Origin: an uncultured Planctomycetota bacterium
Lineage (GTDB): Bacteria; Planctomycetota; Phycisphaerae; UBA1845; UTPLA1
Reading direction: 5' to 3'
DNA: 56,242 nt
Assembly: GCA_900696465.1 (NCBI GenBank)
Contig: CAADGE010000025.1
Span: forward strand, 1-56,242
Position numbers and translations under genes: made by a program. Under the pieces are notes generated by a model, which worked only from the letters and a program-made list of their open reading frames with translations, was not told where the DNA came from and made no database searches. Within the stretch, counting starts at the first letter, position 1, and each line of letters opens with the position of its first letter. Positions 1-56,242 of this stretch are shown in pieces.

Positions 1-62
1 GACCAGCCACTCGCAGGGCCATCCTGGCCAACGCCTTCGGCGATCGCGTCATGCTTCGTTGA
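1..62 (+). CDS. 3' end of an unidentified gene (partial)
   Basis: The third forward frame is open from the window edge and ends at a TGA at 60-62. It encodes a plausible C-terminus, RRAILANAFGDRVMLR. The other two forward frames give unlikely peptides. Too little is present to name a family, and the piece could be non-coding. It would converge with the ArsR-type gene on the other strand. Confidence 0.35.
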   Translation, partial: PATRRAILANAFGDRVMLR

Positions 63-129
63 GTGCTCATGAGTCATATAACGGCCTTCAATAGGCACAA
101 AGTTGAAGGATTTCTACAGGGCAATCTGA

Positions 130-160
130 AATTAAAAAAAATCCCCCTCGCCATACGCCT
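130..160 (-). terminator. possible weak terminator of the ArsR-type gene
   Basis: Just past the stop of the minus-strand regulator, the minus strand reads a G-rich stretch and then eight T (A run at 134-141). No strong stem is visible before the T tract, so this is tentative. Confidence 0.25.
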
Positions 161-667
161 TCAATCAATCTCCAGACTGAACGTACTCACGACTGGCTGT
201 GGAAGACTCGGCTCCTCGACCGGAACCTCCAGCGGCGGCATGACCGGAATCCGCGGGAGTGCCGCAAGCGTCAACGATGCCCTTCGCTCCACGATCTCCC
301 CTGCTTCCATACCTTTGCGTTCCTTCTTCGGAACATACATCTGCGACTCAAGCGCCACATGTCCAACCGCGTCCTGCTGAATCCCGGCGGACTCGTCTCG
401 TGCATCCCCCCCGACCGGAGAAACCTCAGCCAGAAACGCGCGTACCTCAGTCAAAGTATCCTCGCTCAGCCCATAGACCCGTTGCTGGCGTACCCGCGTC
501 TCCCGGATAAGACCCGCTCGCTTGAGAATCGTCAGATGCTTCGATATAGCCGGCCGCTGCTGTGGAAATGCCGCCGCGATCCGACCTGCCGGCAGCTCCT
601 CCCGCGCCAGCAGCCGAAGAATCGCCCGCCGAGTTCGGTCTGCCAGTGCTGCGAAGGGGTCAATCAT
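161..667 (-). CDS. ArsR/SmtB-family transcriptional regulator with C-terminal extension
   Basis: The first ~80 residues form a winged-helix DNA-binding domain of the ArsR type: opening MIDPFAALADRTRRAILRLL, recognition helix RPAISKHLTILKRAGLI, and wing RVRQQRVYGL. No cysteine metal site of the ArsR kind is seen. After the domain comes a tail of about 85 residues, rich in charged residues and proline (VPVEEPSLPQP), that matches nothing I recognise and makes the protein longer than the usual ~100-120 residues. I chose the ATG at 667 because GAGGAA lies 9 nt upstream. An in-frame ATG at 682 would put the start inside the inverted repeat and lacks a ribosome site. Ligand and target genes are unknown; it probably represses itself. 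Confidence 0.75.
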   Translation of the reverse strand: MIDPFAALADRTRRAILRLLAREELPAGRIAAAFPQQRPAISKHLTILKRAGLIRETRVRQQRVYGLSEDTLTEVRAFLAEVSPVGGDARDESAGIQQDAVGHVALESQMYVPKKERKGMEAGEIVERRASLTLAALPRIPVMPPLEVPVEEPSLPQPVVSTFSLEID

Positions 668-670
668 CAA

Positions 671-708
671 TATGTTCCTCATAAGTTACGTATCTATATC
701 GGAACATA
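671..708 (-). promoter_or_regulatory. candidate operator: inverted repeat upstream of the ArsR-type gene
   Basis: Eight-base arms TATGTTCC (671-678) and GGAACATA (701-708) form a perfect inverted repeat around an AT-rich 22-base centre that contains a TATAGA-like -10 on the minus strand. Placement immediately before the start fits autoregulation by the ArsR-type protein. This is inference; no binding data. Confidence 0.4.
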
Positions 709-738
709 ACAATCCGTGACCACAGACAACCCCCATCC

Positions 739-1695
739 CTAACCCGTAAACAACGCCGAAACGCTCGTCCGATCGAAGATGTTCCGGATCGCTTTCGCAA
801 ACAGCGGCGCCGCGCTCACCACCCGAACCCGCTTCGACAGCGGCTCCCAACGATACTCGATCGTGTCTGTAATGATCAGCTCTTTCACCGGGCTGGCATC
901 CAGCTTCTGCGAGGCCCCCTTGCCCAGCACCCCATGGGCCACCGCCGCATAGACATCCTTCGCCCCCTCCTGCTTGAGACGTTCCGCCGTCGCAAAAATC
1001 GTCCCCCCCGTGATCGTGAAGTCATCCACGATCAACGCATTCTTACCGGCCACGTACCCGATCAGTCGATTCACCACGGCCACTTCCTTGTGGCCGATCC
1101 GTTGCTTCTCCGCGATTACCGTCTTGGCCCCGAACGAGTGGGCATAGGCGTTCGCCATCCCCGCCGCCCCCACGTCCGGTCCCACCACCACCCAGTCCCG
1201 CGAATTCCGCATCTTCTTCCGAAAATACCCTGCGATCACCGGCAAGGCATACAGATGATCCACCGGCACCCGAAAGAACCCCTGTATCTGCGGGGCGTGC
1301 AGGTCCATGGTCACGATCCGATCTACCCCTGCCGACTCCAGACAGTCCGCGCAGACCCGAGCCCGGATCGAAACCCGCGGCTCGTCCTTCTTGTCACCCT
1401 TGCCATACCCGAAAAATGGAATCACCGCCGTCACGCTCTGCGCTGACGCCCGCTTGAAGGCATCAATGAAGAACAGCAGCTCCATGAAATGGTCATTGAC
1501 CGGGTAACTCAGCGACTGGATGAAGAAAACGTCCTTGCCCCGCACGTTCTCCCCGACTCGCACAAACGAATTGCCCTCCGAAAAGAACCGCGTCTCGCAG
1601 CGCCCAACGCGCACGCCGAGCTGCTTGCAGATGGCCGCCGTTATCTGCGGGCTGGCCGATCCCCCGAACACCAGTAGATTGTCGCGTCTGGGCAT
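739..1695 (-). CDS. prs: ribose-phosphate pyrophosphokinase (PRPP synthetase), atypical
   Basis: PRPP synthetase transfers pyrophosphate from ATP to ribose 5-phosphate, feeding nucleotide, histidine and tryptophan synthesis in the cytoplasm. The 318-residue length is standard. The family segments FFSEGNSFVRVGENVRGKDV, DRIVTMDLHAPQIQGFF and the PRPP loop VDDFTITGGT are all visible. Several normally invariant residues differ: the ATP-binding YARQDR stretch reads YGKGDKK, and the usual DDMIDTGGT reads DDFTITGGT. It may therefore be a lineage variant or a paralogue of altered activity. GAGGAG lies 5 nt before the ATG. It is divergent from the aldehyde dehydrogenase gene. Confidence 0.85.
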   Translation of the reverse strand: MPRRDNLLVFGGSASPQITAAICKQLGVRVGRCETRFFSEGNSFVRVGENVRGKDVFFIQSLSYPVNDHFMELLFFIDAFKRASAQSVTAVIPFFGYGKGDKKDEPRVSIRARVCADCLESAGVDRIVTMDLHAPQIQGFFRVPVDHLYALPVIAGYFRKKMRNSRDWVVVGPDVGAAGMANAYAHSFGAKTVIAEKQRIGHKEVAVVNRLIGYVAGKNALIVDDFTITGGTIFATAERLKQEGAKDVYAAVAHGVLGKGASQKLDASPVKELIITDTIEYRWEPLSKRVRVVSAAPLFAKAIRNIFDRTSVSALFTG

Positions 1696-1864
1696 CGTAT
1701 CTCCTCTCGATACCGTAATCGTCGGCCATCATAGCAATTGCCTCCAGCGGCGTCGCGGCTTGTGATTTATCGACGACACCCCATTCATCCCCCTGATGAT
1801 CCTCTGTTATGATAAGTTCCACACCGCGGCAGATAGCCGAGGCCAGACCGACAGGAGGTGCCAC

Positions 1865-3466
1865 ATGCTCATGCCGTACCAGCCCGAGTCCTACGTGAAC
1901 TTCGCGGATCCCGAGCCGCGCCGGCAGATGCTCGAAGCCCTCAAGTGCGTCGAGTCCCAGCTCGGTCGCACTTACCCGCTTCGTATCGGCGGTAAGAAAA
2001 TCGAAACCTCCGCGAAGATCGAATCGCTCAACCCCGCGAGGCCCGAACAGATCGTCGGCTATGTCTGCAAGGCCGGGCAGGACGAAGCCCTTGCCGCTGT
2101 TCAGGCCGCCGAGACCGCCTTCAAGACATGGTCCCGTGTCGCCCCCGAGGCCCGTGCCCGCTATCTCCTCCGCGCCGCCGCCATCATCCGCCATCGCGTC
2201 TATGAATTCTCTGCGTGGATGGTCTATGAAGAATCAAAATCCTGGATCGAGGCCTATGCTGACACCTGCGAATGCATCGACTTTCTCGAGTTCTACGCCC
2301 GTGAGATGATGCGTCTCGGCGGCCCGCAGCCCGTCACGCCCTACCCCGGCGAGGAAAACGAGCTTCGCTACATCCCCCTCGGCGTTGCCGTCGTCATTCC
2401 GCCGTGGAACTTCCCCCTCGCCATCATGGCCGGCATGACCACCGCCGCCGCCGTCACCGGCAACACCGTCGTCTTAAAACCCGCCAGTACCGCCCCCGTC
2501 ATCGCCGCCAAGTTTATCGAAGTCCTCGAAGAAGTAATGCTCCCGCCCGGCGTCGTGAACTTTCTCCCAGGCCCCGGCGGTCAGGTCGGCGACACCCTCG
2601 TCGACCACCCCCGCACCCGACTCATCGCCTTCACCGGCTCGCGCGACATCGGCCTGCGCATCTTCGAGCGCGCCGCCAAAGTCCACCCCGGTCAGATCTG
2701 GCTCAAGCGCACCATCCTCGAAATGGGCGGCAAGGACTGCATCGTCGTCACCGACAAGGCCGACCTCGATGCGGCTGCCGAAGCTGTCGTTGCCTCGGCT
2801 TTCGGCTTCCAGGGACAGAAATGCTCCGCGTGCAGTCGGCTCATCGTCGACGAAAAAGTCCACGCCTCCCTCGTCGAAAAAGTCCTCCAGCAGGCAAAGA
2901 AGCTCACCATCGGCGACCCCGCCAGCCCCGAAAACTACTTCATGGGCGCCGTCATCGACAAGCCCGCATACGAAAAGATCATCAGCTACATCGAAATCGG
3001 CGAGAAGGAAGGTTCGCTCCTGCTCGGCAACACCGCAACGGAGCTGCGTAAAGGTGGAATTGGATCCAATCCGCAATCCGCGATCCGCAATTCGCAATCC
3101 GGCTATTTCATTCCCCCCACCATCTTCGACGGCATCGCCCCCAGTGCCCGACTCGCCCAGGAGGAAATTTTCGGCCCGGTCCTCGCCATCCTCAAGGGTC
3201 GCGGTCTTGACGAGCTGTTGACCATCGCCAATGGCACCGAATACGGCCTCACCGGCGCGATCTTCAGCAACGACCGCGCCGAGCTCGAGCGTGCCCGCAA
3301 CGAGCTCCACGTGGGCAACCTTTACTTAAATCGAAAATGCACCGGTGCCCTGGTCGACGTGCAGCCCTTCGGCGGCTTCAACATGAGCGGCACCGACAGC
3401 AAGGCCGGCGGCCGCGATTACCTGCAGCTCTTCATGCAGGGCAAGAGCATCACCGAGCGACTCTGA
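1865..3466 (+). CDS. aldehyde dehydrogenase, L-glutamate gamma-semialdehyde (1-pyrroline-5-carboxylate) dehydrogenase type
   Basis: NAD-dependent oxidation of glutamate semialdehyde to glutamate is the likely reaction, the second step of proline breakdown. The protein shows the ALDH landmarks in order: VIPPWNFPLAIMAG, the FTGSRDIG cofactor loop, ILEMGGKD, the catalytic cysteine in GQKCSACSR (about residue 320) and QEEIFGPVLAI. The length (533 residues) fits RocA/PutA-type enzymes. No proline dehydrogenase gene is nearby. The start at 1865 is set by AGGAGGTG 4 nt upstream; the frame is open to 1796 without a ribosome site. Oddly, a 12-13 residue stretch around residue 400-413 (SNPQSAIRNSQSG) is encoded by an interspersed repeat, in frame, just before the C-terminal catalytic-fold strand. 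Confidence 0.9.
   Translation: MLMPYQPESYVNFADPEPRRQMLEALKCVESQLGRTYPLRIGGKKIETSAKIESLNPARPEQIVGYVCKAGQDEALAAVQAAETAFKTWSRVAPEARARYLLRAAAIIRHRVYEFSAWMVYEESKSWIEAYADTCECIDFLEFYAREMMRLGGPQPVTPYPGEENELRYIPLGVAVVIPPWNFPLAIMAGMTTAAAVTGNTVVLKPASTAPVIAAKFIEVLEEVMLPPGVVNFLPGPGGQVGDTLVDHPRTRLIAFTGSRDIGLRIFERAAKVHPGQIWLKRTILEMGGKDCIVVTDKADLDAAAEAVVASAFGFQGQKCSACSRLIVDEKVHASLVEKVLQQAKKLTIGDPASPENYFMGAVIDKPAYEKIISYIEIGEKEGSLLLGNTATELRKGGIGSNPQSAIRNSQSGYFIPPTIFDGIAPSARLAQEEIFGPVLAILKGRGLDELLTIANGTEYGLTGAIFSNDRAELERARNELHVGNLYLNRKCTGALVDVQPFGGFNMSGTDSKAGGRDYLQLFMQGKSITERL
3067..3102 (+). repeat. in-frame repeat fragment inside the aldehyde dehydrogenase gene
   Basis: A run of near-copies of ATCCGCAATCCGCA sits inside the coding frame and encodes NPQSAIRNSQS. 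The same kind of wording (AATCCGCAATAAAAATCC; GCGGAATGCGGAATGCGG) occurs in the intergenic repeats at 3545-3723 and 28100-28165. Confidence 0.7.
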
Positions 3467-3544
3467 CTGCCCCCGACGACCCCAGGATTATCTCGACCTG
3501 ATTCAGTCATCGCGGGCAACTCGCCTGCTATAGTATTCAGCAGG

Positions 3545-3723
3545 GGTGGTACGGGCATCCCGCCCGTTCTCCCTTCTGCGCCCCCCGTCGCCACACGCAA
3601 TACTGGATTCGAATGCTTCCCCAATCCGCAATAAAAATCCAAAATCTGAAATGGTGCCGCTCGCGCAGCGAGCCCCCTCCTCTTTCGACTTTTTGACTTT
3701 TTGACGTTTCGACGTTTCGACTT
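3545..3723 (-). repeat. composite interspersed repeat, copy A
   Basis: This fills the spacer between two convergent genes. Read on the minus strand it has four parts in order: tandem GTCGAAACGTCGAAA-like words directly after the topA stop; a palindrome GCTCGCTGCGCGAGC (3659-3673); an AT-rich block with CAGATTTTGGATTTTT; and a hairpin module AACGGGCGGGATGCCCGT followed by ACCACC (3545-3573). The same order occurs on the + strand at 15076-15295. Confidence 0.75.
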
Positions 3724-6700
3724 TTATGAAACCGCCACTTCCCGCAGCAGCCCCGCCGGCGCTTCCATCGTCTTCTTGCACTTCGGATACGCGCTGCAAC
3801 CAAGAAACCGGCCCGTCCGACCCATCCGCAGAAGCATCTTCGACCCGCAGTCCGGACACTTCACGTCCGTCTCGATCGGCTTGGCCCGCGCTTCCTGCGG
3901 TGATTCCGCCTCGGCACGCTTCTTCGCCTCGCCGCGCAGATTCGCCACCGCCTTGCACTTGCCGCACGAATAAAACGGCCCGAACCGTCCCTGTCGCAGC
4001 GTCATCTCACTGCCGCACTCAAAACACGTCAGCGGTTCCTCCGGCCACGTCTCCACCACCGGCCGCCCCGTCAGCGTCCATGCAAAGCCCGGCGGCGGCG
4101 CGCCCAGCGCCTTGACCTCATCCTTCGTCAGTCGCTTCACCTTGCCGCCCGCGCCGCGCGTCTTGGTCGTCCGTGCCCGGCCGTTGGTCCCGCCATTCTC
4201 CGCCGGCGCATCCGGTATCTCGCCCGCAGACTCCTTCCGCTTCAGCTCGTCCAGCTTCTCCATCGGCATCGCGTTGCGACATCGCGGGAACCCCGAACAG
4301 GACAGAAACGGCCCGCGCCGGCTCTTGCGGATCACCATCGCCCGGCCGCACTTGTCACACCGCGCACCGGCGTCCTCCGGCTTCGGCTTCTCCACATACA
4401 CGCCCTCGGGCATCGGCTTCGTCGCCTTGCAGTCTGGGTACTTCGTGCAGCCCAGAAAAGCACGTCCCCGGGCCCAGCGCACCCCCATCGCCGCGCCGCA
4501 GTCCGGGCACTTCTCGTCGATATCCTCGGCCCGGACCTTCTTCAGTGCCACACCGTTGTCATCACACGGCTTCGTGTTGCTGCATTCCGGATAGCCCGTG
4601 CAACCGAGAAAAACCCCGCTCCGGCTCTTGCGCATCACCATCGGCTTGCCGCACAGCTCACACGGCTCGGCCCCCACCACCGGCTCGATCGGCTTGCCGT
4701 CCCGATCGACGTTTCGCGTCTCTTTGCACTCCGGATAGCCCGTGCACGACAGAAATCGCCCGTTCTTCCCCAGTCGATACACCATCGGCTTGCCGCATGT
4801 CCCGCAGGTGTATTCGCTCGGCTCCGCCCGGACCGCGTCCATCTCCTCATGCGCCCGGGCCAGCGACTCCTTGAACGGGTCGTAAAACTCGTGCAGAACG
4901 TCGTGCCACTCCATCTCCCGCTCTTCGATCTTGTCGAGGTCTTCCTCGATGTGGCTCGTGAACCGCACGTCCATGATCTTGGGGAAATGCTCACACAGCT
5001 TGTCCGTCACCACGATCCCGCGCGGCGTCGGATGAAACTTCCGGTCCTCCTGCTCCACGTACCCCCGATCCTGAATCGTCTTGATGATCGCTGCGTACGT
5101 GCTCGGCCGCCCGATCCCCTCGGCCTCCAGCGTTTTGACCAGCGACGCTTCCGTATAGCGCGGCGGCGGCGCCGTAAAGCGCTGCTTCGCATCGATCGCC
5201 ACCGCCGGCGTCCGCTGACCTTCCGCCAGCTCCGGCAGCAGTTGATCCTCGCTGCTCTTCGGCACGCCCAGCACCTTGTAGAACCCGTCGAACGCCAGCA
5301 CCCGGCCGCTCGCCTTGAAGGTCGCAGCGCCGACCTTGGTCGTGGCGGTCAGCAGCACCGTCGTCGAATCCCACTCCGCCGCCGTCATCTGGCAGGCCAC
5401 GAACCGATTCCAGATCAGCGTGTACAGCCGATGCTGCTCGCTGGTCATGTGACCCCGCAGCGATTCCGGCGTTCGTGTCACGTCCGTCGGTCGGATCGCC
5501 TCGTGCGCCTCCTGCGCCGTCTTCTTGCTGCTGTATATGTTCGGCCGGTCCGGCACATAGGTATCGCCGAACTTCTGCGCGATATATTCCCGTGCGTGCT
5601 GCACCGACTCCGCCGAAAGATTCGTTGAGTCGGTTCGCATGTAAGTGATCAGACCGACGTTTCCCTCGCCGGTCTTGATGTCGATGCCTTCGTAGAGGGC
5701 CTGTGCCACCTTCATCGTCTTGCTGGTGGCGAAATGAAGCTGATTCGCTGCTGCCTGCTGCAAGCTCGCCGTCGTAAACGGAGCCGGCGGCTTCGACTTC
5801 GAACGTTTCTTCTCAATCGACTTGACCGAGAACGTCGGCGCCGCCGAAGGGTCGAACCGCCCGACGAACTCAATCTGCTGCAGACCCAGCCGCTCGTACT
5901 GCGCCCAGTCATCCGCCCGTACGGACTCGACCCTGAAGCCCAGCGCTTCCACGATCGGCCGGACTTCCTCGACCGCGCTGATGAACCGCTTGCCTTTACC
6001 CTTTCCGTTGCCCTCTTCCAGCCGCCCCTCAAACTTCGCCGCAGCGCCCTTGATCTCCACCAGCTCCGCGGAAAAACAGCCGTGCTCCCCGAGCCAGCCG
6101 GCCCGCTCCTTCATCGTCCGCCCCGCGCCGGCGCTCTCCTCACCCTCCTCGCCTTCCGTATCCTTTCGCTCGGCGCTGCCCCCGCGCAGAAAGGCCGCCC
6201 ATTCCTTCGACAGTGTCTCTAACTTGGCACCCTCACCCGCGAAGACCCCCGAAACCGACCAGTATTCCTGCGGTTCAAACGCCGCGATCTCACGCTCCCG
6301 GTTCACGACCAGCCGTACCGCGACCGACTGCACCCGGCCCGCCGAGAGCCCCTTGGCCACCTTCTTCCAGAGCAGCGGCGAAAGTTCATAGCCCACGACG
6401 CGATCGAGAATCCGCCGCGCCTGTTGCGCGTCTACCTTCGCTTGGTCGATCTCGTGCGGATGGCTGAAGGCCTCCTTGATGGCACTCTTCGTGATCTCGT
6501 TGAACACCACCCGCCGGATCTTCTTCGCCGGCAGGTCCAACGCCTGCGCCAGATGCCAGGCGATCGCCTCCCCCTCCCGGTCAAGGTCCGTCGCCAGGTA
6601 AACGACGTCCGCGTCCCGCGCCAGTTTCTGGAGCTCGCTGATCGTCTTCTGATGGCTCGGAAGAATCTCGTAAGTCGGCTCGAAGTTCCGACCCGGATCA

Positions 6701-6888
6701 ACCCCGTAACGATGGGGTGGCAGGTCCCGGACATGCCCCTTCGACGCCCGGACGACGTAATCCGAGCCCAGATACTTATTGATGGTCTTCGCCTTGGCCG
6801 GAGACTCAACGATCACCAGAGACTTGCCCGAGCCCGCTGGCTCAGGCGATGCCCGGTCCGTGCTGGTCTTCCGACTCTTTTTCGCCAT
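3724..6888 (-). CDS. topA: DNA topoisomerase I (type IA) with six C-terminal zinc fingers
   Basis: Relaxes negatively supercoiled DNA by cutting one strand through a 5'-phosphotyrosine. The Toprim domain opens with SLVIVESPAKAKTINKYLG, followed by the acidic cluster LATDLDREGEAIAWH. The active tyrosine is in GLITYMRTDSTNLS (about residue 415), and the IGRPSTYA motif follows. After residue ~690 there are six Cys4 zinc-ribbon units of the form CxxCGxxM...FLxCxxYPxC, more than the usual three or four, which explains the 1054-residue length. A charged insertion (KDTEGEEGEESAG) near residues 240-265 is also unusual. The stop abuts the interspersed repeat at 3545-3723. Confidence 0.97.
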   Translation of the reverse strand: MAKKSRKTSTDRASPEPAGSGKSLVIVESPAKAKTINKYLGSDYVVRASKGHVRDLPPHRYGVDPGRNFEPTYEILPSHQKTISELQKLARDADVVYLATDLDREGEAIAWHLAQALDLPAKKIRRVVFNEITKSAIKEAFSHPHEIDQAKVDAQQARRILDRVVGYELSPLLWKKVAKGLSAGRVQSVAVRLVVNREREIAAFEPQEYWSVSGVFAGEGAKLETLSKEWAAFLRGGSAERKDTEGEEGEESAGAGRTMKERAGWLGEHGCFSAELVEIKGAAAKFEGRLEEGNGKGKGKRFISAVEEVRPIVEALGFRVESVRADDWAQYERLGLQQIEFVGRFDPSAAPTFSVKSIEKKRSKSKPPAPFTTASLQQAAANQLHFATSKTMKVAQALYEGIDIKTGEGNVGLITYMRTDSTNLSAESVQHAREYIAQKFGDTYVPDRPNIYSSKKTAQEAHEAIRPTDVTRTPESLRGHMTSEQHRLYTLIWNRFVACQMTAAEWDSTTVLLTATTKVGAATFKASGRVLAFDGFYKVLGVPKSSEDQLLPELAEGQRTPAVAIDAKQRFTAPPPRYTEASLVKTLEAEGIGRPSTYAAIIKTIQDRGYVEQEDRKFHPTPRGIVVTDKLCEHFPKIMDVRFTSHIEEDLDKIEEREMEWHDVLHEFYDPFKESLARAHEEMDAVRAEPSEYTCGTCGKPMVYRLGKNGRFLSCTGYPECKETRNVDRDGKPIEPVVGAEPCELCGKPMVMRKSRSGVFLGCTGYPECSNTKPCDDNGVALKKVRAEDIDEKCPDCGAAMGVRWARGRAFLGCTKYPDCKATKPMPEGVYVEKPKPEDAGARCDKCGRAMVIRKSRRGPFLSCSGFPRCRNAMPMEKLDELKRKESAGEIPDAPAENGGTNGRARTTKTRGAGGKVKRLTKDEVKALGAPPPGFAWTLTGRPVVETWPEEPLTCFECGSEMTLRQGRFGPFYSCGKCKAVANLRGEAKKRAEAESPQEARAKPIETDVKCPDCGSKMLLRMGRTGRFLGCSAYPKCKKTMEAPAGLLREVAVS

Positions 6889-7602
6889 TACAATCCTAAC
6901 TATCTGCTAGAGATACGTTTACGCTACTGACTGGCTTCGATCACCGCAAACAGCACACCTTCGCCGAAAACTTCGACGTATATCGGCAGCCCTTCCGACT
7001 CAATCGATGAACCGTGCCATCCAAACACTGGCACGACGATTCCTGCCCCCAAGAAAGCGTCGAAAACCTAGCAGCACCCCCCGGCCAAGTCAAATCACAG
7101 GCCGATTTGGCGCATTTGCAAGGTTGGCACAGGAGTCCCGTCCGTCTTTACCCTTGCACGCACTCAATTCCACATTCCTCATTAAACTGGCTCACAAAGC
7201 GAATTCCATTCCACTCTCTTCGATCTGGAGCTCCATCTGCTCTCCAATTCCTGTTACGGGCAATAGTTGCGCTCGGGTGAAGTCTCGTTCAAACCCGGTT
7301 TCCAGCACTGTCAGCAAGCTGTGAGTTCCTGTGCGAAAATCGAATGATCACAACCGCGATGACGCCCCAACTCGAAGCCCATCTTCCGCCGATACCCTCA
7401 CGGAATTGCGTATACCGTGGTTTCATTTCACATGTGTGAAGGATGTCACAGGCATGCGATGTCTTTATAATCAGGACCTGCATACACCCACGGGGATTTC
7501 TGCCGAACCGATGTTCGGCTGGCTTGTATCAATCTGAGAACGGTCCTACCGCGGTGCGCCGCGCCGCGCTCGCCTTGTTCACTCTGTTCTAAGGAGTCCT
7601 TC
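6889..7602. other. 714-base gene-free stretch; lies at the start of the GC-skew switch
   Basis: No frame looks coding and no RNA gene was recognised. The stretch is lower in GC than its surroundings and strongly C-biased on the + strand (7141-7200: 22 C, 6 G). Its right part holds the inverted repeat at 7427-7440 and a TATAAT at 7466-7471. No copies of the DnaA box TTATCCACA were seen by eye. Confidence 0.5.
7427..7471 (+). promoter_or_regulatory. candidate promoter and operator of the metalloprotease gene
   Basis: TTCACA and TGTGAA form an inverted repeat with a 2-base centre (7427-7440). It lies 25 bases upstream of a consensus -10 box TATAAT (7466-7471). No good -35 box is found at the right spacing, which would fit a promoter that needs an activator bound at the inverted repeat. 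Inference only. Confidence 0.4.
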
Positions 7603-10428
7603 ATGTACCCTCGTCTCTGGATCGCCGTCGTCTTCTTGCTCGGTCTTGCCGCTCACGCCAGCGCATCGGAAACCGAGCGTACACCCCCGCCTCAGGTCGA
7701 CATCGATAAGGCCAAGGCCGCCGCAGAGGACAAGAAAGACAAGCCCGAGTTCCCGCCCTTCGAAGAGGTGATGAAGGATTTCGAGCAGGTCAAGACCGCC
7801 GAGACCCCATTCATTCCTCTCTGGTACAACAAGAAATCGGATTCGCTTCGGGCACAGATTCCGGCCAGTCTCATCGGTCCCAAGTTTCTGATCGCGACGA
7901 GCATGGCCGGCGGCCCGGTCGCCACCGGCTTCCAGCTCGATCACTTCCTCGCCTACTTCGAGCGGATGGACAAGAACCTCGTGCTGATGCGCGTGGACCC
8001 GCGCTACGTCGAGGGCGGCGATCAGCCCGTCGCCGATGTCATTAAGCGAACCTACGGCGGCGATGAAATCCTCCGCAGCATCCCGATTGTGACGATGAAA
8101 GGTGCGGATGCGATCATCGATCTCGACGGTGTCTTCAAGGGCGACTTCTCCGGAATCAGCGAATGGGGCCTCGGACAGGTCAACCCGCAGCTCTCAAAAT
8201 GGGCCAAGTACAAGGCCTTCCCGCAGAATCTGGAACTGTCCGTCGATCTGGCCATGATGCGCCGCGGCGTCGGTCGGCGAATGCTGTTCCACTACAGCAT
8301 TTCGCAGATTCCCGAATCGGCCAAGGGCTACAAGCCGCGCGTCGCGGACAACCGCGTCGGCTACTTCATGACCGTCCGCAAGGACTGGACCAAGCAGCAC
8401 GATGCCCCGACGCTCTTCGATCGCTACATCAACCGCTGGCGGCTTGAGAAGCGCGATCCGTCGGCCCGGCTCAGCGCCCCCAAGCATCCGATCGTGTGGT
8501 ACATCGAGAAGACGGTACCGCTCAAGTACCGCCGCTGGGTGAAGGAAGGCATCCTCGAATGGAACAAGGCCTACGAAAAGTGCGGCTTCCTCGATGCCAT
8601 CGAAGTCAAGCAGCAGGAAGACTACGACCCCGATACCAAGGATCTCGACCCCGAGGATGTCCGCTACAACTTCTTCCGCTGGATCGTGACCGGCAATGCG
8701 TTCGCCATGGGTCCGTCGCGCGATCATCCGCTGACCGGTCAGATCTTCGATGCCGACATCGTCTTTGACGATTCGATGGTCCGCCATTACGTGGCCGACT
8801 ATGCCCGTCTGACCGGCAACGAGGATTCGTGGGACGCTTACAACCCGTACATCGAGTCTTTCTTCCGCGCGCACCCGCAGTGGAAGTTTCGAACGCCCTG
8901 GCAAAACCTGCTGCCCGGTATCCAGCTGTCCGAGGACCCCGAGCAGGAGTTCCGGATGAACCTGATGAAGCACATGCAGCGGCGCGGCCGGCCGGTCTGT
9001 GAGTGCGCCGCAGGCATGACGCACCAGATTCAGTTCGCCTGCCTGGCGCTGGAAGCCCAGGGCCTGGCCCGCGACGATGAGGACTTCATCGGGCAGGTGG
9101 TCAAGGAAGTGGTGATGCACGAGGTAGGCCACTGCATCGGCCTGCGACACAACTTCAAGGCCAGCACCTGGCTGCCGATGGAGGAGATCGAGAAGCACCG
9201 CGAGGCCGGCGACGCCAATGTCGGCTCGGTTATGGATTACAACCCGCCGATCATCGCCCCGCGCGGAACCGAGCAGGGCTCCTACACGACCCGCTCGATC
9301 GGCCCGTACGACTACTGGGCGATTGAATACGGCTATCGCCCGGTCGGCGAACCGTACAAGAGCGAGGAGGAAATGCTGAGCAAGATCGCGACCCGCGTGG
9401 CGGAGGCCGGTCTGGACTATGCGACCGACGAGGACACGATGTCGTTCCTCTCGCCGGATCCGCTTTCCAACCGCTTCGACATGGGTCGCGACGTACAGGA
9501 ATACGCCCGCCGGCAGATCACGCTGACGGACTCGCTGCTCGAAGACATCACGAGCTGGGCGGTCAAGGACGGTCAGTCCTACACGCGACTGCGACGGGCT
9601 TTCACGCGGATTCTCGGTGAGCGGGCCCGGGTGACGGACTTCGTCGCCCGGTTTGTCGGCGGACAGATCATGAACCGCGATCAGCGCGGCGATCCGGACG
9701 CGCGGCCGCCGGTGAAGGTGGTCGACGGCAAGGAGCAGCGGGCGGCGCTGCAATTCGTTTGCGATAACGTGTTCAGCGAAAGTGCCTACCAGGTGTCACC
9801 GGAACTGCTCTCGCACCTGGCGCCGGGCCGTTTCTGGCACTGGGGCTCGGACGAGTTCGACATCCGGGTCGACTTCAACATCCACGACTTCGTGATCAAC
9901 TCACAGTACCGCTGCCTTTTCACGCTGATGAATCCGTTCACGATCGGGCGGATCCACGATAACCAGGTCAAGTTCACCGAGGACCAGGAGGCCTACACCC
10001 TCGCCGAGCACATTACCGACCTGGCCGACGCCATCTGGTCGGAACTGGACGACAAGGACCGCACCGGCTCCAACGCCAAGCCCTACGTCAACAGCTTCCG
10101 CCGGAATCTGCAGCGCGAGCATCTGAACCTGCTGCTGCAACTGATCCTGTCAGAACCGGGCGGCATGGTCCCGGCGGATGCCAACGCCATCGCCCGTCTG
10201 ACGGCCGGCAAGCTTTCCGGGAAGATCGCCAAGGTCATGAAGGGGGGTAAGCTGGACGTGGCGACCGAGGCCCACCTGTCGGATGTCAAGACGCGGATCG
10301 ACAAGGCCCTGGAGGCCCAGTACACCCTGGGCGGCCGGGGAATGTCGGCCATGGACTTCTTCTGGTTCTTCCGCCAGCCGGAGTCCGGCCCCGCTTCGGA
10401 GCCGGTGAACGTGCTTCCGAACCACTGA
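7603..10428 (+). CDS. large secreted zinc-dependent metalloprotease (DUF5117/DUF4953-like)
   Basis: A signal peptide (MYPRLWIAVVFLLGLAAHASAS) directs this 941-residue protein out of the cytoplasm. Residues ~85-300 resemble the DUF5117/5118 region that precedes the catalytic part. The zinc site is HEVGHCIGLRHNF at about residue 506, a HExxHxxGxxH metzincin-like signature, followed by SVMDYNPP, which fits the methionine turn. The C-terminal ~300 residues are helical and match the DUF4953-type tail. TAAGGAGT lies about 7 nt before the ATG. Substrate is unknown; a periplasmic or exported peptidase role is likely. It appears to be monocistronic, with its own upstream signals and a terminator-like hairpin after it. 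Confidence 0.85.
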   Translation: MYPRLWIAVVFLLGLAAHASASETERTPPPQVDIDKAKAAAEDKKDKPEFPPFEEVMKDFEQVKTAETPFIPLWYNKKSDSLRAQIPASLIGPKFLIATSMAGGPVATGFQLDHFLAYFERMDKNLVLMRVDPRYVEGGDQPVADVIKRTYGGDEILRSIPIVTMKGADAIIDLDGVFKGDFSGISEWGLGQVNPQLSKWAKYKAFPQNLELSVDLAMMRRGVGRRMLFHYSISQIPESAKGYKPRVADNRVGYFMTVRKDWTKQHDAPTLFDRYINRWRLEKRDPSARLSAPKHPIVWYIEKTVPLKYRRWVKEGILEWNKAYEKCGFLDAIEVKQQEDYDPDTKDLDPEDVRYNFFRWIVTGNAFAMGPSRDHPLTGQIFDADIVFDDSMVRHYVADYARLTGNEDSWDAYNPYIESFFRAHPQWKFRTPWQNLLPGIQLSEDPEQEFRMNLMKHMQRRGRPVCECAAGMTHQIQFACLALEAQGLARDDEDFIGQVVKEVVMHEVGHCIGLRHNFKASTWLPMEEIEKHREAGDANVGSVMDYNPPIIAPRGTEQGSYTTRSIGPYDYWAIEYGYRPVGEPYKSEEEMLSKIATRVAEAGLDYATDEDTMSFLSPDPLSNRFDMGRDVQEYARRQITLTDSLLEDITSWAVKDGQSYTRLRRAFTRILGERARVTDFVARFVGGQIMNRDQRGDPDARPPVKVVDGKEQRAALQFVCDNVFSESAYQVSPELLSHLAPGRFWHWGSDEFDIRVDFNIHDFVINSQYRCLFTLMNPFTIGRIHDNQVKFTEDQEAYTLAEHITDLADAIWSELDDKDRTGSNAKPYVNSFRRNLQREHLNLLLQLILSEPGGMVPADANAIARLTAGKLSGKIAKVMKGGKLDVATEAHLSDVKTRIDKALEAQYTLGGRGMSAMDFFWFFRQPESGPASEPVNVLPNH

Positions 10429-10471
10429 TCGGACGGTACTTTGGGGGCTGTATCCGGTCGCTCACGATCAG

Positions 10472-10508
10472 ACAGGCCCGGGACGCCGATGCGGTGTTCC
10501 GGGCCTGT
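10472..10508 (+). terminator. rho-independent terminator-like hairpin after the metalloprotease gene
   Basis: A perfect 10-base stem ACAGGCCCGG / CCGGGCCTGT with a 17-base loop, followed by TTCATT. The T tract is short, so termination efficiency is uncertain. Confidence 0.5.
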
Positions 10509-10690
10509 TTCATTGGGTCGCCCGGTCGAAAAATGACCGGGGATGATGCGTCAGAAAAGTCGAATGAAGTTCTCCTCTCCCGGCTTGACATGGCCGCTGG
10601 CAAGATAAGAGAATTGTCAGTCGCAGCGTTCTGATGAATCACAAGGCAGCGGTCATCAATTTTCGCGAACCATCGAGCGGTCACAGAGAA

Positions 10691-10718
10691 TTGACAGGCA
10701 GATAACCGCCGCTATTGT
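10691..10718 (+). promoter_or_regulatory. sigma70-like promoter for the DUF2007-type gene
   Basis: A consensus -35 TTGACA (10691-10696), a 16-base spacer and TATTGT (10713-10718) lie upstream of the start at 10854, leaving a leader of about 130 bases. The word AGAGAATTGACAG that contains the -35 box has a near-copy, AGAGAATTGTCAG, about 80 bases upstream. This could be a second binding site. Confidence 0.5.
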
Positions 10719-10853
10719 GCCGGCGCGGCTCGCCGTTCTGACGGGCGGCGTAACGTGCGAAATGCCGATGCAAGAGGGTGCAGCCCGGCAGCGGCCTTGA
10801 TCGCACGTCGTGGATGAACTTGCCATCCCTGGGACAGGCGAGGAGTGGACGTC

Positions 10854-11258
10854 ATGATGGATGAAACAATGGGACCCTCAAACACGATGAACTGCACGGG
10901 TGAGAAGGACTTTGTCGAGGTAATGTTTGCCCGATCGATGCCGGAGGCGCGGGATTTTGTCAGCTACCTGCTGGAGCAGGAGATCCCGGCCCGTCTGGAG
11001 AATACGGGTGGCGCGGTACCGGCCTGCGGGGTGGCGGTGCTGGTGCCGAGCGATCGAATGATCGAAGCGGCCGAACTGCTGGCGGCACGGGCGGACGCAG
11101 AAGACGATTCGGAGGAGGTCGAAGGCGAGGAGGAATTCGACGATCTCGACGATGACTATGACGACGAAGAAGACGAAGACGACGAATTCGACGATGATGA
11201 TGATGAATTCGGCGACGACGACGAAGAAGAGGAGTTCGAAGAGGAAGACGATATCTGA
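10854..11258 (+). CDS. DUF2007-type putative signal-transducing protein with a very acidic tail
   Basis: Residues ~15-75 resemble the small DUF2007 fold: FVEVMFARSMPEARDFVSYL, then an EIPARLENTGG and VAVLVPSDRMIEAAELLA pattern. The last ~50 residues are almost wholly Asp and Glu (such as DDYDDEEDEDDEFDDDDDEF), giving an extreme negative charge. I set the start at the ATG at 10854, with GAGGAG 8 nt upstream; a GTG at 10845 overlaps that ribosome site. The next gene, 48 bases on, encodes a strongly basic protein. Molecular role is unknown; the tail could bind cations or a basic partner. Confidence 0.7.
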   Translation: MMDETMGPSNTMNCTGEKDFVEVMFARSMPEARDFVSYLLEQEIPARLENTGGAVPACGVAVLVPSDRMIEAAELLAARADAEDDSEEVEGEEEFDDLDDDYDDEEDEDDEFDDDDDEFGDDDEEEEFEEEDDI

Positions 11259-11306
11259 TCGTCGACACAACGCGAAACGCCTGCCGAACAAGGAAGGACA
11301 TCGGCC

Positions 11307-11642
11307 ATGACAGAACACACGCGGGGCACGGAGCAGGCGGTCACGGCGACGTCGGCAGGCGCGGAGCGCCGGACGGGGGTGGATCGGCGTTCGTCGGTGG
11401 TGGACCGCCGGGGCGGTCTGGAACGCCGCCGGGGACCGGGTCTTCGCCGGAGCGATTCGCGTCGCAGCGCGGAAGAGGGCGAAATGACGCCGGAGCAGTT
11501 CGAATTCGTCATGGCGATGGACGAATACAAGCGGGCCAACAAGAAACCCTTCCCGAGTTGGACCGAGGTTCTGGAAGTGATAAAATACCTTGGCTACCGT
11601 AAGGTGGCGGACGTGAGCGAGCACGTGGACCGGACGGAATGA
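11307..11642 (+). CDS. small arginine-rich conserved hypothetical protein
   Basis: This 111-residue protein has two parts. Residues ~20-50 hold degenerate repeats of a RRxGxDRR type (ERRTGVDRRSSVVDRR and on to GLRRSDSRRS), giving a high positive charge. Residues ~55-105 (MTPEQFEFVMAMDEYK, PFPSWTEVLEVIKYLGYRKV) look like a compact helical domain that I recall from planctomycete small proteins without a known function. AGGAAGGA lies 8 nt before the ATG. It is probably co-transcribed with the acidic protein upstream. Confidence 0.7.
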   Translation: MTEHTRGTEQAVTATSAGAERRTGVDRRSSVVDRRGGLERRRGPGLRRSDSRRSAEEGEMTPEQFEFVMAMDEYKRANKKPFPSWTEVLEVIKYLGYRKVADVSEHVDRTE

Positions 11643-11743
11643 CTCGTCGTGGCTGCGTGGCCCGTCGGATTCGCGACGCTTGCGGGCTGGTCGAGATGTG
11701 CATGCTCGGCGGATGAGGGCTCCGATTTGTTCGTGAGGCCGTT

Positions 11744-12400
11744 GTGCTGGCCGAAGGTTATCAGGTCGTCGATGTTCTGATGCTGGTGGGGAATCTCCTG
11801 CCGCTGTCGCTTTATTTCCTGATTCTGGGATTGGTCAATTCACACGCCCGGCCGTGTCTGATCACGAGCCGCTCGGACTTTCTGGTGCTGACCAGCGTGC
11901 TGGTACCGGTGCTTCTGTGGCCGGTGCCGGACCTTGTGCGCGGGCAGATGTATCACTGGCTGGGGGCGATTCTGCTCTTTGCCGCCGCGATCTTTTTCTA
12001 TCTGCTGCCGGCGCGGGACGCCGGTTTTGTGATTTACAACCTGACGCAATCACGCTGCCGGCGGCTGCTCGACCATGTTTTCGAACGGATGGGCCTTTCC
12101 GGTCGCTGGCTGGGCAACACCTGGCGCGCCGACGGACTCGAATTGTCGCTGGAGCTGCGGGAGTTCTCGCTGCTCTCGAACGTCTCGCTGCACTTCGAGT
12201 CGGGGGACGCAGGGGCGCGATCACGGATCAACGCGATCGGTTCGGAGCTGGATCGCCGGCTGGACGCGATCCGCCGCCTTCCTTCGAACATGGGGATCGG
12301 GCTGGTGATGGCGGGGATCACGCTGATGATCCTTCCGATGTGGATGGTCGGGCGACATATCCACGACCTTGTCGACGCGATGCTTCATCTCTTCGGTTGA
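11744..12400 (+). CDS. membrane protein of unknown function
   Basis: The 218-residue product has four hydrophobic segments: roughly residues 10-30, 45-62, 70-90 and 185-205. A soluble ~90-residue part lies between the third and fourth (SRCRRLLDHVFERMGLSG, LELSLELREFSLLSNVSLHF). The start is GTG with GAGG 6-7 nt upstream; no ATG nearby is better placed. I do not recognise a family. The last 180 bases overlap, tail to tail, with the minus-strand gene at 12221-12952. Confidence 0.6.
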   Translation: MLAEGYQVVDVLMLVGNLLPLSLYFLILGLVNSHARPCLITSRSDFLVLTSVLVPVLLWPVPDLVRGQMYHWLGAILLFAAAIFFYLLPARDAGFVIYNLTQSRCRRLLDHVFERMGLSGRWLGNTWRADGLELSLELREFSLLSNVSLHFESGDAGARSRINAIGSELDRRLDAIRRLPSNMGIGLVMAGITLMILPMWMVGRHIHDLVDAMLHLFG

Positions 12401-12952
12401 ATCGGACCTTGCCTGAGCGGATTCTGCCCTGTATCGCGGATCGGCCGGGGCGGTCTCGATGTGGGTACCGGGGACGCATTTCCTGTCGTCGAAATCGGGT
12501 GACGAGGCCTCAGGGTGAACGCCGGGGGCTTTGGTTTCGCGGGGGACGAGGTTGCCGGTCCTGATGTCAAAGCCGTAGATATCGGCGACGGCCTGGTCGA
12601 GCAGCTCGCAGAATTCGGCATGGGAATAGGGGTCGCCGTCGGGGCGGCGTCCGTAGGGCGCAGCCGGGTCTTCGAGATCGGCCGGATTGACTTCCGACGA
12701 AACCCGCTGCGCGGCGCGGACACGCTGACGAGCCGCGGCAAGACCGGCATCGATTTTCTTTTCGAGCAGATCGAGTTTGCGGCGATCGAGTTCGAGCTTG
12801 CGCTCGGCGCGCAGGTCGGCGGCGATCTTCAGAAAATCAGCCACGAGCTTGTCGCGGCGCTTCAAGTCGATCTGCGGATCGGCAAGTTCGCCGTGCAGTT
12901 GACGGATGATCCGGTCTCGCGTTTCGCCGAGTTGATGCAGGGTTTCTTGCAT
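12221..12952 (-). CDS. coiled-coil hypothetical protein
   Basis: The N-terminal ~85 residues are a charged, heptad-like helix (DLKRRDKLVADFLKIAADLR, ERKLELDRRKLDLLEKKIDA), followed by a looser middle (PYSHAEFCELLDQAVADIYG). A near-ideal ribosome site, AAAGGAG, lies 6 nt before the ATG, which supports a real gene. The final ~60 residues (HPHRKDHQRDPRHHQ) are antisense to the membrane-protein gene and look like low-complexity overlap sequence. The true protein may end earlier if the assembly has a frameshift here. No function can be assigned. Confidence 0.55.
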   Translation of the reverse strand: MQETLHQLGETRDRIIRQLHGELADPQIDLKRRDKLVADFLKIAADLRAERKLELDRRKLDLLEKKIDAGLAAARQRVRAAQRVSSEVNPADLEDPAAPYGRRPDGDPYSHAEFCELLDQAVADIYGFDIRTGNLVPRETKAPGVHPEASSPDFDDRKCVPGTHIETAPADPRYRAESAQARSDSTEEMKHRVDKVVDMSPDHPHRKDHQRDPRHHQPDPHVRRKAADRVQPAIQLRTDRVDP

Positions 12953-13503
12953 GGGCGGCTCCTTTCATGGCTGACGAGCGATCACGTGCAGCGCTGCATT
13001 CTTTGCTGCTTCGCGTGTCGGCACGCTGACACTCAGGATGTTCTATAGGTCACGTTTTGCGGAGTGGCAAATCGAGGAGGCCGACTTTTTTTGCACGATT
13101 GACTGATGTCGCGTGTCGGTCGGAGGTTGGGGCAGAAAGAAAAATTCCGGGCTACGCAGCCAGCGAGCAAGCCCGGCTGGAAGCCGCCGTGAAGATCAAT
13201 CTTCTGCATTCATCGGCTGACGCCAGGGGCAAGGAACTTTCCGGCTAAGGTGGTTCCCGGGCTGCCGGACGGTGTCGTTGTGATTCGGCATCAGCCCACG
13301 GCATACCTGCCGTGGGCTTTGGATCGTCGTGAGCTTTGTATCGTCCACGGATGCAAAAAACGCTCTAATGGCCGGACGCAAGCGCGGAACGCGGAAGCGG
13401 AACTGGTGCTGCCGTTGCTACGCGGAAGGCAATACGGGCGGGGCATCCGTAAGCTGTAGCAGCAATGGCGCGATACGCCTGGAAACTGTTCTTCTGCATC
13501 CGA
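12953..13503. other. 550-base spacer with a strong hairpin and possible structured RNA
   Basis: No convincing gene. A perfect 11-base stem AGCCCACGGCA / TGCCGTGGGCT with a TACC loop lies at 13293-13318, followed on the + strand only by TTGG. The stretch 13140-13260 has several short complementary pairs (CCGGGC/GCCCGG around 13148-13175). It could be a folded RNA, but it fits no class I know. 13375-13400 has GCGGAACGCGGAAGCGG, a likely decayed piece of the interspersed repeat. Confidence 0.4.
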
Positions 13504-15063
13504 TCAATCCTGGGGCGTGTTCTGTTCGTCGATCGGCGGATGAAGCTGCACATCGTCTGCGGGTGTGAAATCAGGCGAGGAGAGTGCATCTGAAAACGAC
13601 TCGGGCTGCAACTCGGCGGGAACTCCGCTGCCTGGATCGGCGGGAAACTTGCTGACGGGATCCATCGGCGCGGCTGCACTTGAACGGGATCGCCTGCGCG
13701 GGGCGCGTCGGCCTTCGCGGACATCTTCATCGAACTGGCGTTTTCGACGCAGCAGGTGGTGGTAGTGCTGTGCGAAACGATGGGCTTCGTCGCGGACCTG
13801 TTGGAGCAGGCGGAGGCCGTCGTCGTTGCGCGGCAGGCGAATCGGACCCTTTCGGGCCTGGGTGTAGATTTCTTCCTCTCGCTTGGCGAGTGAGATGATC
13901 ATCGGCGGCTTTACGAACATCTCACCGCAGGCCTCGATGGCGGCGTGAAGCTGACCGAGCCCGCCGTCAATGAGGATCAGATCGGGGTAGAGTTCTTCGC
14001 CTTCAGCGGCGTGGCGATAGCGGCGGGTAATGACCTCGCGGATCATGGCGTAGTCGTCCTGCCTCTCGACGGTGCGAATGCGAAAGCGTTTGTAGCCGGC
14101 TTTGAAGGTCAGGCCGTCGATGAAGCAGACCAGCGCGCCGACGGACTCCTCGCCCTGGAGATTGGCGATGTCGAGTCCTTCTATGATGCGCGGCGGACTT
14201 TCGAGATCGAGGATTTTGGCGAGTCTTTCTAGCCCTTTGCGGGGGTCGATGTGGTGGTAGAAGGCCTCGGGCTGAATGTCTTCATCGGGGCTGCCGGACA
14301 GCTTGAGTGACTGTATGGCCTTGATTCGGTCCCGGACGCGGGCGGCTTCTTCGAAGTCCATCCTTTCGGCGGCGGCTTTCATTTCCTTTTCCATTTCGCG
14401 GATGGCGACGCTGCGCTTGGAGCCGAGAAATCGCCGGAGGCGCTCAATGTCGCGGCGGTAGTCTTCGCGGGAAATCTTGTCGGCACAGGGGGCGGTGCAT
14501 TGGTTGATGGCGTAGAGCAGGCAGGGACGGAAGAAACGCCGCTTGTCATCGTCGGCCAGGATTTCGAGTTCGCAGGTACGAAACTTGTAGACTTTCTGGA
14601 GTGCGTTGACGGCATCGCGCAGGGCACCGGCCGAGGTGAAGGGGCCGTAGAGCTTGCTTCCCCTGGCGCGCGGGGTACGGGTGACGAAGACGCCGGGGAA
14701 GTCGTCGCCGGTGGTGATTTCCAGATAGGGAAAGGTCTTGCCATCCTTGAGCATGGCATTGTGCGGCGGCTGGATGTCCTTGATGAGCCGGGCTTCGGTG
14801 AGCAGTGCGTCGACCTCGGTTTCACATTCGAGGAAGTCGATGTCGACGACCTTGACGATCATGCGGGCGATGTCGGGACCGCGGGTGTTGAGCAGGTCTG
14901 CGGCATCCTGAAAGTATGACGCGACACGGGAACGCAGGTCCTTGGCCTTGCCGATGTAGAGGACGATTCCCTTTTCGTCCTTCATGAGGTAGACGCCGGG
15001 TGTCTTTGGAAAGAGGGCGATCTTTTCGCGAAGCCGGCGGAGTCGATCGGCGTGGTCGTGCAT
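13504..15063 (-). CDS. uvrC: UvrABC excinuclease subunit C, lacking the usual HhH domain
   Basis: Makes the two incisions flanking UvrB-bound DNA lesions in nucleotide excision repair. The N-terminal GIY-YIG nuclease is intact (TPGVYLMKDEKGIVLYIGKA). The central UVR motif (REMEKEMKAAAERMDFEEAA) that contacts UvrB and the RNase H-like 5' nuclease with its acidic/His residues (LDIANLQG, LILIDGGLGQL, RDEAHRFA) are also present. The protein stops at 519 residues. Where a helix-hairpin-helix pair (the LDEIPGIG type) normally follows, there is a Pro/Ser/Asp-rich tail instead. No ribosome site precedes the ATG. A TACAAT sits at 15070-15075 on the minus strand, close enough for a leaderless mRNA. Confidence 0.93.
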   Translation of the reverse strand: MHDHADRLRRLREKIALFPKTPGVYLMKDEKGIVLYIGKAKDLRSRVASYFQDAADLLNTRGPDIARMIVKVVDIDFLECETEVDALLTEARLIKDIQPPHNAMLKDGKTFPYLEITTGDDFPGVFVTRTPRARGSKLYGPFTSAGALRDAVNALQKVYKFRTCELEILADDDKRRFFRPCLLYAINQCTAPCADKISREDYRRDIERLRRFLGSKRSVAIREMEKEMKAAAERMDFEEAARVRDRIKAIQSLKLSGSPDEDIQPEAFYHHIDPRKGLERLAKILDLESPPRIIEGLDIANLQGEESVGALVCFIDGLTFKAGYKRFRIRTVERQDDYAMIREVITRRYRHAAEGEELYPDLILIDGGLGQLHAAIEACGEMFVKPPMIISLAKREEEIYTQARKGPIRLPRNDDGLRLLQQVRDEAHRFAQHYHHLLRRKRQFDEDVREGRRAPRRRSRSSAAAPMDPVSKFPADPGSGVPAELQPESFSDALSSPDFTPADDVQLHPPIDEQNTPQD

Positions 15064-15075
15064 GGTCGTATTGTA

Positions 15076-15295
15076 GCGGGGAGAAGCGGCGAAACGTTAA
15101 AAAGTCGAAACGTCGAATGAGGAAGGGGCTCGCTGCGCGAGCGGTACCTTTCAGATTTTGGATTTTTGATTTTGGATTGGGGAAGTAATCGAATGCAGGA
15201 CTGAGGAAGGCAGCGGTGCGAGGTAAGGCAAACGGGCGGGACGCCCATACCACCGTGTTGCCTGCATCGACGGGCGAGACGCCCTTACCATCCTG
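15076..15295 (+). repeat. composite interspersed repeat, copy B (fullest)
   Basis: In order on the + strand: GAAACGTTAAAAAGTCGAAACG; GAGGAAGGGGCTCGCTGCGCGAGC with its palindrome at 15128-15142; TCAGATTTTGGATTTTTGAT with TTGGATTGGGGAAG; and two copies of a hairpin module (15228-15254 and 15264-15292) of the form ACGGGCGGGACGCCC followed by a TACCACC-like end. It occupies nearly all of the spacer between the uvrC start and the next gene's stop. Confidence 0.8.
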
Positions 15296-15350
15296 AGGCG
15301 AACAGATATGTTGCCTGCACCGCCCACTTGCAGAGTTCGGACGGTCGGGG

Positions 15351-17831
15351 TCAGCCGTTGTACTGGCGGCGGATGATTTCGCTGGCCTTGTTGCTGGGGA
15401 GGTTCAGCGCGCCGAGGGCGCGGGAGGCGGCAGCGCGGAGGACGAGATCGGACTCGGTGAGGGTGAATTCGATGAGCCGCTGCACGAGGTCGGCATCGGT
15501 GATGAGGTTTCCGTTTCGCCGGGCGGATTCGGCGAGGGATCCGAAGACGGCGATGCGCTCTTCGTGACGGCGATCGTCGTTAAGTGCGGCAACGGCGAGC
15601 GCCTCCTGTGCGGCACTGGAGCCGAGCAGCGCGAGGGCGTGGGCGGCGCGGACACGGAGGACCTCGGAGTCGCTCTGGGTTGCGCCGATGAGGGCCGGCT
15701 CGGCCTTGGCGACATCGAAGACCTTGAGATTGCTCTCGGCAATCAGGCGGAGGACGTCGGCGCTTTGCAGGGCGAGACTCATCGCCAATTCGCGGCCAAG
15801 CGGGCTCATGCCGAGGGCCTGCGAGGCGCGGGCGACGCGATTGGTCATCTGCTGCTGGATGACGACGGGGTCGCCCAGTTCGGTGATTTCGCCGGGCAGA
15901 ACCTCGACGCCGGCGGCGGCGCGGGCCGCCGTGGTGGCGCGCGAGAGCTGGCCGTTCTTGACGACGACCAGTACGGGCGTCGCAGCGGTGGGCAGATCGC
16001 GGCGCAGGTCGTTTACGGCGGTGAGCACGTCGGGCTTTTCGATGTCGGTGGCCAGCAGAATCAGGTCGTAGGAGGTGATGCCGACCTTGCGAGCGGCCTC
16101 ACGGGCGGAGTTCAGGTTGGGGCCGACGGCACAGTCAAAGCCGACGGCGCGGAGGAGTGCCTGCATGCGATTGGCGGCATCGACATCGGGATCGACGATG
16201 AGGGCGGACTGGCGGCCGGACTGGGCCAGGGCTTCGCAGAGGACGGGGATGACGTTCTCGGCGCCGGGGAAGCTCATCGCAGGAAGGGCGCGACCCAATG
16301 CAAGCGCGGCCTTGATGCGAACCTGCCTGCTGGGGAATGCGAGTGAGGATGCGAGGGCCTGCTTGAGATCTTCGGGGCCGACCAGACTGGGTGCGCCGGC
16401 TGTTTCCGACAGAGCGGCGATGGCGCCGAGGGCCACGCCGGGGTCGCGATCTGCGAAGGCGCGGGCAAGGACCATGTGGTTGTAGATGGGACCGGCGGCG
16501 CGGGCGAAGTAGATCGAGCGAGGATAGTCTTCGGGTCGGGTGCCGTCGCGTGCGGCGAGTTCATCGGGCTGATCGCTTTCGACATCGAGACCGAGCTTGG
16601 CTTCTCGGCGGAAGTTGGCGGCAACCCAGAGTGCGGTGGCGGCGGTGTGGTCGGCATCGGCGAGGAGGGCCTCTTCGCAGCAGCGCATGGCCATGATGTC
16701 GTTGAAGATGGCCGTTGGGACGGGAATGTATCGCAACTCGCCGTCGCGGAGGTACCAGACGTTGGCGATGTCGCGCCGGCTGTCGGCGCGGACGGATTCG
16801 GCATTGCTGTAGTAGTTTTCCGCCAGCTCGGAGAAGAGTGCCGCACGTCCGGCACCAGACGCGCCGATGGTGGCCATCGCCTGTGTCGCGGCGGCGCGGC
16901 ATTCACCGGAGGCGCGGGCGTCTTCTGCGACCTTGGCGAGGTACGGCAGGGCCTGGCGGTAGCCGATGCGGGCGAGGGAATCAATCAGAATCTTGCGGGT
17001 GACGCTGTCGTCCATGGAGAGCGCGGCGCAGAGGGGATTGAGGGCGCCTCGGCCGATCTGGGGGATGACCTGGATGATGGCGGGGTGAAGGGCGCGCTGG
17101 CTGGCATCCTGCAGGAACTGGATGAGGTGCGGGATGGCGTATTCGCCGGACTCCCTGAGGCGCGTCTGGGCATGGTGTGCGACGCGCGGCGGGCCGGCGA
17201 GCTTTTTGATGTTGGCGACGACCTCGTAGGGGTCCATGCGGAGGAGCTCTTCGCCCCTGCTAAGGATCTCAAGGAAGCGGCTGGCGGAGGGACCGACCTG
17301 GGCGTTGGTGATGAGTTTGATCAGGATGGTGTGGCGGTTGGGATTCTGCCGGGCCAGTTCGAGGAGAGCGACCGGGTCGGGATTTTCGTCGGCGAGTGCC
17401 TTGAAGTTGGCATCAGCATAGTTGAAGCGGCCGATGGCGGCGAAGTGCCAGCCGTCTTCGGCGAGGGCCTTTTGTTTGCGACCGCGGGCGATTTTTTCGG
17501 CGAGGTCTTTGATCGCGGCGGGGGCATCGGCGGCAGCGGCCCACTGTTCGATGCGGAGGGAGCCGGTTCGATCGGCCATGAGGGCGAGCCGCAGATCGGA
17601 GAGGCCCATGGCGCTTACGGCCTCGAACTGCGCGGCGGCCTGTTCCTTCTGGTCGCGCTCGAGGGCGCGGGTGGCGGCCTGCCAGGCGGACCAGGAGTCC
17701 TCGGTCTGTCCGACCATGTCTTCGGTGATGTCGGAGGCGCGAAGCTGGGCTGCGCCGATTGCGGCGAGCAGGGCCAGTGCCCCGAGGACGCGAACGAACC
17801 CATATCGAGGATCTCGGATCGCAGCATTCAT
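15351..17831 (-). CDS. secreted HEAT-repeat protein with an embedded response-receiver-like domain
   Basis: The 826-residue product starts with a signal peptide (FVRVLGALALLAAIGAAQLRAS). Helical HEAT/TPR-type repeats follow (TRLRESGEYAIPHLIQFLQD, ALNPLCAALSMDDSVTRKIL), resuming after residue ~655 (VLRVRAAHALALLGSSAAQE). Between about 545 and 655 lies a CheY-like segment: SALIVDPDVDAANRMQALLR, SYDLILLATDIEKPDV and PVLVVVKNG. The position of the usual phosphorylated Asp is occupied by LLATD, so signalling chemistry is doubtful. GGAGG precedes the ATG by 9 nt. HEAT proteins bind other proteins; the partner is unknown. Confidence 0.75.
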   Translation of the reverse strand: MNAAIRDPRYGFVRVLGALALLAAIGAAQLRASDITEDMVGQTEDSWSAWQAATRALERDQKEQAAAQFEAVSAMGLSDLRLALMADRTGSLRIEQWAAAADAPAAIKDLAEKIARGRKQKALAEDGWHFAAIGRFNYADANFKALADENPDPVALLELARQNPNRHTILIKLITNAQVGPSASRFLEILSRGEELLRMDPYEVVANIKKLAGPPRVAHHAQTRLRESGEYAIPHLIQFLQDASQRALHPAIIQVIPQIGRGALNPLCAALSMDDSVTRKILIDSLARIGYRQALPYLAKVAEDARASGECRAAATQAMATIGASGAGRAALFSELAENYYSNAESVRADSRRDIANVWYLRDGELRYIPVPTAIFNDIMAMRCCEEALLADADHTAATALWVAANFRREAKLGLDVESDQPDELAARDGTRPEDYPRSIYFARAAGPIYNHMVLARAFADRDPGVALGAIAALSETAGAPSLVGPEDLKQALASSLAFPSRQVRIKAALALGRALPAMSFPGAENVIPVLCEALAQSGRQSALIVDPDVDAANRMQALLRAVGFDCAVGPNLNSAREAARKVGITSYDLILLATDIEKPDVLTAVNDLRRDLPTAATPVLVVVKNGQLSRATTAARAAAGVEVLPGEITELGDPVVIQQQMTNRVARASQALGMSPLGRELAMSLALQSADVLRLIAESNLKVFDVAKAEPALIGATQSDSEVLRVRAAHALALLGSSAAQEALAVAALNDDRRHEERIAVFGSLAESARRNGNLITDADLVQRLIEFTLTESDLVLRAAASRALGALNLPSNKASEIIRRQYNG

Positions 17832-18108
17832 GCGAGCAAACCTCCGCTCATTTCTTCGGACGGATCGGCGATCAACTGCCGTAACGGGTCATCGCGCATC
17901 GCGGCCGAACGTTCATCACTCTGACCGGGTCCGTGGCGTTTTTTATATGACGCCGAAACAGGGATGCCGACCGTCTGTCGGGCGGGCAGTGTATGCGGGC
18001 CCCACCGGTCCCGTGGTGCAAGCGGCGTCGCCCCCCTCGCATGCGGCGCGGACACTTGCGGATTGATGCACTTTATTATTGCGGAACGTGGACAGGCGGT
18101 CAAGGAAA

Positions 18109-19008
18109 TCAGCGTTTACGCCGCGGGGCGAGCGCGGCGAGGTGGTCCGCGGTGACGCCGGGACCGCCACCGATAATGTCGGCGCCTGCTTTCCGGACGG
18201 CTGTGACCCGGATGGCGAAGTCCGCAGGCGATTCTGGATAGACGACGCGGCCCTCTTCGAGCAGTGGAAAACCTGCGCTGATGCGGACCCAGATCGGTAG
18301 TTGCGTGGTCTTGCGGACGAGTGCGACGACGGCAGCGACGGTATCCGGACGCTCACCGGCATCGATGGCGAAGATCGCGGCACCGGCGGATTCGGCAGCG
18401 GCGGCGGCCTGCGGCGAGGTGACGCCGAGGGTGGTTTCGGCACCGTCGGCTCCGGCGTCGAAGCGCATGCCTGCGATGGCGGGGAGATTGACAGTGGCGG
18501 CGGATCTGATGGCGATGAGCAGGGCCTCCAGTTCCACGAAAGCGCTACAGAAAATGGCATCCACGCCGCCTTCGGCGAGGGCCTGGCATTGTTTCGTGAA
18601 GACGGCGTGCAGGTTGTCGGCGGTGTGTTCTCCCAGCAGGAGCAGGCGGGAGGATGGGCCGATCGCGCCGATGACCGCGGGCCGTTCTGAAGAATGTTCG
18701 TCCGCGAAGGTGCGATAGAAGCGGGCGGTGCGGCGGATGGCATCGAGCAGACGGGTGGCATGATCGGACTTATCGAGAGCGGCCGGGGCAGTGTCAGTGA
18801 GTTCGTCGGTCGTGTCGGTCGGGGTGACGAGCAGGCGGGCACCGGCCCTGAGGAAGCCGGTCAGGGCTTTTTCGAGCAGCGTGGGGTAGTCGATCGCGGC
18901 AAAGACGGGATTCTGGCCGGGGGGCACACCGAGATCGGCGAGGGCCCGGCGAAGATCGCCGTCAGCGAGGGTCAACGAGTGCCGATAATCCGCCGGGTAG
19001 AATGCCAT
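18109..19008 (-). CDS. homocysteine S-methyltransferase-like protein without the zinc cysteines
   Basis: The fold is that of the homocysteine methyltransferase barrel: an early GARLLVTPTDTTDEL like the usual 'IxTNTF' segment, GAIGPSS matching 'GSIGP', YRTFADEH, and a C-terminal IIGGGPGVTADHLAAL aligning with the usual IIGGCCGTTPEHI. In true enzymes both cysteines of GGCCG and one in GxNC bind the catalytic zinc. Here GGCCG is GGGPG and the GxNC region reads AAIFAIDAG, so all three are missing. The protein therefore probably does not transfer a methyl group by the known chemistry. I start at the ATG at 19008 (299 residues); the frame runs open further upstream but encodes basic, unlikely sequence. 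Confidence 0.7.
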   Translation of the reverse strand: MAFYPADYRHSLTLADGDLRRALADLGVPPGQNPVFAAIDYPTLLEKALTGFLRAGARLLVTPTDTTDELTDTAPAALDKSDHATRLLDAIRRTARFYRTFADEHSSERPAVIGAIGPSSRLLLLGEHTADNLHAVFTKQCQALAEGGVDAIFCSAFVELEALLIAIRSAATVNLPAIAGMRFDAGADGAETTLGVTSPQAAAAAESAGAAIFAIDAGERPDTVAAVVALVRKTTQLPIWVRISAGFPLLEEGRVVYPESPADFAIRVTAVRKAGADIIGGGPGVTADHLAALAPRRKR

Positions 19009-19184
19009 AGTTATGACACTATTCGCGGCGGAAGGTCCGATCCGCTGCGCGGGTCCGATAGAAGCACGACGCGTGCATTCAACCGATTGAATCTTACATT
19101 TTTTCTGTGGTCGTGACGATGTAGGAACTGATCGGCTCGCCCAGTCGGAGGTCAGCCGGTGGTCATGCACCTGGAGATCTTGCC

Positions 19185-20486
19185 ATGTGCCTCCGCCGGA
19201 CCTTCGTGGCTCCTTTCTGCCGGGCCTTTTGTTTCGTCGTACTGCTGTGCTGTGTGACCGGCTGCGATACCTTGCCGCTGGGCGGATCGGACGCGGCAAG
19301 TCTGCGCGCGGATTTCTCCTCGCGCGAGATGCCTCCGGTGCAGAGCCCGGTGGAGGAAGCGACCGACGACAACAATTCGTTTGAGACGGCACAGCCGGCG
19401 ACGCTTCCGGATCAGGGACAGATTGAGATCCATGGGCGGATCGACTTTCAGGGGGATGTCGATCTGTATGCGCTGGGAGCTGCGGCCGCAGGCGACCTGG
19501 TGATCGTCGATGTGTCGGGCCACGACGGGCTTAACACGGTGGCGGCGTTGTTCGACGGCAACGGCGACCTGATCAAGGCGAACAATGATCGGTCGTATTA
19601 CGCGGGACAGTATGATCCGTATATCTCGCAGGTGATTCGATCGGACACGGGAATGCTGTTCGTAGGGATTGCGGTGTCGACGGCGACGCACTTCGCGACA
19701 TCGGGCGGACGGTACTCGACGGGTTCGTACACGATTCGCGTGACGCGGCAGATGGGTGCAACGTATCCGGCGGCGCGTCAGCAGGTGGTGTGGCTGGACT
19801 TTGCGGGGGGCGAGCGGGTGCAGATCGCGCTGGAACCGGCGGAAGTGATGCGGCCGTTCAGTGCGGAGTCGATGTCGGCCCGGTTCACGGGGCAGACGGA
19901 CTACATTGCCGATCTGGTGGTGAGCCATCTGCGGCGGGACCTGACGCCGTTCAATGTTTTCCTGCTGGACAGTCGGTATGACGCGCGACCGGGCGGACCC
20001 TACACGAAGCTGTACTTCGGCAACTTCAACGCGGCGTACCTGGGGCTGGCAGACAACGTGGATACCGGGAACACGCGTCTGGATCAGAAGGCGATCATCT
20101 TTACGGAAGACATCCGGATGTTCGAGGGACTTCTGCCAAGCGCGGAGGCGGCGGCCCTGGCGATCGCGAACATCGCGGCGCACGAGCTGGGGCATCTGCT
20201 GGGGCTGGAGCATTCCAGCGAGCCGGCGGACGTGATGGCGACGGCGGCGAGCGCGCGGCAGATTCTTGAGATTGACGCGACCTATCTTCGCAGCCGGGTG
20301 GAGCGGAGCGTGTTTCCGCTGGGCTGGCAGGATGGATATGGTCAGCTCATGCTGAACGTGGGACCGAACCCGTTCGGCAGCACGGCGCGGGCACGGATGG
20401 ATGATTTCCTGCCTGCGGGGGTGACGCCGATCGATCCGTCGCTGGGTGATCTGCCGATCACGATGTGCGGGCGGTGCAGTCCGTAA
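19185..20486 (+). CDS. lipoprotein zinc metalloprotease (matrixin-like metzincin)
   Basis: A hydrophobic N-terminus ends in a lipobox-like VTGC at residue ~26, so the mature protein is probably a lipid-anchored envelope protein. Residues ~70-190 form a beta-sandwich resembling the bacterial pre-peptidase (PPC) domain: IDFQGDVDLYALGAAAAGDL and LFDGNGDLIKANND. The metzincin site is HELGHLLGLEH at residues 333-343, with SEPADVMATAAS downstream as the methionine turn. GGAG lies about 9 nt before the ATG. Substrate is unknown. A copy-D repeat fragment follows the stop. Confidence 0.8.
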   Translation: MCLRRTFVAPFCRAFCFVVLLCCVTGCDTLPLGGSDAASLRADFSSREMPPVQSPVEEATDDNNSFETAQPATLPDQGQIEIHGRIDFQGDVDLYALGAAAAGDLVIVDVSGHDGLNTVAALFDGNGDLIKANNDRSYYAGQYDPYISQVIRSDTGMLFVGIAVSTATHFATSGGRYSTGSYTIRVTRQMGATYPAARQQVVWLDFAGGERVQIALEPAEVMRPFSAESMSARFTGQTDYIADLVVSHLRRDLTPFNVFLLDSRYDARPGGPYTKLYFGNFNAAYLGLADNVDTGNTRLDQKAIIFTEDIRMFEGLLPSAEAAALAIANIAAHELGHLLGLEHSSEPADVMATAASARQILEIDATYLRSRVERSVFPLGWQDGYGQLMLNVGPNPFGSTARARMDDFLPAGVTPIDPSLGDLPITMCGRCSP

Positions 20487-20488
20487 AA

Positions 20489-20556
20489 CGTCGAGACGTT
20501 GAATGCGAATCACAGAATATCAGATTTGAGATTTCAGATTGCATAAGCGCGGCACA
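20489..20556 (+). repeat. interspersed repeat fragment, copy D
   Basis: AAACGTCGAGACGTTGAATGCG is followed by ATCAGATTTGAGATTTCAGATT. These are the first and third modules of the composite repeat without the palindrome or the ACGGGC hairpin. The fragment begins two bases after the metalloprotease stop. Confidence 0.6.
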
Positions 20557-20651
20557 CAGATCACAAGCCGTCCAATGATGAGGGCGGAATGGGCGGCGGT
20601 GGTACTGCGTCACCCACGATGGAGGTACGGCCGCAGGGATGATCGAGCGGA

Positions 20652-20837
20652 TCAGAAGCGCGGCAAGGCGCTGAGGGCGTAGTTGCGGCACTCCTCATCG
20701 CTCATGGCGGGCAGACCGATTTCGCGCAGCTCGCGGTCAATCCAGGCGCGCATGGACATGTTGGTCTTCTGCTCCATGTAGCTGATTTTTGCGCGCGTAA
20801 TGATCTCGTGGCGGGACTTTTCTTCAGTGAATCTCAT
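20652..20837 (-). CDS. small hypothetical protein (61 residues)
   Basis: The product is highly charged and helical: MRFTEEKSRHEIITRAKISY, then MRAWIDRELREIGLPAMSDE. An AGAGG element lies about 10 nt before the ATG, and composition fits real coding. The repeated RE/ID helices suggest a small soluble protein. No family was recognised and no partner is evident. Confidence 0.45.
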   Translation of the reverse strand: MRFTEEKSRHEIITRAKISYMEQKTNMSMRAWIDRELREIGLPAMSDEECRNYALSALPRF

Positions 20838-21229
20838 ATTGTTCGTACCTCTGGCACCCCTGACAGGATCTGTCGCATGGCGAGCCGGCAGCGTGAACCG
20901 GGCTTTGATCCTGCCTTTGTTGCCCGACGGGACGGAGTCCTCGTACGGGCTTGACCATCCTGGTCATGACTGGTTGTCACGCTCCTTCGTCAGTCCTGCT
21001 TCATGATGAAGTCTGAAAATGTTACTGCCGGGCGGATCCGTCCATCGGACGGTGCCTCCCGGGCGGCCCCATATCTTTAAGAGTTTACACATCATATCGG
21101 TAAACGCAAGGAAAGATTCAAGAAATCCATTCGGGATGGGCCTGAGGCGTGGGAGCAGGGGCCTGGGAGTTGTGGATTGGGCAATCCCTGGGGTGGCGTA
21201 GCTGGGCGTGGTTATCGGTTCGGAGGGCG
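20838..21229. other. 392-base spacer, nothing recognised
   Basis: No gene, RNA or strong promoter found. Around 21035-21060 a near inverted pair (GGATCCGTCCATCGGACGG) could fold into a short hairpin; the stretch 21070-21120 is AT-richer than average. Confidence 0.35.
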
Positions 21230-21772
21230 TCAGGTGGCGCGCCAGCAGTGGGCGTCGTGTGCGGGATCGATCTTTCCGACGCCCATCAGGTAGCACTTCG
21301 TGGTTTCGGGACCCATGAATTTGAAGGTCTTCTTGAAGAGCGGGTAGAGTGCAGCGCGGGCACGCGGTGTGCTCGCGTCGAGCCGATCGAACCACCGGCG
21401 ATAGGAGCCGAACTCGTCGGCCAGATCGAGGAAGACGCGGGCGTTCGACACGATGGCCTCGATCTTTTTGCGGTTGCGAATGATGGCAGGGTTGGCGACC
21501 AGGCGCGAGATGTCGCGCGCGGACATCGAGGCAACGCGTCTGGGATCGAACTTTCGGAAGCATTCTCGAAAGGCGGGTCGCTTAACGAGCACGATCTTCC
21601 AGGAGAGGCCGCACTGGAAGACTTCGAGGGCCATCCGTTCGAGGTGACCGGCGTCGGTGCGGATGGGCGCGCCCCACTCTCGGTCGTGGTAGTGTGCGAG
21701 CAACGGATCGCCGGCTGCCCACTTGCAGCGCGGTTTGCCGTCGTTCGGGTTGATGCGTGGTGAGGCGGGCAT
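21230..21772 (-). CDS. tag: DNA-3-methyladenine glycosylase I
   Basis: Excises 3-methyladenine from alkylated DNA to start base-excision repair. The sequence carries the Tag signature near the N-terminus (RCKWAAGDPLLAHYHDREWG), with the first zinc cysteine and the base-contacting DREWG. The core is LEVFQCGLSWKIVLVKRPAF, and the C-terminal zinc ligands are in KIDPAHDAHCW. The 180-residue length is as expected, and no zinc ligand is missing. The gene stands alone and is divergent from the cysteine desulfurase, with copy-E repeat between them. Confidence 0.93.
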   Translation of the reverse strand: MPASPRINPNDGKPRCKWAAGDPLLAHYHDREWGAPIRTDAGHLERMALEVFQCGLSWKIVLVKRPAFRECFRKFDPRRVASMSARDISRLVANPAIIRNRKKIEAIVSNARVFLDLADEFGSYRRWFDRLDASTPRARAALYPLFKKTFKFMGPETTKCYLMGVGKIDPAHDAHCWRAT

Positions 21773-21782
21773 GGCTGATCTA

Positions 21783-21860
21783 GAATAGGGAAACGTCGAA
21801 ACGTCAAAAAGTCAAAAAGCCGAAAATGAGGAACGGGCTCGCTGCGCGAGCCGGTCGAAT
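21783..21860 (+). repeat. composite interspersed repeat, copy E (truncated)
   Basis: GGGAAACGTCGAAACGTC with AAAAAGTC repeats leads into GAGGAACGGGCTCGCTGCGCGAGCC-type sequence, with the full 17-base palindrome at 21836-21852. The AT-rich block and the ACGGGC hairpin are absent; a purine-rich stretch (to ~21910) follows. Confidence 0.75.
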
Positions 21861-21963
21861 GCGGAGTGGAGGGGAGCGGGAGAAAAGGGGAAAGGGAGAA
21901 AGAAGGCGGTACAGGGCCTCCGTGTGAAGGCGTGCGTTGGAGAAGGTGGGCGAGGAATTCGTT

Positions 21964-23136
21964 GTGGCGGAGCGGTTGTATCTCGATCATGCAGCGACGA
22001 GCTTTCCCAAGCCGGCGGGCGTATTGGAGGCGATGCGCGCTTATGCGGAGTCGATGGGGGCCAGCGCGGGACGCGGGGCCTATCGGGAAGCGATGGAGAC
22101 AGGCGAGCTGCTGGCTGATTGTCGCCGGCGGCTGGCGCGGCTGATCGGCGCGCGGCGGCCGGAGCAGGTTCTCTTCACCTTCAACTGCACGGGGGCGCTG
22201 AACCAAGGGATCAAAGGTCTGCTGCGGGCGGGTGATCATGTCGTAACGACCACCATGGAGCACAACTCGGTACTGCGACCGCTGAGTGGTCTGGCGGCAC
22301 GGGCCGAGGGACGGATCGAAGTCACGTATGTACCGGCAGACCGGCAGACGGGGTTTGTGGAGCCGGCTCGCCTGCTGGCGGCGGTGCGGCCCGACACGCG
22401 GATGATCTGCCTGGTCCACGCGAGCAACGTGACGGGGACGCTGCAAGCCGTGGAAGCGGTCGGAGCGGAGGCGCGAAGGCGCGGGGTGCTTTTCCTGGTG
22501 GATGCGGCGCAGACGGCCGGGCACGTACCGATCGACGTGGAGGCGATGGGAATTGATCTGCTGGCGATGCCGGGGCACAAAGGGCTGATGGGGCCGCTGG
22601 GGACCGGGGCGCTCTATGTGCGCGAGGGGCTGGAGGCGGAGATGCAGCCGCTCGTCGAAGGCGGGACGGGGAGTGTGAGCGAGCAGCCATTGCAGCCGTC
22701 GTTTCTACCTGATCGGTTTGAATCGGGCAGCCATAATGCGATCGGTCTTGCGGGGCTGTGTGCGTCGCTGCGCTGGCTGGAAGCGAAGACGGTGGCGGCG
22801 TTGCAGGAACACGAACGGGCGATCTGCACACAATTTCTCGAAGCGACAGCGGGGATCGAGGGGCTGATGGTGTACGGACCGCGGAATGCGGGGGCGCGGG
22901 TTGCGGTGTTCAGCGTTCGCGTGGCGGGATATCGGCCGGAGGAGTTGTCGGCGGTGCTGGAGGGTGAGTTCGGGATTCTTACGCGATCGGGACTGCACTG
23001 CGCGCCGCTGGCGCATGAAACGATCGGTACACATGCGGACGGCGGGACGACGCGGATCTCCTTCGGAGCGATGAGCACATCGGCGGACGTGGAACGGTGC
23101 GTTGCGGCGCTGGAGCGAGCGGGCGATGGCGGCTGA
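21964..23136 (+). CDS. cysteine desulfurase (aminotransferase class V, SufS/CsdA-like)
   Basis: A PLP enzyme that takes sulfur from cysteine as an enzyme-bound persulfide, for Fe-S cluster or other thio-cofactor assembly. The opening LYLDHAATSFPKP, the TTTMEHNSVLRPL segment, the PLP lysine in MPGHKGLMGP (about residue 206) and the catalytic cysteine in RSGLHCAP (about residue 346) are all intact. The start is probably the GTG at 21964, with GAGGA 8 nt upstream and the usual family N-terminus; a TTG at 21937 is in frame. Its stop overlaps the next gene's ATG by 11 bases, implying coupled translation. No suf or isc scaffold gene is nearby. Confidence 0.9.
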   Translation: MAERLYLDHAATSFPKPAGVLEAMRAYAESMGASAGRGAYREAMETGELLADCRRRLARLIGARRPEQVLFTFNCTGALNQGIKGLLRAGDHVVTTTMEHNSVLRPLSGLAARAEGRIEVTYVPADRQTGFVEPARLLAAVRPDTRMICLVHASNVTGTLQAVEAVGAEARRRGVLFLVDAAQTAGHVPIDVEAMGIDLLAMPGHKGLMGPLGTGALYVREGLEAEMQPLVEGGTGSVSEQPLQPSFLPDRFESGSHNAIGLAGLCASLRWLEAKTVAALQEHERAICTQFLEATAGIEGLMVYGPRNAGARVAVFSVRVAGYRPEELSAVLEGEFGILTRSGLHCAPLAHETIGTHADGGTTRISFGAMSTSADVERCVAALERAGDGG

Positions 23137-24112
23137 GTTATCAACGCTGATGATCGAGCGTGCCGCGGCAGCGGATGCGCGGCGGGTGCTGCGGATGGCG
23201 CTGGCGGACGGGCGACGAACAGCGGCGGCGCTGGAAGCGCACGTCACGGGCTTTCTTGCGTATGCGCAGGAGATGGGTCTGGACCTGAGCCGGCAATGGC
23301 TGGCGACGCGCGACGGGCGGATGATGGGCGGCTGCCTGTGGATTGAGTCTCCGGGGCGAACCGCCCTGCTGCTTCTGCCGAATTCGGCGACGATGCCGGG
23401 CGGCGCGGTCGTGTCGGCGGCGCTGGTGCACCGGGCGCTGTCGGAAGCGGCGGGTAGTGCCATAACGATGGCACAGTGCCTGATTGATCCGGCGGATGCA
23501 CGGAGCCGGGCGGTGCTGTCAGAGGCGAGTTTTGAAGAAATCGCGGTGCTGATCTACCTGGAGTGCGTGGTCGGTGACGCAGCGACCTACGGCCATCCGC
23601 AGGAAGTCGAGGCGATGGAACAACGGACCTCGTGGCAACTGTATGATGCAGCGTCGCACGGGGAGTTCGCCGAGCTGGTGATGGAGACCTACGAGGGAAG
23701 CCAGGATTGCCCGAAGCTGTCGGGGTTGCGGGAGATCGACGATATCCTTGCGGGTCATCGCGCCGCCGGCCGGTTCGATCCGCGGCGCTGGCTTCTGGCG
23801 CGACTCGATGGCCGCGCGGCGGGATGTATCCTTCTATCGGAGAATCCCTTGCGGCCGGCGCTGGAAGTGACGTACATGGGTGTTGCTCCGCATGCACGGG
23901 GACAGGGAATCGGCGGACTGCTGCTGCGTCGCGCGCTTGCGGAGGCCTACCTATCGGGTTTTCAACGACTTACACTCGCGGTTGATTCGGAGAACGCGCC
24001 GGCGATGCATCTTTACCGATCGTTTGGATTTTTTGAGACGGCGCGACAGCGAGCGATGATAAGAAGAATGAAGGACCGTGGACACGCTTTTTCAAGTCTC
24101 CGGCACGATTAA
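23126..24112 (+). CDS. GNAT-family acetyltransferase, probably tandem-domain
   Basis: The C-terminal half is a clear GNAT fold: VTYMGVAPHARGQGIGGLLL contains the acetyl-CoA loop (ARGQGIGG, about residues 257-264), followed by LAVDSENAPAMHLYRSFGF. The N-terminal ~150 residues look like a second, degenerate GNAT domain, as in mycothiol synthase-like proteins. The ATG at 23126 lies inside the end of the cysteine desulfurase gene, so the two are an operon. The substrate is unknown; the pairing hints at modification of a thiol or sulfur compound, but that is inference. Confidence 0.8.
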   Translation: MAAELSTLMIERAAAADARRVLRMALADGRRTAAALEAHVTGFLAYAQEMGLDLSRQWLATRDGRMMGGCLWIESPGRTALLLLPNSATMPGGAVVSAALVHRALSEAAGSAITMAQCLIDPADARSRAVLSEASFEEIAVLIYLECVVGDAATYGHPQEVEAMEQRTSWQLYDAASHGEFAELVMETYEGSQDCPKLSGLREIDDILAGHRAAGRFDPRRWLLARLDGRAAGCILLSENPLRPALEVTYMGVAPHARGQGIGGLLLRRALAEAYLSGFQRLTLAVDSENAPAMHLYRSFGFFETARQRAMIRRMKDRGHAFSSLRHD

Positions 24113-24263
24113 GGATGCGCGTGGGAAAGAAAGTTTTCCACGAACTGTTCAGATGAAAAAGGACGGATGTGGGCAAGTCGTGGACGGGCAAGAATTTTTT
24201 TGCTGCAAGCTATTATCATGTCGATCATCACGTCGTGAATAAAACTTCGGTTAAAGTTTTCGA

Positions 24264-24292
24264 TTGACGCGCGGTGTCTCGATCCGTATAAC
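24264..24292 (+). promoter_or_regulatory. sigma70-type promoter of dnaA
   Basis: TTGACG (24264-24269), a 17-base spacer and TATAAC (24287-24292), each one base from consensus. The leader to the predicted GTG start is about 170 bases. Weak DnaA-box-like words occur upstream (TTTTCCACG near 24135), but no cluster. Confidence 0.65.
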
Positions 24293-24466
24293 AATGTCCC
24301 GGTAAGAAGCCCGTGGCGAAACGAGACAGACCTGTCGAGCCACCTGGGCCGGAGGCGACTCTCTTCGGGACGCGCCTCAAACCTTCTTACATCGACCGAC
24401 ATTCAAAGAGAATACATGCATCCGCGTGTCGCATTCGCGAGCGCGGCCAGGGTTAAGGAGCGCGCC

Positions 24467-25897
24467 GTGGATATCCAGACACAAGCACTTGTGGAGCGAA
24501 TTGGCAACCGGATCGAAGAGTTGATCGGTGCGCAGCGCTACAAGGTGTGGTTTCGATCGTCGACGCAACTGAGCTGCGAAGAGGGCCTGCTGAAGGTCGG
24601 CGTGCCGAATCTTTTTGTAAGCGGTTGGATCGAGGATCATTACGCGGATCAGATTCTTCAGGCGGCGCGGGAGGCGATGGGCCCTGCGGCACGGGTGATC
24701 TACGTGATCGACCCGGTGCTGTACCGGAACATGCGCAAGAGCCAGCTCAACTCGCAGGCGGCGTTCATCGAGCGGCAGACGGAGCGGGCGGCAGGAGGTG
24801 ACAACGGCAAGGCACCCGCGGCACCGGCGCCGGCGCGAACACTTCGCGGGCGTCTGGAGGATTTCGTCGTGGGGGCAAACAACCGACTGGCCTTCTCGGT
24901 GGCGCAGTCGGTGGTGGAGCAGCCGACGAGCGACAGCAATGTGGTACTGTTTCACAGCGCCTGCGGGCTCGGCAAGACGCACCTCTTGCAGGGCATCGGT
25001 AACGGGCTGAGCCGGCAGAACGGCCGTGTGCGCTGGGTGTACGCCTCGGGGGAGGATTTTACGAACCAGTTTCTCTGTGCGCTTCGCGAGCGGAAGCTGG
25101 ACGCCTTTCGCCATCGTTTTCGCGACGTGGACGTGCTGCTGCTGGATGACATGCAGTTCATCGCGAACAAGCGGGCGACGCAGGAGGAGTTTTTCCACAC
25201 GTTCAACGCGATCAACGGGGCGGGCAAGCGGGTGGTGCTGGCCTCGGACGCGCATCCGAAGCAGATCAGCGATCTGTCGGATTCGCTGGTGAGCCGGCTG
25301 GTGGCGGGCGTGGTGGTGAAGATCGACCGGCCGGACGCCCAGACGCGAAAGGAGATTCTCCGGCGTCGTGCGGCGGCGCTTCGGCGCGAGGTGCCGGAGT
25401 CGGTACTGGAATACATCGCGGACAAGATCGTGGCAAACGTACGGGAACTGGAGGGCTGTCTCGTGAAACTGCTGGCCTTTGCCTCGCTGACGAAGGAACC
25501 GATGACGCTGGAGATGGCGCGACAGGCGCTGGACGAGCACCTGACGCAGACGGGCAAGCTGCTGACCGTCAGCGAGATTGAGCAGAGCGTGGCGACGTAC
25601 TTCTGCCTGACGCCGGCAGACCTGCACACGTCACGCAAGAGCCGGGCGATCGCGCTGGCGCGGAACATCGCGATGTACATCGCGCGGCAGCACACGGAGC
25701 TGTCGTTTCCGGAGATCGGCCGGATGATGGGGAACAAGAATCACACGACGGTGCTGCTGGCCTGTCGGCGGATGAACAATCTGCTTTCGGAAGATGCGGT
25801 GGTGAGCTGGCCCAGCGCGAGCGGCATGCAGACGCGGAAGCTGTCGGAGATCATCCACGGGCAGGAAGAGCAACTGGGGTGCAACGGCAGGAAGTAA
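24467..25897 (+). CDS. dnaA: chromosomal replication initiator protein DnaA
   Basis: The ATP-dependent initiator that melts the origin and loads the helicase. Domain I (IGNRIEELIGAQRYKVWF) precedes a short linker. The AAA+ core has Walker A GLGKTH (residues 167-172), Walker B VLLLDDMQFI and sensor SLVSRLVAG. Domain IV ends with the DNA-binding signature FPEIGRMMGNKNHTTVLLAC (about residues 413-432), where the usual GGRDHTTV reads GNKNHTTV. The start is chosen at the GTG at 24467, with AAGGAG 6 nt upstream; an in-frame ATG at 24416 has a poorer ribosome site. dnaN, recF and gyrB are absent beside it; it is flanked by an acetyltransferase and folD. Confidence 0.96.
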   Translation: MDIQTQALVERIGNRIEELIGAQRYKVWFRSSTQLSCEEGLLKVGVPNLFVSGWIEDHYADQILQAAREAMGPAARVIYVIDPVLYRNMRKSQLNSQAAFIERQTERAAGGDNGKAPAAPAPARTLRGRLEDFVVGANNRLAFSVAQSVVEQPTSDSNVVLFHSACGLGKTHLLQGIGNGLSRQNGRVRWVYASGEDFTNQFLCALRERKLDAFRHRFRDVDVLLLDDMQFIANKRATQEEFFHTFNAINGAGKRVVLASDAHPKQISDLSDSLVSRLVAGVVVKIDRPDAQTRKEILRRRAAALRREVPESVLEYIADKIVANVRELEGCLVKLLAFASLTKEPMTLEMARQALDEHLTQTGKLLTVSEIEQSVATYFCLTPADLHTSRKSRAIALARNIAMYIARQHTELSFPEIGRMMGNKNHTTVLLACRRMNNLLSEDAVVSWPSASGMQTRKLSEIIHGQEEQLGCNGRK

Positions 25898-25985
25898 ACG
25901 CCGAAAAGTCGAAACGTCGAAACAGGAGGGGGCTCGCTGCGCGAGCCGTCTTACTGCGGAATTCGGAACGCGGAACTGAGGAAGG
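25898..25985 (+). repeat. composite interspersed repeat, copy F (truncated)
   Basis: Begins at the dnaA stop: CGCCGAAAAGTCGAAACGTC, then the 17-base palindrome GGCTCGCTGCGCGAGCC at 25931-25947, then TGCGGAATTCGGAACGCGG and CTGAGGAAGGCGAGG, which also follow in copy B. It fills the spacer between convergent dnaA and folD. Confidence 0.75.
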
Positions 25986-26009
25986 CGAGGACAGTTCGGG
26001 GGGTCGGGG

Positions 26010-26879
26010 TCATTTCTGACGCGCGGCGGCGCGGATCGTATTCTGCAGCAACATCGCAACGGTGACCGGGCCGACGCCGCCGGGTACGGGCGTGATGGCT
26101 GCGGCCAGCGGCGCGACTTCGTCAAAGCGGACATCGCCGACCGTGCGTGTCACTTCGAGTCCATTCGCGTCGATGACGGTGACGCGGTGGGTTCCCACAT
26201 CGATGACGACGGTGCCGGGCACGACGTGTTCAGCGCCGATGAGTCCGGCGGCGCCGGCGGCGACGAGAAGCATTTCCGCGGCGCGGGTGTGATCGGCGAG
26301 GTTGCGCGTTCGGGTGTGGCACTGGGTGACGGTGGCATTCGCGGCCAGCAGGAGCATGGCCAGCGGCTTCCCGACGATGGCGCTGCGGCCGACGACCACG
26401 GCGTTTCGTCCGGTCAGGTCGGGAGTGACAGCGCGAAGGCACTCCATGGCGGCGGCGGCGGTGCAGGGGGCGAGGGCCTCACGGCCGAGGGCCAGCAGGC
26501 CGAGGTTCGCCGGGCTGACGCCTTCGACGTCCTTGTGCGCGGGGATGCGCTGCTGGAGGGCGAAGGCATCGAGCGGGCCGGGCACGGGCAGATGGAGCAT
26601 GATGCCGCTGACGGCGGGGTTGGCGGCGAGTTCATCCATGCGGGCCGCGGCCTGTTCGGGGGAAGTTCTTGCAGGCAGTTCAATGAGGCGGTGTTCGATG
26701 CCGACGGCCTCGGCGTGTCGGGCCTGGGAGCGGGCGTAGCTGGCGGCCGCGGGGTCGTCGCCGATCATGACGGCTGCCAGGCAGGGCGCGCGGCCGCGTT
26801 TCTTCAACTGCGCCACCTCGTCTGCGACGCGCTGCTTGATGGTTGCGGCGATTGATTTTCCGTCGATGAGTCTGGTCAT
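26010..26879 (-). CDS. folD: bifunctional methylenetetrahydrofolate dehydrogenase/cyclohydrolase
   Basis: Interconverts 5,10-methylene-, methenyl- and 10-formyl-tetrahydrofolate for purine and formyl-methionine synthesis. The family is clear: AASYARSQARHAEAVGIEHR, the catalytic-lysine segment HLPVPGPLDAFALQQRIPAHKDVEG, NAVVVGRSAIVGKPLAMLLL for NADP binding, and ITPVPGGVGPVTVAMLLQNT. At 289 residues it is full length. In this protein the usual YV motif before KxxE reads SYARS. It is convergent with dnaA and not in an obvious operon. Confidence 0.95.
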   Translation of the reverse strand: MTRLIDGKSIAATIKQRVADEVAQLKKRGRAPCLAAVMIGDDPAAASYARSQARHAEAVGIEHRLIELPARTSPEQAAARMDELAANPAVSGIMLHLPVPGPLDAFALQQRIPAHKDVEGVSPANLGLLALGREALAPCTAAAAMECLRAVTPDLTGRNAVVVGRSAIVGKPLAMLLLAANATVTQCHTRTRNLADHTRAAEMLLVAAGAAGLIGAEHVVPGTVVIDVGTHRVTVIDANGLEVTRTVGDVRFDEVAPLAAAITPVPGGVGPVTVAMLLQNTIRAAARQK

Positions 26880-27063
26880 ACGGTTCGGATGCTTCCCTCG
26901 CTTCGGGTTGGCAGCGGCAATGCTTCGCAGCCGGGATGTTACGGGGGCACTTCACCAGACGGCAAGCAGAAGCGAAAACGCATCGAGATTACGAGAAGTC
27001 GGAAAGTTCAGACGACCAAGCGGCGGACGTACCACGGGAAAAAGTCTTGTTCGAAGCAGCGGG

Positions 27064-28188
27064 TCAGGGGTTCGTTTCGATGGCGCGGCCGGTCAGGCGG
27101 TCGCGGATGCGCTGTTCGAAGTCGTCGTCGAGCGGGCCGAAGTGTTTCTCGAAGTGCCTTAAATGGGCCTCGGAAACGGGACCCTCGGCGGGATCGTCGC
27201 GGACGGTTTCGATGAGGTAGCGGGCGAAGGCGTCCGGCCGGGTGGTGGCCAGGTCGTACACCAGCACCCAGGCGACGGCGTAGGCGGCGGGCGCGTGTTC
27301 GGAGCCGGCGGCGACGACACGGGGATCGATGATGAGTCGGCGGAAGGAAAGATCGACGGCGGCACGATCGATGGCCAAAAAGTCACTGAGGCGGTAGCGG
27401 TTCAGCGCCAGTTCGGGGTGGCTGCCGGGCGGCTGGGAATCCGGCTCGAAGAGCATGGCGAGGCCTTCACAAAGCCAGCGGCGACCGGGGGCGTGCGTCG
27501 GCTGGAGCCGCAGGTGATGCAGGACCTGATGGGCGAGTTCGTGGCGGAAGACGGTGGTGTTGATCCGTCGCTCGATGTCGTCGAGCTGCGCGGTGTTTCG
27601 ATCCAGTTCGCGACGCATGGCGGCGGTCCGGGCGGCAGAACGGGCGGGTTCAAGATCATCGGGCTGCCCATCGAGCCGGTTTCGGGCGGCGGTGATTTTG
27701 TCGCGCAGTTCGCGGATCAGGGCTGAATCGGCGTAGTTGAACATGATGCAGCGGGCGGTGTGGTGATCGAAGAAGCCGGGGACCCACTGGCTTGCGGGAA
27801 AGCCGATGCGGTCGGTGTAGCGCTCGTAGTCTTCCCAGGTGTTGAAGTAGAGGACGGTCATCTTGGCGGCGGGTTTTTGTGCCGGCAGTCGATAGCGGCG
27901 GGCGAATTCATCGACTGCTTTGAAGGTCGATTCGGCAAGGGCACGCAGTTCTTCCACGCGGGCGGCATCGGCGTCGGAGATGATCGTGAAGTGCGGCGAA
28001 TAGTCGGCACTGAAGCGCGGACCGAGCTGACGGAGGAGCAATCTTGCTTCGCCGGTGTCGGGGGGAAGGTCGGAAGCGAGGCAAACTCCAGAAGAGAAAA
28101 CTAAAACGCCAAGATGGCAATGCACCAAAAAGCCACACCAAATGCGGAATGCGGAATGCGGAATGTGGCATCGAGAGTGATGCGCCAT
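27064..28188 (-). CDS. DUF1570-type gluzincin peptidase-like protein, probably exported
   Basis: The C-terminal half carries FRHELAHQVLHHL, a HExxH zinc site (HELAH, about residues 216-220). It is followed 20-odd residues later by WLCEGLAMLFE, whose glutamate fits the third zinc ligand, as in DUF1570 proteins. An N-terminal hydrophobic stretch (GVLVFSSGVCLAS) could be a signal peptide. The start is uncertain: an ATG at 28188 has no ribosome site, and the codons after it (CHIPHSAFRI) come from the interspersed repeat. A GTG closer to the hydrophobic segment could be the true start. The gene follows the TIM-barrel isomerase on the same strand. Confidence 0.7.
   Translation of the reverse strand: MAHHSRCHIPHSAFRIWCGFLVHCHLGVLVFSSGVCLASDLPPDTGEARLLLRQLGPRFSADYSPHFTIISDADAARVEELRALAESTFKAVDEFARRYRLPAQKPAAKMTVLYFNTWEDYERYTDRIGFPASQWVPGFFDHHTARCIMFNYADSALIRELRDKITAARNRLDGQPDDLEPARSAARTAAMRRELDRNTAQLDDIERRINTTVFRHELAHQVLHHLRLQPTHAPGRRWLCEGLAMLFEPDSQPPGSHPELALNRYRLSDFLAIDRAAVDLSFRRLIIDPRVVAAGSEHAPAAYAVAWVLVYDLATTRPDAFARYLIETVRDDPAEGPVSEAHLRHFEKHFGPLDDDFEQRIRDRLTGRAIETNP
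28100..28165. repeat. interspersed repeat fragment at the 5' end of the DUF1570-type gene
   Basis: AACGCCAAGATGGCAATGC and a triple run of ATGCGGA / GCGGAATGCGGAATGCGG (28138-28163) overlap the start of the minus-strand gene. AACGCCAAGATTGGGGATGCGG at 29228-29249 is nearly the same wording. Confidence 0.55.
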
Positions 28189-28255
28189 CGCGCGCGGCAC
28201 GGCGCGAAGTTGATCGGATCGATCGGCCTGGTCCACGCGGGGATTGTAGAGGGAA

Positions 28256-29173
28256 TCAGGTGGGCTGGGGCTCAAGGAGTTCGTGGGACTGACGCGGGGC
28301 GTACTTGTCGCCCTTGTAGGCCGTCATGGGGACGGGTTTTTCGTCGATCAGGCCTTGCAGGTATTTGGCGGCGGCAGGCAGGGCGCGGTCGGCATCAGCC
28401 AGGGTCGGGTTCCAGAGCTTGGGCCACTCGAAGACGAGATGACCGCGGTAGGCGATGCCCTTGAGGAGCTGGATGAGACGCGGGACTTCGACGTTGCCCT
28501 GGCCGGGCAGGACATAGCCATCGAAGGCGTTGCCCTCGAACTTCGCGTCGGTGACATGCACGAGTCCGATGCGGGCGCCGAGGCGCGGGATGGAGGTCGT
28601 GGGCCGCTCGCCGCGAAGCCGGGCATTCATCGGATTCCAGCAACAGCGGACGGCGGGCGAGTTGGCCGCGTCGACCAGGTACCACATGGCGACGCTGTCG
28701 GTGAAGTCGCCGCTGTTCTCGATCAGCAGGGTGACGCGGCGGGCGGCGGCGTAGTCGGCCAGCTCGCGGAGGGCGTTTGCGATGCGGCCAAGGACGACCT
28801 CACGGCGCTCGCGGCCGAGGAGCCAGAACCTTGCCTGTGGAATCTCGGCGCCGAAGACGCGGACGAACGGGCAGCCAAGCTTGCCGGCAAGGTCGATGTA
28901 CTCGCGGACCTGTGCCTGGTTGTCGGCAACGTCACGGGGGTCGCGCATGTGGAAGGCATTGGAGGTTGCAAGGCAGACGAGGTCCACGCCGGCATCGTGC
29001 ATGAGCTTGCCGACGCGGGCGGGGTTGGAGGCAAGCTGCGGGGCCAGGGGCAGGTACATCTGACCTTCGAGGCCGCGTAGTTCCAGTCCCTTGTAGCCGA
29101 ACTCGCGGGCCTTTTCGACCATGGTAACGAGGTCCCACGCGGGACAGGCGACACTGCTGAAGGCAAGTTTCAT
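28256..29173 (-). CDS. sugar phosphate isomerase/epimerase family TIM-barrel protein
   Basis: The product matches the xylose isomerase-like TIM barrel (AP endonuclease 2 superfamily). It opens MKLAFSSVACPAWDLVTMVE, then FGYKGLELRGLEGQMYLPLA. The metal-ligand-type segments are VTLLIENSGDF (Glu), CCWNPMNARL, IGLVHVTDAKF (His/Asp) and RGHLVFEWPKLW (Glu). Substrate is unknown; such enzymes act on sugars or inositols. The ATG at 29173 is preceded by CAGGAG at 7 nt, whereas the frame's first ATG at 29203 is not. The stop lies about 70 bases from the next gene on the same strand. Confidence 0.85.
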   Translation of the reverse strand: MKLAFSSVACPAWDLVTMVEKAREFGYKGLELRGLEGQMYLPLAPQLASNPARVGKLMHDAGVDLVCLATSNAFHMRDPRDVADNQAQVREYIDLAGKLGCPFVRVFGAEIPQARFWLLGRERREVVLGRIANALRELADYAAARRVTLLIENSGDFTDSVAMWYLVDAANSPAVRCCWNPMNARLRGERPTTSIPRLGARIGLVHVTDAKFEGNAFDGYVLPGQGNVEVPRLIQLLKGIAYRGHLVFEWPKLWNPTLADADRALPAAAKYLQGLIDEKPVPMTAYKGDKYAPRQSHELLEPQPT

Positions 29174-29208
29174 GCTGGGGCTCCTGTATTCAGGACGAGA
29201 CAATAGGG

Positions 29209-29338
29209 AAGAAAGTCAGAAACGTCAAAACGCCAAGATTGGGGATGCGGAAATGGGGGCGATGGCGATGCGCGGTAAAGCGAACGGGTGGAACGCCCGT
29301 GCCACCCTGCGGCGAACGGGCAGGATGCCTGTACCACC
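29209..29338 (+). repeat. composite interspersed repeat, copy G (with doubled hairpin module)
   Basis: GAAAGTCAGAAACGTCAAAACG leads, then AACGCCAAGATTGGGG, then two adjacent copies of the terminal module (29280-29306 and 29312-29338). Each is GCGAACGGG, a short loop, a CCCGT/CCTGT arm, and ending (G/T)CCACC or TACCACC. It lacks the GGCTCGCTGCGCGAGCC palindrome. Confidence 0.7.
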
Positions 29339-29396
29339 GACTGTGTGTTTAGCTTCTGAGGAACTTTCGGGATAAGGTAAGGCAGTTCGAGGTTGG

Positions 29397-31022
29397 GTGG
29401 CGAAGGATGGCAGACGGTTGAAGCGAGACGTTTCGTGGCTGGAGACCGGGGGGCTGCTGGTTCTGGTCGGGCTCTTTCAGACCTGGGCGGCGGGGCATTA
29501 CAGCGTATTCGACGATGAAGCGTTCAGTTGCCTGCGGTACACGCTGCCGCCGGGCGAGATGGTGTCTGCGCTGTGGCATGGCGCGGAGCCGGACCCGCCG
29601 CTTTATTACCTGATGCAGAATCTGTGGGTTCACTGGTTCGGCGTGGGGCCGCTGGGGCTGCGCTCGCTGTCGATTGTGTTGTTTCTGGCGGGCCTTGTCG
29701 CGCTGCGGGCGGCGGCGCGGAACTGGTACGGCGAGACAATGGCGCGGTGGACGCTGTGGATCGCCGCGCTGCATCCGGCGCACCTGTTCTTCGGATTCGC
29801 CGGTCGCTGGTACGCGGCGATGTTCTGCGCCACGGCGGTGGTGCTGTATGTCACTTCGTGCATTGAACGGGCCGCGTCGGCAGGTCGGCCGTCGCGAGGA
29901 TGGTGGATTGCCTGGGGCGTTGCGGCGGCGGTGGCGTGTTACGTGAATTATTTCGGGCCGGTGGTGGTCGGGCTGATCTGGCTGATGATGCTGCGCGGAC
30001 GGGAGACGAGCGCGGCACCTTCGGCCGGCGAGGACGCCAGACGTTACGCTGACGGGCGCAGCGGGGGCGGGCCAATCCATCTCGGGCGATACGGAGCTGG
30101 GCGGTACCTGGCGGCGGCGGTTGCGGTGGCGCTGTATGCGCCGTGGGCGCCGGCCTTCTGGCGGCAGGTGGGAACCTTTCCCAGCGTGGGCGGACCGTGG
30201 CAGGAATCGGCCGCATCGCTGGCGCGGACGCTGGCGGCACTGGCGGCAGGCAACCTGGCCTCGGTGCGGGCGTGGTGGGTGTGGCTGCCGCTCGCGGCGG
30301 CTTTCGCGGCGCTGGTGGTGACTGCCCTGCGGCACTGGCAGATGGTTCGTCGGCCGGCGATGGTCGCACTGGGCTGCCTGCTCGCGGGGACGCTTACGCG
30401 GGTGATGATCGACAAGTACGTGCTGGCCTTCAGCGGGATTGTCTGTCTTGCGGCGGTGCGTGCCGTGACGATGTCGCACGCGGCGCGCGAGCGGCTGCTG
30501 CCGAGGGTGGTACTCGTCGGACTGGCGATCGGCTGGCTGGGCTGTGGTGTCAACCTTGTGACACAGAAGAACTGGTCGAGCTTGCGCTGGCTGGACCCCT
30601 TTGAAGACGTCGTGATGGCGAACCTGGGCGCGGCGGACGCACCGGCCGTCGGCGACTGGGTGGTGACGCATCCGGCGGCGCGCTATTACATCGCGCTGGC
30701 GCAGGCGGCGGATGCACCGGGTGCCTGGCGCGTGGACGCGGCGAAGTGGCGTGCGTGCATCGAGCAGCGCGGGCCGATGCGACCGGAGCAGATGCTCGAA
30801 CGGCTGAAGGACGTCGGGCCGGAACGGGTTCTGACGATCCGCACGGCGGGATTCGCGGATGATGCAGACTGGGCGCGTCTGGAGGAGGCCCTGGGCGAGA
30901 AATACACGCTGGAGCGCGAACGGGGATATCTCGCGGACCCGGACGCGGCACTGAAAGATCGAATCGATCCGAGGTACGCGCACCCGGTGTGGCGGATCGC
31001 GGTGCAAATCTGGAAGCGATGA
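29397..31022 (+). CDS. glycosyltransferase family 39-like integral membrane protein
   Basis: The 541-residue protein has about ten hydrophobic segments in its first 390 residues and a soluble C-terminal part. The first periplasmic loop contains HYSVFDDEAFSCLRYTLPPG, where the acidic pair matches the catalytic site of lipid-linked-sugar glycosyltransferases of the PMT/ArnT fold. PDPPLYYLMQNLWVHWFGVG fits the next family segment. It would transfer a sugar from a polyprenyl carrier on the outer face of the inner membrane; the acceptor is unknown. The start is GTG with only a weak ribosome site, and no ATG is better placed. It converges with the TPR gene. Confidence 0.7.
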   Translation: MAKDGRRLKRDVSWLETGGLLVLVGLFQTWAAGHYSVFDDEAFSCLRYTLPPGEMVSALWHGAEPDPPLYYLMQNLWVHWFGVGPLGLRSLSIVLFLAGLVALRAAARNWYGETMARWTLWIAALHPAHLFFGFAGRWYAAMFCATAVVLYVTSCIERAASAGRPSRGWWIAWGVAAAVACYVNYFGPVVVGLIWLMMLRGRETSAAPSAGEDARRYADGRSGGGPIHLGRYGAGRYLAAAVAVALYAPWAPAFWRQVGTFPSVGGPWQESAASLARTLAALAAGNLASVRAWWVWLPLAAAFAALVVTALRHWQMVRRPAMVALGCLLAGTLTRVMIDKYVLAFSGIVCLAAVRAVTMSHAARERLLPRVVLVGLAIGWLGCGVNLVTQKNWSSLRWLDPFEDVVMANLGAADAPAVGDWVVTHPAARYYIALAQAADAPGAWRVDAAKWRACIEQRGPMRPEQMLERLKDVGPERVLTIRTAGFADDADWARLEEALGEKYTLERERGYLADPDAALKDRIDPRYAHPVWRIAVQIWKR

Positions 31023-31046
31023 GGACCGCGGGAGCGGCCGTCGAGA

Positions 31047-32450
31047 TCAGCCGCGCTCGGCGCCGGTGGCGTCTCGTTCTGCACTGCGACGCTTTTCGGT
31101 GTATTTGTTGACGAGTTTCTGATACTTCTCGACGTTCTCGGGCTGCTCCATGGCCTCGTAGAGCTTGGCCAGTGCTTCGCAGGCCTCGCGCTTGCGGCGC
31201 ATGGGGGCATCGGACTTCTTTGCGATCAGGCCCTTGTAGCCGCGGAGCAGCATCTTCTCGGCTTCGGGATACTTTTTCTGACCGGCGAGGGCTTCACCGA
31301 CGATGCACATGGCACTGAAGCGCTGCCAGTGAGTTTTGGGCAGTATGGCTTCGCGGATTTTGAGGCAATGGCGTGCGTAGGACTCGGCCTCCTTGTGCTT
31401 GCCGTTGTCGTTCAGAATTCCTGCCAGCAGGGCCATGGCATCTGAGATATGGGGGTGGACACCGGGGAGGATGCGTTCGAGGCGATTGACGACTTCGCGG
31501 GCCATGGACTCGGCGAGGGTCAGTTCACTACCGGCCTGAAGATTCCGGGCGACGCTCATCCGCGCCAGAATGGCCAAGGGGTGGGCCTTGCCGAACTGGC
31601 GTTCGAGGACGAGGACGATGTAGTTGGCGTGCGAGGCGGCCTCGAGATAGTTACCGTTGGCCATGGCATTCTGCATCATGGCGGTCAGGTTGTTGACGCG
31701 TCCGGGCGGCTGGTCCTGGAGGAACTTGTTGTACATCTCCATCGCGCGGGTCAGAAGAGGCGTGGCTTCCTCGGCGTCGCCCTTGGCGGCGAGGACGAGT
31801 GCAAGACCGCTGATGCCTTCGAGCATTTCAGGCCGGTCGTCGCCGCCGGCCAGTTCGCGCGTCAGGTCGTAGGCACGACGAAAGTGGGCTTCGGCGGGCT
31901 CGAAGACGCCCAGTCGCAGGTAGGCGTAGCCGATGGTGCGGCGGAGCTGAAGTTCGAGGTCCGGGCGTTTTTTGAATTCTCCCGCATCGAGACGCTCGGT
32001 TGCGCGATCCAGCGCGTCCCTGACGGTGAGCTTGGCGGCGTCCTTGCCGGCTTCGCGATCGGCCATGAGGGTTTCGGCAACGAAGTCGAAGAGGATGTCG
32101 TTGTTGGTGGCTTCTTCCTGGGCGGCCTCGAACTTGGCGATGGTCTTGTTGAGTTCCTTTCGTTCGCCGGAGCGGGCCAGCTCGACCTGCTTGATTTTGC
32201 TTTCGGCTTCGGCGAGTTCAGACTTCGCGGAGTAGGCGAGCCAGCCGCTGGTGCCCAAACCTGCCGCGAGGAGGATGAGCATGACGAGCATCGCGATCTT
32301 GCCGCCCTTACCGCCGCTCGCAGGTGCAGCGGATGTCGGCGCGGAAGACGCCGGCGCGGGGGCGGTGCGTGGTGCTGCGGGCTTGACTGGCGCGACGCCG
32401 GCGGCTTGCGTCGGCTTGCTGGCGGGTTTCCGAATAGGTTCCGTGCTCAT
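31047..32450 (-). CDS. membrane-anchored tetratricopeptide-repeat protein
   Basis: The first ~50 residues are Pro/Ala-rich and cytoplasmic, followed by one membrane span (IAMLVMLILLAAGLGTSGWL) and a short coiled coil (AKSELAEAESKIKQVELARS). Residues ~150-440 form TPR helices (LRRTIGYAYLRLGVFEPAEA, MALLAGILNDNGKHKEAESY). This topology resembles sensor-like TPR proteins in planctomycetes, but there is no kinase or enzyme domain. GGAG lies about 12 nt before the ATG. It is upstream-adjacent to the proline iminopeptidase gene on the same strand, which may share its transcript. Confidence 0.75.
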   Translation of the reverse strand: MSTEPIRKPASKPTQAAGVAPVKPAAPRTAPAPASSAPTSAAPASGGKGGKIAMLVMLILLAAGLGTSGWLAYSAKSELAEAESKIKQVELARSGERKELNKTIAKFEAAQEEATNNDILFDFVAETLMADREAGKDAAKLTVRDALDRATERLDAGEFKKRPDLELQLRRTIGYAYLRLGVFEPAEAHFRRAYDLTRELAGGDDRPEMLEGISGLALVLAAKGDAEEATPLLTRAMEMYNKFLQDQPPGRVNNLTAMMQNAMANGNYLEAASHANYIVLVLERQFGKAHPLAILARMSVARNLQAGSELTLAESMAREVVNRLERILPGVHPHISDAMALLAGILNDNGKHKEAESYARHCLKIREAILPKTHWQRFSAMCIVGEALAGQKKYPEAEKMLLRGYKGLIAKKSDAPMRRKREACEALAKLYEAMEQPENVEKYQKLVNKYTEKRRSAERDATGAERG

Positions 32451-32488
32451 GTTGATCGTGACTCCTGCTCTCCGGGCATGCGAATCCG

Positions 32489-33541
32489 TCAGCGGTCGTC
32501 CCCCGCACGGCTGCCGTCCAATGATTGTACCGCCTCGATGAGCGCCGAGCGCATCAGCAATTCACCGCCGCTGTGGCCGGCGGACTCGACCATGACCAGA
32601 CGCGAGCCGGGGATGGCCTGGTGCAGTTCGCGGGCGGTTCTGGGGGTGCTGACCATGTCATAACGGCCGTGGACGATGACCGTGGGAATGCCGGAGAGCC
32701 CCGCGGCGCCGCGGAGCAGCTCCCCTTCCTTCAGAAAGCACCCATTAGCCATATAGTAATTCTTCAGGAGGGAGAAATTAAGGCAGTCGGAGTTGTCGAG
32801 GATCGCCTCAACCTCCCGGTCGGAGACGCTGAGTGCGGCGATCTTCGTCTCATAACCAGCCCACGCCCTGGCAACGCGATCGCGCTTGTCGCTGTCGGTG
32901 CCTTTGAGAAGGTCGAGCAGTTGCTGCGGATAGTTGAGTCGGTCGGGCTGGGGAATGACGGCTTTGAGTTTTTCATGAACTTCGGGGAAGTACTCGGCGA
33001 CACCGCCGTGGTAGAGGTGGTCGATCTCGCGGCGCGTGGCGAGGAAGACGCCTCGGAGGACGAGTGCGCTGACACGGTCGGGATGCTTCTGGGTGTAGGC
33101 CAGTGCCAACGTTGAACCCCAGGAGCCGCCGAAGACCTGCATCTTGTCGAACTTCAATTCCTTTCGCAGCTTTTCGATGTCTGCGACGAGATCGTCGGTC
33201 GTGTTTTCGCGGAGTTCACCGGCGGGTCTGCTCCTGCCTGCGCCGCGTTGATCGAATAGGACGATCTGGTAGAGCTGCGGATCGTGATAACGCCGTAGAC
33301 TCGGGTAGCTGCCTCCGCCGGGTCCGCCGTGGAGAACGATGACGGGTTTGCCCAGGGGATTGCCGGAGATTTCGTAGTAGATTTCGTGGAGGTCGCTGAC
33401 CTTGAGGTGACCGGTGCGGAAAGGTTCGATCGGCGGGTAGTAATCGTAGAGCCGGCCGCCCGGGGCTTGTGCGGAGGCGCGCGAAACGAAGAATGCGATC
33501 ACGTGGAGCGCTATGACAAAGGAATGAAGGGGAAGTTTCAT
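32489..33541 (-). CDS. pip: proline iminopeptidase (alpha/beta hydrolase), with a signal peptide
   Basis: Releases N-terminal proline from peptides. All hallmarks are present: GKPVIVLHGGPGGGSYPSLR (oxyanion HGGPGG), DQRGAGRSRP, the nucleophile serine in GGSWGSTLAL, the acid in VHGRYDMVS and the histidine in SAGHSG. Unlike the cytoplasmic enzymes, the ATG at 33541 opens a signal peptide (LPLHSFVIALHVIAFFVSRASA), so the protein is probably periplasmic. The frame continues upstream to 33607 but without a ribosome site. GGAG lies about 10 nt before the chosen ATG. Confidence 0.9.
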   Translation of the reverse strand: MKLPLHSFVIALHVIAFFVSRASAQAPGGRLYDYYPPIEPFRTGHLKVSDLHEIYYEISGNPLGKPVIVLHGGPGGGSYPSLRRYHDPQLYQIVLFDQRGAGRSRPAGELRENTTDDLVADIEKLRKELKFDKMQVFGGSWGSTLALAYTQKHPDRVSALVLRGVFLATRREIDHLYHGGVAEYFPEVHEKLKAVIPQPDRLNYPQQLLDLLKGTDSDKRDRVARAWAGYETKIAALSVSDREVEAILDNSDCLNFSLLKNYYMANGCFLKEGELLRGAAGLSGIPTVIVHGRYDMVSTPRTARELHQAIPGSRLVMVESAGHSGGELLMRSALIEAVQSLDGSRAGDDR

Positions 33542-33684
33542 AAATCGTGTGCTCCAAAATGGAGTATTGCCACTCGGAATCCATCCCGGCGGCGTTCGTT
33601 TCCGCATCCATCCGGTGCGTTCCGGCGACCTATGTGTTGGAAAACGCCGGTGCGTCGCAGAATGGGGAGTAGAAAGAACGGAAA

Positions 33685-33768
33685 TGCGGCCGAGAGGAGT
33701 CGAACCTCCACGATCTTGCGATCACTAGGACCTGAACCTAGCGCGTCTGCCAATTCCGCCACGGCCGC
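33685..33768 (-). tRNA. tRNA-Leu (anticodon CAG)
   Basis: The minus strand folds as a class II (long variable arm) tRNA. The acceptor arms are GCGGCCG and CGGCCGC, the D arm has GGAATTGGCAGACGC, and the anticodon stem/loop is CTAGG-TTCAGGT-CCTAG with anticodon CAG. The T arm contains GGTTCGACTCC. The discriminator base is A and no CCA is encoded. It reads CUG codons. Confidence 0.95.
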
Positions 33769-33993
33769 GAAGTTCGGGCAGGACCGGCGCCCGAGGGCAG
33801 ACCGGCTTGGGGAAGGCAGTCTAGCGATCCTCTCGGTCCGGGACAAGTGGTTGCCGCAGACGGGTTTGGGGCGCGGCCACTCGTCTTAACAACCGGTAGG
33901 CGCGTGGGCTGTCCGGAGGAATCTTTCGGACGGGCTGTTTCCCTTCCGGTGTGGGATATGTTATGTTACAGGGCCCTACAAGGCCCAGGATCG

Positions 33994-34461
33994 ATGCCGC
34001 TAACAGAAAATCTTCGACGCGACCACGTATCCAAGCTGAATTGCAAGCCGGCGCTGACGGTTCCACCGAGCGCGACGATCCGGCAGGCGATCGCGATCAT
34101 GCAACAGAACCGCGCGGGGGTGGTTTTTGTGGAGGACGGCGGCCGGGTAACGGGGGTGTTCACGGAACGTGATCTACTCAAGCGCGTTCTGGGACGTGGG
34201 GTTGATATCGGGGCTATGATCTCCACAGTGATGACGGCGAATCCCACGACGGTCACGGTGGAGGATACGGTCGGCGCGGCACTGCAAAAGATGCTCGACG
34301 GCGGTTATCGCCACCTACCGGTGGTGGATGCCCGCGGACGGGCGGTGGGTCGCATCTCCGTGCGTGAAATAGTTCATTACATGGTCGAGTACTTTCCGAA
34401 AGCTGTATATAACCTGCCCCCGGAACCGGACCAGGTGCAGGCAGCTCCGGAAGGAGCATAG
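33994..34461 (+). CDS. CBS-domain protein (pair of CBS domains)
   Basis: A 155-residue protein made almost wholly of two CBS motifs: TVPPSATIRQAIAIMQQNRA with GGRVTGVFTERDLLKRVL, and TVTVEDTVGAALQKMLDGGY with RAVGRISVREIVHYMVE. CBS pairs usually bind adenosine nucleotides (AMP, ATP, NAD). The start at 33994 follows AGGA, and the family N-terminus fits; the frame is open further upstream. It lies 69 bases before the oxidoreductase genes, and a second CBS protein follows them. I infer a regulatory link to that complex or a sensor of its energy state. Confidence 0.85.
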   Translation: MPLTENLRRDHVSKLNCKPALTVPPSATIRQAIAIMQQNRAGVVFVEDGGRVTGVFTERDLLKRVLGRGVDIGAMISTVMTANPTTVTVEDTVGAALQKMLDGGYRHLPVVDARGRAVGRISVREIVHYMVEYFPKAVYNLPPEPDQVQAAPEGA

Positions 34462-34530
34462 GCCTTCGATGCACCAGAATCGAACGACATCCGGCACCAT
34501 TTCCATCACGAGGGGTATTTCACCACAGCC

Positions 34531-36405
34531 ATGACCACTGAGACGATGACCAGACCCGCCTCGTCCAAACGGATCGAGGCCCTCGACGACGTAACGGTAC
34601 GATTTGCCGGAGACTCCGGCGACGGCATGCAGCTCGCGGGGACGCAGTTCACCCGCGGGACGCTGATCTTCGGGAATGACGTCAGCACGTTTCCCGACTT
34701 TCCGGCTGAGATTCGCGCCCCCGCCGGCACGCTGGCCGGGGTGAGCGGTTTTCAGGTTCGCTTTTCGAGCCACGATGTTCACACGCCGGGGGATGCAGTG
34801 GACACGCTGGTGGCGTTCAACCCGGCGGCGCTCAAGGTAAACATGAGCGACGTGAAAGACGGCGGGATGATCATCGTCAACGAGGACGCCTTTGATAAGG
34901 GGCGGCTCAAGCAGGCGGGGTTTACGGACAGCCCGCTGGAAGACGGGACGCTGTCGAAGTACCGCGTTTTTCGAGTGCCGGTAAACAAGCTGACGCGCGA
35001 GGCGCTGAAGGACTCGGGCCTGGGCGCGAAAGACGTGGACCGGTGCAAGAACTTCTTCGCGCTGGGGCTGGTGTACTGGCTGTATGGTCGGCCGATGGAC
35101 ACGACGATCAAGTGGATCGAGGACAAGTTCGGTAAGAATCCGGCGCTGGCGGAGGCGAACAAGTCGGTCCTGAAGGCGGGCTACTTCTACGGTGAGACGT
35201 GCGAAGTCTTCACCAGCAGCTACCAGGTTGATCGGGCGCACCTTGTGCCGGGCAAGTACCGGCGCATCTCCGGCAACGAGGCGGTCTCGCTGGGCTTCAT
35301 CGCCGCGGGCCAGCTCTCGGGCAAGGACGTGTTTTACGGGAGCTATCCGATCACGCCGGCGAGCGACATTCTGCACACGCTGGCGCGTTACAAGAACTAT
35401 CGCGTGAAAACGTTTCAGGCGGAGGATGAAATCGCGGCGGTCGCTTCGGCGATCGGCGCGTCCTTCGCCGGCGACATCAGTGTGACGGGCACGAGCGGCC
35501 CGGGCCTGGCGCTGAAGGCAGAGGCGATCGGCCTGGCGGTGATGACGGAGCTTCCGCTGGTGATCGTGGACGTGCAGCGCGGCGGTCCGAGCACCGGCCT
35601 GCCAACGAAGACGGAGCAGGCGGACCTTTTCCAGGCATGTTACGGACGCAATGGTGAGTGCCCGGTGTGCGTGATCGCGGCAAACTCTCCGGCGGACTGT
35701 TTCAGCTGTGCGATCGAAGCGGTTCGCATCGCGACGAAGTTCATGACGCCGGTGATCCTGCTGACGGACGGATACATCGCCAACGGCGAGGAGCCGTGGG
35801 CGATTCCCGATATCAAGACGCTGCCGCGGATCGAGATCAAGCATCCGACGGCGCGGAGCGACGGCAGCGCGTTTCATCCGTATGAGCGCGATGAGCACCT
35901 TGCGCGTCCGTGGGCCCTGCCGGGCACGCCGGGGCTGGAACACCGCATCGGCGGTCTTGAGAAACAGGACATCACCGGCAACGTCAGCTACGACCCGGAG
36001 AACCATCAGCGGATGATTCACCTGCGGGCCAAAAAAATCGCGAGCATCGCCCTGGACGTCCCCGAGCAGAAAGTCATGGGCCCGGAGAAAGGCGACCTGC
36101 TTGTGATCGGCTGGGGCGGGACGATGGGCGCGATCCGCAGCGCGGTGGAGCGCGTACAGAAGCAGGGCTACCAGGTGGCGGCGGCGAACGTTCGCTATCT
36201 GAACCCCTTCCCGCGAAACCTGGGCCAGGTATTGAGCAATTACAAGAAAGTGCTGGTGCCGGAGCTGAACATGGGACAGCTTCGCATGCTGCTGCGTGCC
36301 AACTATCTCGTGGATGCCCTCGGATACAACAAGATCAAGGGCAAGCCGTTCCTCATCAGCGAACTGGAGCTGCGCATCAAGGAAGTGCTTGAAGGCAAGA
36401 ACTGA
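34531..36405 (+). CDS. korA: 2-oxoacid:ferredoxin oxidoreductase, fused gamma-alpha subunit (2-oxoglutarate type)
   Basis: This subunit works with the beta subunit in CoA-dependent oxidation of a 2-oxoacid, most likely 2-oxoglutarate, passing electrons to ferredoxin. Residues ~20-200 are the gamma-like domain (DDVTVRFAGDSGDGMQLAGT). The alpha part follows, with the pyrimidine-binding segment FYGSYPITPASDILHTLARY (about residue 268) and FQAEDEIAAVASAIGASFAG. SVTGTSGPGLALKAEAIGLA and RGGPSTGLPTKTEQADLFQA are also intact. At 624 residues it is the typical fused form. Substrate choice is by family resemblance. It may serve in place of the E1-E2-E3 2-oxoglutarate dehydrogenase. Confidence 0.9.
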   Translation: MTTETMTRPASSKRIEALDDVTVRFAGDSGDGMQLAGTQFTRGTLIFGNDVSTFPDFPAEIRAPAGTLAGVSGFQVRFSSHDVHTPGDAVDTLVAFNPAALKVNMSDVKDGGMIIVNEDAFDKGRLKQAGFTDSPLEDGTLSKYRVFRVPVNKLTREALKDSGLGAKDVDRCKNFFALGLVYWLYGRPMDTTIKWIEDKFGKNPALAEANKSVLKAGYFYGETCEVFTSSYQVDRAHLVPGKYRRISGNEAVSLGFIAAGQLSGKDVFYGSYPITPASDILHTLARYKNYRVKTFQAEDEIAAVASAIGASFAGDISVTGTSGPGLALKAEAIGLAVMTELPLVIVDVQRGGPSTGLPTKTEQADLFQACYGRNGECPVCVIAANSPADCFSCAIEAVRIATKFMTPVILLTDGYIANGEEPWAIPDIKTLPRIEIKHPTARSDGSAFHPYERDEHLARPWALPGTPGLEHRIGGLEKQDITGNVSYDPENHQRMIHLRAKKIASIALDVPEQKVMGPEKGDLLVIGWGGTMGAIRSAVERVQKQGYQVAAANVRYLNPFPRNLGQVLSNYKKVLVPELNMGQLRMLLRANYLVDALGYNKIKGKPFLISELELRIKEVLEGKN

Positions 36406-36471
36406 GACCGAACCGCGGGGCATTTAGTAACAGGGAATCACCGGCCGACCGGCCGACTGGGATCGCAAGAC

Positions 36472-37491
36472 ATGTCGACATCAACGTTGCCGCAACTGAC
36501 ACCGAAGGACTTCGCCAGCGATCAGGACGTGCGCTGGTGCCCGGGCTGTGGGGATTACTCGATTCTGGCGCAGGCGAAGAAGATCCTGCCGGAGGTGGGT
36601 ATCCCTCGGGAGAAGATCGTGTTTGTATCTGGGATCGGCTGTTCGAGCCGGTTTCCGTATTACGTGAACAGCTACGGTTTCCACAGCATCCACGGCCGTG
36701 CGACGGCGATCGCCACCGGGGTGAAGGTGGCGAATCCGGAGTTGCAGGTCTGGGTGGTGACGGGCGACGGCGATGGGCTGTCGATCGGCGGGAATCATCT
36801 GCTGCACCTGATCCGGCGAAACCTGGACATTAACATTCTGCTTTTCAACAATCGCATTTACGGGCTGACGAAGGGGCAGTACTCCCCCACCTCGGAACTG
36901 GGCAAGAAGACGAAGTCGACGCCGTATGGTTCGGTGGACAATCCGCTTCATCCGTTGTCGGTAGCGATCGGCGCGGAGGCGACCTTCGTCGCGCGGACGC
37001 TGGATGTGAACGTGAAGCATCTGTCGGAGACGCTCCTGCGTGCAGCGAAGCACAAGGGCACGTCGTTCGTGGAAATCTACCAGAACTGCAACGTGTTCAA
37101 TGACGGCGCCTGGGAGTATGCGACGAGCCGCGAAACGAAGGACGACACCACGATCTTTCTCGAACACGGCAAGCCGCTGATCTTCGGCAAGAACCGCGAC
37201 AAGGGCATCCGCCTGAAGAACATGGAGCCGGAGGTGGTGCAGCTCGGCGGGGATATCAAGGAAGACGACCTGATCTTTCACGATGAGAAGGCCGTTGAGC
37301 CGTCGCTGGCCTTCATGCTCAGCCGCATGCGGTATCCGGAGTTTCCCGAGCCGATGGGCGTTTTCCGGTCGGTGGATGCACCGGTCTTCGAGGACATGGT
37401 GCACGACCAGATGCGCCAGATCACGGAGAAGCAGGGCAAGGGCGACCTGGAGAAGCTGCTTAACTCGGGCGATACGTGGGTCGTCTCCTGA
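36472..37491 (+). CDS. korB: 2-oxoacid:ferredoxin oxidoreductase beta subunit (2-oxoglutarate type)
   Basis: Carries thiamine diphosphate and the iron-sulfur site of the KorAB complex. Four cysteines that could bind one 4Fe-4S cluster are visible: VRWCPGCGDYSI (two), VSGIGCSSRFPYY and YQNCNVFNDG. The ThDP motif is present as WVVTGDGDGLSIGGNHLLHL followed by the NNRIYGLTKGQYSPTS segment. Length (339) is typical. It starts 66 bases after korA, with a purine-rich stretch (GGGAT) before the ATG, and is followed by a CBS protein. Cytoplasmic. Confidence 0.92.
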   Translation: MSTSTLPQLTPKDFASDQDVRWCPGCGDYSILAQAKKILPEVGIPREKIVFVSGIGCSSRFPYYVNSYGFHSIHGRATAIATGVKVANPELQVWVVTGDGDGLSIGGNHLLHLIRRNLDINILLFNNRIYGLTKGQYSPTSELGKKTKSTPYGSVDNPLHPLSVAIGAEATFVARTLDVNVKHLSETLLRAAKHKGTSFVEIYQNCNVFNDGAWEYATSRETKDDTTIFLEHGKPLIFGKNRDKGIRLKNMEPEVVQLGGDIKEDDLIFHDEKAVEPSLAFMLSRMRYPEFPEPMGVFRSVDAPVFEDMVHDQMRQITEKQGKGDLEKLLNSGDTWVVS

Positions 37492-37551
37492 CTCGAAAAT
37501 CCTGAGCAGAACTGGGGGAGACAGCGGCGCGCATCAACCGGAGGAACCGCC

Positions 37552-38073
37552 GTGATTTGCCCGGCATGCAAAATCGACAACATCGAAGGCGTTGATGAAT
37601 GCGACAGCTGTGGTGAGCCGCTGACGCAGGAAGTTCCCGCGACGCTGGCCTCGGAACTGGAAGACAGCGCCGCGATGACGGCCCTGTCAGACGTGGCCTC
37701 GCCCGCGCCGGTGAAGGTGGCGCCGACGGCGACGGTCTCGGAGGTGGTGGACCGGCTGATCGCCGCGAGCGCGAGCTGCGTGCTGGTGGTCGGGCCGGAC
37801 GGCTGCCTGATGGGCATCGTCAGCGAGCGCGATCTGCTCTACAAAGTCGCCGATCGCTACGAGCAGCTCAAGTCATCCCCGATTCACGAATTCATGACGC
37901 CGGACCCGGAGACGCTCAAACCGGATGCGACGGTGGCCTGGGCATTGAACCGGATGGACGTCGGGGGTTTTCGACACATCCCGATCGTGGAAAACTCCCG
38001 ACCGCAGGGGGTGGTGGCGGTACGCGATCTGCTCGCCCACCTGAGTCGGCATTACATGCCAGCCGGCTCCTGA
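37552..38073 (+). CDS. zinc-ribbon plus CBS-domain protein
   Basis: An N-terminal Cys4 ribbon (MICPACKIDNIEGVDECDSC, then G-E-P-L) is followed by two CBS motifs: VAPTATVSEVVDRLIAASAS with LMGIVSERDLLYKV, and TLKPDATVAWALNRMDVGGF with GVVAVRDLLAHLS. Start is GTG with GGAGGA 6 nt upstream. The CBS half is related in order and wording to the CBS protein at 33994-34461, so the two could be paired paralogues. It is probably co-transcribed with korAB. It likely senses an adenine nucleotide; the ribbon could bind protein or nucleic acid. Confidence 0.85.
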   Translation: MICPACKIDNIEGVDECDSCGEPLTQEVPATLASELEDSAAMTALSDVASPAPVKVAPTATVSEVVDRLIAASASCVLVVGPDGCLMGIVSERDLLYKVADRYEQLKSSPIHEFMTPDPETLKPDATVAWALNRMDVGGFRHIPIVENSRPQGVVAVRDLLAHLSRHYMPAGS

Positions 38074-38205
38074 CGCGTCGAACGCGACACCGTTCTTGCC
38101 GGATTGCCGATTTCCATCTATATCACGGTCATGCGCTCGAATGGGTCGAGCTGTGAACTCATTCCGTGGATGACCTGCATGGCCGCTCCGATCGCAACGC
38201 CGAAA

Positions 38206-39330
38206 ATGACTCCCAGCAATGTCGCCGTACCGCTGCTCGACCTGAAGGCCCAATACGCCACGATCCGTGAGGAAGTCCGGGCGGCGCTGGACGCGATCTG
38301 CGAATCGCAGCGTTTCATCGGCGGGCCGGAGGTCGTCGCCTGTGAGGAGGCGGTGGCGGCCTACAGTGACTGCGCGTACGGCATCGGCATGAGCAGCGGC
38401 ACGGACGCGCTGCTGTGCGCGATGATGGCGATGGGCATCGGGCCGGGCGACGAGGTGATCGTGCCGACGTTCACGTTCTTCGCCACGGCGGGCTGCGTCA
38501 GCCGGCTGGGAGCACGGCCGGTCTTCGTTGATGTGGACCCCGACACGTTCAACACGTCTGCGAAGTACATCGCGCCGGCGATCACGAACAAGACGAAGCT
38601 CATCATTCCCGTGCACCTTTTCGGCCAGTGTGCTGAGATGGAGGGCATTCTCGATCTGGCGAAGTCGCGAGAGATTCCGGTCATGGAAGACGCGGCGCAG
38701 TCGATCGGCGCGACGCGTCACGGACGCAAGGCATGCAGCATGGGTACGGTCGGGACGCTGTCGTTCTTCCCGAGCAAGAATCTCGGCGCTTTCGGTGACG
38801 CAGGGATGGTCTGCACGAACGACGCGGCGCTGGCCGATCGGATTCGCATCTTCCGCGATCATGGGGCACAGCCGAAGTATTACCACAAGTGGATCGGCGG
38901 CAATTTCCGGCTGGATGCGATTCAGGCGGCGGTGGTGCGGATCAAGCTGAAGCATCTGGACGCCTGGTCGCAAAAGCGCGCGGAGAATGCCTGTCGCTAT
39001 GCGGGGCTTTTCGCCGGGAGCGGGGTGAAGACGCCGGTGATTGCCGACGGGAATGTTTCGATCTTCAACCAGTATTGCATTCGTGTACGACGGCGGGATG
39101 AACTGAAGAAGCACCTCGATGCCCGAGGAATCGGCACGGAGGTTTACTACCCCGTTCCGCTGCATCTGCAGGAGTGTTTCGCGCATCTGGGCGGGAAGGC
39201 GGGCGACTGTCCGAACGCGGAGGCGGCGGCGCGGGAGATATTGGCAATTCCGATCTATCCGGAGCTGACGGAAGCGCAGCAGGCGGCGGTCGCCGGGGCG
39301 ATCGTGGAATTCGATCGGGCCGGTCGCTGA
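38206..39330 (+). CDS. DegT/DnrJ/EryC1/StrS-family sugar aminotransferase
   Basis: A PLP enzyme that aminates keto-nucleotide sugars for surface glycans. It shows the opening VPLLDLKAQYATIREEVRAA and IGMSSGTDALLCAMMAMGIG. The EVIVPTFTFFATAG segment, the aspartate of MEDAAQSIGA and the PLP lysine in SFFPSKNLGAFGDAGM follow. The start is uncertain: 38206 gives the usual N-terminus and length (374 residues), but no ribosome site is obvious for it or for the in-frame ATGs at 38179 and 38104. It heads a same-strand run with a WecA-type transferase (14 bases on) and a GT2 enzyme, which supports a polysaccharide role. Confidence 0.88.
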   Translation: MTPSNVAVPLLDLKAQYATIREEVRAALDAICESQRFIGGPEVVACEEAVAAYSDCAYGIGMSSGTDALLCAMMAMGIGPGDEVIVPTFTFFATAGCVSRLGARPVFVDVDPDTFNTSAKYIAPAITNKTKLIIPVHLFGQCAEMEGILDLAKSREIPVMEDAAQSIGATRHGRKACSMGTVGTLSFFPSKNLGAFGDAGMVCTNDAALADRIRIFRDHGAQPKYYHKWIGGNFRLDAIQAAVVRIKLKHLDAWSQKRAENACRYAGLFAGSGVKTPVIADGNVSIFNQYCIRVRRRDELKKHLDARGIGTEVYYPVPLHLQECFAHLGGKAGDCPNAEAAAREILAIPIYPELTEAQQAAVAGAIVEFDRAGR

Positions 39331-39343
39331 ACAGGGTTCACCG

Positions 39344-40504
39344 GTGGATGCTTCGCCCCCCCCACTTACCTTCAATGATATCTACTGGCGGCCGCTGGCG
39401 GCGGCGCTGGCGACGACGCTGATCGTGTGTCCGATCATCCGAGGGATCGCGGTCCGCCTGGAGCTGTACGACCGGCCGGACGGCGGTCTCAAGCCGCATC
39501 AACAACCGATTCCGTACCTGGGCGGCGTGGCGATGTATGCGGGCTGGCTGGTGGCGCTGGCCGTGGCGTATGCCTCGGTGGTCGCGGCGCGCGGGTTGAT
39601 ACCGTGGATCGCCGCGGCGGGCACGGTGCTCATGCTGACAGGACTGGTGGATGATCTGCGGCATCTGTCGCCGAAGGTGCGGCTGCTGATTCAGGCGGCG
39701 ATGGCCTGTCTGCTGATGTACGGCGGCGTGGGCCGGTATGTCTCGCTGGCACTGTTGATACCGATTCACGAGTACCTGCCGATGCCGGACTGGTTCCTCT
39801 CGGAGCCAATGGTGCTGACGGTCAGCGGGCTGGTGTGCATGTTCACGATCGCCGGGGCGACGAATGCGACGAATTTCATCGACGGGCTGGACGGACTCTG
39901 CGCGGGGATACTGGCCATCGCCTCGGTGGGTCTGCTGCTGGTGAGTCTGTTATTGTTTCGCGCCGATCCGCGGCATGATCCAAGCGGACCGATGCGCATC
40001 GTGCTGTGCGCGGGCGTGCTGGGGGCTTGTCTCGGCTTCCTTCGCTACAACTTCAACCCGGCGAGCATCTTCATGGGCGACAGCGGCTCACTGCTTCTGG
40101 GATTCAACGTGGCGGTACTGCTGATTCTGCTGGCAGAACAGCCGTGCCATGCGGGGTATGCGACGTGGCGCTGGCTGGACGGCGGGCTGATTGTGTTTGC
40201 CTTTCCGGTGCTGGATACCGGCGTTGCGATTACGCGGCGCTGGCTGAACCGGCGACCGCTTTTCGTTGGCGATCGCAGCCATCTCTACGATCAGATACGC
40301 GACCGCGGCTACAGCGTGCGTCAGACCGTGCTGATCTGCTACACGATCGGTGTGGTGTTCGCCCTGCTGGGTCCGGCGGTCGTTCGCCTGCCGACGCTGC
40401 TGCTGTTTGCCATGCTGCTCGCGGTGCCATCGGCCGCGGGGCTGATCTGCCGCCGCTACGGACTGCTGCGCGTGGACGATACGGGGACGCGCGCGGGCGG
40501 GTGA
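39344..40504 (+). CDS. undecaprenyl-phosphate sugar-1-phosphate transferase (WecA/MraY/TagO type)
   Basis: An integral membrane enzyme that moves a sugar-1-phosphate from a nucleotide sugar onto undecaprenyl phosphate to start a glycan chain. About ten membrane spans are visible. The family loops are LVDDLRHLSPKVRLLIQAAM, GATNATNFIDGLDGLCAGIL, LRYNFNPASIFMGDSGSLLL and, near the end, GDRSHLYDQIRD in place of the usual DRxHLHH. GTG start, 14 bases after the aminotransferase stop. Substrate is unknown, probably a UDP-HexNAc. Confidence 0.87.
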   Translation: MDASPPPLTFNDIYWRPLAAALATTLIVCPIIRGIAVRLELYDRPDGGLKPHQQPIPYLGGVAMYAGWLVALAVAYASVVAARGLIPWIAAAGTVLMLTGLVDDLRHLSPKVRLLIQAAMACLLMYGGVGRYVSLALLIPIHEYLPMPDWFLSEPMVLTVSGLVCMFTIAGATNATNFIDGLDGLCAGILAIASVGLLLVSLLLFRADPRHDPSGPMRIVLCAGVLGACLGFLRYNFNPASIFMGDSGSLLLGFNVAVLLILLAEQPCHAGYATWRWLDGGLIVFAFPVLDTGVAITRRWLNRRPLFVGDRSHLYDQIRDRGYSVRQTVLICYTIGVVFALLGPAVVRLPTLLLFAMLLAVPSAAGLICRRYGLLRVDDTGTRAGG

Positions 40505-40615
40505 AGTTCGGCCTTGTGAGGGCCGGCGACTTGCGGCTAGAATCCCGCACTACATGGACGGATTCTGATCCACCTGCGTGGCGAACGCCCCCGGGCGAAG
40601 GGATGCGCAAGCGCC

Positions 40616-41416
40616 GTGATCACCAACGTAGCAACAACCCGACGGCGTCTTTCGGAGAACCTTAAGAAGGTGCGGGATCGGATTGCATCGGCCTGTGACC
40701 GGGCGCGGCGCGATCCGCAGACGGTCCGGCTGGTGGCGGTGACGAAGTACGTGGAGGTGGACGTCATCCGACAGTTGCTGGAGCTGGGGGTGACGGACAT
40801 CGGCGAAAGCCGCGCGCAGCAATTGAACCAGCGCGCGGGGATGATGCACGAATTCTTCGAGCGCAAGAGCGTGCTCGGTGGCCGCAAGGACGGGCCGCTG
40901 GTTCGGCCGCGGTGGCACATGGTCGGCCACCTTCAGCGGAACAAGGTGAAGCTGGTCGTGCCATGGGCGGAGCTGACGCACAGCGTAGACAGTCTTCGTC
41001 TGGCGGAAGACCTGCATCAGCAGGCGGTCAAGCTGGGGCGCGTGGCGGACATCCTGCTGCAGGTGAACACGAGCGGCGAGCGGAGCAAGTTCGGGGTGGC
41101 GGTCGGGGCGGCGCCGCACCTGGCGGAGCATCTGGCGGAGTGGCCGGGGATTCGCCTTTGCGGGTTGATGACGATGGCCCCGCTGGACGCGCCGGCAACG
41201 GAGATTCGCCTGGCATTCGACCGGCTGCGGGACATCTTCGAGGACATGCGCGGTGACCGGCACGTGGGGCCGGAATTCAAGCATTTGTCGATGGGCATGA
41301 GCCACGACTTTGAGTCGGCGATCGAAGCGGGCGCGACCATGGTGCGGATCGGCAGTCTTCTCTTTGAGGGGCTGCCCAGCACGACGGCGATCCGCGAGGA
41401 TGAGGAAGAGGCGTGA
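40616..41416 (+). CDS. YggS-family pyridoxal phosphate homeostasis protein
   Basis: A PLP-binding barrel that buffers pyridoxal phosphate; the family has no proven catalytic activity. The PLP lysine is in VRLVAVTKYVEVD. Then come DIGESRAQQLNQ, PRWHMVGHLQRNKVK, LQVNTSGERSKFGV, FKHLSMGMSHDFESAIEAGA and TMVRIGSLLFEG, all diagnostic. GTG start preceded by GAAGGG. Its last four bases overlap the next gene (GTGA), so translation is probably coupled. Its place inside a glycan cluster may be incidental. Confidence 0.93.
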   Translation: MITNVATTRRRLSENLKKVRDRIASACDRARRDPQTVRLVAVTKYVEVDVIRQLLELGVTDIGESRAQQLNQRAGMMHEFFERKSVLGGRKDGPLVRPRWHMVGHLQRNKVKLVVPWAELTHSVDSLRLAEDLHQQAVKLGRVADILLQVNTSGERSKFGVAVGAAPHLAEHLAEWPGIRLCGLMTMAPLDAPATEIRLAFDRLRDIFEDMRGDRHVGPEFKHLSMGMSHDFESAIEAGATMVRIGSLLFEGLPSTTAIREDEEEA

Positions 41417-41676
41417 ACATCCTCGATCGGGACGTGTTCGAGCTGTGGCGGCTGGTGCTGGGACTGATCTGCACGGTGTATGCCGTGGTAGTGACCGGGC
41501 GATCGCTCTGGGGCTGGCTGGTGTATTTTTCGCGGGGCGATCGAACGACGGTGTTGATGCGAAACTATGTGCTGGCGCAGCTCCTGAGTCTGCGCGTGGG
41601 CCGCTTTTCATGGGAGCTGGCGCAGATCGGTTTCTGGCTGGCGGCGTTGTTTGTGCTGCTTCGATTGCACGTGTGA
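41413..41676 (+). CDS. small membrane protein (YggT-like position, family not certain)
   Basis: An 87-residue protein with hydrophobic segments at about residues 10-38 (LVLGLICTVYAVVVTGRSLW) and 66-86 (WELAQIGFWLAALFVLLRL). It overlaps the YggS gene by 4 bases. In many bacteria yggT, a small membrane protein, follows yggS, but this sequence does not show the YggT repeats, so the link is by position only. Function unknown. Confidence 0.65.
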   Translation: MNILDRDVFELWRLVLGLICTVYAVVVTGRSLWGWLVYFSRGDRTTVLMRNYVLAQLLSLRVGRFSWELAQIGFWLAALFVLLRLHV

Positions 41677-41745
41677 GGCGCGACGCGACGTGGATTGTCC
41701 GCAGCCCGACGTGCTTGTGAACAAGCGAAAAGAGAAAGTAGTCGC

Positions 41746-43008
41746 ATGCAGATTTTTCTGACGGCCTGGCTGGCGATCACCATCCTGACGGTGATGGTCT
41801 GGCTGGTGAGACACTTCCAGCTTTCGCGAGCGGCGCGGATCATGCCGCCGCTGGAATCGTGGATGTATGCGAAGGACGTAGCCCCCCTGCCGACGGTTTC
41901 GCTGCTGGTGGCGGCGAAGGACGAGCGAACCAACATCGAGTCCTGCGTACGCTCGCTGATCTCTCAGGATTACCCCGCGCTGGAAGTACTGGCGATCAAC
42001 GATCGGAGCACGGACGGGACGGGCGCGATCCTGGACCGGGTGGCGAAGGAGTCACCCAACCTGACGGCGATCCACGTACAGACGCTTCGAGAGGGCTGGT
42101 TCGGCAAGAACAACGCGATGCGTGAGGGCGTCGCGCGATCATCGGGCGAATGGTTGTGTTTCACGGACGCCGATTGCGTGCAGACCAGCCGGCGCTCGCT
42201 GCGGATCGCGATGAATTACGCGATGGAGAAAGGGCTGGATTTTCTCTCGGTGCTGCCGGCGCACGAGACGGGCAGTTTCTGGGAGAATGTGATCCAGCCG
42301 GCTTGCAGCGGGATCATGATGATCTGGTTCGACCCGATGAAGGTGAACAACCCGCGGCGAAAGACGGCGTACGCCAACGGGGCCTTCATGCTGATGAAGC
42401 GGTCGTGTTACGAGGCGATCGGCGGACACGAGGCGGTAAAGCGGGAGCTGAACGAGGACATGCACATGGCGCGGCTCGCCAAGGAGGCCGGGCTGCGGCT
42501 GGCGGTGGCCTCGAACGTGGACCTCTACACGGTGCGGATGTATGAGAGTTTCGCGCAGACGGTCGCGGGCTGGAGCCGCATCTTTTACGGGTGCTTCGGC
42601 ACGCTGCCGCGTCTGGCGGCCACCGGGCTGGCCATGCTGGTGTTCAGTCTGCTTCCGTGGCTGACGCTGGTGAGCTGCGCGGCTGCGCTGGCGGACGGCG
42701 TGTGGACTTCGCCGACCTGGCCGGCGCTTTGCCTTGCGGCAGCAGCGGCGTGTTTCGTGCAGTGGTCGGTGATGCATCGCTTCTATCGGCTTTGCCGGTT
42801 GAAGCCGGGTTATGCGCTGCTGTATCCGCTGGGTGCGGCCGTGGGATTGTGGGCCGTCGGCGGTGCGATCCGGCGACTGGGCGGGCGAGCTTCGATCACC
42901 TGGCGCGGCACGACGTATCGCGGCGGGCAGGTGGATCAGACAGCGGAGAAGCTGCCGGCCTCTGCGACGGCCGCCGAAGAGCAGCCGCTTGCGACGGTAT
43001 CGAAATAG
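41746..43008 (+). CDS. family 2 glycosyltransferase, membrane-bound
   Basis: An N-terminal span (FLTAWLAITILTVMVWLV) anchors a GT-A catalytic domain: VSLLVAAKDERTNIESCVRS, AINDRSTDGTGAILDRV, the metal-binding CFTDADCV and, further on, ELNEDMHMARLAKEAG (ED acid). Three to four more spans lie at the C-terminus. This resembles hopanoid or cell-wall glycosyl transferases of the HpnB/CrtQ type. I start at the ATG at 41746, where the hydrophobic helix begins; the frame is open from 41695. Last gene of the same-strand surface-glycan run; sugar and acceptor unknown. Confidence 0.85.
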   Translation: MQIFLTAWLAITILTVMVWLVRHFQLSRAARIMPPLESWMYAKDVAPLPTVSLLVAAKDERTNIESCVRSLISQDYPALEVLAINDRSTDGTGAILDRVAKESPNLTAIHVQTLREGWFGKNNAMREGVARSSGEWLCFTDADCVQTSRRSLRIAMNYAMEKGLDFLSVLPAHETGSFWENVIQPACSGIMMIWFDPMKVNNPRRKTAYANGAFMLMKRSCYEAIGGHEAVKRELNEDMHMARLAKEAGLRLAVASNVDLYTVRMYESFAQTVAGWSRIFYGCFGTLPRLAATGLAMLVFSLLPWLTLVSCAAALADGVWTSPTWPALCLAAAAACFVQWSVMHRFYRLCRLKPGYALLYPLGAAVGLWAVGGAIRRLGGRASITWRGTTYRGGQVDQTAEKLPASATAAEEQPLATVSK

Positions 43009-43163
43009 GCCGGGCGGATCGGGCGATTGCAGGGTGATTCCGGGACATTGCAGGAGACACGGAGAGGTCCGGAATTGATTCAAGTCTGACAGGCAAGACG
43101 CCCGCACACCCCCTTGTCGTCCTATCCGCAGAATGAGTGCATCGAGAACGGTGTCGTAGCAGG

Positions 43164-43859
43164 TCAGCTTTCTTTGCCGCCGAGGGACTGGAGCAGTTCC
43201 ACGATCTGCGTGGTGGCGAACTCGAAAGCCGTTCGAGCGCGGTCGACGGCCAGTTGCGGATCCCATGGGCCGGGCTGTCCCCAGCGGGCGTCGACCTCGA
43301 TGAAAAGCTGGCGCACGTCTTCGATGAGCGATTCGATTTTTACTTCGGCCTGCCAGTTGGGCTTGTCCGGACCGGCCAACGGCGGGAGCAGCAGCTTGAG
43401 ACCGACGGCGTGGACCGGCCGACCGAGCGGGCCGAGACGGTCATCAAGCCCCAGACAGCGCTGACCGAGGTAGAGCCGGGCGTCGTTGTCCTGCGACTGG
43501 GCCGTCAGACGGATGACGACGCCGGTGGCGAGGATGAGCCGCGGGGAAAATACGGAAGCGACTGCTTCGAGGGCCAGTTTGAGATTATCCAGATACAGCT
43601 CAAGGGGGGTCGTGGGAAAGAAGTCCTCAAAGTTGACGAGGTCGGGACTAACGGAGAGCTTGAGCTGGCTGCGCGGGTCGCCTTCAGATTGCGGCGAGAC
43701 GAGGTGCCAGGCGTTGTCTGCATATTCCTGTCGGCGCCAGTCGAAGCCCTCGCTGGCCTTGAGCTGGAACTGCTGCTTGTGCTGTTTGTCGAGCGATGCG
43801 GAAGGCGCAAATCGCACACCGACATGAAGGCCGCGGGTCTTGAGGGTCTGGGGTTGCAT
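43164..43859 (-). CDS. hypothetical protein, third gene of an envelope operon
   Basis: 231 residues without a signal peptide or membrane span. Visible segments are FPTTPLELYLDNLKLALEAV, LYLGQRCLGLDDRLGPLG and a helical C-terminus (KVKIESLIEDV-like: WQAEVKIESLIEDVRQLFIE). The ATG follows the TGA of the gene upstream with no gap (TGAATG), which argues strongly for a real, translationally coupled gene. No family recognised. A frame also stays open on the other strand here, but its composition is that of antisense sequence. Confidence 0.65.
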   Translation of the reverse strand: MQPQTLKTRGLHVGVRFAPSASLDKQHKQQFQLKASEGFDWRRQEYADNAWHLVSPQSEGDPRSQLKLSVSPDLVNFEDFFPTTPLELYLDNLKLALEAVASVFSPRLILATGVVIRLTAQSQDNDARLYLGQRCLGLDDRLGPLGRPVHAVGLKLLLPPLAGPDKPNWQAEVKIESLIEDVRQLFIEVDARWGQPGPWDPQLAVDRARTAFEFATTQIVELLQSLGGKES

Positions 43860-44696
43860 TCAGTTACCGTCGCCGTCGTCGGCAGGTTGCGTGGTCGGGA
43901 CCGGGGCGCCTTGCTCGGTGATGCGAACGGGAATGCTCGTATCACCTTCAACGACCTCGCCGGCCTTAAGGTCGATGGTCTTGGACATGATCAACTGCTG
44001 ACCGTCGGGCGGGGCGGAGATCGCGGCGGGCACGGCTTCGGGCGAGGGGACAGTGATGGCGGCGGGCGGAAAGGTGACCGGCGCGGACCAGCGGGCGAGA
44101 CCGGCGATGCGGTACTCGGCCTGCATCGGCAGCGGCGTGGCGGCGAACTCCTTCTGCTCGATGATTTTTTGGTAGTATTCGCGGGCTTTTTCGAACTGGC
44201 CGCGGTCCTCGGCGAGGACGCCGAGCATCATGAGTGCCTGACCTCTGGCATTGGCCTGTCGCGCGCCGGCAAGCTGGACGACCTTCTCGAAGGCCTCCTG
44301 GGCCGTGGCGCGCCAGTTTTCGAGGGCGGCGGCGGATGAATCGGTGGCCTCCTTTGCGGTTGCGGGAGTCATGAGGCGATTCATCGCGGTTTCGCCGATC
44401 CGCAGCCAGGCGGCAATGATCAGATCGGTATTAGCCGTTTCTCCGGCGACGCTGCGGTAGCGGTTGATGGCGGTATCGGGATCGGCCGCGAGGGTAGCAT
44501 CGGAGAGCGTCGCCCAGCCGTCCATGAGCTTGGCCTGGGCACTGCGGACGTACCATGCAACGGCGACAACCAGGACAATCACCACGGAACCGACGGCCAG
44601 CAGCCGGTTGGCGTTCTGTCGGACATAATCGCTGAGCTGTTCGATCTGCTGGGATAGTTCGTTGGTGTGCAGTTCGCGTCTTCGTTCGGTCTTCAT
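43860..44696 (-). CDS. membrane-anchored TPR-like protein (YfgM/BamD-like topology)
   Basis: A short cytoplasmic leader (TNELSQQIEQLSDYVRQNA) and one span (LLAVGSVVIVLVVAVAWYVR) lead into a TPR-like periplasmic domain. Visible repeats are IIAAWLRIGETAMNRL, AFEKVVQLAGARQANARG and FEKAREYYQKIIEQK. The tail is Pro/Thr-rich. YfgM has this topology and assists outer-membrane assembly. The start at 44696 has AAGAGG upstream; the frame runs on to 44840 over unlikely sequence. It lies 44 bases after the lipoprotein gene and abuts the next gene. Confidence 0.75.
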   Translation of the reverse strand: MKTERRRELHTNELSQQIEQLSDYVRQNANRLLAVGSVVIVLVVAVAWYVRSAQAKLMDGWATLSDATLAADPDTAINRYRSVAGETANTDLIIAAWLRIGETAMNRLMTPATAKEATDSSAAALENWRATAQEAFEKVVQLAGARQANARGQALMMLGVLAEDRGQFEKAREYYQKIIEQKEFAATPLPMQAEYRIAGLARWSAPVTFPPAAITVPSPEAVPAAISAPPDGQQLIMSKTIDLKAGEVVEGDTSIPVRITEQGAPVPTTQPADDGDGN

Positions 44697-44740
44697 GGGA
44701 TGCCTCTTGTGATGCGGCGCGGGATGCAGTGCTGCCGTTG

Positions 44741-45193
44741 TCAGTCGGGTCTTTCCAGGTGCGGGGTTCGGATGGTTACAAGGACCTGCGTGCTCGGAGC
44801 GAACATGCCGGCCGGGACTTTCTCGATGCGTACTTCGCACATTTCCTCGAACTTGCGGAACTTCAAGGTATAGACGCCGGCGGTGAGGGTTTCATCGACC
44901 AGACGCCACTGGCCTGAAGGCATGTTGGCGTAATAGAAGTTTCGCACGGACTGAGGATCCTTGCTGCCAAGGTAGTAATGCTTCACCTTGCGGCGGCCTT
45001 CCTTGTAACTGTGGTCGGACTGGCGACGGTCGAGCTTAAAGCCCTTGGGGACCGGTACGTCGACGACATAGGGCTGGTCCCGGGCTTCGAGGACGGTGGG
45101 GACGGCGGGCTCTTTGTCGCCGCAGCCGACCAGCATCGCGGCGGCACAGACCGCAGCGTACAGAATCCTCGTGGCCGTCGTTTGTCGCGTCAT
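44741..45193 (-). CDS. probable lipoprotein of unknown function
   Basis: The N-terminus is a lipoprotein signal (ILYAAVCAAAMLVGC), with the lipobox Cys at residue ~24. The mature ~125 residues contain VDVPVPKGFKLDRRQSDHSY, VKHYYLGSKDPQSVRNFYYA and PSGQWRLVDETLTAGVYTLK. This pattern looks like a small alpha/beta domain found in planctomycete lipoproteins, for which I know no function. First gene of a three-gene minus-strand operon (44741-45193, 43860-44696, 43164-43859). Confidence 0.7.
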   Translation of the reverse strand: MTRQTTATRILYAAVCAAAMLVGCGDKEPAVPTVLEARDQPYVVDVPVPKGFKLDRRQSDHSYKEGRRKVKHYYLGSKDPQSVRNFYYANMPSGQWRLVDETLTAGVYTLKFRKFEEMCEVRIEKVPAGMFAPSTQVLVTIRTPHLERPD

Positions 45194-45364
45194 TCTGTAT
45201 CCGGTGAGCCGAGTGCGAACGGGCCCTGACCGGGGCGGCGTTCGACCGGTCGCTACGGCGCTTAACTTGCCGGATGGGAAAGGGTAAGGGCGCGGCGGCG
45301 GGCTGTCAAACGCCGCAGGATGTCGATCGAATCGCGTTGCTCATGCGGCACTCCGCCGCTCAAG

Positions 45365-46708
45365 TCACATGACGGTGAAATAGACATTGGCGGCGTAGTC
45401 GAACAGCTCGTTGGAGAGCTTGGGCGGCTGGCCGAGGTACAGACAGCGGTTGCGTACCTGGAGCATCAGGTCGCGCGGCTGACAGCATCGGAAAGGTCGA
45501 TTGACCTTCCGGTAGTAGGTCTCGACGAGGTAGTCGATCGCGGCCTTGGCCTCGGCGTTCATCTCGAAGCCCATCGGCGGACCGACGAAATCAAAGAGCC
45601 GCCGGAAGTCGGTCTCGCTGGGATCGGGGACGTTGATCTTGTACGGGATACGCCGGAGGAAGGCCTCGTCGCAGAGGTCCTTGGGCTCGAGGTTGGTGGA
45701 GAAGATGATGAGCTGGTCGAACGGGACCTGGACCTTCTTCCCGTTGGCGAGCAGGAGGAAGTCGTATCGCTTTTCGAGCGGGACGATCCAGCGGTTGAGC
45801 AGCTCGATGGGCTTCATGCGTTGTCGTCCGAAGTCGTCGATGACGAGAGTTCCGCAATTGGACTTGAGCTGTGTGGGCGCTTCGCAGGTCTTGCTGGTGG
45901 CGTTGTACTGGACCTCGAGGGCTTCCATGGTCAGCTCGCCGCCGACAACGATGGTGGGCCGCTTGATCTTGACCCATCGGGGATCGAACTTGTCCTTCTT
46001 GAGGATGCTGTTTCGATCGACGGCGATCTCCTGATGGTTGGCGGCGTCGAAGAGCTTGATGACCAGGCCGTCGACGATCAGGCAGTGCGGGATGTAGATC
46101 TCATCGCCGAAGCAGCGCGTGATCCGCTCGGCGATGCTGGTCTTTCCATTGCCGGGGTAGCCGTAGAGGAACATGCCGCGGCCGCTGTTGATGGCCGGCC
46201 CGAGGATCTGGAACATCTCCTCGGTAATGAGCAGGTCGGAGAAGGCGCGCCGCAGGTCTTCGTAGTGCGGTGAGGATGTGGTAATGGTCTGGGCGCGTAC
46301 GCTGGCGATGTACTGTTCGAGCGGCACGGGCGCGGGCCCGACGTACATGGATTCGAGCATGAAGCGGCGGGCGCGGTCGCGTCCGGCATCGGTGAGGGTG
46401 TAGGTGAAATCACCCATGGTGGCAGAGCCGACATAGACAACGATCTGCTGCTGCTTGAGGGCGGCGAGCAACTGGACGACGGATTCGGCGGGCAGACAGA
46501 GATCGGCTGCGATGGTGGCGCCGGTGGCCGAGCCGATGCCGGCGAGGTACTTGAGCACGAGCGACTCGACGATGCCGGGATCGAGGCCGGCCTCCTGGAA
46601 GTTCTTCGGCGCCTGGGGAATGAACGGTGCATCGGTCTTGGCACTGTCCGGAAGGCCCAGCGACGGTTCTGCCTGAAGATTCTTCGGCGGTGCGGCCAGC
46701 GTGGTCAT
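45365..46708 (-). CDS. AAA-family ATPase with N-terminal winged-helix-like domain
   Basis: 447 residues. Residues ~45-125 resemble a winged helix (LKYLAGIGSATGATIAADLC, ESVVQLLAALKQQQIVVYVG, YTLTDAGRDRARRFM). The ATPase core follows: Walker A in FLYGYPGNGKTSIAERI (about residue 182), Walker B in GTLVIDDFGRQRM (about 288), the sensor LIIFSTNLEP and an arginine-finger-like LCDEAFLRRIPYKI. The start at 46708 has GGAG 7 nt upstream; the open frame extends far further upstream but is antisense to the next gene. The MoxR-like layout suggests a protein-remodelling or regulatory ATPase; partner unknown. Confidence 0.8.
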   Translation of the reverse strand: MTTLAAPPKNLQAEPSLGLPDSAKTDAPFIPQAPKNFQEAGLDPGIVESLVLKYLAGIGSATGATIAADLCLPAESVVQLLAALKQQQIVVYVGSATMGDFTYTLTDAGRDRARRFMLESMYVGPAPVPLEQYIASVRAQTITTSSPHYEDLRRAFSDLLITEEMFQILGPAINSGRGMFLYGYPGNGKTSIAERITRCFGDEIYIPHCLIVDGLVIKLFDAANHQEIAVDRNSILKKDKFDPRWVKIKRPTIVVGGELTMEALEVQYNATSKTCEAPTQLKSNCGTLVIDDFGRQRMKPIELLNRWIVPLEKRYDFLLLANGKKVQVPFDQLIIFSTNLEPKDLCDEAFLRRIPYKINVPDPSETDFRRLFDFVGPPMGFEMNAEAKAAIDYLVETYYRKVNRPFRCCQPRDLMLQVRNRCLYLGQPPKLSNELFDYAANVYFTVM

Positions 46709-46870
46709 CGGCGTTCTCCGTGGGGGTTGGGACGAGACCGATTCCATATCGGCCAGCGCATCGCCGGGCTTCATGGGGAAGTGCCCGGCTGCAGTGAGAG
46801 CGCCCGAAAAAACCGTCCTGGACCATGCAACCGCGGTCATCTTCATCCGGACCGACCCATAAGTACGGGG

Positions 46871-46876
46871 TATAAT
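46871..46876 (+). promoter_or_regulatory. consensus -10 box upstream of the zinc-ribbon membrane protein
   Basis: TATAAT at 46871-46876, 42 bases before the ATG at 46919. No clear -35 at 16-18 bases (46848-46853 reads CGGACC). Confidence 0.35.
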
Positions 46877-46918
46877 TGAGCGGTCGCCGATCGACGGCTG
46901 GCCTGTCGGGAGCCGGAG

Positions 46919-48007
46919 ATGTCGCAGGACGATGCAACGCGCGATGCGTGGGGCGAGAAGGACGGCGCTTTCTCCCGGTCGGCGACTGCCCGGCCGACGG
47001 CAGTCGTGGATGCGGACGCGCGGGTCACGACGGATGCTGCGGCGGACGACCTGCCGGACTGGAACGCGATCGACGAAGATGTCGCCTGTCCGCTGTGCGA
47101 ATACAACCTTCGGGGGCTGGCCACGCCGCGCTGTCCGGAGTGCGGGTATCGATTCACGTGGCAGGAGATGCTGGCACCGGAGCGACGGCGGCATCCGTTT
47201 CTTTTCGAGCATCATCCCGATCAGAACTTTTACAGTTTTCGAATGACCCTGTGGCACGGGCTGTGGCCGCGGAGGTTCTGGACGACGATGCATCCGGTGC
47301 AGCCGCATCGGAAGCTGCGGCTGCTCGTGTATTTTCTGCTGGTGTCGATTCTGAGCGTGGCGCTGTACGTTCCGAGTACGATGATTCAGACTGCGATTGT
47401 GACCGTCTGGTCGCAGAGTTCCGCACGCGAGAATAATTTGTTGATGCTGAATCAGCCGGGCAACGAACAATGGCGCGATCAGCTCATCCGTCGTTACGGA
47501 TCGGTCGAGGCCTATCTGGATGCCGTCTATCCACAGGCGGAACGGAAGGCCGTCGTTCGGGAGATATGGAAGACTTTCAACTGGATGGTGCGATTCCCCC
47601 TGTTTGCCTTGCAGCGATGGGGATTCCTGATCGGGTCGGTGGTGCTGTGGCCGCTGGCGACGCTGCTGAGTCTGATGGTGTTTCAGGCGTCGATGCGACG
47701 GGCGCGGATTCGGCTGGTGCACGTGGTGCGGGCCGTGGTGTACAGCTATGACGTGGTGCTGTGGATGACCGGCGCGATGCTGCTGGTGGCGCTCTTAAAG
47801 GTGGCGATGAATCTATACGTGGTGGAGCTGACCGTCATGGCATCGTACGGCGTTGCAGGGATCCTGCTGGGGATCTTCAGCTATCGGCTGTGGGCGGCGT
47901 ATCGGTATTACCTGCGATTCGACCGGCCGATCGCGACCGTGGCGGCGTCGCAGCTCATCGCGCTGCTGCTGGTCGCGAACCTGGTGCTGGGAATCATCGT
48001 GTGGTGA
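46919..48007 (+). CDS. membrane protein with N-terminal zinc ribbon
   Basis: The first ~55 residues are polar, then a Cys4 ribbon (CPLCEYNLRGLATPRCPECG, about residues 58-77) of a kind common at the N-terminus of planctomycete membrane proteins. At least five membrane spans follow, at about residues 138-160, 225-250, 285-305, 310-330 and 340-362 (LIALLLVANLVLGIIVW at the end). No catalytic motif was seen. ATG start with GGAG-like CCGGAGATG immediately upstream. Divergent from the AAA ATPase gene; function unknown. Confidence 0.7.
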   Translation: MSQDDATRDAWGEKDGAFSRSATARPTAVVDADARVTTDAAADDLPDWNAIDEDVACPLCEYNLRGLATPRCPECGYRFTWQEMLAPERRRHPFLFEHHPDQNFYSFRMTLWHGLWPRRFWTTMHPVQPHRKLRLLVYFLLVSILSVALYVPSTMIQTAIVTVWSQSSARENNLLMLNQPGNEQWRDQLIRRYGSVEAYLDAVYPQAERKAVVREIWKTFNWMVRFPLFALQRWGFLIGSVVLWPLATLLSLMVFQASMRRARIRLVHVVRAVVYSYDVVLWMTGAMLLVALLKVAMNLYVVELTVMASYGVAGILLGIFSYRLWAAYRYYLRFDRPIATVAASQLIALLLVANLVLGIIVW

Positions 48008-48369
48008 AGGATTTGCGCGCCCCGTTTCAGAAGTGCCGGGTCTCGTGGCGTGAGCCGATCTGCACCGTACCTCCCTGCGGCAAACTCCGGCGGGTGATCG
48101 ACTTTACCGGCGCAATGAGGAGAGGCCCTCGGCTATAGCGCGAGGGCCGTGAAGAAATCTTCGGGCACGTTAAACGGTGGACAGGGCTAAACCTTGCCCC
48201 CGCTATTCCCTCGGCAATTGACACGCGAAACCGTGCGAAACCGTGCGAACAACGGCCCGGATACCCGGTCGGCCCGGTGTTCGGTATCACAAACACGGCA
48301 TCCAGAAAACCACAGTAAACAAGCGGCGAAGTGCGACACTTGGCCAACCAGTGCGACACCGAACATGAC
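48008..48369. other. 362-base spacer beside tRNA-Gly with short direct repeats
   Basis: No gene seen. Contains a hairpin at 48124-48148, the direct repeat GAAACCGTGCGAAACCGTGCG (near 48223-48245) and twin GTGCGACAC words (near 48330-48358). It adjoins the 3' end of tRNA-Gly, a common integration site, but no integrase is present and no repeated tRNA end was found. Confidence 0.4.
48124..48148 (+). terminator. terminator-like hairpin
   Basis: GGCCCTCG / CGAGGGCC stem of 8 bases, extended by GC/GC around TATA, about 115 bases after the zinc-ribbon gene. No T tract follows on the + strand, so it may act through rho or have another role. Confidence 0.35.
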
Positions 48370-48441
48370 AGCGGGTGACGCGACTCGAACGCGCAACGTC
48401 CAGCTTGGAAGGCTGGTGCTCTACCATTGAGCTACACCCGC
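48370..48441 (-). tRNA. tRNA-Gly (anticodon TCC)
   Basis: Minus strand: acceptor GCGGGTG / CACCCGC, D arm GCTCAATGGTAGAGC, anticodon stem CCAGC/GCTGG with loop CTTCCAA (anticodon TCC), and T arm GCGCGTTCGAGTCGCG with TTCGAGT in its loop. The base after the acceptor is T and no CCA is encoded. Reads GGA/GGG. Confidence 0.95.
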
Positions 48442-48643
48442 AAAGGCCGGGGGAGATGGCGCGCATGCCCTCGGCAACGGCCGGAATCTAGCAGCTTTGA
48501 TCGCATTTCGCAACTGCTGCCGCGCTGATTCGCAAGCGGCGGGCTTCCCAACCCTGCAACCTGCCTTATGATCTTGCGAGTTTTGAATCGCCCACGGTGA
48601 CGGCTGGCGATGATCCGAAGAATTGCTGAGGGTGTTTGCGCAG

Positions 48644-49993
48644 ATGAAGGTACTCGTCATCGGCGGCGGCGGCAGGGAGCACGCCCTGTGCTGGAAGCTG
48701 GCGCAATCGGCGCGGCGGCCGAAGCTCTACTGCGCGCCGGGCAATGCGGGCACGGCGCAGCATGCGGAGAACGTGCCGATTGCCGCGGACGATTTCGACA
48801 AACTGCTGTCGTTCGCCCGAAAGCAGGCCATCGATTTGACGATCGTCGGGCCGGAGGAACCTCTCTGCGCGGGGATTGTCGATCGATTCACAGCTGCCGG
48901 GCTTCGCATGTTCGGACCGACGGCGGCGGCAGCACGGCTGGAGGGCGACAAGACCTTCGCCAAGCAACTGATGCGCGAAGTCGGGGTTCCGACAGCAGAA
49001 GCGCGGATGTTCGGTCCGACGGCACAGGAGATCGCCCAGGCGAAGCAGTCGGGCCGCGGCCGCGACGAACTGAGCTATAAGGATTTTCAGAGCGGCTACG
49101 ACATGGCGCGGCACTATGTCTCAACGCGCGATGAAGGGATCGTCGTCAAGGCGGCGGGACTGGCCAAGGGCAAGGGCGTTTTCGTGCATCCCGACCCGAG
49201 CGAAGCCCTGCTGACGCTGGAGCGCCTCATGGTGCAGCGCGAGCTGGGCGAGGCCGGGCAGCGCGTGGTGATCGAGGAACTGCTGACCGGTCCGGAGGTC
49301 AGCGTGCTGGCACTCGTGGACGGGCTGAACATCTACCTGCTCGAGTCGGCGGCAGATCACAAACGTCTCGGTGAACAGGATACCGGACCGAACACCGGCG
49401 GCATGGGGGCATACAGCCCGGCAACGACGCTGACGGAATCGGACCTGGCGACGATCGAGCGGGACGTGTTCGTGCCGATCGTCGATGCGCTGCGGCGCGA
49501 CGAGATCGTATATCGCGGCGTGCTGTATGCGGGCCTGATGATGACCACGGCGGGGCCGAAGGTGCTGGAGTTCAACTGCCGCTTCGGTGACCCGGAGACG
49601 CAGCCGATCCTGATGCGGCTGGAGAGCGATCTGCTGGATGCGGTCGAGGCCACGATCGACGGGCGGCTCGATCAGATCGAATTGCGATGGGACCGGCGGG
49701 CCGCGGTCTGCGTGGTGATGGCGTCGGGCGGGTATCCGGGCGATTATCCCAAGGGCCACGCGATCGACGGCCTGAAGGAGGCGGGCGCCCTGCCGGATGT
49801 ACAGGTCTTCCACAGCGGGACGGCGACGCGAGCCGATCAGATCGTGACTGCGGGGGGCCGGGTGCTCGGCGTGACGGCGCTGGGCGACACGATCTCGCAG
49901 GCGCGGCAACGTGCCTACGAGGCGACGAAGCTGATTCGCTTCGAAGGCGCGTACCTTCGTGGCGATATTGCGATGCAGGCGAGCAATCGATAG
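48644..49993 (+). CDS. purD: phosphoribosylamine-glycine ligase (GAR synthetase)
   Basis: The second step of purine synthesis: joins glycine to phosphoribosylamine using ATP. The ATP-grasp enzyme opens MKVLVIGGGGREHALCWKLA. Then VGPEEPLCAGIVDRF, GPTAAAARLEGDKTFAKQLM, VVKAAGLAKGKGVFV, the GxLYAGLM segment (YRGVLYAGLMMTTAGPKVLE) and FNCRFGDPETQPIL are all present. An extra stretch (KQSGRGRDELSYKDFQSGYD) of ~20 residues is inserted before the first ATP-grasp strand. The ATG at 48644 lies about 14 nt after GAGGG; the frame is open 7 codons further upstream. Confidence 0.95.
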   Translation: MKVLVIGGGGREHALCWKLAQSARRPKLYCAPGNAGTAQHAENVPIAADDFDKLLSFARKQAIDLTIVGPEEPLCAGIVDRFTAAGLRMFGPTAAAARLEGDKTFAKQLMREVGVPTAEARMFGPTAQEIAQAKQSGRGRDELSYKDFQSGYDMARHYVSTRDEGIVVKAAGLAKGKGVFVHPDPSEALLTLERLMVQRELGEAGQRVVIEELLTGPEVSVLALVDGLNIYLLESAADHKRLGEQDTGPNTGGMGAYSPATTLTESDLATIERDVFVPIVDALRRDEIVYRGVLYAGLMMTTAGPKVLEFNCRFGDPETQPILMRLESDLLDAVEATIDGRLDQIELRWDRRAAVCVVMASGGYPGDYPKGHAIDGLKEAGALPDVQVFHSGTATRADQIVTAGGRVLGVTALGDTISQARQRAYEATKLIRFEGAYLRGDIAMQASNR

Positions 49994-50064
49994 TCGTGGT
50001 AGCTTCGTGGCCGGCTGGATGCCGGTGCGACGCACTCCCTTTCCGGCATCGAACGGAGTCGACC

Positions 50065-51513
50065 ATGCCCGGTGAGTTTTCGGGGAAGCGCATCATCGTG
50101 ATGGGTCTGGGCCGCTTCGGCGGCGGGATCGGCGTGACGCGCTGGCTCTGCGCGCAGGGTGCGCGGGTGCTGGTGACGGACCTGGCCGGGGAGGAAAAGC
50201 TGGCGGAGAGTCTTCGGGAGCTGGACGGGCTGGAACTTTCGCGGCGTCTGGGCGGGCACGACGAGGCCGATCTTTATGGGTGCGAGCTGCTGGTCGTCAG
50301 CCCGGCGGTGGATAAGGCGAAGTCCGCCTTCTTCAGGGCGGCCGTGGCGCGCGGTATTCCCTGGACCAGCGAGATGAACCTCTTTCTGGAACGGTGCCGC
50401 GGTCGTGTCATCGGCATCACGGGGACAGTGGGCAAGAGCACGACGACGGCGATGATCGGGGCGGTGCTGGAGCGGGCGCGGAGCGCATCGAGCCGGGTAC
50501 ACGGAAACGTGTGGCTGGGCGGCAACATCGGCAAGTCGCTGCTCGATGATCTGCCGTCGATCGGCGATCGCGATGTGGTCGTGCTGGAGTTGTCGAGTTT
50601 TCAACTGGAGGACGCCGGTCAGATCAGATGCAGCCCGCACATTTCGGTGATCACGAACCTGCGCGACAATCACCTGGACCGCCACGGGACGATGGAAGCG
50701 TATGCGGCTGCGAAAGCGAACATCTACCGCCACCAGCGACCGCAGGATTGGCTCATCCTTCCGCTGGATGAAGACCTGACGTTGTTCCCGGAGTTGGGCG
50801 CATCCGGTCAGCAGATCGGATGGTACGGGGTGGATCGGGCTGCGCGAAGGGTTTTGCTGTCGACGGTTGCGGATCGTCAGCCGAAAGGGACGCCGGCTGC
50901 TACGGGCGCGCGAGGCGGTTGCAGAATCGCGATGCCTGTGGAGCCGGAGGCGATCGATGTGACGCTGGCGATCCCGGGGCTGCACAATCTGATGAATGCG
51001 GCGGCGGCGATTTCGGTCTCGCGGATTCTGGGCGTCGAGGATGATGTCGCGCGGGCGGCACTGGCCACGTTCGCCGGTCTGCCGCATCGGCTGGAGTTCG
51101 TCGGCGAGCGAGGCGGCGTTCGCTACTACAACGACAGCAAGGCGACGACGCCGGAGGCGGCGATGACTTCGCTGGCGGCGTTTGAGCCGCGCACGGCGGT
51201 GTTGATTGTCGGCGGGTCAGACAAGGGCAGCGATTTTGCCGCGCTGGGACGTGCCATCGCCGAGTGCGCCAAGGCGGCGGTGTGCATCGGCCAGACGGCT
51301 GAGCGAATCATCGCCGCTATCCGTGCTAACCGGGCTCGTGCCGACGGCCCCGCGATTGTAAGTGCATCCGATTTTGCATCTGCCATGTCGACCGCACGGC
51401 GGCTGGCTCAGAGCGGTGACGTGGTGCTGCTCTCGCCCGCTTGCGCGAGCTACGACTGGTTCCGCAATTACGAGGACCGCGGCGATCAGTTCAGACAGCT
51501 CGTCCATTCGTGA
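50065..51513 (+). CDS. murD: UDP-N-acetylmuramoylalanine-D-glutamate ligase
   Basis: Adds D-glutamate to UDP-MurNAc-L-Ala in peptidoglycan synthesis, in the cytoplasm. Visible features: N-terminal IIVMGLGRFGGGIG, ATP loop GITGTVGKSTTTAMI (usual GTNGK reads GTVGK, residues 120-124), HGNVWLGGNIGKSLLD, VLELSSFQLEDAG, TNLRDNHLDRHGTMEAYAAA, the HRLEFV / YYNDSKATTPEA block and LLSPACASYDWFRNYEDRGD. GGAG lies 8 nt before the ATG. It sits 71 bases after purD on the same strand; an outlying cell-wall gene rather than part of a dcw cluster. Confidence 0.93.
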   Translation: MPGEFSGKRIIVMGLGRFGGGIGVTRWLCAQGARVLVTDLAGEEKLAESLRELDGLELSRRLGGHDEADLYGCELLVVSPAVDKAKSAFFRAAVARGIPWTSEMNLFLERCRGRVIGITGTVGKSTTTAMIGAVLERARSASSRVHGNVWLGGNIGKSLLDDLPSIGDRDVVVLELSSFQLEDAGQIRCSPHISVITNLRDNHLDRHGTMEAYAAAKANIYRHQRPQDWLILPLDEDLTLFPELGASGQQIGWYGVDRAARRVLLSTVADRQPKGTPAATGARGGCRIAMPVEPEAIDVTLAIPGLHNLMNAAAAISVSRILGVEDDVARAALATFAGLPHRLEFVGERGGVRYYNDSKATTPEAAMTSLAAFEPRTAVLIVGGSDKGSDFAALGRAIAECAKAAVCIGQTAERIIAAIRANRARADGPAIVSASDFASAMSTARRLAQSGDVVLLSPACASYDWFRNYEDRGDQFRQLVHS

Positions 51514-51591
51514 TGCGCACATCGACGGTGGTGATTGCCGACGGATCGCGATCCGCCGGCTCGGCTTGAGGGACACTTACTCATCTCACGT

Positions 51592-52125
51592 TCAATTCGA
51601 AGCCGTCACCCGTGGGAGGATGCGGAAGGAACTGTGGCAGGCGTTGCACGTCGAGATCATCTCATCCATCTTTGATCGCACCTGGTCCAGTCGGCGGTCG
51701 CGTGCAAGGGCGGCCAGGTCCGTCGCCTCGACATAGAGCTTATCGGCGAACGAATTGAAGACCCGGCGGTCCTCCGGGCTGATACGCACATCGTGCAAGA
51801 CATCGGGAATCGCACGGGCATCGGCGGCAAGGGCATCGGCAACGGCGACCAGCTCGCGAACATCGCGCTCGCGATAGGCGCGCGTATCCATCTCCTGCGG
51901 CAGGCGTTCGAAGGTGAGGCGGCTCAGGTCGGCCATGATCTCTCGCAGGCGATCCTTGTGGACGGCGTGCAGGGCCGGGCGACCGGTGTCCATCAGACGG
52001 CGCTGATAGGAGGACTGCGGCGCATCGGGACAGCCCGCAGTGGACCAGAAGAGAAACATGAGCGCAAGGATGATGATGACAATCAGAAGCGGATGGAGTC
52101 GATGCAATTGTGTGTGGGCCGGCAT
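51592..52125 (-). CDS. cytochrome c'-like lipid- or membrane-anchored protein
   Basis: A hydrophobic N-terminus (LLIVIIILALMFLFWSTAGC) may be a signal anchor or lipoprotein signal. The rest is a helical bundle (LREIMADLSRLTFERLPQEM, FNSFADKLYVEATDLAALAR). It ends in CNACHSSFR at residues 160-168, a CxxCH heme-c site near the C-terminus, exactly where class II cytochromes (cytochrome c'/c-556) have theirs. The ATG at 52125 has GGGAG about 8 nt upstream. Role in electron transfer or gas binding is inferred. Convergent with murD. Confidence 0.75.
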   Translation of the reverse strand: MPAHTQLHRLHPLLIVIIILALMFLFWSTAGCPDAPQSSYQRRLMDTGRPALHAVHKDRLREIMADLSRLTFERLPQEMDTRAYRERDVRELVAVADALAADARAIPDVLHDVRISPEDRRVFNSFADKLYVEATDLAALARDRRLDQVRSKMDEMISTCNACHSSFRILPRVTASN

Positions 52126-52370
52126 GATCGGGCTCCCTCTACTGTGCAGTGCGTCCGGTTCTTCAAGCACATCGTCCCGGGGGGCAAAGGTACTTTTGCG
52201 CCCGGACAATTGCCCATCTGGCAAGATCATTGCCACGGCGCGGAAGTCGAAAGCGGACACCGCAGAACGACACGAGTGTAAGCTGTATGCAAGTTAAGTC
52301 GATACAGACAGTTATGTGCACAGATATAAGAGAGCGGCACGGGCAAATCTTCCTCGATATGGCATGAAAC

Positions 52371-53834
52371 ATGCTTCCAGACCTGCTGGAGGCGCCTGGC
52401 TGCAGTACCGGAAGCAACAGGTTCATGCTGATGTGCGGCAAAACGAGGAAACCGCTTTGCGATCAACTACCGCGCCGGGTGGAAGCGCTGGTGTTCGGCG
52501 CGATCTTCTTCGGAGCGCTCGCTACGGTCAGCACTGCCAGCGGACAGACAACCCCCCCGCCGGCGGATCCTCCTGCGACGGCACCGACGGATTCGCAACC
52601 GGATGAAACCGATGAAGAAGCGTCGACGCAACCGGCAATGATCTGGCCGGAATCGCGCTTCGCACCGATGGCTCTGGATTCGCCCTATGCGACAGGCGAC
52701 TGGCTCGGGGCGCGTCTCTTCCTCGAAGACCTCGGTATCACGACACAGTTTTTCTACAACAACACCTATCAATGGGTGACCAAAGGCGGACTCAACACCG
52801 GCGGGAAGAATGGCGCCACGATCGACTGGTTTGTGACCGTCGATTTTGATCGTCTCGGCCTGATACCCGGCGGAAAGCTGCTGGGCCATTTTCGCCGTCA
52901 ATGGGGACGGGGCGTTAACGAGTGGACCGGCGCGCTCTGGGAAGTGGCCGACGATCTCGACGGCAACCGGTCGCTGCACGTGGATCAACTGTGGTACGAG
53001 CAGACGATCATCCGCAATGCGCTGGCGCTGACGGTGGGGTTTCTCGATTACCAGACAATCGTGGATCGCAATGCGTACGCGAACACAGAAGACAAGCAGT
53101 TCATGAATCAGGCGCTGGACAACAATCCGCTCCTGCCGCTGAACATCGGCCTCGGCGCGTACCTGTTCGTCAAGCCGGTCTCGTGGTTCAGCATCGTTAC
53201 TGGCGTGGGCGATGCGAACTCGGTGCTGTTCAAGCCCGGATTCTCCACCGCCTTTCACGGTCCGGCGCGGTTTATCTGGTTCACTGAGCCGACGCTGCAC
53301 CTGTCGCTGCCGAGCCTGTTGGGTGGCAAGCCGCTGGCGGGAAACTACCGCTTCGGCATGGTCTATGACCCGCGTGCGCGGAATGTTTTTGCGCCGGCAG
53401 GAACCGACCCGGCCTACATCCGGCAGCGCGGCGACGACGTGGGCTTCTATACCAGTTTCGATCAGAAGCTGTACCGCGAGAACGATCGCGATGAGCAGGG
53501 GCTGGGCTGGTTCGGCCGCTACGGCTTTCGGCACGGCGACATCAACCGCGTGCAGAACTTCTGGTCCACGGGGCTGGAGTATCGTGGTCTTGTGCCGACG
53601 CGGAATGACGACGTGCTGGGCGCGGCGGTATTTCAGTCGATCCCCTCGCGTACCTACAACGACAAGGTCAACCGCCTTGCCGAGGCCGAAACCGGTCTCG
53701 AAGTCTATTACTCGATTCAGGTGACGAAATGGCTGGCCGTCACGCCGGACTTTCAATACATCGCCAGCCCGGGAATCGGCTCCGGCGTGGACGACGTAAT
53801 CGTCCTCGGAATCCGCACAAGGATCAGTTTTTAG
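52371..53834 (+). CDS. OprB-type carbohydrate porin
   Basis: An outer-membrane beta-barrel with a signal-like segment (VFGAIFFGALATVSTASG), a Pro/Thr-rich spacer and then the family core. It shows ATGDWLGARLFLEDLGITTQ, the tryptophan-glycine rich strand WGRGVNEWTGALW, WFSIVTGVGDANSVLF and FGRYGFRHGDINRVQNFWST. It ends with KWLAVTPDFQYIASPGIGSG and a terminal phenylalanine (TRISF), as expected for barrel assembly. Selectivity is unknown; OprB relatives take up sugars. The start is uncertain: ATG at 52371, or an in-frame ATG at 52425 that gives a shorter n-region; neither has a clear ribosome site. Confidence 0.85.
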   Translation: MLPDLLEAPGCSTGSNRFMLMCGKTRKPLCDQLPRRVEALVFGAIFFGALATVSTASGQTTPPPADPPATAPTDSQPDETDEEASTQPAMIWPESRFAPMALDSPYATGDWLGARLFLEDLGITTQFFYNNTYQWVTKGGLNTGGKNGATIDWFVTVDFDRLGLIPGGKLLGHFRRQWGRGVNEWTGALWEVADDLDGNRSLHVDQLWYEQTIIRNALALTVGFLDYQTIVDRNAYANTEDKQFMNQALDNNPLLPLNIGLGAYLFVKPVSWFSIVTGVGDANSVLFKPGFSTAFHGPARFIWFTEPTLHLSLPSLLGGKPLAGNYRFGMVYDPRARNVFAPAGTDPAYIRQRGDDVGFYTSFDQKLYRENDRDEQGLGWFGRYGFRHGDINRVQNFWSTGLEYRGLVPTRNDDVLGAAVFQSIPSRTYNDKVNRLAEAETGLEVYYSIQVTKWLAVTPDFQYIASPGIGSGVDDVIVLGIRTRISF

Positions 53835-53901
53835 CATTCGCAACCGCTACGCCACCCTCGCAGGTGACGAACGATTGAATGAATCGGAAAGGTGGATCAC
53901 A

Positions 53902-55851
53902 ATGATCGAAATGGCCACCGAACCAGAGCGCAGGCAGAAGGCCGGCACACGCAAGGCGATCACGCCGTGGCAGGAGCGTTACGCGGACAAGATCGTGTCG
54001 GCCCAGAAGGCAGTGTCGCAGATCCGACACGGGCAGCGGGTGTTCATCGGTTCCGGTGCCGGTGAGCCGCAGGCGCTGGTCGAGGCCCTGGCGGCGCGCG
54101 AGGACATCGCCGACACGGAGATCGTGCACATCATGACGCTGGGCATCGCTCCGTATGCGGAGCCGCGTCTGGGCGATCGCTTTCGTCACAATGCCTTTTT
54201 CATCGGACCGAACGTTCGATCGGCCGTGGCCGAGGGCCGCGCCGACTACACGCCGATCTTTCTATCTGAGATCGCCGCCCTTTTTCGCAGCGGGCGCGTG
54301 GTGATCGACGTGGCCTTGATCGAGGTGAGCCCGCCGGACGAGCACGGTTATTGCAGCTACGGCGTGTCCACAGACGTGGTGAAGCCGGCGGCGGAATCGG
54401 CGGAGATGGTCATCGCTGAGGTGAACGCCCAGATGCCGCGCTGCCTGGGCGACTGTTTCATCCATGTCAGCGAGATCGATCTGCTGGTACCGAGCGATCG
54501 GCCGATTCTCGAGTCTGTTCAGGGCGAGCCCGACGAGATTGCGCAGCGGATCGCCCGGCACATCGCCAATCTCGTGGAGGACGGCGCGACGCTGCAACTG
54601 GGCATCGGTACGATCCCCGACGCGGTGCTGCATTACCTGACGGATTTCAAGAACCTCGGCATCCACACGGAGATGTTCAGCGACGGGATCATCCCGCTCG
54701 TGGAAAGAGGGGTCCTCAACAACAGCGAGAAGACGCTGCACCGGGGGAAGATCGTGGCCAGCTTCGTGCTCGGCTCGCGGAAGCTCTACGACTTCATCGA
54801 CAACAACCCGATGATTGAGTTTCATCCGACGGAGTATGTCAACGACCCGTTCGTCATCTGCCAGAACGACAAAATGATCTCGATCAACTCGGCGATCGAG
54901 GTCGATCTGACGGGGCAGGTCTGCGCCGATTCGCTGGGGCCGATGTTTTACAGCGGCATCGGCGGTCAGGTGGACTTCACACGCGGAGCGGCGCGCTCCA
55001 AGGGCGGCAAGCCGATCATCGCGCTGCCGGCGACGGCGGGCGGAGGGGTGATCTCGCGCATCGTGCCCTATCTCAAGCAGGGTGCCGGCGTCGTGACCAG
55101 CCGCGGCGACGTGCACTACGTCGTCACCGAGTACGGCACGGCCTACCTGCACGGCAAGACGATCCGCGAGCGGGCGATGGCGCTGATTCAGATCGCCGAT
55201 CCGCGGTTTCGGCCGTGGCTGCTCGCCGAGGCGAAATCACGCAACATGGTGTATGCGGATCAGATCGAGCTGCCGATTCGCGCGCCGGAGTATCCGGATG
55301 TGCTGGAGCGATGGATCGAGCTGAAGGACAGCACGAAGGCCTTTCTGCGGCCACTGAAGATCACCGACGAGCCGCTTCTTCGAGAAATGTTTTACAAGCT
55401 CTCGCCGGACTCGATCCGCTATCGCTTCTTCCGCATGATCAAAGCCATGCCGCATGAGAAGCTTCAGGCATTCCTGCGCGTCGATTACGACGCCGACATG
55501 GCGCTGGTGGTTCTGACCGATGCCGCCGAATCCGGCGCCGAGATGATCGCCATCGCCCACTATGCCAAGAATCCGCGGACGAACTTCGCGGATGCGGCGT
55601 TTCTCGTGCGCGACGATTACCAGGGCAAGGGCATCGGCACGATCCTGATGAACACGCTTCTGGAGGCGGCCCGCGAGCGTGGCATCGCCGGATTTACCGC
55701 CGACGTGCTCGTGGACAACGCCGGCATGCTGCGCATCTTCCACAAGTGCGGCTACGCCGTGGAGAGCGAGATGGAAGACGGGGAGTACCATCTGACAATT
55801 CCATTCGACCGCAAACGCAGACGCAAAAGAGCCGTGCCGCAGAAATCGTGA
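53902..55851 (+). CDS. acetyl-CoA hydrolase/CoA-transferase fused to a GNAT acetyltransferase domain
   Basis: Residues ~20-460 are an acetyl-CoA hydrolase/4-hydroxybutyrate CoA-transferase-type protein: VFIGSGAGEPQALVEAL, ALIEVSPPDEHGYCSYGVST, LQLGIGTIPDAVL, AIEVDLTGQVCADSLG (likely catalytic Glu) and GGQVDFTRGAARSKGGKPII. From ~480 on a GNAT domain follows: KITDEPLLREMFYKLSPDSI and VRDDYQGKGIGTILMNTLLE (acetyl-CoA loop near residue 575). The ATG at 53902 is preceded by AAAGGTGG; an earlier in-frame TTG is less likely. The fused GNAT may acetylate or sense acyl-CoA and couple it to CoA transfer; inference. Confidence 0.88.
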   Translation: MIEMATEPERRQKAGTRKAITPWQERYADKIVSAQKAVSQIRHGQRVFIGSGAGEPQALVEALAAREDIADTEIVHIMTLGIAPYAEPRLGDRFRHNAFFIGPNVRSAVAEGRADYTPIFLSEIAALFRSGRVVIDVALIEVSPPDEHGYCSYGVSTDVVKPAAESAEMVIAEVNAQMPRCLGDCFIHVSEIDLLVPSDRPILESVQGEPDEIAQRIARHIANLVEDGATLQLGIGTIPDAVLHYLTDFKNLGIHTEMFSDGIIPLVERGVLNNSEKTLHRGKIVASFVLGSRKLYDFIDNNPMIEFHPTEYVNDPFVICQNDKMISINSAIEVDLTGQVCADSLGPMFYSGIGGQVDFTRGAARSKGGKPIIALPATAGGGVISRIVPYLKQGAGVVTSRGDVHYVVTEYGTAYLHGKTIRERAMALIQIADPRFRPWLLAEAKSRNMVYADQIELPIRAPEYPDVLERWIELKDSTKAFLRPLKITDEPLLREMFYKLSPDSIRYRFFRMIKAMPHEKLQAFLRVDYDADMALVVLTDAAESGAEMIAIAHYAKNPRTNFADAAFLVRDDYQGKGIGTILMNTLLEAARERGIAGFTADVLVDNAGMLRIFHKCGYAVESEMEDGEYHLTIPFDRKRRRKRAVPQKS

Positions 55852-56242
55852 TCCCTTCCAAATAGAAACAAAGAAGGGTCATGAGTGCAATTTACGCGCG
55901 GTGCTGCCGTCAATCGAATTCCCATACGCAGACTGGTCACAATGTTGCTTGCCCTTGCTCGCGCCGCGCATCCGTACTGGTAACGAGTTGCTGTTACGTT
56001 TTAGCAAACGATAACCTGAGTCAGGATATTTTTGTCGCAGTGATGCGCCCGCATGTGACACGGTTCATTCGCGCGGCTCAGTGGTGGAAAGAAAATCGGA
56101 AAAAAGTAATGCACAATAGGGTTGATTATTATGGGGGGGGGGGGGGGAATTTTGCAATTGTGTCGGCAGCGTAACGGGATAACGGGCCACGGGGGTTGCG
56201 CCGACACGCAAGGGTTACTCTCCAGCGCATAGGAGGACCGTC
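55852..56242. other. 391-base gene-free end of window with a G15 run
   Basis: Nothing coding is supported. GC is lower than the rest of the window, and 15 consecutive G occupy 56133-56147. A frame of ~97 codons runs through the G tract, but its composition is not gene-like. Confidence 0.5.
56133..56147 (+). repeat. homopolymer run of 15 G
   Basis: A single uninterrupted tract of 15 G preceded by TTATTAT and followed by AATTTTGC, in an intergenic stretch. Such tracts are slip-prone; they can also be mis-assembled. Confidence 0.9.

Follow-up and report, generated by a model that had tools for sequence, protein, structure and literature searches.

A gene-independent polarity switch in GC skew within a Planctomycetota contig: a candidate relocated or additional chromosomal origin

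In the window analysed here, contig C25 (56,242 nt) of an uncultured Planctomycetota bacterium, the + strand changes from strongly C-rich to strongly G-rich around 7.6–10.7 kb. The switch follows position and is found in place within its gene block, polar repeats flip with it, and a second dnaA cluster lies elsewhere in the genome. On balance, we favour the view, with clear reservations, that this stretch is a chromosomal origin, either a single site or a zone of about 3 kb from which forks have long diverged, and probably the main origin of the lineage, relocated or added.

The genome (G000) is a 48-contig draft of 4.14 Mb, of which about 19% was sampled for skew; contig C28 consists of N letters and hence gave no value. 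In 1-kb steps, GC skew of the window ranged from −0.14 to −0.24 at 1–7 kb, was −0.15 at 7–8 kb, lay between −0.05 and +0.06 at 8–11 kb, and reached +0.11 to +0.25 at 11–32 kb. A single change point was placed at 8,940 (2ΔlnL 477; 10-lnL support 7,686–10,581), and the raw cumulative skew had its minimum at 10,218. After normalisation to relatives, cumulative skew went down until about 7.6 kb, stayed almost level to about 10.7 kb and then went up.

At fourfold-degenerate sites, skew left of 7.6 kb was −0.70 in the one + strand gene and −0.53 in the three − strand genes, while at 10.4–33 kb it was +0.49 and +0.59 in ten + and eight − strand genes, respectively. The corresponding values were +0.39 and +0.34 at 33–50 kb and +0.15 on both strands at 50–56 kb. 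Between 10.4 and 33 kb, +0.37 or more was observed in 16 of 18 called genes; the exceptions were 12515–13045 (+0.01) and the small ORF 18301–18687 (−0.52), which shares sequence with a − strand gene and was probably called in error. Skew of intergenic DNA was −0.22 on the left, +0.14 at 10.4–33.8 kb and +0.09 farther right. Within the protease gene spanning the switch, successive thirds yielded −0.34, −0.13 and +0.11, and none of 20,000 permutations of the order of the 39 genes matched the observed split. The strand-independent reversal described in the sequence-only reading was therefore confirmed, with the same sign on both gene strands and in intergenic DNA, and proved stronger than noted there; its four base counts (32 C/13 G, 22 C/6 G, 13 C/27 G and 18 C/29 G) were exact, and the direction, C-rich to G-rich, is that expected at diverging forks.

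Table 1. Coordinates of the features discussed, in positions of the window
Feature	Position	Strand	Basis or remark
Left arm, C-rich + strand	1..7602		1-kb skew; fourfold sites
Transition zone with polarity switch	7603..10700		Zero crossing at about 9.2 kb, read off protease thirds
Right arm, G-rich + strand, bias weakening with distance	10700..56242		Fourfold sites
First candidate site, gap of 714 bp flanked by the topA and protease genes in divergent orientation	6889..7602		Similar gap size in relatives
Second candidate site, 416-bp gap 3' of protease gene	10429..10844		Gene-free
Strong terminator-like hairpin just after protease stop codon	10467..10513		Inverted repeat of 22 nt, 82% complementary
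topA, DNA topoisomerase I	3724..6888	-	TIGR01051, 855 bits
Zinc metalloprotease gene (DUF5117 + DUF4953 Met-zincin), across the switch	7603..10428	+	PF16313, 245 bits; PF17148, 75 bits
dnaA paralogue 1 (dnaA1), orphan, without adjoining dnaN	24416..25897	+	TIGR00362, 420 bits
DnaA-box-like cluster 5' of dnaA1, away from the switch	24134..24242		4 sites at up to 2 mismatches from TTATCCACA
Polar repeat copy: ACGTCGAA octamer array, GCTCGCTGCGCGAGC hairpin, AT-rich tail	3645..3733	-	
Polar repeat copy	15094..15200	+	
Octamer array alone	20488..20503	+	
Polar repeat copy	21793..21855	+	
Polar repeat copy, dnaA1/folD interval	25898..25950	+	

Comparison with relatives included the congener G002 and two single-contig genomes of another genus, G003 and G014. 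In sampled pieces of G001, G002, G010, G003 and G014, an orthologue was found in at least one relative for 17 of 21 window genes, with tblastn matches of 45% identity or more retained. Orthologues of left-arm genes had a mean skew of +0.08 (6 gene–genome pairs) compared to −0.53 in the window, and those of the 10.5–33.6 kb genes a mean of +0.04 (sd 0.27, range −0.43 to +0.62; 30 pairs) compared to +0.57. For topA, the seven relatives measured gave fourfold skews of −0.13 to +0.45 against −0.50 in the window. The block at 3.7–12.4 kb was collinear in G001, G002, G003 and G010, and no comparable switch was observed at this locus in the relatives aligned. Since the orthologues are close to zero and the gene block is intact in switch-free relatives, the switch arose in place. 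In G003 and G014, the block showed weak raw skew of its own, negative on the left side and positive at 10.4–11.3 kb (−0.14 to +0.14), so that inheritance or coding accounts for a small part of the pattern.

The polar octamer-hairpin repeat followed the same polarity. All seven exact GCTCGCTGCGCGAGC copies of G000 were located in C2, C21 and C25, small contigs amounting to 1.76% of the genome, as were 10 of the 15 copies at up to one mismatch; all of these 10 follow the local skew, with the flip falling between 3.7 and 15.1 kb. From bias and repeats together, C2 and C21 would be predicted to adjoin the left end of C25. When the G-rich strand was taken as leading, octamer arrays agreed with skew at 13 of 14 loci in sampled G000 and at five of the six scored in G002 (seven found), loci with local |skew| below 0.05 being set aside (1 of 7 in G002, 1 of 2 in G014).

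In favour of an origin, the zone of strong bias stands out within the genome: outside C25, C2, C21 and C6, none of 63 sampled 10-kb bins (bins with at least 400 fourfold G+C sites; at least 120 for the skew profiles of G000 and its relatives) reached |0.4|. Certain observations count against an origin. TA skew was about zero in most gene groups, the exceptions being the left + strand gene (+0.32) and the protease gene (+0.19), both with few sites; the classic C-to-T signature is thus absent. The bias was not maintained across the remaining sampled genome. Moreover, C6 carries no copy of the hairpin repeat despite its strong bias.

Under the origin reading, forks would have diverged left and right from 7.6–10.7 kb over a long time in this species, and may still do so; strand-asymmetric mutation at these forks would, at neutral sites, enrich the + strand in C on the left side and in G on the right side, whichever way genes point. 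The fading of right-arm bias within about 50 kb would be explained most simply by frequent inversions resetting polarity farther out, whereas close to the origin most inversions would take the origin along and polarity would be kept. Since other family members have their minimum near dnaA-dnaN-gyrB, a locus distinct from this site, the origin was probably relocated or added in this lineage.

An ordinary oriC near dnaA was considered and rejected. The skew minimum of G003 and of G014, and with less clarity that of G015, sits near dnaA-dnaN-gyrB, and in this genome that cluster, with the other dnaA, lies on contig C35. The sequence-only reading had correctly placed a dnaA gene to the right of the switch, but this gene is an orphan paralogue. 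Two gene-free stretches had been proposed there as origin sites; the left one stood as drawn, while the right one is in fact 10,429–10,844, wider than the 10,509–10,690 given. Judged by the E. coli-type consensus alone, neither contains a DnaA-box cluster: the left gap holds one box-like site with one mismatch, and the right gap no match to TTWTNCACA at up to one mismatch. No marked AT-rich stretch that might serve as an unwinding region was apparent at the switch, the lowest 60-bp GC content at 6.8–11.0 kb being 0.40, at 6,867. The hairpin region at 10455–10530 had a z-score of −3.44. The box-like cluster 5' of dnaA1 was rejected as belonging to the switch, being about 14 kb off and within a uniformly G-rich stretch; similar sites occur in several of 11 relatives.

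Nor, in the sampled part of this draft, does the window minimum seem to be the only one. C35 has its own C-to-G switch at about 229 kb, approximately 11 kb from the gene cluster, after which skew declines to negative by about 318 kb, and an exact TTATCCACA lies upstream of the cluster. It is therefore possible, if unlikely, that the working origin is this locus, like elsewhere in the family, and that the window switch marks an origin now abandoned or seldom used, with its bias still present; the minima of G003 and G014, and less clearly that of G015, near the same dnaA would fit. The amplitude on C35, however, is only about −0.2/+0.3 compared to −0.6/+0.6 in the window, and an abandoned origin would be expected to lose its bias on one side, whereas both sides of the window switch are equally strong.

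The switches on C25 and C35, which are separate draft contigs, would also fit a chromosome with several origins, the window site being one of them. This account overlaps with the origin reading and appears rather unlikely; neighbouring forks would meet at varying places, producing abrupt C-to-G rises with slow declines between. A full tooth of this kind was observed in G002, with +0.6 at 1.01 Mb, a fall that reached about −0.6 shortly ahead of 1.191 Mb and then +0.5, as were further rises near 1.92 and 1.965 Mb; contig C1 of G002 has several C-to-G switches in all. Counted with 6-kb sides and a minimum size of 0.35, sharp steps numbered two up and none down among 176 positions in G000, and six up and one down among 215 in G002. 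However, the G002 stretches had been picked around sign changes, with the result that rises are over-represented, and the two-domain genomes likewise gave rises alone with 4-kb sides (G014, three up and none down of 81; G003, one up and none down of 74); since they do, and numbers are small, the preponderance of rises carries little weight. Furthermore, sampled G000 has one zone of strong bias alone, G003 and G014 have the appearance of ordinary two-domain chromosomes, and many G002 rises coincide with dispersed repeats and may reflect rearrangement or misassembly there.

In one G002 repeat family, 11 of 12 testable copies (13 listed) lay at rises; the family had, however, been found via rises. 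After removal of the discovery copies, five of six remained at rises. Among intergenic segments with at least three partners, 14 of 19 testable ones in G002 were at upward steps (mean +0.20), and three of seven in G000 (mean +0.07). The idea that every G002 repeat is an initiation site is thus a lead only. Sequence comparison yielded nothing common to the window switch and those of G002 or C35.

A broader version, which we regard as quite unlikely, would have the genus give up strict single-origin replication at dnaA-dnaN-gyrB in favour of several sites and a eukaryote-like sawtooth of strand bias, with the octamer-hairpin repeat as a mark of fork direction, or an aid in setting it, around the strongest site, and the sister genus keeping one ordinary origin.

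It is improbable that C25, C2, C21 and perhaps C6 form a separate replicon, either a second chromosome or a large plasmid, that has the switch as its origin. The confinement of strong bias to these contigs in the sampled 19%, and of the exact hairpins to three of them, would suit such a replicon, but C25 carries prs, topA, uvrC, dnaA1, folD, murD and two tRNA genes, and the 3.9-Mb sequence of G003, a single contig, also includes topA, uvrC and dnaA1. In addition, the repeat at the left end of C25 is common to C3, C17, C27, C34 and C43, and bias is already down to +0.15 at the right end. A junction or misassembly of oppositely biased pieces, or a coding or transcription effect, is very improbable: the window is a mosaic of several-kb blocks relative to G002, skew anomalies at repeats may reflect assembly errors (PMC7111523), and the block in G003 and G014 has weak raw skew of the same sign, but the switch runs gradually along a single gene within an intact block and a repeat-free vicinity, the repeats at 3.7 and 12.55 kb of the window lie at block borders without sign change, and the bias is equal on both gene strands and also intergenic.

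In this one family, some genomes have an ordinary minimum near dnaA-dnaN-gyrB, while in the sampled parts of the genus studied here the strongest minimum lies elsewhere, at places that differ between two species. Origins are usually bound to the neighbourhood of dnaA and slow to relocate. The family offers a natural series for how origins move or multiply, and repeats that flip at the switch give separate access to fork direction at the level of sequence.

When compared with known systems, the favoured origin at 7.6–10.7 kb resembles a DnaA-dependent bacterial oriC in the local, gene-independent change of the + strand from C-rich to G-rich. It differs in the absence of a DnaA-box cluster of the E. 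coli-type consensus, in lying away from dnaA-dnaN-gyrB, in a position not conserved in the tested relatives, and in a right-arm bias of only about 50 kb. The G002 sawtooth has the shape of human replication N-domains, in which skew rises abruptly and declines slowly. Those domains are described as extending over megabases (PMC3320577), whereas the G002 teeth span about 100–200 kb. In cyanobacteria with multiple or DnaA-independent origins, as outlined in PMC7198777, two-domain skew is likewise lost in some lineages and kept in others, and the dnaA locus lies apart from the skew switch; skew there is described as irregular or collapsed, whereas here it is very strong near the switch and both dnaA genes are retained. 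Architecture imparting sequences are short and oriented with replication (PMC5993296), as is the 8-bp sequence favoured on the presumed leading strand here; they are reported to grow commoner toward the terminus, whereas the exact hairpins are confined to strong-bias contigs, around the switch. The repeats also resemble the intergenic hairpins of REP/REPIN palindromes (PMC6006769), although these usually exceed 100 copies per genome, compared to seven exact copies and 15 at up to one mismatch here, about 10 of them in one zone. IS200/IS605-type elements are described as using the lagging-strand template (PMC6006769, PMC3733652, PMC2817692), and insertion of this kind would therefore tie repeat orientation to fork direction.

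GC skew in 1-kb steps ranged from -0.14 to -0.24 at 1-7 kb of the window, from -0.05 to +0.06 at 8-11 kb and from +0.11 to +0.25 at 11-32 kb, and the four base counts cited in the sequence-only reading were all exact on recount. At fourfold-degenerate sites the contrast was far larger than in raw skew and equal on both gene strands. With the same sign on + and - genes and with concordant non-coding DNA (-0.22 left and +0.14 right of the switch), the reversal is, as had been claimed, independent of gene strand. Fourfold skew was at least +0.37 in 16 of the 18 called genes of 10.4-33 kb; the exceptions were the gene at 12515-13045 (+0.01) and a small ORF at 18301 (-0.52), which is probably a wrong gene call. 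Genes were called by a small codon-model script with a training set of 18 genes with family matches, and individual small ORFs may be wrong. None of 20,000 gene-order permutations matched the observed split. The polarity switch in the window is genuine and strong.

The switch was placed at 8,940 by a single-change-point fit (2 delta lnL 477; 10-lnL support 7,686-10,581). Skew in successive thirds of the protease gene was -0.34, -0.13 and +0.11, and cumulative skew minus that of 12 aligned relatives ran down to ~7.6 kb, stayed near-flat to ~10.7 kb and then rose, with its lowest point at 8,944; the switch is therefore a ~3-kb zone over one gene. Both gaps named earlier as candidate sites, 6889-7602 and 10509-10690 (the latter measured here as 10,429-10,844), flank this zone.

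Features of the window, with fourfold skew by gene strand and positions in the congener G002
Feature	Position in window	Fourfold skew, + genes	Fourfold skew, - genes	Position in G002
Terminal repeat	1-132			
Left of switch		-0.70 (1 gene)	-0.53 (3 genes)	
Block	0.7-3.5 kb			3.08 Mb
Block with topA and protease gene	3.7-12.4 kb			2.75 Mb
topA	3724-6888 (-)			
Protease gene	7603-10428 (+)			
Right of switch	10.4-33 kb	+0.49 (10 genes)	+0.59 (8 genes)	
Block	13.7-20.3 kb			1.06 Mb
HEAT-repeat protein	15351-17831			
DnaA-box-like site cluster	24134-24242			
dnaA1	24416-25897 (+)			1.55 Mb
Block	26-29 kb			2.71 Mb
Farther right	33-50 kb	+0.39	+0.34	
MurD-like protein	49687-51513			
Right end	50-56 kb	+0.15	+0.15	
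Acetyl-CoA hydrolase/transferase	53875-55851			

Among other features of the window, the ~130-bp terminal repeat is common to the ends of contigs C3, C17, C27, C34 and C43 and is an assembly break point. The 826-aa HEAT-repeat protein lies beside uvrC and has a weak receiver-domain match, below cut-off. The MurD-like protein has an N-terminal extension of ~130 residues (MurD match 135-607 of 608), and the acetyl-CoA hydrolase/transferase is apparently fused to a GNAT acetyltransferase domain.

The draft genome G000, of which the window is one entire contig (C25), comprises 48 contigs and 4.14 Mb and is 96.8% complete. About 19% of it was sampled, not at random: contigs C2, C21 and C6 were examined further for their conspicuous starts or motif polarity. 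None of the 63 ten-kb bins outside these three and C25 reached |0.4| (mean 0.14, maximum 0.37), and strong skew elsewhere in the sampled DNA was confined to C2 (-0.62), C21 (+0.62) and, where sampled, C6 (-0.47, -0.35).

In 15 of 17 family genomes, G000 included, topA (-) and the protease gene (+) are close divergent neighbours, and the block at 3.7-12.4 kb is collinear in G001, G002, G003 and G010. Outside this block the window is a mosaic, its pieces scattered in G002. The switch falls within the intact block, and no comparable switch was found at the topA/protease locus in the relatives compared; a rearrangement junction or an inherited pattern was rejected on these grounds. Fourfold skew of topA was -0.13 to +0.45 in the seven relatives measured, against -0.50 in the window. 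Orthologues of 17 of the 21 window genes were found in sampled pieces of one or more of five relatives; those of the left arm averaged +0.08 (6 pairs; window -0.53), those of 10.5-33.6 kb +0.04 (30 pairs, sd 0.27, range -0.43 to +0.62; window +0.57) and those of the protease -0.18 (5 pairs; window -0.11). As the orthologues lack the window's bias, the bias belongs to the position. Raw composition in G003 and G014, single-contig genomes of one other genus, was weakly negative on the left (to -0.14) and positive at 10.4-11.3 kb (to +0.14), and a small part of the window pattern is therefore older or coding-related.

Two dnaA genes are present in G000. The one noted earlier to the right of the switch (dnaA1) is indeed there, but it stands alone; a canonical dnaA2-dnaN-(160 aa)-gyrB cluster occupies C35:217332-223231, with dnaA2 at 217.3 kb (TIGR00362, 476 bits) followed by dnaN (TIGR00663, 268 bits) and gyrB (NF011501, 986 bits), and an exact TTATCCACA upstream. 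At least two DnaA matches were found in 55 of the 61 genomes searched in the order. C35 has a weaker switch of its own, with fourfold skew of -0.20 to -0.26 at 198-228 kb, +0.20 to +0.34 up to 268 kb and ~-0.2 by 318 kb.

Samples of G014 and G003 formed two skew domains with the C-to-G change near the dnaN-linked dnaA (position 1 and 2.2185 Mb, respectively), the border being resolved to some tens of kb and values near dnaA being weak; off-sign samples occurred at 4.15 Mb of G014 (+0.14) and 0.576-0.596 Mb of G003 (+0.10). The family's usual origin thus most likely lies near dnaA-dnaN-gyrB, not at the window locus. In the first 1.64 Mb of another relative, G015, raw skew was negative in 21 of 24 rows to 1.33 Mb and positive in 5 of 6 beyond, with the dnaN-linked dnaA at 1.485 Mb; at fourfold sites only 1 in 6 rows beyond 1.33 Mb was above zero, and the minimum near that dnaA is suggestive only. 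Upstream of dnaA1, DnaA-box-like sites cluster with AT-rich DNA. Since such sites occur at a similar distance from dnaA1 in several relatives, the cluster probably serves autoregulation or as an accessory origin.

Diverging forks expose opposite strands on either side of an origin, and lasting strand-specific mutation leads to a change in the sign of skew. Forks diverging from the 7.6-10.7 kb zone would, through such mutation, leave the DNA C-rich on the left and G-rich on the right. Fourfold sites were 79-87% G+C and had TA skew of ~0 in most gene groups (exceptions: left + gene, +0.32, 47 sites; protease, +0.19, 59 sites), so deamination alone does not account for the mutational step. Inversions best explain why the bias fades over ~50 kb: close to the origin most would include it and keep polarity, and farther out they would not. 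Most probably the switch is an origin that the species of G000 uses now or has long used. Of the possible origin proposed at 7500-10800, this much stands; the locus is not the ordinary dnaA-linked oriC and is not used as an origin by the relatives tested.

The same local shape would be expected if replication started at several origins and the forks met at variable points, which would also account for the C35 switch and the sawtooth skew of G002. In the gap-free stretch of G002 at 950-1,210 kb, skew was -0.5, then ~0 at 978-1,010 kb and +0.6 at 1,012 kb, and fell slowly through zero to ~-0.6 just before 1,191 kb, with +0.5 past 1,195.7 kb; skew also rises near 1.92 Mb and near 1.965 Mb. Single genes at C1:960-1200 kb of G002 reached 0.8 fourfold skew, and the bias along this stretch climbs abruptly at dispersed intergenic repeats and declines slowly. 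Sharp steps (at least 0.35, 6-kb sides) were upward at 2 and downward at none of 176 positions in G000, and upward at 6 and downward at one of 215 in G002, where the single fall, at the topA/protease gap, is probably a coding effect. In G002, sides of 8 kb gave 7 rises and 3 falls among 208 positions, and sides of 4 kb 10 rises and 2 falls among 249; with 4-kb sides the two-domain genomes, too, showed no falls, only rises (G014 3 of 81, G003 1 of 74). The excess of rises in G002 is partly built in, because its regions were picked for end samples running from negative to positive.

A dispersed intergenic repeat lies at many G002 rises. Skew goes up at 11 of its 12 testable copies, by +0.35 on average (466 control positions: -0.06), or at 5 of 6 when the copies from which the family was found, themselves at rises, are left out; in a wider repeat set it goes up at 14 of 19, with a mean of +0.20. 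For these rises, rearrangement or misassembly at repeats has to be taken seriously as an alternative (compare skew anomalies at repeats as possible assembly errors in PMC7111523). It does not apply to the window switch, because no G002-type dispersed repeat was found there. The equal strength of the two sides of the window switch makes an abandoned origin less likely.

Intergenic repeats of C25, C2 and C21 are built of an array of the octamer ACGTCGAA and a short, GC-rich hairpin (GCTCGCTGCGCGAGC), and most copies also have an AT-rich tail; folding of the whole hairpin element is no stronger than that of shuffled sequences (z of about -1.1 to -1.2). All seven exact genome-wide copies of the hairpin 15-mer lie in these three contigs (72.9 kb, 1.76%), as do 10 of 15 copies with up to one mismatch (reversed control, 7). 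All ten are aligned with local skew; among the five elsewhere, only the C5 copy is in sampled DNA, where skew is ~0. The biased contig C6 has no hairpin copies, and relatives show no clear excess over control (G001 3 against 7, G002 5 against 4, G010 5 against 2). Repeat direction in the window changes from - at 3.7 kb to + at 15.1 kb; the midpoint of these positions, 9.4 kb, is near the skew zero at ~9.2 kb. Octamer arrays were concordant with skew at 13 of 14 loci in sampled G000. Of 7 found in G002, 6 were scored and 5 agreed; of 2 found in G014, the one scored agreed; none was found in G003. Among the 5 scored hits of 12 shuffled octamers, 2 were concordant. Because ACGTCGAA has equal G and C, its orientation is not a product of GC skew. 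The polar repeats may be functional, or mobile elements inserting by fork direction, as PMC6006769 describes for lagging-strand-targeting IS200/IS605 elements.

In the open-licence literature, where silence is weak evidence of absence, no title among the matches listed concerned relocated or multiple origins in Planctomycetes, and nothing matched on dnaA and the chromosomal replication origin in Phycisphaerae. Among bacteria, the published precedent for multiple origins combined with irregular skew comes from cyanobacteria (PMC7198777).
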